From the NCBI RefSeq assembly GCF_000003815.2, contig NC_049988.1, positions 12,615,969-12,679,968 of the forward strand: a DNA stretch of 64,000 bases, given 5' to 3'. The position numbers and the translations under genes were made by a program. Below, in pieces: positions 1 through 64,000 of the stretch. Source of the stretch: Branchiostoma floridae (lineage: Eukaryota; Chordata; Leptocardii; Amphioxiformes; Branchiostomatidae). The notes beneath the pieces are model-generated. The model saw only the letters and a program-made list of their open reading frames with translations, searched no databases and was not told the DNA's origin. Numbering within the stretch: position 1 is the first letter of the stretch; each line of letters starts with the position of its first letter.

Positions 1-918
1 TCATTGAATTACGTACAGTACACATGTCACAAGTAAAATTCCCAATTCAGATCATTTATCATTAAGATGTTTTGCAATTCTTACATAAATTATGCAAATA
101 AGTTCCTCATTTGCATATTTGATATCTGCATATGTTCCACCGATTATAATTAACATGTGTTACATTTATCGAAGTCCAGTTATTGCAAACAATGGAATTA
201 TACAATTTCCTCATTAATTAAGCAAATTAAGTCCTCATTTGCATAAAATGCATATCATTATGAACATCTTTGCCCAAGCAACCTGCATACCTAAAATGCA
301 GGCAATCCGTCGTTCCTTTTTGCAGTCCTCTTTGGAGTATATTGACAAAAACGCCCCTGCATTTCCACAATTAAATGTTAGGGGATTTAAACTTGCCCCA
401 CTTTGTCATGACGCTAAAAGCTATCGACCACCCAAATCTCACGACCATATCACGTCCGGGACAAGAGATACATTGAAAAAACTGCTATGATAGAATATTC
501 TCATTAATTATGCAAATGTACTCCTATTTTGCATAATTAGTATCCTACCTTGTACAACATTGTGTAAGGTACAGACATACCAAAAATCATGAAAATCCGT
601 TGTTCCCTTCTTGAGTTATCCTCGTCAGAAGTTTTTGACAAAAACGCCCCTGCTATCCGAAAACTAGACGCTAGGGGGCCCAAACTTATGTCATTTTTTC
701 CTGAGCACAAGGTCTATCTAATATTCAAAAATCATGTTCAGAACACCGAGATAGCAAATCTGGAAGTTGCACTACAGTACCAAGGTCACACACCAGGGGG
801 CCCAAAATTGACCTTGACCTTCGTCTTCCCAACCCCTACCCACATACCAAATATCATCGTAGTCCATCAAGAGGTTCTCAAGTTATGATGTTAACAAATA
901 TCCGGAAACACAAACAAA

Positions 919-949
<31 letters not shown>

Positions 950-985
950 TCAAAACTATACCTCCATTTTTCAAGGAGGTAAATA
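1..985. repeat. Dispersed A+T-rich repeat cluster with ATGCAAAT/ATTTGCAT octamers
   Basis: No host gene is visible. The octamer ATGCAAAT or its complement recurs (around 90-110, 220-245, 500-535). Two related segments, about 270-400 and 560-690, share the phrase GACAAAAACGCCCCTGC followed by a similar GGGG-rich tract. A diverged relative with a CGCCCCTGC core lies near 25300-25510. The block ends in an (AC)n microsatellite at about 921-949, a common tail for such elements. Short open frames here follow the repeat and are not supported as genes. Confidence 0.6.
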
Positions 986-1310
986 TGACCGAAAACATAA
1001 CCTTCTAGGAGATTGCAATGAAGTATGGCAAAATTCCCGCCATATCAACCATTATCAGGGAGCGTAGTACCAGATTTGCCGGCCATTGTTTCAGGAACAA
1101 AGTAGAGCTTGCTAGTGAACTGTGGAAGCCAGCACACGGGAATGCACATGCTGGGCGACCCCGACTGACCTACATAGACCAACTTGCTCGTGATGTGGGT
1201 CGATGATTTAAAGAACGCTGTGAGGGACTGATATGTCTGGAAGGAAAAAGTAGAACTGGTCGGACAACTCGCCCGTGATGATGATGATGATGCAATGATG
1301 CACAAGTACT
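985..1310 (+). pseudogene. Decayed non-LTR retrotransposon, extreme C-terminus of the reverse transcriptase polyprotein
   Basis: The frame at 1018-1206 reads RSTRFAGHCFRNK, then LWKPAHG, then HAGRPRLTYIDQLARD. This is the conserved tail seen after the reverse transcriptase domain in many LINE-like elements. The frame then breaks: a stop follows at 1204-1206, and the continuing homology (DLKNAVRD, stop, YVWKEKVELVGQLARD) is in another frame. A short (GAT)n tract follows. It is therefore a dead, 5'-truncated copy. The family assignment rests on recognition of the C-terminal pattern; the exact clade cannot be given. Confidence 0.65.
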
Positions 1311-1389
1311 TTATTTCTTCTTCGTGCCCCGACTCAAATTTAGTGCTTTGGAGATGGACTACCTTGCGCATAGCGCGCAAGTAAGGCAA

Positions 1390-2080
1390 ACGGCATATTA
1401 TTGACCCACCATTTTGGTTTTTATTTGACCCTAGAATTGCCCTTTCTTTTTTTCAAGGTACATATGTTAAGCTGACGCCCCATGCGTATTTTGATCAGGA
1501 AATGCGTTTAATACATGCGCCCCGAGCCCAACTGACATTTCGTAACCATATGACACTTGTAATTCTACCTGGGCATGCAATGACGTCAATAATCCATGAC
1601 TAGTAACCATCGGCACACAATCCTTCGTGGTTTTGTTACTTTGTGTTGCCGTTGTTTTTACTTAAAGTTTTTTCTATAACAGGAGAAATATAGGACTGGA
1701 GAAAATATTGACTTTTTTTAATACTGATTGATATTAGAGAGGGATGTTATTTTAGAAAATTGATCAGATTCAACTTTAGCCCTGATTTCCCCGTGCCTCC
1801 ATGTCTTTCGACGACATTCATATGAAAAAATGGGCATCCATCCCGAAACTCTAGATTGACTATCAACGGCCAGTTTATAAGTCAGACTCTGTGTAACATG
1901 TATAATAGGTACATAGTTATTACATTGACAGTCCCCTGAAGTGGAAATGTCATGTCAAAGACGGGCCTGGCGAGTTAAGGCGATCATTGAGTATAATGAA
2001 GCATGTCAGTCCCTTTGTATAATCTACGTTTGCACTTCGTACTTTGTACAATACAATATTCCTTCCGTGTATAACATATG
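1390..2080. other. Intergenic sequence, nothing recognised
   Basis: No open frame with family-like composition, no RNA gene and no clear tandem or inverted structure was seen here. Confidence 0.5.
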
Positions 2081-2081
2081 G

Positions 2082-2430
2082 AAGTACTGTCTGGGATGCT
2101 GCACCGGAGCAAGACCCAGTGAAACTTCCACGCATGCAGAACAGGGCCGGGAAGCTGATCCTGAGGGTCCCATACAAAACTCCCTCGGCGGAAGTATTCG
2201 ATTAGGCTGGAAGGACATCAAATTTATACACAAATACCAGGAGACATAATTGCTGATGTACAAGGCTCTCAAGTTAATACGACTATGGAATAGTAAAGTA
2301 TTGTGTTGTTGTAAATAACTATGTGTAATGGAAGACCTCTTGACCTCCTCCAAGCCTTGAACCATTGAAAACCGGCTTAGGCCGAAGAGATGCTAGTATG
2401 TATCTCAAGTCTAAATAAAGGCTAAACACA
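2082..2430 (+). pseudogene. Decayed non-LTR retrotransposon 3' end (reverse transcriptase tail plus 3' UTR)
   Basis: The frame starting near 2082 reads VWDAAPEQDPVKLPRMQNRA, then GKLILRVPYKTPSAEVF, and meets a stop. Homology resumes in another frame as LGWKDIKFIHKYQET and YKALK. The order 'WD-A ... LQ-N-A ... LGW--I' is the usual end of LINE reverse transcriptase ORFs. The following 3' UTR contains AAAACCGGCTTAGGCCGAAG and a late AATAAAGGCTAAA followed by (AC)n. The same 3' UTR signature occurs reversed at about 12530-12600. Frameshift and stop show it is inactive. Confidence 0.65.
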
Positions 2431-3296
2431 CACACACAGTTTGCATAATGAAAATTCCAATGTCGGGGTCATATTGTAGGTCAAAGGTTGGATACTATAA
2501 GATGTTCTTCCTCAGTTTCTATCCGAATAATGCATCACAACGAGCCTACACTCAGCAAGTGTTTAATCTATTAGTCTATTTTATCTTAAAACATAATTAT
2601 ACAGAATACTATAACGTTATATTTCCTGATGTAGTTTAAGGTATACTTCAAGTATCCATTACAATCATCCATAAAAATGTCCTGTGTCAATCATAGCACA
2701 ATTTAACAGGACACCGTTAACCACAGTTATATTGTCTATCGCGGTTCACTTTGATAAATCATTAACGACAGCGCCAAAGTCTTCCCAGGACGAGTCTGCT
2801 CTACAAGTTGTTTGCATTACGTGGACAGAGGTAGATTCTTATAGTCCTGCTTTGAATAGCTTGAGCGGAGGAGACGTTTTGGACAAAGACAGACTGGTGG
2901 CATTGCTGTATCTAACTTCAAGGTAGAGCTGATCGACTTTGTCTGCTTTGAATATCACAGTTGACTGGGTGAATTCGTCAACCTCCCCTGGGTTCGTTAA
3001 GATACCACCCAGGGGATTTAGCTTGTGCAAATCTGCATTGCTTTTTCGATCCAGGTCCTCATTCTGAGCTTCTCAAGTCCCTTCTCTTCTATCCTCTAAA
3101 GTGAATCATTCCAGGTCTTCCACTGGACCCTTGCAGTCATTACGTAGTCTCTACCAGACTGGCCAAATAGTAATATGGGACTTTGGCCATGGAAATAGTA
3201 GGCTTTAATTGGCCTAGGAGTGAACTGACCAGCAGGCGGGAGTCTATTCGATGTCGCCGACTTCAATATCATAACATCTGATGATTTTCTGTACAA
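2431..3296. other. Intergenic sequence, nothing recognised
   Basis: Short open frames only. No domain, RNA gene or repeat structure could be supported. Confidence 0.4.
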
Positions 3297-3725
3297 GGCC
3301 GTAGTTCTGGAGTTGAGAGTCATAATAGTCTGGGAGGAGATTCTCAGAAGAGGCCTAGAAATAGCGTGTCCGGCACGTCCTAGCACACCCCGTGCTTATT
3401 TAGTTCACTATCATAGAATGATGAACCTGTGGCTGGGTGTCAATAGACTGCTGGCTTTATATTCAATGCAACGAACGTTTCCCTTGTCTATCTAACTATC
3501 ATCTGTATAAAGGCCGTAGTTCTGATGCTGAGAGTCATAATAGTCTGGGAGGAGATTCTCAGAAGAGGCCTAGAAATAGCGTGTCCGGCACGTCCTAGCA
3601 CACCCCGTGCTTATTTACTTCACTATCATAGAATGATGAAACTGTGGTTGGCTGTCAACAGACTGCTGGCTTTATATTAAATGCAACGAAAGTTTCCCTA
3701 GTCTATCTAACCATTATCTAAAGCT
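3297..3725. repeat. Two-copy direct tandem duplication, about 215 bp per unit
   Basis: The segment from about 3297 (starting GGCCGTAGTTCTG) to about 3511 is repeated from about 3512 to 3722 with few differences. Both copies share AGAGTCATAATAGTCTGGGA, the AGGCCTAGAAATAGCGTGTC stretch and the CTGCTGGCTTTATATT end. The high identity suggests a recent duplication. Confidence 0.85.
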
Positions 3726-4059
3726 ATTTTCTGTCCATACACACCTCGCTAACTTCTTCTATAAACCTTATAAAAGTTGATACTTGAAACATCGTCCGCC
3801 TCTGATCACAGCTCGGCAGTGCGGTTGGGCGCCATTTTGAAAATGACAGCGCTATATTAAATTCTACCTCGTCCATCAGTGAACTTTATAACTCGAAAAG
3901 CAATAAAAGTACTTGGCACCTGTTAGAAACTCATTAGTGGACTTCAAATGCGGCACTGGGTAACGGCAGACGTAACAGCTGCATGGATAGACTGCAAAAG
4001 ACTGAGATTTCATGGCAACGTATTTTTCCTAAATTTTCCTCTTTTGTCATCCAGCTGAC

Positions 4060-4450
4060 ACTTTTAATTAAACATAGAATTCACGAATTATCATTCCTCT
4101 TCCCCCATCTTTACCCCGTTAGTGTTCTCTTGGGACTCCCGTCCAAATTTGTTCTCGCAGAAGATGTCAAACAGCTTGTCCATATTGCCAGTCCATACAT
4201 TCATGGCACTTTTCCATTTCTCACTTTGTTTGGACTGTGGCCAATTTATATTGGTGAGGAAGTGGGTGTAAAGTGCTTCAATTCAGTTGGCAACGTATTA
4301 TTCCCCTATGATATATAGCGTTATGTAACAGTGGTCTCTTACTGCAGAGGCGAGAATCTTTGCAGCCATAGCTCTGGTTCCCTGAACTTTACCAGCTCTT
4401 GCAGGGTGAATAAGATACATCATGCATTCAATATCCTTCTTCCGTGGAAA
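4060..4450 (-). pseudogene. Unassigned decayed coding fragment, minus strand
   Basis: On the minus strand, about 4450-4308 reads FPRKKDIECMMYLIHPARAG followed by KVQGTRAMAAKILASAVRDH, and after a stop and frame change about 4250-4100 reads KWKSAMNVWTGNMDKLFDIF. Composition is protein-like and the two pieces look like parts of one decayed frame, perhaps transposon-derived. I do not recognise the family. An open plus-strand frame over the same bases (3983-4318) shows no family features. Confidence 0.3.
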
Positions 4451-4640
4451 GAGGGGAGTCAGATGCTTCTAATAGGCCACTCCTTTTAGTTCTTTCTTGG
4501 CTTTTCACCTTGTTCCGTAACTACACGTAGCCGATAACGATTGGTAATTTGGCTGATTAGTATTTGTTATTTCAAACTTTTATTATGGTGAATGCACGTT
4601 TATCGTAGAAGTAAAGGGATTCACATTATATAATTATTTT

Positions 4641-4979
4641 NNNNNNNNNNNNNNNNNNNNNNNNNNNNNNNNNNNNNNNNNNNNNNNNNNNNNNNNNNNN
4701 NNNNNNNNNNNNNNNNNNNNNNNNNNNNNNNNNNNNNNNNNNNNNNNNNNNNNNNNNNNNNNNNNNNNNNNNNNNNNNNNNNNNNNNNNNNNNNNNNNNN
4801 NNNNNNNNNNNNNNNNNNNNNNNNNNNNNNNNNNNNNNNNNNNNNNNNNNNNNNNNNNNNNNNNNNNNNNNNNNNNNNNNNNNNNNNNNNNNNNNNNNNN
4901 NNNNNNNNNNNNNNNNNNNNNNNNNNNNNNNNNNNNNNNNNNNNNNNNNNNNNNNNNNNNNNNNNNNNNNNNNNNNNNN
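4641..4979. other. Assembly gap (339 N)
   Basis: Run of N. Open frames crossing it are artefacts. Confidence 1.
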
Positions 4980-5569
4980 TGGCTTGAAAAGGAATCCCTC
5001 CGGAAAACTAGAGGACAGAAAACTTGGGACAGCTTTGACAAAATGTGTGAGTGGTGTGATTTTTTGGGGGAAAATATTGAAAATGGCGACCTTTGGTGAC
5101 CTTTGACCTACAATATGACCTTGACATTAGACTTTTATTGTATAAGATACTCTTACGATGGCATAGGCCCATTTTGGACATATCTTTACGTTGTACGGGA
5201 TTACAACTGGAAAACAATTGCGCAAAACGTAGGGTTAAAAAGAATTTGTTGAGGGGAGCTGGTTTGGATAATTTTTCCAGAATAAGGAGTGTTTAAAACA
5301 TCTTGTTGCATCAGCTAATCGGGGATATTGTGGTATTTGGTATTAACATGGACGTTATATAAATATCCTTGGTACTAACTGATAATCTTTAAAAAAAAAT
5401 ATCTTTATTGCATGTTCCTGTCCATATGGGCTAAATGCAGCAATTCGATTGTGTTGCAAGGCTAAGTATCATGTCATGTAGTTACAATTAACATCCCTCC
5501 CTATTGATATTTCTGCACTCAACATCTCTTTGTCACTGAAAGATCTCCACAACAGAGAGTGCCTTGTAG

Positions 5570-5795
5570 CCATGAATCACCGTTATCCGCAGGGTAGCCT
5601 ATATCCGTTGTCTTTCAAAACATGTAGCATTTAGGGACAACATATTGACTAACGGTGGTTTCAAATTGCAACATTTAAAAAGAATATAACCATTTTGAAA
5701 CCACCGTACCGTCCGTCAACATGACATCCCTAAATGATATGTTTTTGAAACAACGGATATAGGTTACCTTGTGGATAATGGTAAACTAACATATA
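5570..5795. mobile_element. Hairpin (MITE-like) element, about 220 bp
   Basis: Long imperfect inverted repeat. The left arm contains CCTATATCCGTTGT, CATTTAGGGA and ACGGTGGTTTCAAA; the right arm (about 5693-5790) contains their complements in reverse order (TTTGAAACCACCGT, TCCCTAAATG, ACAACGGATATAGG). The loop is only about 20 bp. This is the shape of a non-autonomous foldback or MITE. Family and target duplication were not determined. Confidence 0.7.
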
Positions 5796-5799
5796 CATT

Positions 5800-7330
5800 A
5801 CGTTCTTACCTATTTCTTTGCTTTATCAGCAAGGAAAAATGACCTCAAAAGTAACCTATACAGTTTTATCTTACCTTTTGATGCCACAGCTGCAGTGCTG
5901 ATCCTCGCCAGTGCAAAACGTCGTGGTGTCTGTCAGACAATCTTCTGTCTGTCCTCTTATTGCGATTGCATGTGTGTATTCAATAGCTTACATAATGATA
6001 AACCGTAGACTCTCTCCTGCTACTGCAGTCTATGAAAATCCTTTCCGCGGGGTCAGAAGTGGGGTTACACTAAATGTCAGTTTCAGCAAAGAATGGCAGC
6101 TCTGGTAATCTGTATGATAAGTAAAATAAGTATTACCAGGACGTGAGAAATTCAATTGAAGGGCGATGCTGTATGACAATCCATGGCAAGCATGTCATTA
6201 ACTTAAGTTCACATTTACTTTTGGGACAATGCTTAATTGTATGTCGGGTGACATGTAGTGACGTTACCAGAGCTCAGAGAAGATAAGCTGGAATAGTATC
6301 GATTTCTGCTCTTCACTTTACTTTACCGTATATCTATCTTCTGTCACCACCACCACCCCCCATACCACCTTTAGTTCGTCTCTACATGTATATGTACAAC
6401 TCTATACGAGTATGTTAACCTCACAATGTAATAAGAGATGGTGCGCACAAACACACACACACTCACAAACACACAAGCAAACACACGCACACCGAGAAAA
6501 AAAACATGTACATATTCACACACATCTGTATATCTCGTGTGTGTAGGGCTAAAGGGTATCACAATTATAAAGGAATTATGTGCACACATACGCATACATG
6601 CACACACACACAAACTACCACATGTGTGCGGAAACATGACATTTATTTCCGTCTTCAAGTTATATCCACCTATCTATTCAAATCGCAATACAGGGCTAAC
6701 CCTGGTGGCTTTAATAGCTAATATTGTGTGTCCGCACGTACATATAAATCACTAGACATTACTCCATACATCTCCAAATCCTAGTAACGAAAATTTTGCT
6801 GAATAGATCTCTGCGTTCTGTGCATTTGTGATGCATACTTGAACTACAGCACAGAATAACCAAATTATATCACCCCGCTTTTCAAAAGGACCCAGGGACA
6901 GAGCCACATTTTAACGTGAATATTCATTGTCAGATGTGCTATGTCGGTTCACAATAGTAATCATCCTGTAGCTATGACAACCAGAGATATTGGCTGGCCA
7001 CCCCGCGGTGATAGCGCATCAACAGAACACACGAAAAAAACACGAGTGTGCAATAACAGGAAACGAAAGAAACCTCACCTTTGACCCCGCCTGCTTCAAC
7101 CAGTAGCACCCATCAACTAAAACCTGTCCTTACACCAACTAAAATGCTGAACTGAACAGATTTTGACCAAAACAGAAACGCTTAGACCCTACCTATCCCT
7201 TCTAACTAAAAAAAAAGTCTCTAGATTGGGCAAACATTTATAAGCAAAAGAAGGCTTTTCAAGGGTTTTAAGTGGCACCCAGACTCCCATTTTGTGCCCT
7301 CTACTGCGCAACGCAACTCAGGTCATGATG
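5800..7330. other. Intergenic sequence with simple (CA)-rich tracts
   Basis: No gene recognised. Around 6447-6625 there are interrupted CA/ACAC tracts that produce His/Thr-rich open frames on one strand and Val/Cys-rich frames on the other; these are compositional. Confidence 0.5.
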
Positions 7331-7334
7331 TCAT

Positions 7335-8220
7335 CCCTGTCGTCTCACTATTGAGAATGGTAAACTCTTTAGCATCAGCAATTGCTAGACATTCATATTG
7401 AGAATGGTAAACTTATTCACATCAGCCCTACAGCATCAGCTATAGCTAGACAGTCCTATTGAGAATGGTAAACTCCTTATTCACATCACCCCTACAGCAT
7501 CAGCTATAGCTAGACAGTCCTATTGAGAATGGTAAACTCCTTATTCACATCACCCCTACAGCATCAGCTATAGCTAGACAGTCCTATTGAGAATGGTAAA
7601 CTCCTTATTCACATCACCCTTACAGCATCAGCTTGCTAGACAGTCCTATTGAGAATGGTAAACTCCTTATTCACATCAGCCCTACAGCATCAGCAATTGC
7701 TAGACATTCATATTGAGAATGGTAAACTCCTTATTCACATCACCCCTACAGCATCAGCTATAGCTAGACAGTCCTATTGAGAATGGTAAACTCCTTATTC
7801 ACATCACCCCTACAGCATCAGCTATAGCTAGACAGTCCTATTGAGAATGGTAAACTCCTTATTCACATCACCCTTACAGCATCAGCTTGCTAGACAGTCC
7901 TATTGAGAATGGTAAACTCCTTATTCACATCACCCTTACAGCATCAGCTTGCTAGACAGTCCTATTGAGAATGGTAAACTCCTTATTCACATCACCCCTA
8001 CAGCATCAGCTTGCTAGACAGTCCTATTGAGAATGGTAAACTCCTTATTCACATCAGCCCTACAGCATCAGCTATAGCTAGACAGTCCTATTGAGAATGG
8101 TAAACTCCTTATTCACATCAGCCCTACAGCATCAGCTATAGCTAGACAGTCCTATTGAGAATGGTAAACTTATTCACATCAGCCCTACAGCATCAGCTAT
8201 GGTCAGACAGCACTAGTGGA
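7335..8220. repeat. Minisatellite, 60-64-bp unit, about 13-14 copies
   Basis: Head-to-tail units of the form TATTGAGAATGGTAAACTCC, TTATTCACATCACCCCTACA, GCATCAGCTATAGCTAGACA, GTCC. Variants differ mainly in CACCCCTACA against CAGCCCTACA and in AGCTATAGCTAG against the 4-bp shorter AGCTTGCTAG. Units are contiguous with no unique spacers. The self-complementary AGCTATAGCT core recurs in most units. Confidence 0.95.
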
Positions 8221-8457
8221 GAATGATAAGTCTTTCCACCCACATAAGTCACATCGGTAAGCTGATTCTATTCTATTGCAAAGTTCTTTCCGCAGATCCA
8301 CTTTTCGTCTGCGCCACGCACGAGTTTAGCTTCTTCTGATTATAGCTGCCTGTGCGGTGTGAAAGTCTTCTTAGTGCTCTTTTATGTCAGATAACTTAAG
8401 GTTCATCCGGAACTTAATGATAAACATCTGGCGTTCGCAACCTTTAGAGGAGTGTGT

Positions 8458-8557
8458 NNNNNNNNNNNNNNNNNNNNNNNNNNNNNNNNNNNNNNNNNNN
8501 NNNNNNNNNNNNNNNNNNNNNNNNNNNNNNNNNNNNNNNNNNNNNNNNNNNNNNNNN
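8458..8557. other. Assembly gap (100 N, probably arbitrary size)
   Basis: Exactly 100 N, a common placeholder for a scaffold join of unknown length. It lies about 300 bp upstream of the first recognisable exon of the next gene, so that gene's 5' exons may be lost here. Confidence 1.
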
Positions 8558-8853
8558 GAGCTAGGCTGGAGGGGGTGTTAGCTCATTTTCACCAGAAGAC
8601 CATAGGTACACTTTTTTTCTTTTAAAAAATGGATCAGATGGTTTTTTGCCCAACATTAGCACATCGCTTTATAGTAAGCACGTTTAAGAAATAGTTTTTA
8701 GAACTAAAAAATATAGGATAAATGACCAATCCCCTAAAGGTCAGGGGCCATACATTTTAACCTTACACCACATTGCATCACACTGTACATGTGCCATTGG
8801 AACTGTGAACTGGGCTATTGGTGACATAATCTTCGATTTGTCATGAATTACAG

Positions 8854-9864
8854 TGGTATGTCCCAAGGGACATTACAAGGCGTCAGAAAACACCTGTGTG
8901 AAGTGTGACTACCAGGAGTACCAGGACGAGGAGGGGCAGTCTTCCTGCAAGTCTTGTCCTGTTGGTACAAACACCGTCTTCCCAGGGGCAACAAACATTG
9001 CGGAGTGTGCAGCGCGTATGTAACTTTCAAGTACATTCATTTCGACGATATCATTTAGTGTAAGAAGGATAAGAATTGCATAACCAATAAGTAATTCATA
9101 ATTAGCCGATGTTAATGAATATGTAGGAATGAAATCCAAAAACCTTTCATTTAACATCATTGTTGTCCGGTACATTGATGTATTAGTTATAGAGTTGTTG
9201 TAATTTGGGGTACAATTTGTGTCCTTTTTGTATTCCCTGAATAGATTGTGTTGGTGATGACGCACCTTGTGCAGACTGTCGTCTGATTGCCGGGAACATC
9301 CACTGTGAGGTTAGTAACTGTTCAACTTTTAAACATAAACACTGCCTAACACTGCTCAATGACACTGCTACTTACGGTTTAGGGTTACGGATGACGGGGG
9401 TGGGTCATTTACCATTGAATAAGATCTTAACCAATTTTGAAATTTCTGCTTGTCTTGGAAAGATTGCTTAGATTCGAGTACATAATAGCATATTTACCAT
9501 GATGCTTCTATTTAACTCACAATTCTTTATAAGTAACATAGATGTCAACAGCAATCCGTATTATTTCCCTTTTGCAGTGTGCCGCTGGCTGGGCAGGCTC
9601 CAGTAATGGCCTGGTCTGTGGACGTGATGACGACATGGACGGCTTCTCTGATGTCCCCATCTCATGTGGGAATGGAGACTGTACAATGGTAAGTAAATTG
9701 TAATGTATGGTTTTGAATTCATCGGTATAGTGTGACATGTTTAAGGCATAGTTTTATCAAGTATTCAGACCAATTATTGTGTAACAATATGTGACGCACG
9801 AGATGTTTTGTAAAGAGGGCACAATTCAGCCTTTGGCTGCTACGCCGTTCTGACAAATAAACCA

Positions 9865-9931
<67 letters not shown>

Positions 9932-11708
9932 AACACAACTTTGGACAATTGCTGGCAAATACAAATAGTTCTTCTCCAGTACCACGCAATTCGTGATGTG
10001 TTATTACAACAAACTTAATACTAAAGAAATCTATGCAACTTTTCTTGAAGGACAACTGCCCTCGTGTCCCCAACCCTGACCAGCTGGACAAGGACGGTGA
10101 TGGGAAAGGAGACGACTGTGACGAGGACTTCGACGGTGATGGAGTCCTTAATGACCAGGTAAATTTGCTAAGGGCACAACCCGCCGTGCGTGCAATTTGT
10201 GCGTAAGTTTTTTGGAAGGCCACGTCCACCGAGTATTTTTGAAAACGTTCAGGCTGTAAAGCGCAGGCGCGTCGCCCGTACTGGCACGTACGGGGGCGAA
10301 TCTGCAGCCAGAGTTTTGCCTGCACGTAAAGTTCTACGGCGTGTCTGCGTGCTCCAAAATCCGCCGGATTCTCTACGAGTTCGTACTGAGGCGGCACTTA
10401 CTACTTAGGGATCCGAAAATATTGCCCACGTTTTGGCACGTAGACAGCACTTATTTGCACTTACGGCGGGTTGTGCCCTTATCTTAAGAATCACGTTATG
10501 CCTATATACAGGTGCTTGAATTAAGAGGTACGCACGGTGCTTCTGTAATTTCTGTTACGGCATATGGTAAGAAGATTCATAGTCATCTTTTTCCTCACAC
10601 TGAATTGCTTGTGTTTCAAAATGAAATCGGCATTTTCTCTGCTAATTTTGTACTTCGTTACTTATCATTCAATGTATAATTTTCAAATCCTCTCAACACT
10701 ATTTGATATTTTCCGATTGCTATAATTTTTTTCTAATTCTTTACTATTTGTTAACTTTGATATGGAGAAAACTAGTACAAGCCTATAGATTTTTCTCCAA
10801 GCACGTGTTTTTGAAATCTGCGAGAAAATAATTAAAAGTTGCTCAAGACTCGGATGTTCTCTGGGAAGGCAGAGTGTAATTTACTTCAATGGTTACTATC
10901 ATTTTAGGACAACTGTCCACAGAACCCAAACCCTGACCAGGCCAACAGTAACGACACCCCTCCTGGAAACGCTTGTGATAATGAAACATCGTTGAAAGAC
11001 GTCATCGGTAAGCTCATTTCTTAAAAATTTTCATCGTAAATAAAATATTCCTACATCCCAAAAAAACCCCGTAAAATCAACATTTTTTAAAGATCTTACT
11101 AACCGCAACACTCTTTGCACTTATTTCATGATGCACATTTTCCAACTATCTTTGAAAGTGCGTTCTAAAATTAAAATTCTGCATTATATTTCTTCATTTA
11201 CATATTGCTTGACGAGGATTGTTAAAACTTTGTCAATGCTGTATATATTCGTTTACATAGATACGTTACCACTACGTTAGTGGCCTCAAACCACACGACA
11301 TATATTCTTGTCAGAAGATGTCATTGTACTCTTAAATGATTACGTTACTTTGTACCTAGCGAGCGCATGCGTAAACATCAAGGTGTACAAACAAAATATT
11401 GATGAAGCAAGGATCAATATTGGTTATCAATCCGAGAAAGTCAGTCCAAAGAAGTGATTATTAATAATTTTCCCTTGCTTGTGGACGTTATTTGGACTTA
11501 ATGATTCATTTTTTCTCCCTTTATTACAACAGCTACAATCTGTGAGAACCAGCCTGACGGTACCTACCGTCCACATCCGTCCGACTGCTCCAAGTACGTC
11601 CGATGTTTCCATGCGGGGAATGACGCCGTGTACAACTGTGCTCCCGGTACCCACTGGAGTCAGGAACTACTGACCTGTGTTAGGTCTGATCTGGCCACTT
11701 GCAGCTAG
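8854..11708 (+). CDS. Secreted Cys-rich / thrombospondin type-3 repeat / chitin-binding protein, 5'-incomplete
   Basis: Six exons join in frame: 8854-9015, 9245-9309, 9578-9688, 10051-10158, 10908-11007, 11533-11708 (stop TAG 11706-11708); all introns are GT-AG. Exon 1 encodes a GCC2/GCC3 (ephrin-receptor-like) module ([29 protein letters not shown]). Exons 2-5 give thrombospondin type-3 calcium repeats ([55 protein letters not shown]). The last exon is a peritrophin-A/CBM14 domain ([35 protein letters not shown]). TSP3 repeats bind calcium and CBM14 binds chitin in known families, so an extracellular matrix or mucosal-barrier protein is the likely role. No start codon or signal peptide is visible; the exon 1 acceptor phase requires upstream exons, which may lie in or beyond the N gap. 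The combination differs from true thrombospondins, which end in a TSP-C lectin-like domain. Confidence 0.85.
9780..9930 (+). mobile_element. LINE 3' end with (TGAT)n tail in an intron
   Basis: ACAAATAAACCATTTGATTG followed by about 16 TGAT units (about 9866-9930). The 100 bp before it (AATTCAGCCTTTGGCTGC) match the reverse complement of the 3' end of the minus-strand LINE at 18590-19480, so both are 3' ends of one retrotransposon family. Confidence 0.7.
10171..10479. mobile_element. TIR element (MITE, Tc1/mariner-like TA flanks), 309 bp
   Basis: The left terminus AGGGCACAACCCGCCGT is matched by ACGGCGGGTTGTGCCCT at the right end. Each end is flanked by TA (10169-10170 and 10480-10481), consistent with a TA target duplication. 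It carries no transposase frame and sits in intron 4 of the TSP3/chitin-binding gene. The superfamily is inferred from the TA flanks only. Confidence 0.75.
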
Positions 11709-11877
11709 ATTAGAAGGTCGGTACAGCCGAGAGAAGAATGAATATTGAGAGATAAATACTATGCAGGCCTAATTTGCATAATTAATGATGAATTGCTATC
11801 ATCCCATTTTGGTAAATGACAGGATTTCCTTACTTGTGGCGTTTGGAAGTTATGTAAAGGTGAACATCATTAAACGA

Positions 11878-11915
11878 CAATTATGCAAATGAGGACCTCA
11901 TTTGCATGAATTATG
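11878..11915. repeat. Octamer palindrome ATTATGCAAATGAGG / CCTCATTTGCATGAAT
   Basis: A near-perfect inverted repeat with a one-base centre, formed by ATGCAAATGAGG and CCTCATTTGCAT. Similar single arms occur at many places in the window (near 230, 510, 16175, 16200, 23530, 25305, 30550), so it belongs to a dispersed family. Confidence 0.7.
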
Positions 11916-12519
11916 AGAAATGCATTGAATTCCTTCCTTCTTAGCATAGATTGGTTCGAATCCCGGGAGTCAGGATATTGTTTCTGTTTGTTTCTACTCC
12001 TCTCTTACAGTACGTCTGTTATTTGGATGGAGATGAATAACTAATATATAATTTATGCAAAAAGGAACGCATTTGTATGTTTAATGGCAAAGATAACTAA
12101 TAAACCAGTTGTAAAGGTTAAAATCATTTGGCAAAGATATAGGGTCGTGAAATTGTAGTTTTAAATAGTCTTACCCTCTGCTGTGTTACCCAACTAGCAA
12201 TCCCTTTTACGGTCGCTAGGGGGCATTAAAACGTCACTCAACAGCCAAAAGTGATTGACAGCGGCACTCAGCTCATCAGCATTGGTCATTCTGCCTAGAT
12301 TCCTACATCTCATAAGCTTTTGTATGCACTATCAAATGTAATGTTTGCAATGTATTGATTGTTGTATTTCTGGTTTATTACAGAGGCACCAATACAACGA
12401 ACTCAAATGGACACGAGAGAAATTGCTGATCTCAACTTAGCTCATTTTTTTCAGCACTAGTTCCTTAAACGCAACGCTACAAAGGCAACCACAAGAAAGT
12501 GCAACTGCTCGCTTTTTTA

Positions 12520-12612
12520 TTCTTTTAACATTTATTTAGCCTTGAGTAACGGTACATAATCCCTTTGGCCTAAGCCGGCTTTCAATGATTCTAGGTTTGA
12601 TCGGTTCCATTG
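12520..12612 (-). mobile_element. Reversed LINE 3' UTR relic
   Basis: TTTATTTAGCCTTGAGTAAC and CCTAAGCCGGCTTTCAATGA are the reverse complement of the 3' UTR found at about 2345-2425. Only the 3' end remains. Confidence 0.6.
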
Positions 12613-15424
12613 CACTTTTACACTTCAAATACTTGTAGGAACTTTACTTAACTCCTAATTCTCAATGCAACAAAGGCAACCATAAGAAACTGCTCTCCTG
12701 CTTCTTTACCATTGAAATGCTATTAAAGAGCTGAATCTCAAACTGTCCTTTTCGTGTCATATTTTATTCATGATTTATTAAGTATCCAGCATGAAACAAT
12801 CGATTAAATTTTGAAAGTCAGTATTAAAGTGCATTAAGGCAACTTAAACGAGTTTAAGTTCATAGGTCGATAGATCGATAGATTCAAAATATAGATACAT
12901 AACGTTAGATATTAGATAGATAGATAGACCGATATAGATAAGTAGATAGACATGGACATCAATGTCACTCAATAACAAGTACAGCTACTGTATTCCGGCT
13001 TAGACAAAGAGCATTTTCCTTAGCTTGGTGTTATAACTTATAAGCAGTCAGATGTCCTTGCGAATTCCGTGAAAAGTTAAAAAATATATTCTTTCAATTC
13101 ACCTTTGGTGTGTTGGCCATCGCTATTTGAAAATTATCATAACTGGGTTTGAAACATCTAGTATCTGTATAGTACATAAAAGAGGAGAAGCCATGCATGA
13201 GCAGGTACATGCTCTATTCTTGATTGAAAATGGTGTTTATACAATATAGCAAAATAGATTATGCAAAACGTAATGATTACCATCTGTGACTGACAGATAC
13301 TATATATTTCCTACTTCGTAATTTTTCAAACTATTCAAAAGCAAATGCAACAAAACACAGATACATACTTGTTTGTAATAAACAACTACGGTCAACTGTT
13401 TCGCTCATTACACCAACTTTGTGCATGTATTCAATATAAAAAATTCCTATGATTCAATATGCAGAAATTACAAGCAGATGCAGGATATTTCAATTTCCAT
13501 GGCCTACCATGTAATGCTAAGAAAAAGTTCTTAAGAAGAGTTAAAGTGTGCTAAAATGGGTTATTCCTTCATCCATTTTAAAGTGGACTATTCTTAAATA
13601 GCCTCGGTGTAAAGATTACCAACTGGGCACCCAACCAAATATGGTAAACCACTAACATTGAGACAAATTATACGAACAACAATAAAAGCCATTTGACTCT
13701 TCAAGGCAAGAATGAGCTATTCCAAGAGGAGCCCATGTAAAACTGTCTTATTTTGACGTCATTGATGATGCTATTGACAACAGAAGTTGCAACAGAAATA
13801 GTATTCTGTCATCTACATTTGCTGTTACATTCTTATGTCATTCCTTACAGTTTTCTGCAAATAACCTTTTTCAATGGTTACAGCTAAATGAATCAAATTA
13901 GTGACGTCACAATGACGCCATTTTAAATTTCTCATATGTTAATGCATCATATGACACATCATACCCTAATCATTTGGTGGTCATATATTAACCCGTTTAT
14001 GACTTACGGGATTTACAAAGGGAAGACTTCGGTATTTGAGCGCAGTTGCAGATGGCCACCTTCTAATAAAAATGATTAGATCCCTTTGGCAAAAAGTACC
14101 AGGAGTGATTTTTTCTTGGAATATGTTTGGTTTTGGAGGTGCATATTTCAGGTAAGGGTTTTCATTCTTTTTGTCTTGAAAAAAAAAAAACACAGCTTTT
14201 TTGCAATGTTTGTACTTGCAGTAGGCTCTAGAATTTAGGTGTTTTGATTCTGTTTACAGGCAGTGAAGAGAGGTGAAAAGGTCACCACTTCAATTTTTAT
14301 TGTTCCAATTACACTTAAGAAGCCAGACAACCATGCCAATGTGAGCTTTTCATGTTCTAAAACTCCTGTACGTGATTTTTTTACAACCTCTTTCTGCCAT
14401 GATTTCCATTGTTTAAGTATTGGCAGCCAAATACCGAAATTCACCCCCAAAGGACGGGCTTCCAAAGCTAGACAACCAACCCAACCCCCTCCCGTGGCGT
14501 AGATTGAACAAAAAGCTCGATCTGAATAGGGTTAATTGGTGAACTTCTCTTGCCTGTTCTATTTTATTTTGTCGAAGGAGCTTGACATATGAACCGTTTG
14601 ATTTTCTGACATTCAGTATCGTCCCACATAGGATCACTTTTATCACCTGCCCTGTACTGCACACAGTTCCTTACTTTGAAGAACCACCCTAAACCACCTG
14701 GCTCACCTGGGCGCCAAGCCTAACGGTACATGAAATGAAATACAAAACAATATGTGTCACGTAATATCAATTGAAATTCTATACTAATTATAGGCACCCT
14801 GTTAGTTGCATATACAACGCAAAAAATCATTCAAATAAGAGTATACGCTTTATAGATTTTTCGTGAAAAGCACGAATAGTATATAAAACGTCTGGCTTTA
14901 AAATATCTAGTTACTTTTCTAAATTCGTGTTCTGTAATACATATCGGTGTAGCATTATGCTCATTTTCAGCACAAAAAGTAATCCATCTACAAATTTACA
15001 GAAGTTCGCCAGTTAAACACTGTAAATGGATAAATTCCAAAAGCATTTAATCTGCTAACTCAAATTAAGGAAATTCACAACATGTGTTACAAATAATCTG
15101 ACCTAGATATGGAATGTTTTGTATTGTTATTTTTTACCCATATTCGTAATGGAGAGCAGTCCATGATAATATCTAAGTTGCCCAAGTACGACAAAGGATA
15201 TGCACTTTATTGAGCTTCTTCTGCATATATCGTATTACAGATATGTAGACATACGACATACATACAGGCTACGTCGAACCTGTGTGAATGTATGCCAATC
15301 TCTTATTTACATTCGAGGTGTCTTTAATAAATTAGGAATATAAATATTGAACTAGTTAAACTGTAACTTTCAACACGAAATTATCGACTGAACAGCTCCA
15401 GTCTTTATCAAGGATTAAACCATC

Positions 15425-15615
15425 CACTGCTATCGTGACGCCACGTTATACAAATAGAACACGTGACTCAGTAAGCAGTGAATCATAGGTTGCAGGAAGT
15501 CTATCACCGTCTTCACCGAAAATTTGAGTGAGGCCAATTTTTGTGTTGGAAATTACAGTTTAGCTAGCTCAATAATGACATCTACCAACACAGATGAGCT
15601 TTCAAGTTGAAATTG
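15425..15615. repeat. Dispersed repeat, copy A (copy B at 34390-34590)
   Basis: Shared tracts with copy B include CACGTTAT, ATAGAACACGTGAC, GAAAATTTG(A/G)GTGAG and CCAACACAG(A/G)TGA, in the same order and orientation. It lies directly downstream of the CTLD exon, where the missing half of the domain would be expected. Confidence 0.65.
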
Positions 15616-15630
15616 AGAATATAATCATAC

Positions 15631-15904
15631 CTGATAGTTCCTCAAACCAGACCCGTCCTCCCATTTCCATCGTACTCCCTGATGCAGTCTCTTCAAGCCT
15701 ATCCAGTGGTCTCGACTGTCCCCGACCGTGCTGACCAGGTTTCTCAGAGCGACGTCCAAGTCTTAGGCATGGCTAGGCTGGCTCCATCTTGCATGCAGGC
15801 TTTCTTGGCGTCAGCGTAAGACATTTCCTTCAAGGAGAGCCGAATGCAGGTCCCGAGGACTAGTTTATAGCTGTCTTTGCAGCCGTCGTTTTGCTGGGTT
15901 TTGA
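15631..15904 (-). pseudogene. CTLD exon, frameshifted (receptor exon 9 or a separate small lectin gene)
   Basis: The acceptor TTTCAACAG joins the trefoil exon in phase 1. The first frame reads GCKDSYKLVLGTCIRLSL, then ADAKKACMQDGASLAMPK, then TWTSL and a stop at 15744-15746. CTLD homology continues in another frame: DLDVALRNLVSTVG, DHWIGLKRLHQG, WKWEDGSGLRNYQ, ending at donor GTATGA. A small indel near 15762 explains this. The C-terminal half of the CTLD was not found down to 11709. A competing reading starts at ATG 15959 (see separate entry). Confidence 0.7.
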
Positions 15905-18900
15905 CTGTTGAAATGCATAAGATATATAACAATACTGTTTTAAGAGTCTCCATTGACATCCTCCATTAGAACAGAAACAGACTTAAATATCAACTAGAGT
16001 TCGGCGACTTTATACCTCTATGAAATATCTATAGCTTATGTAAATTATATGCAAATTACATCAATCTTGTGCATAGTGATGTTCATCATTGACTAACGTA
16101 CACATGTAGACGGTATGAAATTCCCATCATTAAAGTCCAGTCATGGAAAACAATAGAATTATATAATTTCCTCATTAACTATGCAAACGAAGCCCACATT
16201 TGCATAACATGTATATCATTATCAACAAATTTGCCTAAGCTGCCTGCAAGCCAAAAATTGCTGCGCCATACGACCGGACACATGCAGCAGCTTTGTATCA
16301 TGCAATTTGTACCACGTATGTCTAAAATACTGTATACACTCGTAATTAGGACTTCAGATAATGTAAATTGTACATCTGCTTTATATTTGCAAAGAAAAGC
16401 GGCATGCGAGCCAATTTGAGCTTTTATGAATAATTAATGACTTAAACGAACAAAACAAATAGATATCTATTTGTTTAAAGCAGTCGTATCTGCCCTTGAT
16501 CTGTCTGCGCCACAAGCACTTGGTAGTAACGTGTCTGACATCAAAATGTAAACAAAGTAAGTTGTGAAAAAGAATTCTCCAATATCCTATTTTCAACCTG
16601 ATTAGGTTATTTTCGGGGGCAATGGAAAAACCAATCATTGTGACCAACGCTGTCGATAGAGAAACACATTGCTAGTCCAGCTCCTTTGCCAGCTTTTGAT
16701 ACTATCTTATGCTACCGTAGGATCTGCTTGTAAATTAGAAAAAATAATACCCAATCCAATAGCAATTCGGAATATAAAAATCTTCCAGGCCTACTAAGTA
16801 CGACTGAGAACATGACCTACCTTTCTTGTTAAAGCACCAGTGGGATCCCCAAGTTGAACAATTAAAGCAGCATCCACGCTGATGACATTCATCTGGAGTT
16901 ATACCTCTCCATCCGCAATCCTCTCGCCTTGTGTGTTCGACATGGCATTCTTCAGATGGTATTTCTATAGTAAAGTATACACAGAGATAAAGTCATCTTG
17001 AAATTATTTGTCAATTTAAAACTTGTTTTGTTAAACCATAATCCGTCATTAATGTTTTCTAATACAGAGGGTCTAAGGCTATATTATTCCAGTTTGCCCT
17101 TCAACAAACACAAATAAAGGAAAATTTTCCAAACTATGTGACATTGTTGCCGACTACATTATCGGAGAAATCATCAAAGTTGGTGTCTCTAGCGTAAGCG
17201 GTGCTGGCATTATGCGACATGAAACTTGGCGCAGGCCTCCCCCCAACCCCCATCCCCGGTATGAATAGGGTTATCAACACCCAGTTCAACTAAAAAAGAC
17301 TATATTCTAATATTTTTTTTTATTCAATACCTATGCATATTGGTGAGCTTCCATTCCAAGTTCCGTCAGACAGACAGGTCAGTGAAGATGCGCCAACAAG
17401 ATTGTATCCTGGGTCACACGTGAAGTGGGTCACGTCTCCGTAAGAATTGGAACCACTCACAAAACCGTTGACAGGATTCGACAGCAACGGACACCGTGCA
17501 GCTGTATCAAAAACGAATTAATTTACAAGATACCATAAGCAGAATTACATAGATAACCCAGTTGTTTCCCAAGATCATATCCACTCTGTAGTAGATTTCA
17601 TCTATGTACATAAATCATTTCCACATAAACGTAATCCGATATATGTAAATTCCATACCTATGCATGTCGGTGACTTTCCATTCCAAGTTTCGTCAGACAG
17701 ACGGGTCAGTGAAGATGGGCCAATAAGACTGTATCCTTGGTCACACATGAAGTTGGCAACGTCTGTGTAAGAGTTAGAGCCCCTCACATAACCGTTGACA
17801 GGATTCGGCAGCAAGGGACACTGAACAGCTGTATCAAAAACGATTTAATTGGCAAGATACCATGAGCAGAAAGAAATAGGTAACCCAGTTGTTTCCCCAA
17901 GATCATAGTCACATTCACATAGCAAATTCATCTGTTAATATAGTTCATTTCAACATGAACGTATTCAAAAACATATAACTATATATTACAAATGCATGCT
18001 GGCTGGCTTTCATTCCAAGTTCCGTCGGAAAGACAGATCAGTGAAGAAGCGCCAACAAGATTGTATCTTGGGTCACACTTGAAGTTGACCATGCCTTTGT
18101 AAGATTTAAAGCCACTCAGAAAACAGTGGACGGGATGCGGCAGTAATGGACAATGAACAGCTGTATCGTGAACGGGTTAATTTTAAAGATATCATGAGCA
18201 GTTTCATACATCAATATGACCCTATAGTTTCAGTTGATCATGTTCTCTTTGTAATAAATCATTCATTTCTACATGAACGTATTTTTATATTTGTGAATAC
18301 ATTACAAATGCACGTTGCAGAGCTTCTATTATATGTTTTTTTTTTATACAGACAGGGCAGTGAAGATACGCCAATGAAATTATATCCTGGGTCACACATG
18401 AAGTTGGCTCCGTAAGAGTTAAAGCCACTCACAAAACAGTAGATGGGATGCTGCAGCAAAGAACAACTAAATTACAGCAAACACGGCGGTCGGTTGCTGG
18501 GGTATTCTTTCCCGTTGCTATGCGCGTTCGACAGAGTATCGGGTTACAGGAGGCCTACTCTTGGTTACCCGTAAAATATTTGAAAATAAATCAATCAATC
18601 AATCAATCAAATGGTTTATTCAGAATAAAAACAAGGCACTGGCAACCAGAGGTTGAATTACGGCCTTCCTGTACAGCACCTCTGTGCTACAAATACAATA
18701 AAATCATAAAAAAAAACAACGTTACATATATACAATAGATAATATACAGTTGCATTGTTAACATTAATTTCCATTATTTTTGTTCAGCAGGCATATCATA
18801 TATGGGATTGCACTTTTTTTATAGCGCTCAGTTCTGGGTTTGACAGTGTCTAGTTGGTTGCTGGCCCTTGTGGCTCTCCCAGTGATAGCCCCCCGGGTTT

Positions 18901-21900
18901 GTGGTAGCCAGTGACGGAAGTCCGGTGACTGGAGGAGTTTCTGGGCGAACTGCAGGCAGAGGTGGTCTCTCCTCTGATCTAGGGTAGACAAGTTCAGAAT
19001 CCGGCACGCCTCTGGGTATGAAGTGTAGGCAGAGCGGAGTATTATCCGACATGCGCGTTTCTGGATGAATTCGATCCTGCGTCGTTGTCTGGCAGTTAGT
19101 CCAGGATGCCAGACAGGCGCTGCGTACTCACAGCTTGGACGGACGAATGTTTTGTAGCAGGTAAGTATGTCATCCCTAGACAGATCGAACTGGTTGAGTT
19201 GTTTAAGCATGAATAGCTTTCGGTTGCCTTGTTTGACAATGTGGTCTACATGTACGTTCCAACCAAGGTCAGCCTGGATGAACAAGCCGAGGAGTTTAAC
19301 TATCTTGACCTCCTCTAACGGTTGGCCAGCAATAGACAGGGGTGGCAGTGGAAGGACTGTTCTCGTAAAGACCACGTGCATGGCTTTGCATTTTTTGGGG
19401 TGAAGTTTCATCTTTCTTGTGGATGCCCATTGGTCGAGGCTGTTGAGGTCCGTTTGAATTGTTGTAAACAAAATGTTTTGACAAGGAAAGTGTTTTCAAA
19501 ATAAGATTAAATTATTACTTTTACATACTTTGAATCTTGCCTAGGCAGGCAGGTAGGCAGGCAGGTTTTCTTTCGATGTTGCTTAGAAAGACGATCATTT
19601 CCTGTTTCAGGAAGGCCTTTAATTTGACCAAACTCTTGATAAGATGGGCCACATGTATCATCGAAAATTCTCGATTTTTATATTTTTCGTCATCTATGAG
19701 GAAAATAAAACTTTTTGCTTTTGGGATTTTTCAATTTTTGATTTTGAGCAAAGTTACAGTCGAAAATATACGTAGAAATTGCATTTTTCGCACTTAATTG
19801 CCAATAATTCAAAATCGAAGGCATTTTCTAAAAATCCCAAAAACAAAAATCTCGGGAAAACCATTGCGGTCATTTTGAGCCGTCAATGAGTTAATTTGGA
19901 CTCTTCTTGGTCGCGATCTTAAACGATGTTTGCACGCATGTCATGCCGCGCGATAGCGGGAAGATGTAATTGATACCGGTGTAAACAACACTTATAATAT
20001 TCAAGGTCACCAACACAAACGCCAGTAGCTTCGTTACATATTATAGGTCCCAAACAAAGTGATAGCATGGATGAACTGTCCAGAAAATTGTTTATATTGG
20101 TGTAAAACTATCGTATTGGGCTGATTCAAGGTAGTTTGGGAAAAAAGGCCAGACAGCATTGTTTGACCTGCAACGACCGCAGATGGATGACCCCAACTAG
20201 AACACGGGTTGGGTTCGAATTACGTCAGATGGAACATTTGGAACCAAGTTCGAATTCGGCCAGACATGGGAAGTTTTGAGCCCGTATTTGACCACCGTGA
20301 AAACATTAATATCCCTGCAAATTACCATAGTAAAAATAAAAGAGCAATGAAATGATTTATTTTACCATTGCATGCCGGTGACGTTCCATTCCAAGTTCCA
20401 TTAGATAGACAGGTCAGTGAGGATACACCAGCAAGGTTGTATCCTGGGTCACACGTGAATTTGATTACCACATCTTCGTGCGAGTCGCTGGCATCAATGA
20501 AGCCATTTATGGGAGGCTTCAGCAAGGGGCAATGGGTAGCTGTATAAAAATATTGAAAGGCTAATTAGCAGTAACTTTTAAGAATAGACTCAGTTTCGTG
20601 TTCGTATCTTGTTTGTTTTTTCAATAACCAAAAAGTACACAATGTACATAACAATTCTTTAATTAAAATGCCAAATGCTGATCACTACGCAAATATGTCA
20701 TCAACAGACCCATCTATAAACCAACAAAGTTACCGAAACAGATTAGCCAATTGTAATAGCTTTTATAATGTTTTCGCTGTCTACGTCGATTCTGTTTTAG
20801 AGAAAGGTAAATCCTGCTACCTTTATTAAGACGACTGTTATCACGTGGGGTACGTATTGGCAAAGCGGACAATGCTACTGGGGAATGTTTCCAGAAAACG
20901 TATCTTATGAAATTCCTTAAAGATTGGCTATGTTTTTTCTCATTGCCCTATTCATAGATCTGCCCCCCAAAAGATGATGCACAGGTATTGTCAAAGATAG
21001 ATTTTGATTATATACGACAATGGGTGATATACGACATAAAATGCAGCTTTTAGACAAATCAACCTACCCAACATGTTAGTTTTCTCAGTGAGGCGTTGTT
21101 CCATAGCAACAGTCATGTTTTGTCCAAGGTTCAAAGTATCCACCGTAGTTGACAGGTGAAATGTGTCCTAAAGAAGTAAAACCCAGAAAATGAATGTATC
21201 ATCAAACGAAAGCTCAAAGATCGCATATCTTTCTGAAAACCTATAGCTTAAGCATTATTACATGGTTGAAGCTGTGCTGCGACAAAAGTGCATATCATGT
21301 TATCAAATCAACTGTGAATTTGAACATTTGTTGAACAAAAAACAATAATGGTCTGCGTTGTGTGATTCATAAGTATCAGTCATTAATTCTAGACCAGTAA
21401 TTATTTATCAATAATTAATCAAACCTAAGAATTAGTATCTTTTTTATTATCCACAAGTATATGCTTCTTATAGATACAAAATCAACAAAAGAGGTTTTGT
21501 TGTCACGAATTTGAAACCCTGTGTAATTTTAGCGTGCACTATCCATTATGTTTATACGTACATCATTACCAACTTTACGGAGGTCATACAAAGATGGTTC
21601 TTTTTTGCCTCTTAATGTGAACAATCTTGACTGATTTATTTTTCTCAAGAAACTCAAAATGTTTGAAGAGAGGGACAAAGTGTGGCCATAAATGACCTTA
21701 TTTTGTTAAAGAAACATGCACTTTTACATTCTTCTTGAAGTGCGTGTAGTGAGAAAGATATAACTTTTTTTAAGAACATTTTGAAAGCCATGTATTGCCT
21801 TCCAAGTTGGAGGCGATTAGACAACAAAGTTACATGTTTTATTTTTTTGATACCATAAAATCTTATACCCTATTCTTAAGTACACTTGACTGGGAATATA

Positions 21901-24900
21901 TTAGCTTGTCTTGTTTTATGCCATTTTGATTGCAATTTATAGCGTTATGTGCTATCATAAGAAAAAAAAAACTTTGTCATTCAGAAAAAAATGTCAATTA
22001 TCTTTCAAACCATAAATATCCTTTGTGTTCAACCAAACCCGTATTTAAAATTTAATGAAACCCAATGCTGCATTTAGGTCACTTTAAACTAAAGAGATTT
22101 TGAATATAGAATCTACAATAGTGTAATTAAAATGTAAATAATAGAATACATTGTATATAATATCTAGATCGTAGTTTTAATGACTGTAAAAATTTCTTTT
22201 GTCTCAATTCAATTTAAGTATGGAACAATAATGTACTGCAGTGGTGTAATGTAGTTTCAGATAGTGAAATACAAATCCAATTCAAATCTATTGGAAAATG
22301 GTGTATACGTCTGCAATGCGTCTACTTATAAAGCAAAAAAAAAACAATACCGGTTTATTATCAAGGTAGTAACAAAATCAAGTAATCGGTTCTTGTTTAT
22401 TGATTATATAAATGTTTTTATGTTGTTTCCGTTTTGAATCACAAAATTGGTCTGCCACTTCCCGAATGTATTTTAATGTGCAATACGCCAAAGCTACATC
22501 TACATTTAATTAGTTAAAGAAAATACAATATGTGTTGGTCACGATTCAATCTAAAACGGCAAAGCTTTTTTGTCTGAAACACCTCACAATTGTATTATAT
22601 TCGCTGTTAAGAGCAGACGTACGGAAAAAAAACGGCGAGGGGACGAACAATAACAATAAACAAATAACTGTCATGTACAGTAGAAACCTAGAAGTAGTAA
22701 TTTGTCTATTCCCACCCTCTTGTACAAATCCACTCAATTCGAAAATTCAATAAAAATTACTTATTACTTGCTTACTACAGTAGTATAATTTCAGTTCCAT
22801 TTTGTTATTTGCACCTTTTTGTTTCATTCTACTTTTGCATCTTTTTATTTACTTAATCTATTAGTATATAAAATGTTGAGTTTACAAATTCATGCATTAA
22901 CAATCACCACAAGAAATTCAATTGAACAATCACATTACCTCTTCACCTTTGTATGTCCCTGTGTTGACAAACATCAGTAGGACAACTATCAGCGTGACCG
23001 CGGTCGCCACTACTGCCGAGGCGGCAACCATGCGGCAGATATGGCGGCCTAATGCCCCATCAGGTGGTGGTAGCGTCGTGTCTGTTAGAAAAAATTAATG
23101 TAGGTTTTACAAATTTTATCGCAACACCATCAAATCATCTGGTAAGGTAACGAAATCTTGATAAGAACGTGATAATTCTAACCTGAAGTGTCAAAACCAA
23201 ACTGAAAAGAAAGACAAACAAGCGTTCGCAGAACTCAACCTTCGTGAAATGGGTGAGGATGTGGTGGTTTGAGGGTGTTTTTATAGACATCTGGGGGGCT
23301 AGGCTAACAGTATATGATACGTCCGATTGGCAAAATTGTCCGGAATTCTACAGGATTTTTCCGCGCCTATGTAGTTGCATCATCCCGTTGGAGTGGAATA
23401 ATTTGGGTTCACAGATTGTCATGGTATTTGGAATGCAGATAGTTTTTGTTATGAACTGTGAGCGAGCGAACGAGTGAGATAGCTCTGGAGATGCCTTACA
23501 TAATCAAATTTTATCATACAAGTCAGGGGCTAATTTGCATAGATAATTAGGACAGTTTAAAAGCCTACTTCATATCATAATAGCAGATACTCAAACATAA
23601 GACACATGTAACTAACAAAGAGAGAAATATTAGCCTAACTGAGTATGTTCGATTGGGCCACAGCAAGTAAATTTTATGGATGACATCCGCGCGCGCATTA
23701 ATGTTCGCCTGATTTCAGGAAAAAAAAAACAAGAATTTTTTTTTCTGCAAGGACCGTCAACATGACGATAAAGTACCAAAATGAGCAAATATGTTTTGTT
23801 GTAGCCTAATGATTGTACTTGTACAAGTGACACTTGCGAGGTACCCAGGACTGTATTTGCAGAAATAAAACTTATTGGATATATGGAAGCTATGAGTGTG
23901 CTTACCAACTTTGTTGATGATGCCAGTCTACCACACTATATAGTGTCACTTTTACCACACCAGTACATGTCTTAAAAACAGGAATGAATGCCTTGTTGGC
24001 TCTGATGCCATGTTTTGTCCCTTTAATTCTTTTTACAACAGGGGTCACAACTTTATGGTGCCTATTTTTGAAAATGTAGCCATCTTGTTTGTTTCTACCT
24101 ATCTTGTTTTTTTTTTTCGTCCGATCGCACGTTTTTTGCAGTCTACAGAGGATGTCATCCATAAAATTTACGTGCTTTGGCCTTGGTAAAAATTTCCGGA
24201 ATTTACAACAAGTCTTACGCACGTGCGTAATTGCATCATTCCTTTGGAGGGTAATAACACGGGAAGGGTTGACGGATCGTCATGCTTTTTGATCTCTAGA
24301 TAACTTGGGGGATGCCTTCTATAATCAAGTATTTTATGCAAACCAGGGGCTATTTTGCACAATTAATCAATCCGCAGCATTTCATAACAGGACAGTCAAA
24401 CGTACATGTATTACATCTGTAACTGAAAAAAAGAGATATTTATAGATATATATATATATAGATATCAAATATGCAAATTGCTACCTAGCTCCGCAATGTA
24501 GTACGTTATATACTTCCAATGTGAATAATGGACTATCGAGATAAAACATGTCAATATTGACGACTTAATACATTGCATGGATGTTTCCACAAATTAATAT
24601 AGTTTTCTTGTACAACCCCTTTAAGTATAATATACAACTGCTGCAATACAGATAATTATTTTCGACTTGTTGCTTGCAACAATGATCATGTATTAAACAT
24701 TCTTTGTTTCACAATGCAGTCCACTATATTGTGTATCCCATATGTCTAATGTACAATCCATATAAACAATCTCATTAATGACTACAAGTTACTGTGAAAA
24801 ACAAACCCTGCTTTTTTCAACAATGTATTGTACCGGTAGTAACTGTTACATGTACAACCCTTTTAAAACTTATAATATATGCCCCTGTATACAATATCAT

Positions 24901-26216
24901 CATTGCTCTTATTCTTGGTGTACAGATTATCAAATCTTATGGGAGACATGTACACCCCACCATGTATAATGTACTGTCCCTATAGTACCATTTTTTGTTG
25001 AATTTTGGGGTCACTTCCTGTGGAGACGGTGCAGCGTGGTAGCAGCATGACGTAATACCACCTAAATATAGCACGATTGCGTAATACCCACTCAGGGCCA
25101 CTGTAAAATCCATTTTCCACGTACAAACATCCCCTGCAAAACCGTCAAAAGCCACTAGACGAAAAAACACCTCGTACGTTCCTTCTCCTTCTCAAGAACT
25201 ACTCACATACGAAATATCAGATCAATCTGTGTTGGCGTGAAGGAGCTGGACTGTTCACAGACACAGAGTGTCGAAGGTTTCTACACATACCTATTGTATT
25301 ATGCAAATTACCACCTAATTTGCATAACACGCATTCAAGCATGTACATCATTACGTAAGCTATCTGCATACCTACAGTCATTAACACCCATCAACCCCTT
25401 CTCGCATTATTCCTTCTCAAAACCTAAAACAAGAATTAATTTCACCGCCCCTGCGAAAACCCTAGGTGGCCAAAACTTACACACCTTACTATGCTTTTAC
25501 ACAGCTACCTACCACTTAAAAATCATCACCCAAACAAGTCCCAAACAAAAAATAGCAAAACAGGAAGTTCCGCTGCAGTACCATAACACGCCGCCCTGCC
25601 GTAACGCAATTCCTGCCATTCCTTTGTCATGTCTAATCCTACCTACATATCAAATATCAAAACCATCCATCCACGCGTTCCCTAGTTATCAGGCTGACAA
25701 AAGATCCCCTGAAATCAAAACGGCACTGACTACAAACACTTCGTTTCACGAAGTGAATAAATACACGGAGTAAAATAAATACTTTAAATTGTCATTGCCA
25801 TTCTAAATTCCTGATTGATCATTTTAATGTTAAGAAGATTGGTAGATAGACTGCAATATTAACAACGCTGCCTGAGAGTCTATGTAATTTATTTGAATGT
25901 CACATTTTCTAATAGATAGATGAATAAGAAGATGGGTGTATGAGGAGACATTCTGAAGAGACGTACCTGTAGAGGTTTCCGTTCCATGAGGCTGGTCTCT
26001 CGACAGATTCTCCAGTTTTACCGCCTCAGCTTCTTCGTACGGGTTTGACGACGTCTCTTTCCTTTCTCTATACCTCCTAGAATCATTATTTCCATGGTGA
26101 ACACTCTCGCTCGTGTTACCGGTACGGTTAGGTGGAACTTGGGCGGACGGCCTGCTATTTTGTTCCCTGTCGGACCCCGTTAAGGGGGTCCTAACAGGCT
26201 GTGCTTGCTCGTACAT
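15631..26216 (-). CDS. Type II membrane receptor: sushi x4, trefoil, C-type lectin (CTLD frameshifted and incomplete)
   Basis: Exons in transcript order: 26216-25967, 23081-22939, 21167-21068, 20539-20366, 18160-17990, 17828-17658, 17501-17331, 16964-16821, 15904-15631. All junctions are GT-AG and phases match throughout (mostly 1-1). Residues 1-83 are a polar cytosolic tail starting MYEQAQPVRTPL. Exon 2 has a hydrophobic span (MVAASAVVATAVTLIVVLLM) after GRHICR, giving type II topology with no signal peptide. Exon 3 is a short neck. Four sushi exons follow, then a trefoil domain, then the first part of a CTLD. The CTLD frame hits TGA at 15746-15744, giving about 494 residues as read; homology continues in another frame up to a donor at 15630, and no later CTLD exon was found. 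This is an expressed receptor with an assembly error, or a gene whose lectin domain has died. Lectin-like surface recognition is inferred. Confidence 0.75.
15744..15959 (-). CDS. Alternative start: possible secreted CTLD with its own signal peptide
   Basis: Without using the acceptor at 15905, the same frame extends upstream to ATG 15959 and encodes METLKTVLLYILCISTVKTQ, a credible signal peptide, before the CTLD. This could be an independent lectin gene or an alternative promoter of the receptor. It ends at the same premature TGA, giving 71 residues. It cannot be distinguished from chance extension of the receptor's CTLD exon without transcript data. Confidence 0.35.
   Translation of the reverse strand: MSMETLKTVLLYILCISTVKTQQNDGCKDSYKLVLGTCIRLSLKEMSYADAKKACMQDGASLAMPKTWTSL
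16009..16014 (-). promoter_or_regulatory. TATA-box-like element upstream of the CTLD ATG
   Basis: On the minus strand the sequence reads GAGGTATAAAGTC, about 50 bp upstream of ATG 15959. This leaves room for a start site about 30 bp downstream and a short leader. A short upstream frame (ATG GAG GAT GTC...) overlaps the main ATG. Confidence 0.3.
16821..16964 (-). CDS. Receptor exon 8: trefoil (P-type) domain
   Basis: Reads EECHVEHTRREDCGWRGITP, DECHQRGCCF, then WCFNKK. The spacing C...R-DCG-GIT--EC--RGCCF...WCF is diagnostic of the P-type trefoil domain with its six cysteines. Phase 1-1 exon. Trefoil domains occur in mucin-associated secreted peptides and in some glycosidases. Confidence 0.9.
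17331..17501 (-). CDS. Receptor exon 7: sushi/CCP domain 4
   Basis: VRCPLLSNPVNGFVSGSNSY, THFTCDPGYNLVGASSL, TCLSDGTWNGSSPIC. All canonical residues are present. It is very similar to domains 2 and 3, indicating recent tandem exon duplication. Confidence 0.9.
17658..17828 (-). CDS. Receptor exon 6: sushi/CCP domain 3 (one conserved Cys lost)
   Basis: VQCPLLPNPVNGYVRGSNSY, FMCDQGYSLIGPSSL, TRLSDETWNGKSPTC. The third conserved Cys is replaced by Arg (SSLTRLSDETW against SSLTCLSDGTW in its neighbour), so one disulphide of the domain cannot form. The exon is otherwise open and normally spliced. Confidence 0.8.
17990..18160 (-). CDS. Receptor exon 5: sushi/CCP domain 2
   Basis: VHCPLLPHPVHCFLSGFKSY, FKCDPRYNLVGASSLIC, SDGTWNESQPAC. 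The expected cysteines and Trp are present, plus an extra Cys in PVHCFL. The donor is the less usual TTT|GTAATA, but the length (171 nt) and phase match its neighbours. Confidence 0.75.
18306..18471 (-). pseudogene. Dead sushi/CCP exon
   Basis: Sushi homology is clear (CSLLQHPIYCFVSGFNSYG, NFMCDPGYNFIGVSSLPC), but the canonical Asp/Gly-Thr-Trp segment is replaced by KKKTYNRSSATC from an A-rich slip. The AG that would serve as acceptor puts the frame out of register. It lies between sushi 1 and sushi 2, so it is a decayed member of the tandem domain array. Confidence 0.75.
18480..20300. mobile_element. Nested insertion: TIR element interrupted by a LINE
   Basis: The left part (about 18515-18560, GAGTATCGGGTTAC) and the right part (about 19950-20290) match, in the same order, the element at 30823-31588. 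Between them sits the minus-strand LINE fragment (about 18590-19480). The LINE therefore appears to have inserted into an older element within the receptor's sushi array. Confidence 0.55.
18590..19480 (-). pseudogene. Non-LTR retrotransposon, C-terminal reverse transcriptase ORF (5'-truncated)
   Basis: The minus-strand frame at 19471-18764 (235 residues) reads QTDLNSLDQWASTRKMKLHP, KKCKAMHVVF, KLLGLFIQADLGWNVHV, CYKTFVRPSCEYAAPVWHPG, RIEFIQKRACRIIL, LNLSTLDQRRDHLCLQFAQK. This is the thumb and C-terminal part of LINE reverse transcriptases (CR1/L2/Jockey-like). The catalytic part is missing. The 3' end (about 18600) has an AATAAACCATTTGATTG motif and (TGAT)n on the transcript strand. The intact 235-codon frame suggests recent insertion. 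Confidence 0.85.
20366..20539 (-). CDS. Receptor exon 4: sushi/CCP domain 1
   Basis: Complete phase 1-1 sushi exon: HCPLLKPPINGFI, FTCDPGYNLAGVSSLTC, NGTWNGTSPAC. All four cysteines and the conserved Trp are present. It has sequons (NGT) in the C-terminal loop. Confidence 0.9.
20541..22938. other. Receptor introns (either side of exon 3), A+T-rich
   Basis: Apart from the neck exon at 21068-21167, no further exon, RNA gene or clear repeat was recognised. Poly-A/T runs produce only short frames. Confidence 0.5.
21068..21167 (-). CDS. Receptor exon 3: neck/stalk
   Basis: Encodes DTFHLSTTVDTLNLGQNMTV and AMEQRLTEKTNML. One N-glycosylation sequon (NMT) and a weak heptad pattern are visible. Short stalk exons of this kind join membrane anchor and ectodomain in type II lectins. 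Confidence 0.7.
22939..23081 (-). CDS. Receptor exon 2: transmembrane segment
   Basis: Encodes TTLPPPDGALGRHICR, then about 22 hydrophobic residues ending LLMFV, then NTGTYKGEE. Positive charge sits on the N-terminal side, which predicts N-in/C-out. The acceptor is CTAACAG and the donor GTAATG. The phase-1 entry joins exon 1 and the phase-0 exit joins the neck exon. Confidence 0.8.
23250..24420. repeat. Two-copy repeat in receptor intron 1 with internal inverted ends
   Basis: Segments about 23320-23640 and 24180-24440 share TCCGGAATT..AC, TTGCATCAT(C/T)C and GGAGATGCCTT/GGGGATGCCTT ... ATAATCAA, then a CAGGGGCTA tract and ACATGTAACT/ACATCTGTAACTG, in the same order. In addition AAATTTTATGGATGACATCC (about 23667) is inverted at about 24150-24172 (GGATGTCATCCATAAAATTT), suggesting an approximately 530-bp TIR element next to the duplicated segment. 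Confidence 0.6.
25230..25520. repeat. Dispersed octamer-type repeat in receptor intron 1
   Basis: Contains ATGCAAATTACCACCTAATT and TTGCATAAC, followed by a CGCCCCTGCGAAAACCCTAG tract similar to the elements at 1-700. A 178-codon open frame (25237-25773) crosses it and has no domain features. Confidence 0.5.
25967..26216 (-). CDS. Receptor exon 1: cytosolic N-terminal tail
   Basis: ATG at 26216-26214. The tail of 83 residues is polar and rich in Ser, Arg, Asn and Glu. It has two tyrosines in acidic settings (MYEQ at the start, NPYEEAEAV near residue 60), which might be phosphorylation or sorting sites; this is a guess. The donor GTACGT follows residue 83 in phase 1. No signal sequence precedes the membrane exon. 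Confidence 0.7.
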
Positions 26217-27799
26217 CTGTACTGTACAAGCTCACGACAATTCTTAACACAAGAAGCCCTATAGATATGTAAAAAAACTATATCAATTATGACGACATAT
26301 CGATGAATTTGTACAATATACTTATTGTAAGGCAGATCAAGCATTAATGGCATTTTGTTTACCAGTGTATGGTAGACTAATTTGTGTGGCAGAAAAGAGA
26401 CTGTATGAGGAAAACAGCGTGTAGAAAAAAAAGTTACTTATGAGTGTATACAGTCAACCCTGTCTATAGCGGCCACTCAAGTGACCGACTATATGTGGCC
26501 ACTTTAGCCAGGTGGCCACTATAGAGAGGTGTATTAAGAACATGATGATCAATTGACCACGAGTAATAAGTTACACATGGTTTCAGTATCGAAAGATCTT
26601 TATTCGCAAGTATATTATCTACACTCGGCTGGGAGGGGGCGTCACGCCCGCAATTATGGCTAATAAATTTGATCGTAAAAAATAATCGTACATTTTGTAA
26701 AAATAGCGATCTAAGATTCATATATATTAAAGGTTCAACTTCTAAGGAGCAGTTTCATGTATAGTTTGAGTAATTTTGAGTAAAAATTACGCCAGGATTG
26801 ACGGAAATGTATTGGATGTACACTTATTGGTGCACACGGGTGGAAGGGAACGTGCGGACATTTTCGACTATTGCGTGCGAACAAGGAGGTTCAACCTCCT
26901 CGGTATGAATAGGTTGACAAAAGGCCTTTGCATTTTGCATTTTCGCGAAAATGCTGCGTTTCTATAGTTCCATTTATTATCACTAAGTCGGGCTGTATAT
27001 TTTGTGTGGCGATAAGATGATAAAAGAAACGGTCTATTTTGATAACATTTTGGTATAAAATTGAAGGGGGACTTATTCTTAAATCCAGTGCAGTGGAATG
27101 GGTTTGTGATAGCATTGTGTCCCCCCCCCCCCATGCTTGCAAACATTGCTTATCTTTTTGTATTCTATTTCATGTTGCTTTCAATATGCATATGCTTCGT
27201 TTGCCGAGTCATCCGATAATCATACAAAATAAACCACGCCTCATCTACACAAAAGGTAAGGCTATCCATGCAACTGAAGCAAGTATATTGCCTTATCACT
27301 CTTATACTTGAATAATTTCGTTGCCGTTGCCGCAATACAAACCAGTACAAAAATTGAAATACACAATGATATTCTTAAACAATAATTAAAGACCTAACGT
27401 TCTTCCTGGTGTGAGTAATTAAACAATCTACAGTCCCACGGCCGTAATAGGACTTTTACTGCACTTTTGAGGTCATCTGAGGGCGCCACTCCAGACACTT
27501 TGCTATTGTGAAATCCCCATTGTGAAAATTAGCCCTTGGATACGAATGAAAAACATTGTCGACCCAAACCAATCATAATGATAATGATAACAATAGTAAT
27601 TCGTAGTTGTTGAGAAAATTTCACATTTTTTGCTTTACCATAGTATACCATGATTAATGCAGTTGGGTGACTTTACGCGACCATACATGATTTGCATATT
27701 TTAGTGTATTAGCATATTGTACCAGCCTGGCCCACTGAGTTTTATAGATCCATTAGGCTTTGGGACAACAGATAGCAAGCAACATCTTCATCCCTTACC
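26217..27799. promoter_or_regulatory. Intergenic spacer between divergent genes
   Basis: The minus-strand receptor starts at 26216 and the plus-strand polycystin-like gene at 27800, so both promoters should lie here unless untranslated first exons exist. Visible: a pogo-like end (CAGTCAACCCTGTCTATAGC) at about 26453, an 8-bp palindrome AGGAGGTT-C-AACCTCCT at 26884-26900, a C14-like run near 27121, an ATTTGCAT octamer near 27691, and a weak TATA-like TTTATAGATC at about 27741. Confidence 0.4.
26450..26535. mobile_element. Possible pogo-like DNA transposon end
   Basis: CAGTCAACCCTGTCTATAGC followed by GGCCACT, then GTGGCCACT and GGTGGCCACTATAGAGAGGT. The short inverted GTGGCC/GGCCAC motifs and the CAGT start resemble pogo/Tigger-type termini. 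No transposase is seen and no partner end was found. Confidence 0.3.
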
Positions 27800-28409
27800 A
27801 TGAGGATTGTTTTGACTTTGGCGACATGTAAGTGTAACTGGTCTTTTTTGCACTAACGAATAAAACATGCATGTAACTCTGGATATTATCACCAAGCGTG
27901 TTATGATTTCCATGCTAATGAATGAATTTTTTTTCGTTGATGTTGGACGTTAAAAGCTCGCATCGTTTCATGTGGGCCTCATCTGCTAAATCGACTTCTA
28001 TAACACTATGGATAAATTATAGCGACAAATTTCGTATACAGTATTAGAATTGAAAAAGATATGCATTACTTTAAAATTATAAAAAATGTTATTTCTGCCG
28101 TTTTGATATAATTTTTTATCCATTTTCTTGTTTGCAGTACCATCTTAACAAGGAACAAGAAAAGGGATAGTGTTTTACGCATTCTATCGATTGACATAGC
28201 AAAACAAAGCAGCTGTTGTTGTTGTAGCGCTATGTGTTTTTCAATGTTAGGTTTGTTTGTCGTCGCCATGGCAACTGCTGGTCAGGAGAAATTGACCTGT
28301 GGTCCGAACACGCCCAGGGAGTGCTCCTGCATGGATGGTAACTATGACAACGGGGATACCTGCACGGCGTGCACATGCTCGCACGATGGAAACACCTTGT
28401 TTTGTCAAG
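27800..28409 (+). CDS. Polycystin-like exons 1-2: signal peptide and Cys-rich VWC-like segment
   Basis: Exon 1 (27800-27827) encodes MRIVLTLAT plus one base; exon 2 (28251-28409) continues CLFVVAMATAGQEKLTCG. Together they form a clear signal peptide split by a phase-1 intron. The mature start has RECSC, GNYDNGDTCTACTCSHDG and TLFCQ, resembling the N-terminal half of a von Willebrand C domain. An open frame starting at ATG 28232 lacks this upstream half and crosses the acceptor, so the split start is preferred. Confidence 0.75.
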
Positions 28410-30027
28410 GTAATTTTCACCCGCTCTTCTGTGAATCATTCCCAACAATCATGTTACGCTGTGCTTTATCTAGTCTCATTTTATGCTTCTCTTTTAAATG
28501 CATGTTAACATTCGGAATAGATCAGTATCAAAACTGCATTAGTAGATACTCGAATAAATTAATATTCATAGCAATAGTGATTCTCTTTTCTATTGTCCAA
28601 ATACCCCTAAGGCTCCAGTTTTAACGTAACGTTAATCATAAAGGTAGTTGTAAGTTGGGACTGGTTGAGACCACAAAATATTAGATATCATTATTATATG
28701 GCTTTGAACAACGCTAGATGTAGAATTCTTAGGTGTGACGGTACGTACAGTGTAATATAAACAGCTGCTGCCGCGCTCCGCGCTTGCAATGTGGTCTGTT
28801 ACACCGAAGGGTTGTTAAATCCGTTGTAGAGGTACGGACACAGATATACTGAAACAGTAAAATATACCTATTCTTTTAGCACATATTTACAGCATTATTT
28901 TATGCTCGACTTCTTCACGCTTGACAGTATATAAAAATGTAAGGATCAGATTTTGCTAAGAATACAGAATAATCTATATTATTACATCTGAGCCTTTAGA
29001 ATGATAGTGCAACTGTCCCCAAACATCCATCAACGCCTGTTTTTGTTAGTTTTAAAACCTACAAAGCAGTTGCAATAAGAAAAAAATACTATATTCCGTA
29101 CATTGCAAAAAATATGTTTGGAAATGCAAAGTAAAAATCTCAATTTTAATGTCAGAGAAGAAGTGAAAGATCAACAAAGAAGAATCTATTAAGATAAAAC
29201 TTTTTTTCAAAAGGAGCAAGGTTACTGGAATTTGATGTAGATCAAAGGAAAGACATTTCCAGGAAATAAAAATTTTGAAAGGAACATATTCCCAACGGCC
29301 ATGTACGTCATTACATTTTATTAGGCAGTATAGCCGGGTGTGGCTAAATGTTGTTCCGTCGTCCTGGTGATGATTTTAATGACGTTCGACAGTGCATACA
29401 TTCTGTCTGAGGAATAATGTTTATGCGGTGATAAAATTTCCGTGTTGTTGTTATTGGCACTGTGATCTCTAAGTTATCTTGGCAGTCTGAAATAATATAT
29501 CAAAGAATCCAGATGCCTAGAGTTCGATAAGAAAATACTGGCATTGTTGAACATTTTGTTTATTTCTTTTTCATGTTATTAAAACATTGGCAAAGTTTGG
29601 TATAAGTTTTATAAACCGGTCTTCATTATGAAACGATAATAAATAGAATCTAAATAACTTTTTAAAAATATTTCTATCTACCCTAAAAACATTTTCTAGC
29701 TAAAATATTTTTTACACTTTTTTACACTAAGATAGATACATTTTTGTTAAACAATATCATGCATAAAAGGCAGTCTAGTAGATGCTTTTGTTCATTTTAC
29801 AACCAGCTGTAATGTTAACGCCCTGCAATGATTTTCCCAAATAGGCTGGCGTCAGTGCTAACATTGCTTTCATATCCAAACAATGGTTTTTGTTATAATA
29901 GAAAAGGAGAGAGTCGCCGTAGTAAGGTAGCCGTGCGTATCACCTATTTATTAATATTCATTTCATTTTTACTTGGTACCTTCGCTAGAGAGTTTTGTTT
30001 TACGTAGCGTTTGCGTGTGTGTGTGTG

Positions 30028-30104
<77 letters not shown>

Positions 30105-33100
30105 ATGTATGTATGTATGTTTGTAGGCCAGAATGCCTAGATATTGTCTGATATTTGGTACTGTCTGTAGCCGCCACGCATCAACATATGATGCATGCGA
30201 ACGATTGATACGACTTGAGGAGACCTAGAAACGATTAACGATTAGATTCGGGGCTCCCGATATCCCTAGCAGCTTGCTATGGTAGTGCGGCGGAATTTTT
30301 CTGCTTGATATCTCCGGTTCAGTTTCAGACTTTGAAGGCGACTAACTCAAGAAGAGATAAACGGATCGTTAGGGTTTAGGGCTTGCAGATATTTTAAGTG
30401 ATACATGAAAAAATTCACTTATCAATATGAAAATCTGAATATAGTTTCCATAATAGATTAGGACATTTTATATACCCGCTATGTTTCATTATAAGACTAT
30501 TTCAACACTCGATACTTGTAACAGAGAAAGAGAATAATGTTGACAGATTAACATTATGCAAATACAGACTTAATTTGCATAACTGATAACAAAATGCTGT
30601 AATCTCACTGTGGTTATGACTGGAATATTTTACTTGTGTCAGTTGGAAGTTATGTACAGGTTGATATTTATCATTAGATATCTATTATACAAATGAGGAT
30701 CACATTTCGTTGTGATTGAAAGAAGAATTAACGACAGCAGCAATATACTAAAATCCTTCGAATTCCAATATTCTCATGTGTCTTAATCTGATATCGTACA
30801 ATCTATCAGCTTGGCGGGGGACGTACCACGATGGTCAAATTTGGCCCCAAATTTTCTATTCGAACGCAGAGTATCGGGTTACCGAGGCTCCCGCGCACGG
30901 GCCCCGGGGAACCTGACAGTAACTGGAACATCTTCAAAAGATTATGATAGTAAGTAAAGCAACCCCTCGCACGTGCCTCGTCGAGATTAAATGAAAACTG
31001 GTAGAGTGTATGCATAAAATCTGACCGTGTACGTGTGCTGCACAGTTTTGTGTCAATGTTTTCAAATCTGCCTAGTTGGTCGATTAAGAAAGGGTGTTTG
31101 GTGGACAAAAAACAAATTCCATATTTAGATTGACGCAAGACGCAAATCTGGATATATTAGTTGTCGACAATTTAAGTCCGGAAAAAGTTGATTTGCACGC
31201 GTTTTGTAAACGATTTAAATACAATGTTTGGCCGTAAATCGAGTCGCACAAAAATGGACATGATACCACCGTAAACAAGTGTTGTTATATTCAAGGTCAC
31301 TAATAATGACGCCAGGAGCTTCGCTACATGTCACATGTACCAAACTAAACGGTAGGCAAATTTTGCTGGCCAGATGATGGTTTATATTTGTGAAAATGTT
31401 CGTTTTTCTTCTGACGTACGGCACCCCAGAATATCAGGGCGTTTTCCACGTGTTTACTGTAACAACCTGCGGATGTCCACAGATAGAAAGCCTGTTCTGT
31501 TCGATTACGTCGGATCGAACGTGATTCGTACTCTAAAACCCCAAATAGAAGTCTGGAAATTTGGGGGCCAAATTTTACCATCGTGTACAACGACAGCAGT
31601 TGGTTGCATTACGCCAAACATCAGCAAGAATACGGGTCAGTTAAGTTAAAAACCCTTTTCTTTCTTTCACAGCAGGCTACGGCCAGTCTTGTCCAATAGC
31701 AGGCTACGTTCGTTATAGAGGAATTTGCTACAAGAGCTTTTCAGAGCTAAAGACCTACCATGGAGCCAGACAGACGTGTGCGGCAGACGGAGGGGTTCTA
31801 GCGATGCCGAAGACCAGTGCAATTAATGAGTTTCTCGTAAGTCTAGCAGAGGTAGTAGGAGGTCGTTGGCTTGGGCTGGTTAAAGACAACGGTCAATGGA
31901 AATTTGAAGATGGTCAACACGTGACGTCATACGGTTTTTCCACCTGGTACCCTGGGGAACCACAACCTAATATTGACGGTCATGGTGGCTGTGCAGGATT
32001 TGCTGTTACATGGTCCACATGGTACGAGAAACCCTGCTACTGGGACAAGCCATTCATCTGTCAGTTAAATGAAGGTATATAGATTTTGATCCTTGTTATG
32101 ATAACTACTTGCAATGCGATTATGCGTCTTACTGAAAGCTAAGTGATCTTCCTAGCATCTTAGTAGTGCGTTTTCAATCGAACTGAGTAACAATTGATAG
32201 CAACAATTTGCAAGTAATGGATAGAGCTGAGTGGTCTATAAGCTATGTCATGTTTTTTTTACATATTAAACTCTATTCAGGCCTTTTTTGTTTGACTTTT
32301 GAGACCCGCCACTTATAACTCCTATAACCACTTAACGTCTTTTCATTAGGCCACCAAAGAATGACAAAGAATGAAGAACTTTTAGTGGTTCTATTGTGAG
32401 CCGTTCTGGGGTTGGCGCAGGCCTCCAAAGGTTTCCCCCCTGAATAGGGTTGAAGTATTTAAGTTGTATTAAACATAGGTATTGATCTATTCATTGATAT
32501 GTGCAAATGCTTTCCCCCTCACTTGTTGGACAGGTAGCAATATCGCCCTAGGGAAGACAGCGCACCAGACAAGCACCTGGTTTGGTGGTGGGGAAGCCAG
32601 CCTTGCCATAGACGAGAACCTCAGCACGCTCTTTGACTTAGGTTCTTGCACGCACACACAGGCAGAAACTGATCCTACCTGGTGGGTGGATCTTGGTCAT
32701 TCGTACGCGATTAACAGGTACGTGTAAAGCAATAAGCCTTCTCACACTAGTCACTACGCATGCGCGGAAATGAATTCCGGGTAATATGTCAAAGTTGAAG
32801 GTACCATTGTTTTCGATTTGTGTAGTAATGTCCGGGACGTAATGGCGCATGCAAAACGCGGAATGTTGATTTTCTGGGGGCCTGCCTGACATATTACCCA
32901 GAGTCATTCTACCTGCGCATGCGTGGTAACTAGTGGGAGAGGGTTATTGCCTTCTTGTGACAGATTGAGTTAGTTAACAATTCATTTATGTAAATTATGA
33001 TAGAATGCGCCATCTTTATGTCAAGCCTATGGAATCCCGACATGCTGTTTTGCCACTCCACTCATCAACCGATTATCCTCCATGGCAGAACTCTACGAAA

Positions 33101-36100
33101 GATGTAATTTAACTCAAAAAGAGGTTTGTATGTAGGTTGGAAAGCATAATTTATAGCATACTACAGAACCTTACATGGAAATATGGCGAAACTCAATCAT
33201 TTTAAAGGCAAAAAAACGAGTGTATTTAATCACTGTACTTAGTGCCAGATTTCAAGTCAATTTGACCAAAATTGATACATTTAAAAGAAGATTATGATAA
33301 AAAATAACGTCAGGAAAACATTAATTCATAATACGAATGTATTATACCTATGACATAGGGTGAAATATGATAATACTTAACTCATACTTGTTTGTTTTCT
33401 GTTTGTTAAGGGTGGTCATATTCTTCCGCCAGGACGGCTGTTGTTGGCAACGAATGAACCCATTCAACATTCACATCGGTGATTGTGAGCAGGTCAGCAT
33501 GAAGGAATGAATGTTTTATTTCCGCTAAAACATTGCAGTCTTGCGACTGAATTACATTCTACTTACAACGCGTTAAAATTCGCATGACACGTAAAACATT
33601 CCGTTACAATTAAGGACACAGACGTAAAAAAATTCATTTGATTTGAGAGGTCGTATATACAAAGAAAACAATTATTCAGCCAATAATGTGTACAATATTC
33701 CCTATTCGTTCAAATCTAAATGAACTTTAAGATTATTCAGCCGTCATTGAGCAGTCTCTACGTAGGGAAATCGACCAGCGAAACTGCTCGTCTGGATGTA
33801 CCTTGCTCTTTCAACCGTCACTCTTACTTCTTTTGGATGTCCCCTCCCCCCAAACCAGCTTTCCGTCAATCAGAAAATTGGTCTTTCAGTTTTCAAAAGG
33901 GATATTGCATATATAAGGGTAAGGTCATTGATATCTGTAAGCAGGGCGGTCAGGAACTAAGGGTGAGGTCAGGAACTAAGGGTGACGGTTGAAAGAACAG
34001 GGTACATCCAGACAGGCGGTTTCGCTGTTGGATGCCCCTGCGTAGGAGGATGCTGTACATATCAGTACTGCATTGGACAGCTCTCAGTTTTTAAGAGTTT
34101 CTCGTGTTCTTTCCAGGTCAGTATGAACCCTCAATGTGGCGGTGATCATCAAAACGACAACAACGAACCGTTCATTTCCGTTCCTTGCCATGGGATGAGG
34201 GGACGGTTTGTGGGCGTCCGTCTTCCCGGGCCCCTCCGGGCACTGTCCTTGTGCGAAGTCCAAGTATTTTCTGGTAGGCCACTAAGGCATTTCCTACAGT
34301 ATACCCTTGCTAAAAAGTATTAGAATGAATTTGAGAAACGCCGAGTTTGAACGACTACTGACAAATCATTTTTTGGAATGAACAATCCGCTGTTGTCGTA
34401 ACGTCACGTTATGCAGATAGAACACGTGACACAGTGTGCAGTAAATCATATTATCAAACATGCATTACATGACAAATACGTGTGCTGTTCAGTCGAAAAT
34501 TTGGGTGAGTCTAATTTTTTGTTGGATATTACAGTTAAACTAATTCAAGAATAACTTCTGCCAACACAGGTGAACTTTGAAGTTAAGTGATGATAACACC
34601 CATTATGAAGTTAAAGGAAATGGTTGTATATCTTTTAGGTTCTGTTTTGATATTGAACTTGCAATCTAATGGCCCTATTTACGGTGCCAGACATTGTGCC
34701 CGAACCTTGCCAAGTTGCACACTCAGGCTGCACAGTGGACGTCACCAGCGAGAGGAAAGCCAACAACGACAGCCAGAGCTGTGACGTCAAAGGTGACATT
34801 CATGAAGGAATTCGCAGGTCAGCTTATTTCTATTTCGGAGGATAAGATTTTAGTTATTGTTTGTTTCATGTCTTCATATATGTTGTGGATGAGTTTATTT
34901 CATGTATACATACATACATATACATGCATAGGCTAAACTTAAAGAACATTGCAGCCTGTTATTTCTTGCTGTTAAATGGTCAAATTAAGTTAAATTTTGT
35001 TTATTTTGATTTTTTCCTTAATAAATCGACAAAATGACGTTAGAGTATCAAGGCAAAATGTTTATAATACGGTGACAACATATCAGTCGAATATGGCTTT
35101 CAGGTTGCTAAATCCTTACGATCTCTCATTCAAGTCGTATCAAATTAATCAAAATGTTATATTACGGTACAAGAATATGGACAGGGTTTTTCGTACAATA
35201 AGACATACACTATTTTCGTTGCAGCAAGATGAATCCACTTGTTGTGCACCGCACTGGCAATGTCACCATACATGGTCTTCTGTCCATTGAAGCATGTCCT
35301 GAAGACTACGAGGTTATTCAAAAACACTTTGAAATAGCAACATTTCTTTATATTAAAGTTTATCCGCCGTTCTTTCATTTCTTTAACTCTATACGTAGTT
35401 AAAGGTCAATGTACTTTAGGGTTCGCCGTTACCTCAACGATAAAAATGTATAAAATACATGTATTGGTGTCTTTCTACGGTTTTATTACGTTTCTGTTGA
35501 TAATAATTGATAATGATTACTCACTGTCGGTGATAGCTATTTAATAATAAATTTGTTAAAGTCTCTCTTGATTTTTGTAGTGAACATGTTTTTGATGTAT
35601 ACTAATTCATTAATATCATCACAGCTGGACATAGATTGGACCATTTGGAGAGATTACGTATCCAAATGCCCACCAACAACAGAGCCGGCATTGTCACACG
35701 TTCAACCAGAAGAATCTGCAGGTAAAGAACTAACCCTGCTTCTTGGAGCAAACAGCATCGAAGCTGGCTTGTACATGGTTCAGGTATGTGTAAAAAACAC
35801 CTTTTTTACTTCTAGATAAATTAAATAGAAATACCACCTTGATTTCTCATTTCTCATATTTAAGACCATTGAGTCAATTTTATGGAAGATTTAAGAATAT
35901 CCATCTTGTGCTTTTGTTTAAACTTTAACAAAAACAGTAAGATTTTAAAGTCTTAAACTGTAGCGTATTCATTTTCAACTTATGTCACAATTTTAAACTC
36001 TATATCCGATATCAGTACACAAAATAAAGGACTTACCGAAAACCTTTCGATCTGTCCTCTGGTCCTTATGAAGTTGAAATGACACAGAGCCTAAGTCATA

Positions 36101-37240
36101 CATCCAGACCAGAAGTGTGACGCCAGCAAAGGGTCAAAGGCGCTTGACAGTTGGTATCGACCCCCAGTGAGGGGTGTACAGATATAGGGTTTAAAATTGT
36201 AACATAATGTTAATTACCGTCACAGATGAGTATTTTCCTACTTTCTGTGTTGTTTTTATGTGTCTTCACATTTTAGTTCCGAGTTACCATGGGGTTCAAT
36301 GGCAGAAGCTATGTCTCGATTGCTGCTGTGCAGACGTGGGTACAGTTTGCCAGCCGACCAATCGTGGCCACTCTCGGCAGTAGTGTGAGAACTGTTCCGG
36401 CAACCGGGGACATCCGGATTGATGCTGGACTGTCCTATGACCCGGAAGGAGTTCTTGATCCACAAACATTCGATTACGATTGGGCATGTAAGGTGGTGGA
36501 CCTCCGTAAGTTGTCGTTTTCGGATCTTAGATTATTTTTGCTCACAAAAATACATTTCAGCTGTTTTATATTCTCGTCTTTGCTCTTATAATGTTTTTTT
36601 TTGTATCATACAAATCAAAATGCATTTCTCCAGATCATACATCTATATCAAATTAATTTTGATGTCAAGTCTTATAAATGAGATGAAATGCCTAACGGTT
36701 TATTCTAGATTAAAAGAAAACAAAATCATTGAACTTCAGGACATGGCAGGCGCGAGGCATTAACTTGCATTTTTTATGTTAAGAATATTTTATGTCAATG
36801 TGATATTGACTTCTTTCAAACAATACAACCAGCCCATTCACTTGACGTGACAACAATCAACATAGCTCGATGTATGGCGACAGCAACGGCAAGTTCTTCA
36901 GTCGGCGGCACCCCTGACATGGTCATCGATGGAAACAACGAGGGGCAACTTAGAGATTGCTTGTTTGAACTACGGCAAAGTGAAAATGAATGGTGGATGG
37001 TAGATCTGAATCACCCCAAACCCATTGATAGGTACGTCGTGAGAGAGACGTCTCTTGTATTGTGTGAGCCTGCAGTTCATAAAAGTAGCTAAGGATCCCA
37101 ACATTATAACTCTTACTCTCGATTCGAGAGCTATCTATTTACCACGTAAAATCATGACTACCTACCCACTTACCCAATTATTATTATGATCCATTAAAGG
37201 CTTTTCGAGCCAAGCCATTCACACACAAACACACAAGTTA

Positions 37241-37295
<55 letters not shown>

Positions 37296-40200
37296 AAAAC
37301 ACACAACAACAAACTCATTCTAAACCTAACAATATAACCTTTTTGCTGAAGGTAATGAAAAGTATTACGATGATATAAACATTACAGCTTCGTTTTAATT
37401 TTTGATTGTTTACAGGATCACAATCTACCTGCGTACTGACTACCACTGGGGATCTCTGAATCCTCTCGACATTTACATGGGCAACTCAGAACAGCTCACA
37501 GAGAACACCCGAGTGGCTCAAGGTCTAAACTTTACTGAACACCAGCAGAACATGACTGTTTTCAGCAACGGTATCCTAGCGCAATACGTGGGTCTCTTCA
37601 TGTCAGGAGCAGATTATAGGAAATTCTTATGCGAAGTGGAAGTTTTTACTAATGATATCGCATATCTGGGTGAGTCTGTCAATCACCATTAAGGCCACAA
37701 TATCAAATGATAATAATAATAATAATAATATTAATGATAATGATGGTGATAATAATGATAATAATAGCCTTTATTAACATTCATGCCCATGGCGTATCGA
37801 TACAAAGGTCGTAATACAGTACACATTGTAAAGTCGAGATGGTTTCTAAGACTAATCAAAAACATTGGGTTAAAAACCTACTCAAACAGATTTGTTCAGT
37901 TTCTTTTCATTTCTTAGTAATGTTAAATATGTAGCCGTAGATTGATGTGTGCTTGGATAATATTGTGTGAGAATAATACCTATACCAATGATATCAACTG
38001 CAAAGTATTCCAAAAACACTTCTCAATTATTTCCTACATATTGAGACAATCTAACCATTGAAATGGAGACGCAACAAAAGGGTCCCTAAATCGGCAAATC
38101 CGCTTGCATTGGTCGACTGAATGTAATGCGTTAAATTGGAAAACTAATACAAGGCAAAGACTATATTTGAAACTAACTCTTATGTATTATCTCAATTCAG
38201 ATTGTTGTCACGTGCTTGGACCACTGCAAAGCAGTTCACCGCCAAAAGAGCTACAATACGGGATCCAAACAGATTTTCCAGAACGCCCCTTGGGTGCTGT
38301 CGTCAACATTAGTGTCAATGTCAAAGCTGTTGGTTCACCTCCTCAGGAAGCGTTCACAGTTCTACATGTGGTAGCGAACGGGAGTTTACCAGGACTCAAC
38401 CTGGAGTACGTGGAAAAGAATTTTTTTTAATATTCATTTTCATACGTCAGATATGTATATTACACTGCTCATGTTTAAGTTTCACTGCACTTTTGATCAT
38501 CGACTCACATTATATGATTATGATTTCATAACTGGTCCTTCGGAAATCAGTTGAATAGGTTTGAGTAGATACAATGGGCCTGGGACGGTTTGTCACATAT
38601 TCACTGAACCAAAAAAGACCAACGTTCTACAAATGTGACAGGAATGACTAAATTATAAATAAACGAAGGGCGACCTTTACTTGTATTTTAATAGAAAAGC
38701 GTTTACGATAAACCCATCTACATATCGATGTAGGTGTTCGTACCGTTTAATTGACATTCCAATCAATTGAATTACTTTGCATGTTTTATCCAAATTAAAA
38801 AAAAATCAGAACATTAATGTTTACTTTTAAAATACTAGTAGCATTAACTACTCGAAACGTGCATGTAAATGTCACTGAGCTGACAATAATCTTTACTTTT
38901 TTATAAAGATGTGAGGAAAACTGTGATATTGGCAATACGTTACAAGCCAAGCCACTACAGCTGCTCACCCTTTCTGAAATCCTGGGTACAACGGAGTTCA
39001 GTTTAGTGAAACATCCCATCGGCTTCCTGCTGCAAAATTGGGATTTGGCTAAAATTGTTTCGGACACGAGAGTGCGGATTCCCGAAGGTATATTCCAGGT
39101 ACGTACTGCGATTTTTGCCTCCAGCGTATTATATATTAATTCTCTGTCATGTGCTTGTATTGGATCGCATTTTTTTTCGATATCTATATCTTTCGAGATA
39201 CTTGCACCCTGTCATATAAAACAAATTCATGTGATCTTTATAACGTTAGTATGATAATACCAGAAAAAATGACAGAACAAATACTCTTAGTAACACTAAA
39301 ACTTTACTAGAGAACAAGACGCGGTCAATCATTAGTCCAACCACGGACACCTACACCTTAATTGATACTATAAGATTTACGAACTTTTACTTTTTTTCTT
39401 TGAAGAGATTCATCAAATATGTACACATCTAATAGAATTTCATCAATCAGTGACTACTTTTAAAAGGTAAACACACGTACCTCCAAATTTTTCATGGCTA
39501 TAGGTCCATCTTTCTCACGGAGTGACCTTGTTCTCGCGAGAGTTGCGAGAACTAGGTCGAGACTTCTTTTATTGATTCACAACATCCGGTGTTATCTCCC
39601 TCCAGGTGGACGGATTTTACACTATCCGTTTAACCGATGAATCCGATGACCAGACAAGGATCTCGGAGTGGCGATTCCGTGTCTACGCCAATCCCTCTGC
39701 CCCGTCAGCACAAGACGGTGACTTTTCAGAGGTGTGTTCCCTTCTCCCGGCGGACGGTATAGCTTTGGTCGACAAATTCTGCGTCCAATGTCAAGGTACA
39801 TGTTTTCATAGGTTTTGAAAAACAATGTTCATGTTATAAGCATCAAATGCCAGGTTGCATAACATACATAGAATATTTATTTTGATTCACCACAGAATAC
39901 AACTTTCTGTAAGCCAGAAACATTTGGTATGCAGTAAGATTAAACAAAACATTATTTCATTTATTTTCAAGATCTTTGTTTTTTTTACTTCCGTAGAAAA
40001 GAATGCCTAGACAGGAGAAGTTTTCTGAAGTTTAAACCATTTGAAAATTGATATGTGAATTATATAACCACATGCCTTATTAACCTTTCTTTAGTTTTTT
40101 ATTTTATTTTTCGTTTTGATAACTGATGTTAACATTTTGAAAGCCACCACCCCCCACCCCCCCCCCCAAAAAAAAAGTTTTAACCTTATTCTTTGTCTCG

Positions 40201-43200
40201 CGATTTGGTCGTAATTTTTAGTGTCGGAGAGAGGCTGGCAAAAGCTAGAAATTACTTGAATATCACTTTTTGTACAAAAGGGGGATTTATATATGTTTGT
40301 CATACTTCAGAGTTCACCGATCCACTGGGTCCGGTTGAGACAGAGTTTACACTGGTTCAAGTCACGGACACAGGTAACCTGGCTGATGTAAGGTTTCCTG
40401 GAAATACCCCATCTGCGGACATTGAATACACCAGGCAACCTCTTCGTTATTGGGTAAGACTATCATCTTCCTGGACGATTTTTTTTCTTTTTTCTCATTC
40501 TCTTGGCTCCTTTTTTGTCTGTAGTCTTACAGTAGTACAGCTTAAGATAATATGTACTCCCTTGACACTGACAGGAAGTTAGTTCAAAGGTCCCAGAATT
40601 CGAAAGTTATATTAATTTCTGCCTTCAATTTTCCACTGTGAGCATGTTGTTAGTGTCTGATGAAGAAGTCTGTGAAAAAGTACATTGAACCAGTGAGAAA
40701 CTGGCAACAATAAATAAGAAAATACAAACATTTTAGAAAGGCAAGAAATTTCGTATTGTTTTTACAATAATCAATAAACGTTTCGTTACTTACTTTTTGT
40801 TTTGCTTTTTAAGACTCGCCTGTGATATAAGATTTGATTATTTGTCCTTCTTAGGTTCCTTATACATTTATGCTCGACGTGTTTCCTGGTGACGTCATTG
40901 TTCACGTCCGTGTCTCCTCTGTGGACGGAAGGTTCATAGAGTTTGATATGCCGCCAGTTCAGGTTTGTGTTATGTCAACTTTAAATCAGGAGGCTGAACT
41001 TAGCCATAGACACCATTCATTTAAAGAAGAAAAATTGTTATGGATGTCTGTTTTAAGAACACCTTGATACTTGAAAAGGTTTTTATTGTTATAAATGTTC
41101 GAGAATTTCTCCAAAGTGCAATATGATTTCAATATATTCTAACGTTATAAACTGTGCCCTATGTAACTGTTGAGCACTAAAGCTTCATAAAAACCTCCCT
41201 CTCTCTTTCTCTCCTTCTCTCTCTCTCTTAACATATATATAATTATAAATCAACAAGTTATATATTTGATTTCAAATAATTGTTTCTTCGCCAGTTGTGT
41301 TCACTAAAAATTATTATAGTATCTCATCCCCTACAGATACGTTTTCCCAGTATCTCTCAATTCGAAGAATATATGAATGGCTTCATGACATACCCCAATG
41401 GAACCTTCTTTTCACTGCTCCATACAAGGGACTTGGAAACGGCCCTGACAGGATCTGTCATTGCCTCATATGTGACAAGATACCTGACGCACAATGGGCA
41501 CGACACAATTGAGGTAACATTTAAATTTTGACCGTTATCTAATGGAATGACCGGTGTAGCCCTCGATAAGATGTAATGTTGCAGTACTCATATTTCATAT
41601 TTTACAATAATGGAATTTAAAAAAGAAGAGGCATAAAATATGCTTATATTTCTCTTCATTATTTATGCAGATAACAGACAAAATAATATACGGACTATGG
41701 AAAGTGCCAATAAACGATAAAGAGACCATCTTGGGTGTGGCTCTGTCCATTGTCATGGTAACGAATGCCACTCATCAGCTATCGGAACAGTCACAGGTAG
41801 CTTTAGATAATAACTACATTTACATAGTGCCATTTTTTTTCTTTGATCATTGTGAATTTTTTTTCATTATTTATTAATAAATTATACTTAGATAAATTTA
41901 ACATCATGGAAATGTGTGAATTTCTCTGCATTCAGCGCTATTTATCTTTTGAACAGGAGATGTGCTGACAATCGAACTGTAATATTCATATTTACAGGGG
42001 ATAGCAGGCCACACATTAAAAGCATCATTCAATAAAACAAGACATCTGTCAAGAAACCTGACAATGATATCTGTGCAGGAAGTTAACGGATTAACAGCAA
42101 TAATTTTTACCGGTAAGTGTTCTTTTTGTGCCTGTCTGCTTGTTGTTGTGCAATATATTTTTTTTTTTCATTGATATTTTTTTTCTTTCATTGAGAGTAT
42201 ATTCTAGATGACACGAATATGCATATTCAATGCTTTTAATGGTCTTTTAAAACTAATGTTAAAAATAGTAGATTGTATTTTATTGCAATAGACTCTTGTA
42301 TTTATTCACTTAGGCATTGTGAACGTGTTCATGGCATCTCACCAAATGGCTGCGTTGGAGCATCAAGCCGGGGAATCTTACACAACTAAACTGCTCAAAG
42401 TAAGCAATATGTCATGCTTGAAGGAAACAGGGTTTTAGATTGTGTTGTCTTAGAAGCTAGATGACAACAAAAAAGATGCGCGCGTTCAAGTAAATTCTTG
42501 CGATGAGATCTGGTAAGATGTTATACATTTCTATTAGACATCTATAGATTCATTATTCAACTGGCTCTATCTGATGATTCCTCAAAACTAATATAATTGT
42601 ATAGTCTTCTGATTGTTATTGTCGTATTCGTTGGTTATATTAACATTTGGAATAATGACGATTACTTAACGTATTTGTAACTACGTAGAACCTAGAGGCC
42701 ACCACCGTCGGGTTTGAAGCTTTAGACATCATGGACGATATCTACCTGAACAACCTTTTCCCGGAGTACTCTGATGAACGGATCTTTGCTGACATCTTCT
42801 CGCTTCAGGTATATAGTAAAAACTATCTAACACACTACTCATTTGAGACCGTTTAAACCGTGCATAGTCGGTTACCAAATCCAATTCAACTCACATTGTT
42901 AACTTGATACATACAAGCTAAAAGACATATGTAACGTTAGTAAAGTTCGTCAAGCACAGCCAAAGTAGTACTCACTTACATTGTTTCGATGCCTGTCAGA
43001 CACAATCATGAGGGTTAGAATGACTGGATCTGATTCTCTCTGCTACTTATAGCCGATGTAGGTGGCGCTGCAGCAGCGAGAATGTCCCAAACTTGGCTCA
43101 TTTTGTACCCCCCTCATCTCTGTTCATGACTTTCTTATCCAGACGGCCTTTTTTATCCAGCGTGTTCGTCTGTTTTTCACTCTATCGATGATCGTTGTGT

Positions 43201-46200
43201 TTGAAGAACTTTACTATATTAGTATTAACCAGCAAGATGAAACTATTTATGGATAAAAACACACAGCTGAACACTGATAAACAGCTTTACTGTTTTTTAT
43301 ATCTTGGAAACAAAATAGTCAATGAATCTATCACTGAAGCTGTATTTATGTCTTGATTTATCATATCAACTTTGCAGAATTAAAGAAAACATATGTTAGG
43401 TACACGTGCATATCTTTTCAATATACGCGTATTCTGTGAATGCGGTCTTTTTTTGGTATTTATGGAAGAGTGAAATGTCTTGAATTATGTATTTTGGGAT
43501 TTTATTCGTAGATTCACGTTCGAATTCAGCGCGAAAACCAAACCGATGACTCTGAAAAAGTTTATCACGTCAGCGGAGTCAGCAACTCTTTAGCCAGGGT
43601 ACCATCTTACTCCGCTCTACTAAATGGTAACTGTTCATCGGAGGAAAACGTTGGGATCCAGGTATTTTTGCATTAACTATATATGGCCTATTACAATCAC
43701 ACTATAAACATTTAAAATTGTGTAATCAAAGTAGCAATTTCTGTACAGAGCTTGTTTCATTCACATCTTAGGCAGCATAAAAGAGAACAAAATAAAAATC
43801 TTAAAAAAAACAACAAACTATATGACGTTTAGAACGTTACACGGTCTTATTCTTTTACTTCAATAAAATTGCAACAAGGCAATATAAAGACAGCATTCCT
43901 TCATCTTTGTGTAGATTTTGAATTTCACATTAAGATATCCTACCGCGTTTGAAATTATTATACGAAAATATACGACGTGTATCCCTGGACGCGATGTACG
44001 GTGTAGAAGGACAAGTATATCTCTGCGTTTTGCTCTTGCCGAGGGTTGCCATAAAACGTGAAGATATGGCACATGCAATTGCGCTTACTATAACTTAATA
44101 TTAGAGGTGTTGATGTTAATAACAATTTGAATATTTTTCCAGTTCTTAGAGTCCAACTTCAATCCATATGAGTACTCCAACAACTCCCATACCATTCGTT
44201 CTGACGTCATTGGTCTGAATTTAAAATGTGGAAAGGTTACTATTCCTGTTTCCGGTTTGAATGAGCCAATAGACATCTTAACTCGAAGAAAGAACGATAG
44301 TTTAGAAGAATCGATGTACGTGTTCGAAGCATCCGCACTGCTCGGTAACATGACGGTAAGTCTATAAACAGATTTCAAACAGATGGTGAAATACATTATT
44401 GTATTATTATAAGCTTTGCATCCTTAACAGGGCTTTGCAAGTTGCACGTATCTGATTAAAGTTTCTTTTGCTTATCTTATACGTTTATAACTGTTGAATA
44501 GTTTAAATGCTCGATCGGGATTTTCTTAAAAGGGTTCACATTGAATCTGTCTGGATGAATAAATGAAATCAAGTGACAAAGGATTTAGGACGATGTGATT
44601 CAAGTTGTGTAAACATAGAATGAGCTAAGAGAAGAATAACATTTTTAAGTGTCCGTTACGATATCACAAGCATTTAAATAGTTAATACACAGATGTTAAC
44701 CCTATGATGGGTATTATGTAATTGTAACCTTTCCTAGATAAACAATGCAGATTCCTTCATTTGATTGTTATTGATTGTATAATGAGTTCTTTACATAGTT
44801 ATCAATGTTTCCACAACAGGTTTTTCAGTTCTATGCTAAGAGAGCTCACGCAGCTTTAAGCTTTCGTCTTACCTTCAACAACACGGTCTTTCCTCAAGAC
44901 GTTTCGTTGTTTCTCAAGACTGATGGCCCCCCAACAACAGATGTTTACAACTGGACAGCTGTTCTTCCCCTACCAAATGATCAGATAGTGTCCATTCCTT
45001 GGACGAACGGAACGTTTCTTAACTCCAGTTCCTACCAGTGGCTTCTTACAGCGGAGGAAGTGAACATAACCCAGTCGGATGTGGACAATTTGACTCCATA
45101 CAACATTGGTAAATGCTATCCGGCATTAGTCTATAACAGTAATGATAAGGTTATTAAAAGTATCATTGTTGGTAAAATCAAGAGCATATGTCACTTTTCA
45201 CGATATACGTAAGAAACAAGTCTAGGTGTGCGACAAGCACTATTCCAATACAATCAGATGTATGCTGGAAATAGGATATTTTTGCTATACAATTTACTCA
45301 TTTCAGATTAAAGATTGACGTTACGTTCAAGACTTGACTATCGTAGCTAGTTACTTCAATTTTATCAGCATTTCATTTCACCTCACTTTTTTTATTCTAG
45401 GTGTCAGATTTGGCTCCGAAGAAGACTTGGTTTGGCAGGAGAATATCAACTTTACTCTCTACGTCTTTGAAAGTGTTTGTGTCTTTTTTGACGAAGACAT
45501 CCATCTATGGAAGACTGACGGCTGTCGGGTAGGTTGGTCATAACAAAATTAACATATAGTTTTAAAGTAACATAATCATCATGTCACCGATCATTTTCTC
45601 AAGTCGCTTTTGATTTCGATTTTTATGATGTCTGTAAGAGACTCAATCGTTATCAGTACTTAGTTGAAATGCAAAAAAAAAAGACTACCAAATCTCACTT
45701 GTAAACCGGTACTTTCTTCTTTTACAGGAAGGACTGCTCTCCAACATCACACATATCCATTGCCGGTGTAACCACCTCACCAAATTTGCTGCCTTTGTTG
45801 CGCCAAACCCTCTGAAGATCCCTGAACTTTTGGCGGACTTAAAACTTTTACTGGAAAACCCAATAGGTCTCATCGTGGTTTTGACAGTATTTGTTTTATA
45901 TCTTCCCGGCGTCGTTTGGTCAAGAAAAACAGATCGGAAAGATGTGCAGAAGGTATTTACAACATTTATTATTCTGTTATTCAGTACAGTATCTCAATTT
46001 GAAAATATCAATGTTAAAACAATTATGATACATATGCATTTCGACTAATTAGAGAGAATGGACCAAGAACAGTTGAGTTGGCTAAATCATTTTTTTTTGT
46101 GGTTTGAATAGGCGGGAGTCGGAATCTTACCCGGTCATGTGCTAAACTCCCGGAAGGAATGCCAGTATATCATCACTGTTTATACAGGATTTGGAACCAA

Positions 46201-49200
46201 CGCTGGAACAACAGCAGAGGTAATGACATACAATGCAATTGAAGGGAATGCTATCAACCTTCCAAACCCCTGTTCATAGATAAAAATTTTGTGATACCAA
46301 ATAGACCATCTCAATTGCTTTTAAAAGGTATTGGTAACATTAAAGTAAAGACATGACCTACCAATGTTAACTTTCAAATTAACTTTCAAATTGTTAAATT
46401 TTCGGATAATAGTCGATTAATCTTGACCCTAAATGGAATAGTGGTATGATATTAGATATTCATCAAATTAAGATGCCTGTAAATTATTACTTAGAATTGC
46501 TTTGAAAAAAATCATGTTAGTTCGTAAACTATTGTTTTATCAAGAAAATAAACAACAAAATGCTAATCCAGGCATACTAAACTGTCCTTGATTTCAGGTG
46601 AAGATAGCGCTCAATAGCCTATACGAAGAAGCCGATACTTTTATTCTTCGTGACCGAACACGGTTTCTGTTTGAGAAGGGCAGCGTGGATTCCTTTCTTG
46701 TGTCTACAGATCAGCCACTGGGAGGTCTCAGTCACGTGCGTGTGTGGCACGACAGTAGTGGTGACAGTCCCGGATGGTGAGTCACTTGTTATCCATCGAT
46801 AGCAGAAGCATGCATTACCTTTATGAAATATTCATGGTCGTTACATTTTCACAGGCGTTTGTGTGTGTCTGTCTGCACTGTGAACAAGATCAACTAAAAT
46901 GGCTTGATGGATTTGTTTCACACTTGTTGTGTTGATGTGCTGTGACGAAAGCTAGAAATGATTAGATTTTGGTCCCCCTAGCGCCGACTTTTCTTGGTAC
47001 TGCAGCGGAACTGACGGGCGGCCCGTGAGATAACGTGTTCAAAAAATGTTCGTCCAGCTTCCATATGGTTGTATCAGAGAGTGCTAAAATGCCGTATGTT
47101 CTTTATGCTGAAGAGGTATAGCAGCACAGCTACAAATGATAGTTTTATTCTGCTTCTATATTAGGTTCCTGAGGCAGATAGTCGTGACGAACAGAGGGTC
47201 TGGTGAGACCAGCTTTTTTCTGTGCAACAGGTAAGCCTCTGGTTGGAAGTCATTATCGTGAACTACAAGTGTATGTTTTCATTAGGGGAAGAGGTTTGTG
47301 CATAAGTAACTTGTACATTATCAATTTAACCTGTATGTCTACTCTTACACTCAAGTTCCAAACCTGTATATCAAGTTTAGCTTATGTTCTACTCCAGAAG
47401 AGTTGTCTTTAGACTTGATCTTGTTGTATCACTTGAAGTATATACGCTAACCATTTGAGCCGATTATGTGTATTCTATGAGAAGTTTAAATGAATGTATG
47501 TGTCGGCTGAGCTGAGCTTGGTTTACCATTTTACCATTAATTGCATTCTCTGAAATCTCAATAAATAGAATTAATTGAATAACCAATATTTATTTTAATC
47601 AATATCTAATAAAGATGGCTGGCGGCAGATGAAGACGACGGTAAAGTTCATCGGGTCCTTCCTAAAGCCGAACCAGACGAGATAAGTTCTTTCCGAAACC
47701 TGTTCCTAGCCAAAAGCGCAAGGTAAGTTAATGAAGGCATGGTAGAAATGATTTATCTGCGTAGTTGACCCTTAAAGTTAACCATTATAAAACAGTACAC
47801 AACATGTTAGTTTTTAATCATACTTGATGGTGTACAAAATTGTATTATGCTACATATAGTATTATCTTATCAAAATGTTTTTTTTTACAATTTTTCCTTT
47901 CAAGTTTATATATATATCGACCCATTAACTTTTTTATTACACAGGGATATGAACGATGACCATGTGTGGTTCTCAGTCCTGGGCCGCCCTGCTCGTAGCC
48001 CGTTCACCCGTGTCCAGCGCCTGTCCTGCTGCCTGACGCTGCTCTACAGCACCATGCTCACCAACATCATGTTCTTCGGTCGAGATGACGACTTTGACCC
48101 GCCGGCCCCGATCCGATTCGCGGGACTGGTTATCAATTCACCTATTTCCTGGGCAGAGGTAGAAAAATCTTATAATAGATGCGTTGGTTGTAAAATTAAG
48201 AAACGATATTGATATTTTATTTACGTTTATGGATGTTATTATTAGACACCCAGGTAAACAATATCAAAGGTAAACCTATGTCTACAACTAAATAAAAGTC
48301 ATGAGATTTTTTTCCGGACTAGTCGAGTGATGACACCCATCACTCTTTGCAGAGGAAAGAAAAGTCTGAAAGTAAATCCCATATCTTTATCAACTTGTAA
48401 TTGTGGACATTGTATTGCCAATAGATCTTCCACCAATATTTAGTTTCCATTTCACGTTACTGTATATAATTTGCAAGAAAATAAACTTCCGCATCTATCC
48501 CCAACAAGGACCATTTCTGATAAAGTTGACCGATTACTATGCAGTAATATTGCATGATACAATCTTTTTTACAGGTAATGATCAGCATCCAGAGCGCAGT
48601 TATCATCTTGCCTGTCAATCTGCTCATCGTTTTCTTATTTCGACACTCCTACTCGACAACCAAGCCCGACAATAGAGATAAAAAGGCAAATACAACAGGC
48701 AATCGGAGTGAAAATCAAGACAACACCATAACCATTACAACCTCCAGCGACGATCCGGATGTACCGACAGTATGGTCGTATGGGGTGAAAGCCCAGAGGT
48801 TCCCTAAGTTTTCCAGCGGTCCGTCAGTAGATTCTGACAGAACATCGACAGGAAGGGACGAGTCCGGTTTTCCAACAGCAAAGACGAACGAACTGGAAAA
48901 CAATACCAAGTTTTCTCTTCCATGGTGGACAATCTATATTGGTGCGTGGGTGTTTAAATTTGTTTCTTTATCATTTAAAAATGGCGCAGCGTCATTTCTT
49001 TGCATTTTAAGAAAATGAATTAGTCTTAGTATTCAAATTATATATCCACATCGTTGTTTTGAAACGTGCGATACGACTTATTTTCTGTTGATATCCGTTA
49101 ACAATACGAGTTAGAAAGTGGTATATGTTGTCAATCATTGACTCGTGTAAAGCATATTACTTTTGTTAATAGGGTTTTTATCAAGCAGTGACTACTTTTT

Positions 49201-52200
49201 AAAGGTAAAAACATGTACCTCCAAATTTTTGATGGCTATCAGTCCATCTCCCTCACAGAGTGACCTAGTTCTCGCGAGACTTGCGAGAAATAGGTCGAGA
49301 CTTGTGTGGATCTTCCTTGCAGAGTCGGGGTAAGTTGGATGTGGGCAGCTCCCAGCCATCGTTGCGGTTCAGCTTAGCATGCTAGCAGCTTTCAACTCTT
49401 AACTTAACTGTGTACGATCTCTTCAACGGTGTTACTTTAGCTGATTTATTACGTCCATACAGCATGGTTTCTGCTCTGGACAGCAGGTTTCGCGGCTGCG
49501 TACTTTACCGTCCTGTACACGCTGAGTTTCGGACGTGCGAAGGCAGAAGCTTGGGTCGTGACGTTTCTGACGACGTTTGTCACTGACGTATTCCTGATGC
49601 AACCTTTCAAACTGCTAGCCATCGCAATGGTCTTTGCTATAATTGCAAAGGTATCTCAATTTTTTTATTTACGCGTACTTTCTAAGGAATCCACGATACT
49701 AACCTCAAGTCACGTGATAAAACATATCTTTGAGTGATTTTATAGTTTGAGCAACACACACAACTGACTTATTTTCGAAATATTTAATTTTTCGTTATAC
49801 TTTCGCATATCGCCTGAAAGACTATAGCAACCATTTTTTACATTTGCTAAAATGTTAGTTGGTAATAATTTCTTTAAAAACAAGAGATCAATCTTCCATT
49901 TATGACAAAATATCATGAATTTTTGCTACAATATGGCAATTTTCCTACATAAAGAAATATTTGCAGTCAGCGTATCTTTTTATGAACTAATATGCATGAA
50001 TTAGGCTAATCTGATGACGTCATAATGTCACATGTCTTATAATTTTATATTTGACTTCGAAAGCATTCTCTAAAAATATTCGTGCTTGTACGATAAGTTG
50101 TTTCATAATTACAGTGGCGGTGTGGCGCGCCATCTTGAGTACATAGCGGACTCCATTCAATAAGTCGTAGCACAGTCACGATACGTCAAATCGAGCTATT
50201 ATATGTGTTCCCGTGATCTAGAAGAGTCAGGGAACCGTGTGTATGTCAGTTGAAATTTCAAAAAGTAGTTGAAGACGAGATTAGTTCCGTCAAAGTTGAC
50301 CTTCTATGTACTCATCATGGCGAGGGTAGCTTGTGTTTTACGGTCTGCATGGGGGTTTCCAGGTGACCGATGTATACCGTCTACTTCCGGGTCAAACCAA
50401 CTACCCAAAACAAAACACGCAATACTCTACCAGTGATAACCGATTGAGTGCCCTCAGTTTGGAGAATCGTATGTATCTCAGTCAATAGACTTTAGACAGA
50501 AACTGACCAGATCTAGGAGGTTTTATCAGTTATCTTATTAAACTTCATTGGCTCATCCCAAGCGCGAGACATTGCACTACAAGTGACCGAAGGAAAGTTT
50601 TATCTATAAAGATTATCTGTCATATTGCCAGGCGTGACATATAACTTAACTGTATTTGAACCAGAATTCTTAATAAGACACATTAACATTTACCTCTTAC
50701 TAAGCTATTCCGACAGTGTATCATTCAAATGATACAGGGTAATACACAATGTATTCAGCGATCTACGGGCTGTATCATTCAAAGTGATATACTCCTGGTT
50801 AAGATACAAGAATCCCAGCAGTGGTGCAATATCAAAAGACGATATCTATTCCGACAGTGTTTTCATTAAAGTGAAACAGGTACCCCGACCGGTGCCACAT
50901 TCAAAGGACAAACTCCCTGGTCATGATCCACGGAAAGGCTAAGTTACTCCGACAGTGTATCATTCAAATAATAACGGGTACTATACAGTGATCTATGGAG
51001 TGCATCATTCAAATGATACGAGGTTAAGATACAAGAATCCCGACTGGTGCAACATTCAAACTCCCCGGGAAAGACAAAGCTATTCCGACAGTGTATCATT
51101 CAAATTAATAAAGGGTAATACACAGCGATCTAAAGGGTGTATCATTCAGATGATACAGGATAAGATACAAGAATCCCGACTGGTGCAACATTTAAAGGAC
51201 AAAAGGAAAGACTAAGCTATTCCGACAGTGTATCATTCAAATGAAACATATAATATATAGCGATCTAAAGGGTGTATCATTCAAATGATACGAGGTTAAG
51301 ATACAAGAATCCCGACTGGTGCAACATTCAAAGGAGAAGGGAAAGACTAAGTTATTCCGACAGTGTATCATTCAAATGAAACAGGTAATATATAGCGATC
51401 TAAAGGGTGTATCATTCAAATGATACAGGTTAAGATACAAGAAACCCGACTGGTGCAACATTTAAAGGACAAACTAATTGGGAAAGACTAAGTTATTCCG
51501 ACAGTGTATCATTTAAATTAATAAAGGGTAATATGCAGCGATCTAAAGGGCGTACCATTCAAATTATTAAGGTTAAGTAAGATAGAAGAATCCCAACTGG
51601 TAAAATATTTAAAGGACAGACTCCCCGGGAAAGACTAAGCTATTCCGACAGTGTATCATTCAAATGATACAGGGTAATATACAGCAATCTAAAGGGTGTA
51701 TCATTCAAATGATACAGGGTTATAATATACAGCTATCTAAAGGGTGTATCATCTAATGATACAAGTTAAGATACAAGAATCCCGACTTGTGCAACGTTCA
51801 AAGGACAAGGGAAAGACTAAGCTATTCCGACAGTGTATCATTCAAATGATACAGGGTAATATACAACGATCTAAAGGGTGTATCATTCAAATGATACAAG
51901 TTAAGATACAAGAATCCCGACTTGTGCAACATTCAAAGGACAAGAGAAAGACTAAACTATTCCGACAGTGTATCATTCAAATGATACAGGGTAATATACA
52001 ACGATCTAAAGGGTGTATCATTCAAATGATACAAGTTAAGATACAAGAATCCCGACTTGTGCAACATTCAAAGGACAAGAGAAAGACTAAGCTATTCCGA
52101 CACGGTGTATCATTCAACTGAAACAGGCAATCATACAGCGATCTGAGGGTTGTATCATTCAAATCATACAGGTTAAGATACAAGAATCCCTGGTACAACA

Positions 52201-55200
52201 TGTAAAGGACAAATTCCCTGGGAAAGACTAAGCTTTTCCGACAATGTATCATTCAAATGATACAGGGTAATATATACAGCGATCTAGAGGGTGCATCATT
52301 CAAATGATACAGGTTATTAAGATACAAGAATCCCAACTGGTGCAACATTCAAAGGGCAGAGGGAAAGACTAAGACTAAGTTGTGTCGTACACAATCCCTT
52401 CTGCATCAATCTCTCTGCAACTTTTGTAATCTAAAAGTAATGACTATATATATGATATAAACAAAGTTGTCTCTTCGTCAACCAAACAATTAACAATAGT
52501 TCTTGTGTACCAAAGCAATTCCATGGCCGTTTCCATTACAATTCAGACCACCATCTCTACAGTACTAGACAGTGGAACAACCTAAAACTGATCCAAGTAA
52601 AAACGCAGCAAAGAAAGTTCTCCATGATGTTCAGATGCCCGCAAAGTTACAAAGTTAATATACAAGAATCCTGAAGGTGTAACATTCATTCATATAAATT
52701 GGCACAGTTGTCCTCACGCCGATTAAGGGAGGTTAATACGGATAAAGCAGCGCCTTTCTACAACTGTGTCATAAAAATTGACACAGAATCCTCCCATCGA
52801 AACTTTCTGTCATTAAAGGGGGTAATACGGATAGAAGAGCGCCTTTCTACAACTGTATCATATAAATAAACACAGTTGTCCTTCTGTCGAAACTTTCTGT
52901 TATCAAAGGAGGTAATATGGACAGAAGAGCGCCTTTCTACAACTGACTGTTTAGTTGAATTCTGATTTCGACAAACATTGGTGTGGTGTTATCAATGTTG
53001 TAGTATGAGTCGCTATTCCATTATTAAACGCGTCTTGATATTTTGAATTGTTGTCAGTGTGCTATTTTGTTAATTACTATTCGTGAAATACACGACCGCC
53101 AGATTAGAATGCTTCTTATCAACACGATCGTAAGATGGAAATTTACCTTTTGTAGATCTTTACACGGTAGGGGGGGTCGATAAATGGCAAAGTCAAAATT
53201 TTTGGACACCCACTTGGGAAATGGTTAACACCATCAATACAAGACTTTGGATACAAAAAGTAAAGTCGTATCTCAAAATAAACCCCCCACCTCACCCGAA
53301 AAACTAATTTGCATTATATGCAATAGGGAACAGTCATATGGTGATTTAGAGGAATGCTTGCCGTCATGTAACTGCTTAACGACGTGTGCGAGGACCTCCA
53401 AACTTGTTGAATTCTCCTAAAATTTACTTGGCAACAAGTTTAAGAGAATAAAATAAGTTTGTGATATTTTTGTTGCCATGGCAACGGGTTGATGACAGGC
53501 ATAGTTTACAAAATTCTTTAATTTCGGCTTAAACATTGCGGTTTTATGGTTTTCTTGGTAAACACTCTTGTTTCATATATATAGCATCAACATCTTATAA
53601 AATATCATTTAGCATTCACGATTAAATATTAATAATTTATGCTAATTTGATGACGTAAAAAATCCAAGATGGCAGCCCATGTCATAAGCGAAATCGTAAA
53701 ATAGGTTATTATCACTCGAATTTTGCCATTATATTGTAGTTTTTACTATATACATTCCTAGGGATATTTGTAGTCCGATCTTATTGCATTTTGTGGTTAT
53801 ATGTCAAAAATAATGCAATTTAAAACATTTAAGTTTGACGATCCAAGATGAGGTTTCTCAAAGAATAGCTAACTTGAAGATAGATTTCAAATTTGACACT
53901 AGTAGTGCCTGTACTATGCCCATTTGTGAAATATGGCACATTACATGTGGTCATTTTTTTTTTAAATCTAGAAGTCTTTGCCATTGCCTACACCTTTTCC
54001 TGGTAGTATACAATAGATCTAGTTGCCATGTAAAATGTTATGTTTCCAATACATGTGTATAATTTACTTTTTCTGCTTTCAAAACAGCCTCAAACGACAC
54101 TTTTGCACCCAAATTTCACATTGAGCCAAAATCTGAATATAACTTTTCCTGGAAAGGTGTACATGTTAGTTGCATCAAAAGTTTTTTTTTTTTTACTTTG
54201 AACAATTAAATCCGCAGTAAAATTGCTAGTAAGATAGTTAATTATGTAAATATATTATATAAATTACATCCCTGTCGTTACTGTACTGCCTTTTATGCTA
54301 CTCTCACTGTCATTTGTGTGCCCTAACTCTTGTTGTGTACTAGTAACAGTGGATGAAAGGTCTTACTTGGAAAATGTTTGTACATTTCCAATTTGAAAGG
54401 AAAGTAATAGAGCCCAGCTTGCCCTTTGTTGGAATTTGTCATGTATAGTCCAGGGTCTCTACTTTGTCTTATATCCTAGTCACCCCCACCTTCTGTTCGT
54501 TTCTCCAGGGTTTGCCTTTACTCTGGGTCCTCTGCGTATATACGAGTTCACTTTTCTTTTTAAAACAACTCATTGTATTCTGTCTTTGGGTTTTCCTTCT
54601 CTGTCTGTCCATGCCTCTTTCTGCTTTCAGTAAACCATTTCCTCAGGAACGTCTTCTACCCTCTATTGATTGTGCTCAGAGATTTAGATACTGTATCATG
54701 GTAATACTTGGCATAAAAGGTACATCTGCTGTGACGCCTCTCGTACATCCATGTCAGTGGTCACTTTCCCAAGGCCCACTACCTCAGCCTCAAATGGTAC
54801 TAGATCATTGATATCACAACCTATATATATACTGTCTGCAGTTTTGTAGGTAGTTGGAAGTATTTAGATGGAGGAAATACCTTACCGACATCAAACAATT
54901 TAGAGTTAGATCTTTTTGTCATTAGTTGTGATTCAGATTTACTTCTATGTTGTAACTGAAAGTAATTATTACGTACACTCTTTGATTTCTCTACCACTGT
55001 CACTCTCCCTATTCATTTAAAATGTATGTTATCAATCTGCTGCAATGGTAATGTAGCTAATGCCCTAGTGCCCCGTTGTTATTTTTCAGGGAGAAAAAAA
55101 TTAACTTTGCTAATAAGCCCCCTTTCCACTAGACGGCGATTGCGCTGAGCTCTCACTGCGTCCTAACGGATTTGTTTCCATCGATTTCATACTGGGTATA

Positions 55201-58200
55201 TCATACAGAATGTAAAAGTGTTACTGAAAAGACAACAAAACACACATTTTGCACCCTCCCCTCACTAAATCCGAACGGCTTGGTCTACGATCACCAAATT
55301 TGCAGGGATTATGTATTTATAAGTCTTAATCACTTCTTTAATTCTGGTGTCTTGACAACACCGTCTGTCTCTACTTCTATGAAGTAATATGGGGTAATTA
55401 TGACGCCATTAAGATGGTGTTATAGGCGATAACCATCTAAACCGGTACTTCCCATTATATTATGGTATCCTAAAGGTATCAAACAAAAAGTTAGCAAATA
55501 TGGGTGTCTAACTTATACGTCTGCTAAGGTAGGTAAGACTTTTGTTGTCAATGGCATCCGAATTGATATTAATGCCTTGTCAGAAAATGAAGTCAAATCT
55601 ATTTTAGCTATCCTCTGAGAACCCTCATCTTGGATCGTCAAACTTAAATGTTTTAAAATACATTATTTTCGACATGTAACCCAAAAATACAATAAGAACG
55701 GACTACAAATTACCATTGGAATGTATTTGGTAAAAACTACAAAGTAGTGGCAAAATTCGAGTGATAATAACCTATTTCACCATTTTCGCTTATGACATGG
55801 GCTGCCATCTTGGATTTTGACCAGTTACGTCATCAAATTAGCATAAATTATGAATATTTAATCATGAATGCTACATTATGTTATATAAGATGTTAATGCT
55901 ATAGGAAACAAAAGTGTTTACCAAGAAAATTATTAAACCGCAACGTTCAAGCGGAAAGTAGAGAATTTCGTAAAATATGCCTGTCATCAACCGGTTGCCA
56001 TGGCAAAAAAAAATATCATAAATTTAATTTATTCTTAAACTTGTTGCCAAGTAAATTTTAGCAAAAGTTAACAAGTTTGGTAGTCCTAGCACACGTCGTT
56101 CGGCAGTTATATGACGGCAAGCATTCCTCTAAATCACCATATGGCTGTAACATATTGCACATAATTCGGCATGAGGCTCCCNNNNNNNNNNNNNNNNNNN
56201 NNNNNNNNNNNNNNNNNNNNNNNNNNNNNNNNNNNNNNNNNNNNNNNNNNNNNNNNNNNNNNNNNNNNNNNNNNNNNNNNNNNNNNNNNNNNNNNNNNNN
56301 NNNNNNNNNNNNNNNNNNNNNNNNNNNNNNNNNNNNNNNNNNNNNNNNNNNNNNNNNNNNNNNNNNNNNNNNNNNNNNNNNNNNNNNNNNNNNNNNNNNN
56401 NNNNNNNNNNNNNNNNNNNNNNNNNNNNNNNNNNNNNNGCAATAACAAAAAAGTTTCGACGGGAGGATTCTGTGTCAATTTTTATGACACAGTTGTAGAA
56501 AGGCGCTGTTTTATCCGCATTAACCTCCCTTAATAACGTAAGTCTTCGGCGAGAGGACAACTGTGTCAATTTATATGAATGAATGTTACACCTTCAGGAT
56601 TCTTGTATATTAACGTTGTAACCTTGCGGGCATCTGAACATCATGGAGAACTTCCTTTGTTGCGTTTTTACTTGGATCAGTTTTAGGTTGTTCCACTGTC
56701 TAGTACTGTAGTGATGGTGGTCTGAATTGTAATGGAAACGGCCATGGAATTGCTTTGGTACACAAGAACTATTGTTAATTGTTTGGTGGACGAAAAGACA
56801 ACTTTGTAGTTTGTTTACATCATATATAGTCATTACTTTTAGATTACAAAACAAAGATGCAGAAGGGACTGTGTACGACACAACTTAGTCTTAGTCTTTC
56901 CCTCTGCCCTTTGAATGTTGCACGAGTTGGGATTCTTGTATCTTAATAACCTGTATCATTTGAATGATGCACCCTCTAGATCGCTGTATATTCTCCTGCG
57001 TCATTTGAATGATACACCCTTTGTATCGTTGTATATTACCCCGTATCATTGAATGATACACTGTCAAGATAGATTAGTCTTTCCCTCTGTTCTTTAAATG
57101 CTACACCATTAGGATTCTTGTATCTTGACCTTTATCATTTGAATGATACACCCTCTAGATATCTCAGGATATCTTAGTCTTTCCCTCTGTCCTTTGAATG
57201 TTGTACCTTTAGGATGCTTGTATCTTAACCCTGTATCTTAATAACCTGTATCATTTGAAAAATACATTTGAAAGATACAGCCCCTAGATTGCTGTATATT
57301 ACCCTGTATCTTTTGAATGATACACTTTCGGAATAGCTTTATCTTTCCCTTTGTCCTTTAAATGTTGCACCAGTTGGGATTCTTGTATCTTAACCTGAAT
57401 CATTTGAATGATACACCCCCCAGATCGCTGTATATTACCCTTTATTATTTGACTGATACACTGTCGGAATAGCTTAGTCTTTCCCGGGACAGTGTCCTTT
57501 GAATGTTGCATCAGTTGGGATTCTTGTATCTTAACCTGTATCATTTGAATGATACACATTATATATCGCTGCATATTACCCTGTATCATTTGAATGATAC
57601 ACTCAGTCGAGTAGCTTAGTCTTTCCCAGGGAGTTTGAATGTAATGCATTAGTTGGGATTCTTGTATCTTAACCTGTATCATTTGAATGATATACCCTTT
57701 AGATCTATGTATGTTACCCTTTATCATTTGAATGATACACTTTCGTAATAGCTTAGTCTTTCCCGGGGAGTTCTTTGCATGTTGCACCAGTCGGGATTCT
57801 AGTATCTTATCCTGTATCATTTGAATGATACATCCTTTAGATCGCTGCATATTATTACCTTTTATCATTTGAATGATACACGAATAGCTTAGCTTAGCCC
57901 TTTGTCCTTTGAATGTTCCACCAGCACTAGTTGGGATTCTTGTATCTTAACCTGTATCATTTGAATGATGCACCCCTAGATCGCTGTATATTACCCTGTG
58001 TCGTTTGAATGATACACTGTCAGAATAGGTTAGTCTTTCCCAGGGAGTTTGTCCTTTGCATGTTGCACCAGGGATTCTTGTATCTTAATTAACCTGTATC
58101 CTTCGAATGATGCACATCGCTGTATATAACACTGTATCATTTCAATGATACACTGTCGGGATAGCTTAGTCTTTCCCGGGGAGTTCTTTGCATGTTGCAC

Positions 58201-61200
58201 CAGTTGGGATTCTTGTATCTTATGCTATATCATTTGAATGATACACCTTAGATCGCTGTATACATTGTGTTGTGTATTACCCTGTATCATTTGAATGATA
58301 CACTGAGTCGGAATAGGTAAGCAAGTAAATGCCAGGCTTTTCCAGAATTCTGGTTCAAATACAGTTAAGTTACATGGCACGCCTGGCAGATAATCTTTAG
58401 AGGTAAAACTGTCCTTCGGTCACTGTGTAGTGCAAAGTCTCGGCTTGGGATGAGCCAATCATTATATATAAATTGACCCAGTTGTCCTCCCGCCGATTAG
58501 TCTAAACTGTTCGGTCATACCATGACATCCTGTAGCTTCTAGTTGTAAAAGAGGTTGTCTCTTTCACCGCCTCAGTCTGTAGGTTCATATGCATGCATAT
58601 GGTTTCATGCGCTTCTGCCGACAGTGTGAGCCGGAAACAGATGCGTCTTTCTTTGTGACCGGGTACCGCAAAACCCCCATGTGGTGCGTATTTCAGCCAA
58701 AAACATGGCGGCTAGAAACATGGCGGCTTCCGAAAATTCTGAGTGAGGGCAAACTGAAGCGGTAACCCATCAATCTAGCAAAAGTCAAATTTATTTTGTG
58801 AGGTACACACGGTTGTCTGACTCTTCTAGATCACGGGGACACATATAATAGCTCGATTTGACGTATCGTGACTGTGCTACGCCTTATTGAATGGAGTCTT
58901 CTATGTACTCAAAATGGCGCGCTACAGCGGGCCTCAAGGCCGTATTAGCAATTGTGATATAAGTTCTAATTTTGGCTGCTTTGCCTGGAAAACAATACAG
59001 AGGCCAGTTCAAGACGAGGATCCACCCTCCTCTTCGTTAGACAAAGACGAGGAATATTTGCAGGTATTTTTTGCTCATAATTTCATGCAACCTTTTCTGA
59101 TTCGTATCATTGCGAATTTTTAAGGTTTCTTGGCTTTCTAGTTGATTTTGTTTTATTGTAGTTTTATTTACTAAAGCATCTTATTATAATTACCCAATAC
59201 GAATGAAAATAGCTAGTTGTGTCATTTTTTGACTGTTTCTTTACTGAAGGCAGTCTCAAATGGTCCCAACCATTCGGCGACGGCCACAGGATTCATGCGA
59301 TATTTCCAGAAGGATATGCAAAGAGACCTCAATCCCGAAGACAGAAAGGTACCATGCCAAAACCTTTTTATAATGAGCGGTGCCAACAATTGTGGAAGGA
59401 TTGAATCACAATATCTTTCGTCAGTAGGCAGCCGGAACAGAAGAAAAGCACATCAACTAATGTACCTATATGATATATCCTTGGATAATTCATAATAAGA
59501 AAGAGGTAGTTTTTAACAATATGATAACACATTTATTAGGTCTATCCAGAATTTGAAGGTCTGGCCATGAGTACCTTGAATTGCTCTTTCCAATTTACGA
59601 TACAAAGAAATATTTTGCTTTTTTAGTAAGAATATTTGTGTGTGTCAATAACGACATTACAGAAGCCAGCTGATGACCATGGCTCCCCGTCGATTGAGAC
59701 CACCCTCACTGAACAAAGAGAGAAGAGAAAACGGCGAAGAGTTGTTCTCGAGGTTCTTGTATTCGCGGTGTTCTTCACTGTTCTCATGATGACTTCGTAC
59801 ATTGAAAGGAGTCCCATGGCTTACCATTTGACTCAACATGTACAGAATGTTATACTTGGTGGTGGAGACCTCAGTTTTACACAGGTACAGCGTATGTTCT
59901 TTAGGAAGATATCTGATGCTTTGATGTATGTAAAAATTGGGGATTGTAGTATCTTTACTCACAGTTACATTAGCAACAACCGTGCTTAAAACTTTTAAAT
60001 AGTTACTTCATTAGCAAAATAGTACAATCATCAATTTGAAACATGTTGCACTTTGTTTTACCTACAATATTTTTCGAATTATTCAGTAAAGTTTTCTGAA
60101 TTTATAGATCTATAGAATAAACTGACATTGTTTTTCAGGTCAAGGACATCTCGTCATTTTGGACTTGGCTGACTCTAAATTTTATCCCTGCGACGTACAC
60201 AGCTGCATTCTGCAACGACAGAGGCAAACAAAAAGATAATTTATGTCTCTCATACTTTCTCGGACAGGTAAAACTACGACAGGTCAGGTTGAAAAAGGGT
60301 AAGTGCCGCTAAAAACAAAGTAGTGAATAGATACATCAAATAATCTGATTGACGTTTAAAACATAAACGTTTCAAAAATCATTTATTGTTTCAAATCAAG
60401 TCTATCGTATATAGAGATAGAAAGACACACAGAGAGAGAGAGAGAGAGAGAAAGACCTGAAGAAAGTGACTGAAAATTCGAAGTGAGCTACATTGTTTTG
60501 TATTGAACAAACGTAGCAATTTTCATAACGGAATATGGCAACACGGATTAGGCTCCATGCATAAACTCCATTATAAATTCATAATAATATTGTATGACAG
60601 TAAGGATGCAACAGCATGTCATATTTTCAATTCCGTTATCTTTAAATTTCAGATTTCCATTGCAAGATACCATTGACTATAATATCAGTAGGCTCTCGAT
60701 GTACATTGGCGTACTCGGATGGTCTGTCTGAAAAGCGGAATTTCAACCAAGGCTGGATTTTTAACGACTCTACCAAGAATGATGAATGCAACAATGCCTT
60801 TGTACCTTCCAATGCAACGCTATCCCCCCAGTACACTGACTGTGGTGCAGAACTGTTCCACGTGCAGGACATGTGGAAGTATACTGCGGCTAAGTCTTTT
60901 GCAACCGGTAAGTACCTCTTTAGATATTGCTAGTTTTTGTTTGTAAATAAAACCATATAAAAGTGCCAATGCTTACATTTCTACCGATCAAGAAATAGAT
61001 TTGTGCATACACCGAGTAAATTTCGCAGATGATCAGACGTATTCTGTAAAACCTCAATTTTACATCCGAAGACTATAAAGTTTGCTACTTGAATGTAAGT
61101 TTATCTGTGACGGTAGTCAACATTATGTTACAATATTAAGACCTTATATCCGTGCACAATATAAAGGGCTTTCCAACAAGCATTCGATCAGTCCTCTAAT

Positions 61201-62874
61201 CCTTATCAAGTTGAATTGACCCAAAGCCTAAGTGACACATCCGGAACGGAAGTGTGACGTCAGCTAAGGGTCAAAGGTGTTTGGCAGTCATTATTCGGGT
61301 GCCCATGTCAGGAAGTGTGAAACTTTATTTTGTGTACGGATATAAGGTCTTAAATTGTAACATAATATAAGATCTGCCATTTATTACTTAAAAAGCGATT
61401 CAACATCCGCCAGCAAAAAAAAAAACATTACAAAATGTTTAAAACATTGTATGTCACTTATCTATTTAAACGCCTAGGGTTCCCGTATGTTGGGCAACAT
61501 GGCACCTACCGTGGCGGTGGTTACATCGCCTCTCTGGGAACAACAAATCAGTCTAGTTTAAACATGGCCGCCTACTTACAACAACACAACTGGTTGGACA
61601 ATAAGACTCGTGCAGTTTTTGTAGAATTCACACTGTACAACCCACATGTGAACTTGTTTTCTATCACATCAATGGTAGTGGAGTTAAACAATCTAGGAGC
61701 AGCAAGTACTGAAGTCGTCACCGTGCGTCTGATACAACACGATGCCGTCTTACTGCTTTTTCTGAGGAGCTGTTTGGTGCTTTTTCTTCTGTATTTCGCT
61801 TTTGAAGAAGGTGAGAAAGTCTGTTGTCTAATGTTACAGAACCACAAATCGTATTTTATGTGTGGCCAGGTTTAACGCTGTGAAGGTCTTATGCTAAGTA
61901 GTTTCAAAGGTGATGTGCCCCTCTTCTAGCAGAGCGTGTATGTTTTGCCACACAAATGTACACGTAAACGCTGGTTTATTCGAGTTTGCATAACGTTGAC
62001 ATCGAACATCCGCTAGACCAATGGCTAGCATATGTCTATATAATATATATGTATTTCATTCTCTACCTCAGCCAAGAAACTTTTCTTCCGACCTCTGGAA
62101 TACGTACATGGGATCTGGAATTGGCTTGAACTGGTCACCGTTGCTGTCGGTCTCTGCACTCTGTGCTTGTACTTCTACACACAAAGCATCATTGACGACG
62201 TGTCGGAACACAGAGCAGCCGGTAACGATGATTTTAACATGTACAAAGATGCCGTCAACTGGTTCCAGATCTACAGCGTTCTTCTGGGTCTGTTCATATG
62301 TTGCGCCACTTTAAAGTTCCTCCGCATATTGCGCTTCAACTCCCACGTGTACGCCTTGTCTACAACGATGAAGAAATCTTTCAAACACGTCGCAAAGTTC
62401 ATGGTTACAGTTGGAATAATAGTCAAAGCTTTCACCGTGATGGCAACTTTGGTCTTTGGTAGCAAGTTGCAAGGTTTTAGAAACATGGCTTCAAGCTTGC
62501 AAAGCCTTCTTGTTATGATGTTGGGTAGCTTCAACTTCGAGGATCTTGTTGATGGAAATAGAGTATTAGGTCCATTGATGTTTTTCGGGTATCAGGTCAT
62601 AATGCAGTTCTTCCTACTAAGCATGTTCATGGCCATCATTATGGATGTGTATGCACAGGACAGACATGCTGTTAATCCAAACCATACAGGATTTGTTGAC
62701 TTTATTAAACAAAGTATATCAAGTGCAGGAAGAAAATTAAGGGGCGCCATATCCAATATCTGGACGAAGAAGCCGCAGGTTACAAAAGACACGCCGCCAG
62801 ATTTACTTGAGTCAGTTGGGCATGTATTGGAAAGGCTTGACAAACATAATGCTAGATATGATAGCACCCTTTAG
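27800..62874 (+). CDS. Polycystin-1-like receptor/channel with CTLD and two fucolectin domains (41 exons, 2,565 aa)
   Basis: Exons: 27800-27827, 28251-28409, 31673-32074, 32534-32717, 33411-33492, 34117-34273, 34691-34817, 35225-35312, 35625-35783, 36277-36505, 36833-37031, 37416-37669, 38201-38405, 38909-39098, 39606-39795, 40311-40453, 40855-40962, 41337-41513, 41671-41796, 41998-42112, 42314-42399, 42689-42808, 43512-43661, 44143-44355, 44820-45108, 45401-45528, 45728-45952, 46112-46219, 46598-46776, 47165-47230, 47615-47722, 47945-48158, 48575-48941, 49463-49650, 59001-59063, 59250-59348, 59663-59884, 60139-60298, 60653-60907, 61478-61810, 62072-62874. All introns are GT-AG, phases match, and the total is 7,698 nt (2,566 codons with stop). 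Order: signal peptide, VWC-like, CTLD (63-197), FTP1 (197-338), REJ-like, FTP2 (539-690), REJ, GPS (about 1425-1460), TM1, PLAT (1512-1665), TM2-11 with the channel core. Polycystin-1 family proteins are surface receptors that pair with polycystin-2 type channels. The closest known design is the PKD1L2 class (CTLD plus galactose-binding lectin); here fucolectin domains take that place. Confidence 0.88.
30013..30120. repeat. (GT)n microsatellite in intron 2
   Basis: About 45 GT dinucleotides with one interruption, then GTAT repeats. It makes a His/Thr frame on the minus strand, which is an artefact. Confidence 0.95.
30823..31588. mobile_element. Non-autonomous TIR transposon in intron 2, about 765 bp
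   Basis: The left end GTACCACGATGGTCAAATTT plus GGCCCCAAATTT matches the right end read in reverse complement, GTACACGATGGTAAAATTTG plus GCCCCCAAATTT. No transposase frame. A second, broken copy surrounds the LINE at 18480-20300. It ends about 85 bp before the CTLD exon. Confidence 0.7.
31673..32074 (+). CDS. Polycystin-like exon 3: C-type lectin domain
   Basis: A complete single-exon CTLD of about 133 residues: CPIAGYVRYRGICYKSFSEL, ARQTCAADGGVLAMPKTSA, RWLGLVKDNGQWKFEDG, WYPGEPQPNIDG, GCAGF, CYWDKPFICQ. The four core cysteines and the WIGL-equivalent WLGL are present. The calcium site is altered: the usual EPN appears as EPQPN and no WND is found, so calcium-dependent sugar binding is uncertain. 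Phase 1-1 exon. Confidence 0.9.
32534..34273 (+). CDS. Polycystin-like exons 4-6: fucolectin-type (FTP) domain 1
   Basis: Exons 32534-32717, 33411-33492 and 34117-34273 encode NIALGKTAHQTSTWFGGGEA, SLAIDENLSTLFDLGSCTHT, WWVDLGHSYAINR, VVIFFRQDGCCWQRMNPFNI, HIGDCEQ, VSMNPQCGG, FISVPCHGMRGRFVGVRLPG, LSLCEVQVF. This matches the F5/8-like fold of the eel-fucolectin / tachylectin-4 / pentraxin-1 family. The SCTH loop and the R-Q-D-G-C-C-W-Q-R element resemble the fucose-binding motif, so fucose binding is plausible. Confidence 0.85.
32731..32950. mobile_element. MITE in intron 4
   Basis: The left end AATAAGCCTTCTCACACTAG, then CACTACGCATGCGCGG and GGGTAATATGTCA, is mirrored at the right end (TGACATATTACCC, CTGCGCATGCGTGG, then TAACTAGTGGGAGAGGGTTA). 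About 220 bp with long TIRs. It starts only about 14 bp after the exon 4 donor site. Confidence 0.75.
33493..34116 (+). other. Intron 5, flanked by a duplicated splice-site sequence
   Basis: Exon 5 ends ...GAGCAG and the intron begins GTCAGCATGAA; the intron ends ...TTCCAG and exon 6 begins GTCAGTATGAA. The 14-bp string CAGGTCAG(C/T)ATGAA is therefore present at both ends. This is what a tandem duplication or target-site duplication that created an intron would leave. Confidence 0.6.
34390..34590. repeat. Dispersed repeat, copy B (copy A at 15425-15615)
   Basis: In intron 6. Shares CACGTTATGCAGATAGAACA, CGTGAC and GAAAATTTGGGTGAGTCTAA, then CCAACACAGGTGA in the order found in copy A. Confidence 0.65.
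34691..36505 (+). CDS. Polycystin-like exons 7-10: linker and first REJ-like region
   Basis: Exons 34691-34817, 35225-35312, 35625-35783, 36277-36505. Includes VPEPCQVAHSGCTVDV, LVVHRTGNVTIHGLLSIEAC, LDIDWTIWRDYVSKC, TLLLGANSIEAGLYMVQFRV and RIDAGLSYDPEGVLDPQTFD followed by YDWAC. The last part is the typical REJ 'S-DPD ... W-C' signature. The exon 7 acceptor (GGTGCCAG at 34690) is the only one keeping a Cys-rich frame; an upstream TTTTAG at 34638 leads to an early stop. Confidence 0.75.
35978..36210. mobile_element. MITE family M1, copy 1 (intron 9)
   Basis: TIRs: left ACAATTTTAAACTCTATATC, right GATATAGGGTTTAAAATTGT. The interior has CTTATGAAGTTGAAATGACA and AGGGTCAAAGGCG. About 230 bp. 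The same interior and ends occur at 61122-61366. Confidence 0.75.
36833..37669 (+). CDS. Polycystin-like exons 11-12: fucolectin-type (FTP) domain 2
   Basis: Exons 36833-37031 and 37416-37669: INIARCMATATASSSVGGTP, DMVIDGNNEG, WWMVDLNHPKPIDR, ITIYLRTDYHWGSLNPLDIY, MGNSEQL, GLFMSGADYRKFLCEVEVF. Clear FTP fold, with the first intron in the same phase-2 position as in FTP1 (after the D-x-x ... R strand). The SCTH loop and the CC/R sugar-contact element of FTP1 are missing, so it is probably not a fucose binder. Confidence 0.8.
37221..37292. repeat. (AC)n microsatellite in intron 11
   Basis: Interrupted ACAC run about 70 bp long. Confidence 0.95.
37708..37770. repeat. (AAT)n/(GAT)n simple repeat in intron 12
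   Basis: Tract of ATAATAATA and GATAATGATGG. Confidence 0.9.
38201..45108 (+). CDS. Polycystin-like exons 13-25: REJ / pre-GPS ectodomain
   Basis: Thirteen exons encode residues about 690-1394. Exon 13 ends at GTACGT (38406) so that the junction reads LNLECEENCDIGN. REJ-like features include WRFRVYANPSAPSA, FTLVQVTDTGNLADVRFPGN, LTGSVIASYVTRYL, VSGLNEPIDILTRRKN and VFQFYAKRAHAALSFRLTF, with many N-glycosylation sequons (NGTF, NATH, NKT, NLT, NCSS, NMT, NNT, NWT, NIT). REJ and GAIN-like regions in polycystin-1 precede the autoproteolysis site. Similarity is by pattern and position; individual subdomain borders are uncertain. Confidence 0.8.
39440..39565. repeat. Dispersed repeat M2, copy 1 (intron 14)
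   Basis: CAGTGACTACTTTTAAAAGG, CGTACCTCCAAATTTTTCAT and TTCTCGCGAGAGTTGCGAGA are shared with 49180-49305. It contains a TTCTCGCGAGA palindrome. Confidence 0.75.
45401..45952 (+). CDS. Polycystin-like exons 26-27: GPS autoproteolysis motif and TM1
   Basis: Exon 26 ends with LWKTDGCR and exon 27 continues NITHIHCRCNHLTKFAAFV. The C...C-C--HLT pattern is the GPS motif; the HL/T scissile site (residues about 1452-1454) is intact, so self-cleavage is expected. TM1 follows as NPIGLIVVLTVFVLYLPGVV, then basic SRKTDRKD. This is the hallmark junction of polycystin-1 family and adhesion GPCR proteins. Confidence 0.92.
46112..47722 (+). CDS. Polycystin-like exons 28-31: PLAT/LH2 domain
   Basis: Exons 46112-46219, 46598-46776, 47165-47230, 47615-47722. 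Reads CQYIITVYTGFGTNAGTTAE, VKIALNSLYEEADTFILRD, FEKGSVDSFLVSTDQPLGGL, VRVWHDSSGDSPGW, FLRQIVVTNRGSGE, RWLAADEDDGKVHRVLP. This is the cytosolic first-loop PLAT beta-sandwich, which binds lipids or proteins in known polycystins. Confidence 0.92.
46845..47095. repeat. Probable dispersed repeat in intron 29
   Basis: Contains GTCTGTCTGCACTGTGAACA and TTGATGGATTTGTTTCACAC, then GATTTTGGTCCCCCTAGCGC and CGGAACTGACGGGCGGCCC. A tract at about 30235-30300 (GATTAGATTCGGGGCTCCCG, GCGGCGGAAT) is reminiscent. The assignment is by pattern only. Confidence 0.4.
47945..49650 (+). CDS. Polycystin-like exons 32-34: TM2-TM5
   Basis: Exon 32: HVWFSVLGRPARSPFTRVQR, LSCCLTLLYSTMLTNIMFFG (TM2). Exon 33: ISIQSAVIILPVNLLIVFLF (TM3) followed by a polar Ser/Thr/Asp-rich cytosolic loop of about 95 residues. 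Exon 34: WFLLWTAGFAAAYFTVLYTL (TM4) and FLTTFVTDVFLMQPFKLLAI (TM5). The DVFLMQPFK element is typical of polycystin-1. Confidence 0.92.
49180..49305. repeat. Dispersed repeat M2, copy 2 (intron 33)
   Basis: CAGTGACTACTTTTTAAAGG, TGTACCTCCAAATTTTTGAT and TTCTCGCGAGACTTGCGAGA match copy 1 in the same orientation. Confidence 0.75.
50690..52380. repeat. Left-arm tandem block with TGTATCATT-CA-AATGATACA palindromes
   Basis: Roughly a dozen units of about 130-142 bp. A typical unit has ATTCCGACAGTGTATCATTC, AAATGATACAGGGTAATATA, CAGCGATCTAAAGGGTGTAT, a second palindrome, AAGATACAAGAATCCCGACT and GGTGCAACATTCAAAGGACA. Each unit therefore holds two 9-bp-arm palindromes. Open frames across it (51744-52121) repeat the same peptide and are artefacts. 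Confidence 0.9.
52720..52960. repeat. Short triplicated motif in the left arm
   Basis: Three diverged units of about 80 bp share GCGCCTTTCTACAACTG, (A/T)ACACAG(A/T)..TCC and GAAACTTTCTGT. The inverted counterpart is at about 56445-56545 after the N gap. Confidence 0.75.
53871..55599. other. Loop of the foldback element, unassigned
   Basis: About 1.7 kb not matched between the arms. The longest frame (54464-54811, + strand, 115 codons) is hydrophobic and shows no recognised domain. No transposase motif was found on either strand. Confidence 0.5.
56182..56438. other. Assembly gap (257 N) in the right foldback arm
   Basis: Run of N at the position corresponding to left-arm bases about 52945-53330. 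Open frames through it are artefacts. Confidence 1.
56885..58320. repeat. Right-arm tandem block (inverse of the left block)
   Basis: Units read TTAGTCTTTCCC, GTCCTTTGAATGTTGCACCA, TTGGGATTCTTGTATCTTAA, CCTGTATCATTTGAATGATA: the reverse complement of the left-arm unit. Unit number and order differ from the left block, so the two arrays have diverged by gain or loss of units. Confidence 0.9.
59001..59884 (+). CDS. Polycystin-like exons 35-37: cytosolic loop and TM6
   Basis: After a 9.35-kb intron, exon 35 (59001-59063) encodes RPVQDEDPPSSSLDKDEEYL, exon 36 (59250-59348) AVSNGPNHSATATGFMRYFQ, and exon 37 (59663-59884) REKRKRRRVVLEVLVFAVFF with TVLMMTSYIERSP (TM6). The exons are placed by phase and by the conserved basic run before TM6. 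The two small exons are less certain than the rest. Confidence 0.75.
60139..62874 (+). CDS. Polycystin-like exons 38-41: TOP/extracellular loop and channel core (TM7-TM11)
   Basis: Exon 38 ends FLGQVKLRQVRLKKG (using donor GTAAGT at 60299). Exons 39-40 form the large extracellular loop (YRGGGYIASLGTTNQSSLNM, HNWLDNKTRAVFVEFTLYNP) and TM7. Exon 41 gives TM8 (WLELVTVAVGLCTLCLYFYT), TM9 (IYSVLLGLFICCATLKFLRI), TM10, a pore-like MLGSFNFEDL and NRVLGPLMFFGYQ, and TM11 (FFLLSMFMAIIMDVYAQD). The C-terminus is short (about 65 residues) with a weak coiled-coil segment LLESVGHVLERLDKHNARYD. Stop TAG at 62872-62874. Confidence 0.93.
60430..60451. repeat. (AG)n microsatellite in intron 38
   Basis: Eleven AG units. 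Confidence 0.9.
61122..61366. mobile_element. MITE family M1, copy 2 (intron 39)
   Basis: TIRs: left ACAATATTAAGACCTTATAT, right ATATAAGGTCTTAAATTGT. The interior has CTTATCAAGTTGAATTGACC and AGGGTCAAAGGTG, homologous to copy 1 in the same orientation. Confidence 0.75.
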
Positions 62875-64000
62875 ATGGCCTGAATAGCAGACGAAAACGA
62901 ACATTGCATGGTGCAAATATTGTACTTCATGCTTATAATTAACGCTAGAGTATAATCTGTTTAAGTATGGGCAGCGTTATATAATTACATAGGACATTAT
63001 ATCATTCGGTTAGGCGTCATAATGTTCGTGTGTACATTAACGGCATTTTTCGTATTAAGATACTTAAGGTTTAAATCTATCTATGTGAATGTAAATGTTT
63101 TAATATCGGTTTCCATTCATGTGTTATCTCAACACGTATCCTGCCTGTATGTTTTTGTGACAAAACGTATTGTAAGGGTCCAAACAGACTAAATGTTTTA
63201 TTTCTTTTGGGTCATATGTTTTTATGTTTGTTCTTTCTGTGATACAATACATGTACCGTTTGATTGATCTTTAATTAAGGAATACGTTAATATGCCCATT
63301 GTCATGATGACAAAGGAAAATTATTTTGCTAAAAAATCTATAATACACTGCTTTTTAGCAATATAGATGTCTTATCTAATATTCCAAAACACTGCCAGTG
63401 TTAAAATAGTATAGAATGGTTTATCCATACATATGCTTTTTACCAAATACATAGTATTGCAGATAAACATATATTAAAATAACAATGCAGCCTGTTGTAT
63501 CTTGCCGTAGAACTAACTGAATTAAGTTAGTTTTAGACCTTATACAACATACTTGTCAATAACCAATAAACACCAAGGCAAATGAGCAATTATGAATCTT
63601 ACCATTTGATAATACTTATAGCATATTATTGAACAAAGAATGTTATTATGGTTTAAATAAACCTGTTAATCACTGATATGTCATTGCCTACCGTCTTTAC
63701 ACATACTCTAGTCGATTCCCGTTATAAATATATTTTTCCTGTTGATTATATTTGTATTTGCTGTCGATATTATTATCTATTTTATTCACAATCCCACCGG
63801 CCACACGAAAGCGAGCACCCTAGACGTATTTTTCAGGCACTAACTTTCTTGTCGCATGATACAACTAAACGGCTTACACTAGTGCCAACAAATTTAGTGA
63901 CCTTTTCTAAAGTTTAGAAGGCAGCAAATTCATAGCACGTAATATATAAATTCATAGCTTGTCATGTTGTCATGGCGACGGCGAATTTCAGCGATGTTTG
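62875..64000 (+). other. 3' UTR and downstream flank of the polycystin-like gene
   Basis: No further gene was recognised. Candidate polyadenylation signals AATAAA occur at 63565-63570 and 63656-63661. If either is used the 3' UTR is about 0.7-0.8 kb. The remaining sequence shows no coding or repeat structure that I can support. Confidence 0.45.

Follow-up and report, generated by a model that had tools for sequence, protein, structure and literature searches.

A channel gene of the lancelet Branchiostoma floridae holds, in one of its introns, two kilobase-scale inverted copies, and the locus raises the question of what this structure is, how it came to lie there and whether it affects the splicing of the gene around it. 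We call the whole 64,000-nucleotide stretch that was analysed the window (C10:12615969-12679968 in the genome searched, which comprises 513,431,437 bases in 431 contigs). Our explanation, to which we give a probability of about 0.93 as a whole, is that a foldback transposon inserted at a GCGG site, that another element was later nested in it, and that the insertion has been tolerated. That this is a foldback insertion with another element nested in it is almost certain. The analysis shows where the element ends, its 4-bp duplication, an empty site in a paralog, a family of copies, the nesting and a lack of long open frames.

The inverted copies lie in an intron of a PKD1-like gene

The features that define the host gene at this place are:
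49651..59000, + strand, host intron of 9350 bp, phase 0 (open frames, flank sequence, conservation in the paralog)
62044..62871, + strand, downstream host exon with the polycystin cation channel domain (Pfam PKD_channel, E 5.1e-40; PDB Polycystin-2 chains)

Other exons of the window match C-type lectin, the GPS motif (E 1e-4) and PKD_channel in Pfam, and because of these matches, together with the Polycystin-2 chains, we regard the host as a PKD1-like gene; the exon upstream of the insertion gave no match in a PDB search. The intron runs from the donor AAG/GTATCT to the acceptor ATACAG/AGGCCAG (the slash marks the exon border), with the exons in frame on both sides, and would be 540 bp long without the element and one copy of its duplication. 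The in-frame exons and the domain matches bear out the placement in a channel-gene intron made in a preliminary description of this DNA, as does the distance of ~70 bp that it gave from the right end to the next exon: the right duplication ends 70 bp upstream of the exon at 59001.

An 8.8-kb foldback element with tandemly repeated arms

Self-comparison of the window displays a large inverted repeat at 50118-58929, the arms of which align end to end, so the inverted copies reported at this place are real. The earlier bounds, 50115-58930, are correct within a few bases, because comparison with other genomic copies gives exact ends at 50121 and 58926, to which the 4-bp duplications are added. The element measures 8806 bp, with the nested element and 257 N counted in, and extends from TGTGGCGCGCC... 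on the left to ...GGCGCGCTACA on the right. Its parts are:
50121..58926, no strand, outer foldback DNA transposon (end points common to genomic copies; empty site in the paralog)
50121..53167, + strand, left arm (alignment of the arms; comparison with the C19 copy)
50932..52373, + strand, left-arm array of ~135-bp tandem units (Tandem Repeats Finder reports two overlapping rows, with 5.7 and 4.9 copies)
52381..52645, + strand, dispersed-repeat piece in the left arm (a separate repeat with matches outside the foldback)
56182..56438, no strand, assembly gap of 257 N, in which the nested element's right end and a portion of the outer right arm are hidden
56440..58926, - strand, right arm (97% identity to the C19 right arm over 2505 columns)
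56624..56882, - strand, piece of the same dispersed repeat in the right arm
57265..58262, - strand, tandem array of ~136-bp units, 7.2 copies, in the right arm (Tandem Repeats Finder)

The left arm is 3047 bp long and the right arm at least 2487 bp, and when 50121-53167 is aligned with 56440-58926, the two agree in 2020 of 2242 aligned columns (90%); there are also 1050 gap columns, mostly because the arms differ in how many tandem units they hold. This alignment scores 2757, whereas none of ten alignments with one arm block-shuffled exceeds 41. An outer terminal part (50121-50245), a flanking part to ~50700, the tandem repeats and an inner part follow one another in the left arm, and the ~135-bp repeats make up the bulk of both arms. 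All 137 genomic matches of the tandem unit fall within the 14 family loci described below, and the arrays therefore belong to the element. Copies of the dispersed repeat, 85-88% alike, lie outside the foldback in the five loci that were read (L016-L020). Each of the two outer arms also contains 12 ATCATTYRAATGAT palindromes.

A second element is nested in the middle

Within the foldback lies another pair of inverted arms:
53168..56438, no strand, nested inverted-repeat element of ~3.2 kb (missing from the C19 copy; copies elsewhere)
53313..53872, + strand, nested left arm, the part with a visible partner (self-comparison and arm alignment)
55604..56165, - strand, nested right arm, the visible part (self-comparison and arm alignment)

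The start at 53168 is exact (TAGGGGGGGTC), and 56438 is given as the last possible base because the right end falls in the N gap at 56182-56438. The visible nested arms are identical in 493 of 554 aligned columns. In the C19 copy of the foldback, which lacks the nested element, homology to 53167 passes almost directly into homology to 56440. When its first 713 bases (53168-53880) were searched against the genome, at least nine other places matched at 96-100% over essentially the whole query, among the 40 of 1552 candidates that were scored. Three of these copies were read at their ends; all begin with TAGGGGGGGTC, two are flanked by 7-bp duplications (CCTTTTG and CTTATTG) and the third has none, and the copy on C7 is ~3.16 kb long. 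Two open frames of the nested spacer (53814-54059 and 54449-54808) matched nothing in Pfam. On the evidence of the sequence, then, the 8.8 kb is two elements, the foldback and an unrelated inverted-repeat element inside it, and the arms of 3.3-3.8 kb in the preliminary description, while truly inverted copies, are not those of one element, since that figure joins two nested ones.

The insertion duplicated a GCGG that is single in a paralog

The foldback is flanked by:
50117..50120, + strand, left target site duplication GCGG (copy comparison; single GCGG in the paralog)
58927..58930, + strand, right target site duplication GCGG (copy comparison; single GCGG in the paralog)

The left flank of the element and its exon also match a paralog of the host gene, which lies 0.78 Mb away on the same contig (C10, 11.888 Mb). 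The intron of this paralog (C10:11887150-11888500) was compared with the joined flanks of the element, 986 of 1147 columns being aligned, and reads through TTACAGTGGCGGGCC with one GCGG and no match to the element. This intron is the natural empty site of the foldback, and with its single GCGG and no insert it demonstrates both the insertion and the 4-bp duplication. As the empty site lies in a paralog and not in an allele, a precise loss there is conceivable, though less likely. Two other candidate ends were rejected. A hAT end at CAGTGGCG (50115) proved to be flank, as CAGTGGCG also stands in the empty site and is absent from the ends of the other copies, and a 7-bp ATAAGTT duplication further out, picked by eye, is ruled out by the ends of those copies.

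We propose that the element is a DNA transposon of the foldback (long terminal inverted repeat) type, non-autonomous and belonging to a small family, which moved by cut-and-paste into the intron of the PKD1-like gene with a 4-bp staggered cut at GCGG, and that the second, unrelated inverted-repeat element entered its middle later. The transposase was presumably supplied in trans and would recognise TGTRGCGCGCCATNTTGAGTACAT ends. In the pre-mRNA the arms may pair and loop out the 8.8 kb, so that donor and acceptor would stay as close as in the original intron of ~540 bp, in which case the insertion would be tolerated rather than regulatory.

Predicted pairing of the arms in the intron RNA

The minimum-energy fold of the 9350-nt intron has -4457 kcal/mol and 3496 pairs, of which 1963 join the outer arms and 667 join the halves of the nested region. 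Three shuffles of the intron in 2-base blocks gave -2144, -2143 and -2201 kcal/mol with 34, 15 and 356 cross-arm pairs, and the duplex energies of four arm pieces were each far below those of ten shuffles. A very long hairpin is thus the predicted structure of the intron, and the proposal that the arms are alike enough to pair agrees with both their 90% identity and the excess of predicted cross-arm pairs over the shuffles. The first intron bases are predicted to pair with 58942-58960; such a stem would bring the donor and acceptor regions together. One minimum-energy structure computed for 9 kb can do no more than suggest this.

The donor GT and the acceptor ATACAG/AGGCCAG are identical in the element-free paralogous intron, and in this comparison there is no sign that the insertion altered splicing. 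Because the splice sites match those of the uninterrupted paralog, the insertion appears most likely to be tolerated, the splice sites of the intron being intact. The insertion is now defined by exact ends, a duplication, an empty site and a family; it has lengthened the intron ~17-fold (540 to 9350 bp) and added a self-complementary stretch of several kilobases. Comparison of this intron with the uninterrupted paralog, or with alleles free of the insertion, would therefore be a clear natural experiment on the extent of editing in such stems and on whether splicing passes over them undisturbed.

The foldback belongs to a small family without coding capacity

Using the outer end as a query, we reached further copies in the genome, and the family comprises 14 loci, 12 of which were read to both ends; at L015 and L040 only one end was found. 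In the window, C19 and C16 copies, homology starts and stops at identical points, from TGTGGCGCGCCATCTTGAG at 50121 to the inverted form of this sequence at 58926, and the flanking duplications are GCGG, CGGC and CGTC, respectively. Exact 4-bp duplications flank nine of the 12 copies (these three and CGCG, CCTC, TCCC, CCAT, AGGT and AGAG). The exceptions are L039, with three of four letters (CCAT/ACAT), L013, with none, and L014, which has no duplication at the junction and carries the 8-bp GCCTCCAG in both flanks, 3 bp from the left end. Copies end in TGTGG or TGTAG, with TGTAA at one end of L011, so all fit TGTNR. The terminal 420 bp divide the copies into two groups: the window, C19 and C2 copies together with the 5' end of C16:286500, which are 97-99% alike, and all the others. 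Weak relatives of the outer arm also lie on C2, C6 and C12 (L041-L043), none of them with the ends of the family.

No stop-to-stop frame in the 12 copies exceeds 215 aa, the one of that length lying within the tandem repeat, and Pfam found no transposase domain in ten frames from the copies. A repeat frame at L012:3193-3699 reached 25.6 bits with Med15_N (cut-off 24.1), no stretch of it passing alone, and we take this score for a composition effect; a 131-aa frame of L035 and L039 has sub-threshold zf-RVT matches (E 0.031 and 0.06) and is tentatively regarded as a captured LINE piece. Rfam returned nothing at gathering score on 49500-59600. Searches of the genome with end patterns and the frames of the 12 copies yielded no autonomous partner. 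The end pattern TGTRGCGCGCCATNTT occurs at 27 places, 25 at family loci and two single, against two in the control, and TGTRGCGCGCC at 117 places against 208 in the control. Among the matches listed for the latter (100 of 117), there is an additional pair of facing ends on C6, separated by 445 bp, and an overlapping palindrome on C11, and no new long pair of TGTRGCGCGCC/TGTRGCGCGCCATNTT ends appears among the matches listed.

Foldback architecture with an unusual insertion signature

The foldbacks FB of Drosophila and TU of the sea urchin have tandem repeats in their arms. Likewise, long inverted arms with fixed ends make up most of the amphioxus element, tandem repeats of the FB/TU/Tetris type occupy both arms in ~135/136-bp units, and several insertions, duplications and an empty site testify to mobility. 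We found no report of a foldback element in amphioxus in the literature searched. The kind of event is ordinary and the insertion signature is unusual: 4-bp duplications with TGT..ACA ends are not usual for foldbacks, and they hint at a Ginger-like (or Sola-like) transposase.

Ginger elements are described as having TGTNR ends and 4-bp duplications, with GC-rich targets for Ginger1, and both Ginger1 and Ginger2 are reported from B. floridae, as are non-autonomous Ginger copies from lancelet (PMC2836005). The ends of the family and the 4-bp duplications of nine of its 12 copies agree with this description. The reported targets, CCGG or CCGT/ACGG for Ginger1 and the AT-rich RTATAY for Ginger2, however, each fit none of the nine exact duplications, and the inverted repeats given for these elements (40-270 bp in Ginger1, ~50-180 bp in lancelet-type Ginger2) contrast with kilobases in the foldback (PMC2836005). 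No Gypsy-integrase-like transposase is present within the 12 family copies. Sola, as described in PMC10741241, has 4-bp duplications, variable ends and inverted repeats of 11 to 1124 bp; the family resembles it in duplication length, with no Sola transposase in the family copies. Because the Ginger target motifs do not fit and the examined members encode no transposase, the element is filed as a foldback without a superfamily assignment, and a Ginger-type origin, suggested by ends and duplication length, is offered as a tentative and rather doubtful idea.

Alternative explanations

The architecture would also suit a foldback of the Mutator or P type, such as Drosophila FB, Tetris or Galileo. 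Galileo has long arms with internal repeats, as our element does, and makes 7-bp duplications, unlike the 4-bp ones of the outer element; in the nested element, two of three copies read are flanked by 7 bp. Most foldbacks are assigned to Mutator in PMC4079207, and Galileo, in P, is among the exceptions. The same paper describes in Tetris of Drosophila virilis the same succession of flanking, tandem-repeat and inner domains, very long terminal inverted repeats, a non-coding variable middle, few copies and no autonomous partner found, all as here (PMC4079207). Tetris differs, however, in its 220-bp arm units (~135 bp in the amphioxus foldback) and 8-10 bp duplications, and our element departs from it in its 4-bp duplications, its TGTRGCGCGCC.. 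ends and the other transposon in its middle (PMC4079207). As the duplications are exactly 4 bp in nine of 12 copies, not the 8-10 bp of the Mutator foldbacks FB/Tetris, and a longer repeat near the junction occurs only at L014, such an affiliation is quite improbable.

The arms might instead have a function as double-stranded RNA within the intron, by regulating how the neighbouring exon is spliced or by attracting A-to-I editing. Strong predicted pairing and a right end 70-74 bp from the acceptor would suit such a role, and human intron editing sites are described in PMC8052449 as enriched in stable long-range pairings. Yet nothing about the element is specific to this site, the foldback being found at 13 other loci, the splice sites are the same as in the element-free paralog, and some editing is expected in any transcribed foldback and by itself means no function, which makes this role unlikely. 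Neither is the inverted arm plausibly a misassembled duplicate of the other: the 257-N gap in the right arm invites the suspicion, but the C19 copy has both arms with no N, and misassembly is for this reason very improbable. Moreover, the window arms are ~90% alike, compared with 98.3% and 98.1% to their C19 counterparts over the terminal 420 bp, and the duplication and empty site fit a true insertion. A single composite foldback spanning the whole 8.8 kb, with arms of 3.3-3.8 kb, is hardly credible either. The two inverted pairs are roughly concentric in the window, but the C19 copy of the outer element lacks the inner pair. This pair has an abrupt start at 53168 and is found by itself at other places, where it has ends of its own and, in two of three copies read, 7-bp duplications. 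A tolerated foldback insertion with a younger element nested in it remains our preferred reading.

The 4-bp duplication separates this family from the Mutator and P foldbacks, and if a Ginger-like transposase were truly responsible, foldback architecture with tandem arrays in the arms would have arisen outside Mutator and P too. It is conceivable, as a conjecture we hold with little confidence, that a Ginger-like (integrase-type) transposase moves the family and that one member can take the place of another at a fixed site, whichever way round it lies. At C16:345082 and on contig C288, the flanks are the same, the family members are different and their orientation is opposite.

Two family members at one insertion point

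Two loci of the foldback family, L036 and L039, have a common insertion point, at which the members lie in opposite orientations:

L036, 1082-4434 (C16:345081-348433), foldback family member
L039, 1093-7452 (C288:10992-17351), foldback family member

The flanks of the two loci are alike (99.3% over 418 bp on the left and 97% over 100 bp on the right). The members themselves are different, with just 96.6% identity between their terminal 420 bp, and over this region the nearest to L036 is L034 (99.0%) and the nearest to L039 is L035 (98.3%), both also family loci. Because the flanks and insertion point match, yet the members differ and are oppositely oriented, the comparison suggests that ectopic conversion replaced one member or that a second insertion occurred at one site.

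Repeats within and beside the foldback

Several members of the second subfamily, the terminal-sequence group to which the window copy does not belong, carry a conserved 131-aa frame in their middle part:

L035, 4709-5101
L039, 3533-3141
L040, 3669-4061

The zf-RVT match of this frame is sub-threshold, and from this similarity the frame is perhaps a captured LINE fragment. Both arms of the window foldback contain a ~260-bp piece of a dispersed repeat (window 52381-52645 and 56624-56882), which also has copies away from the foldback (85-88%; loci L016-L020). About 100 bp of host intron next to the insertion (window 49922-50023) has some ten other genomic matches at 74-94%, which marks it as an older dispersed repeat. 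On C6, two TGTGGCGCGCC ends face each other 445 bp apart (C6:19244744-19245188) and may mark a short relative or be a chance occurrence.

Other features of the window

Elsewhere in the window are the following:

7371-8229, 13.6 tandem copies of a 64-bp unit, with 94% matches
17347-18201, 327-bp tandem repeat, 2.6 copies
18764-19495, minus strand, 243-aa frame
39438-39565 and 49176-49303, a 128-bp sequence repeated in direct orientation with 89% identity

Judged by eye, the 327-bp unit looks like sushi-type domain coding sequence on the minus strand. The 243-aa frame is similar to the terminal portion of reverse transcriptases, with an RVT_1 match (E 0.033) that falls short of the cut-off.
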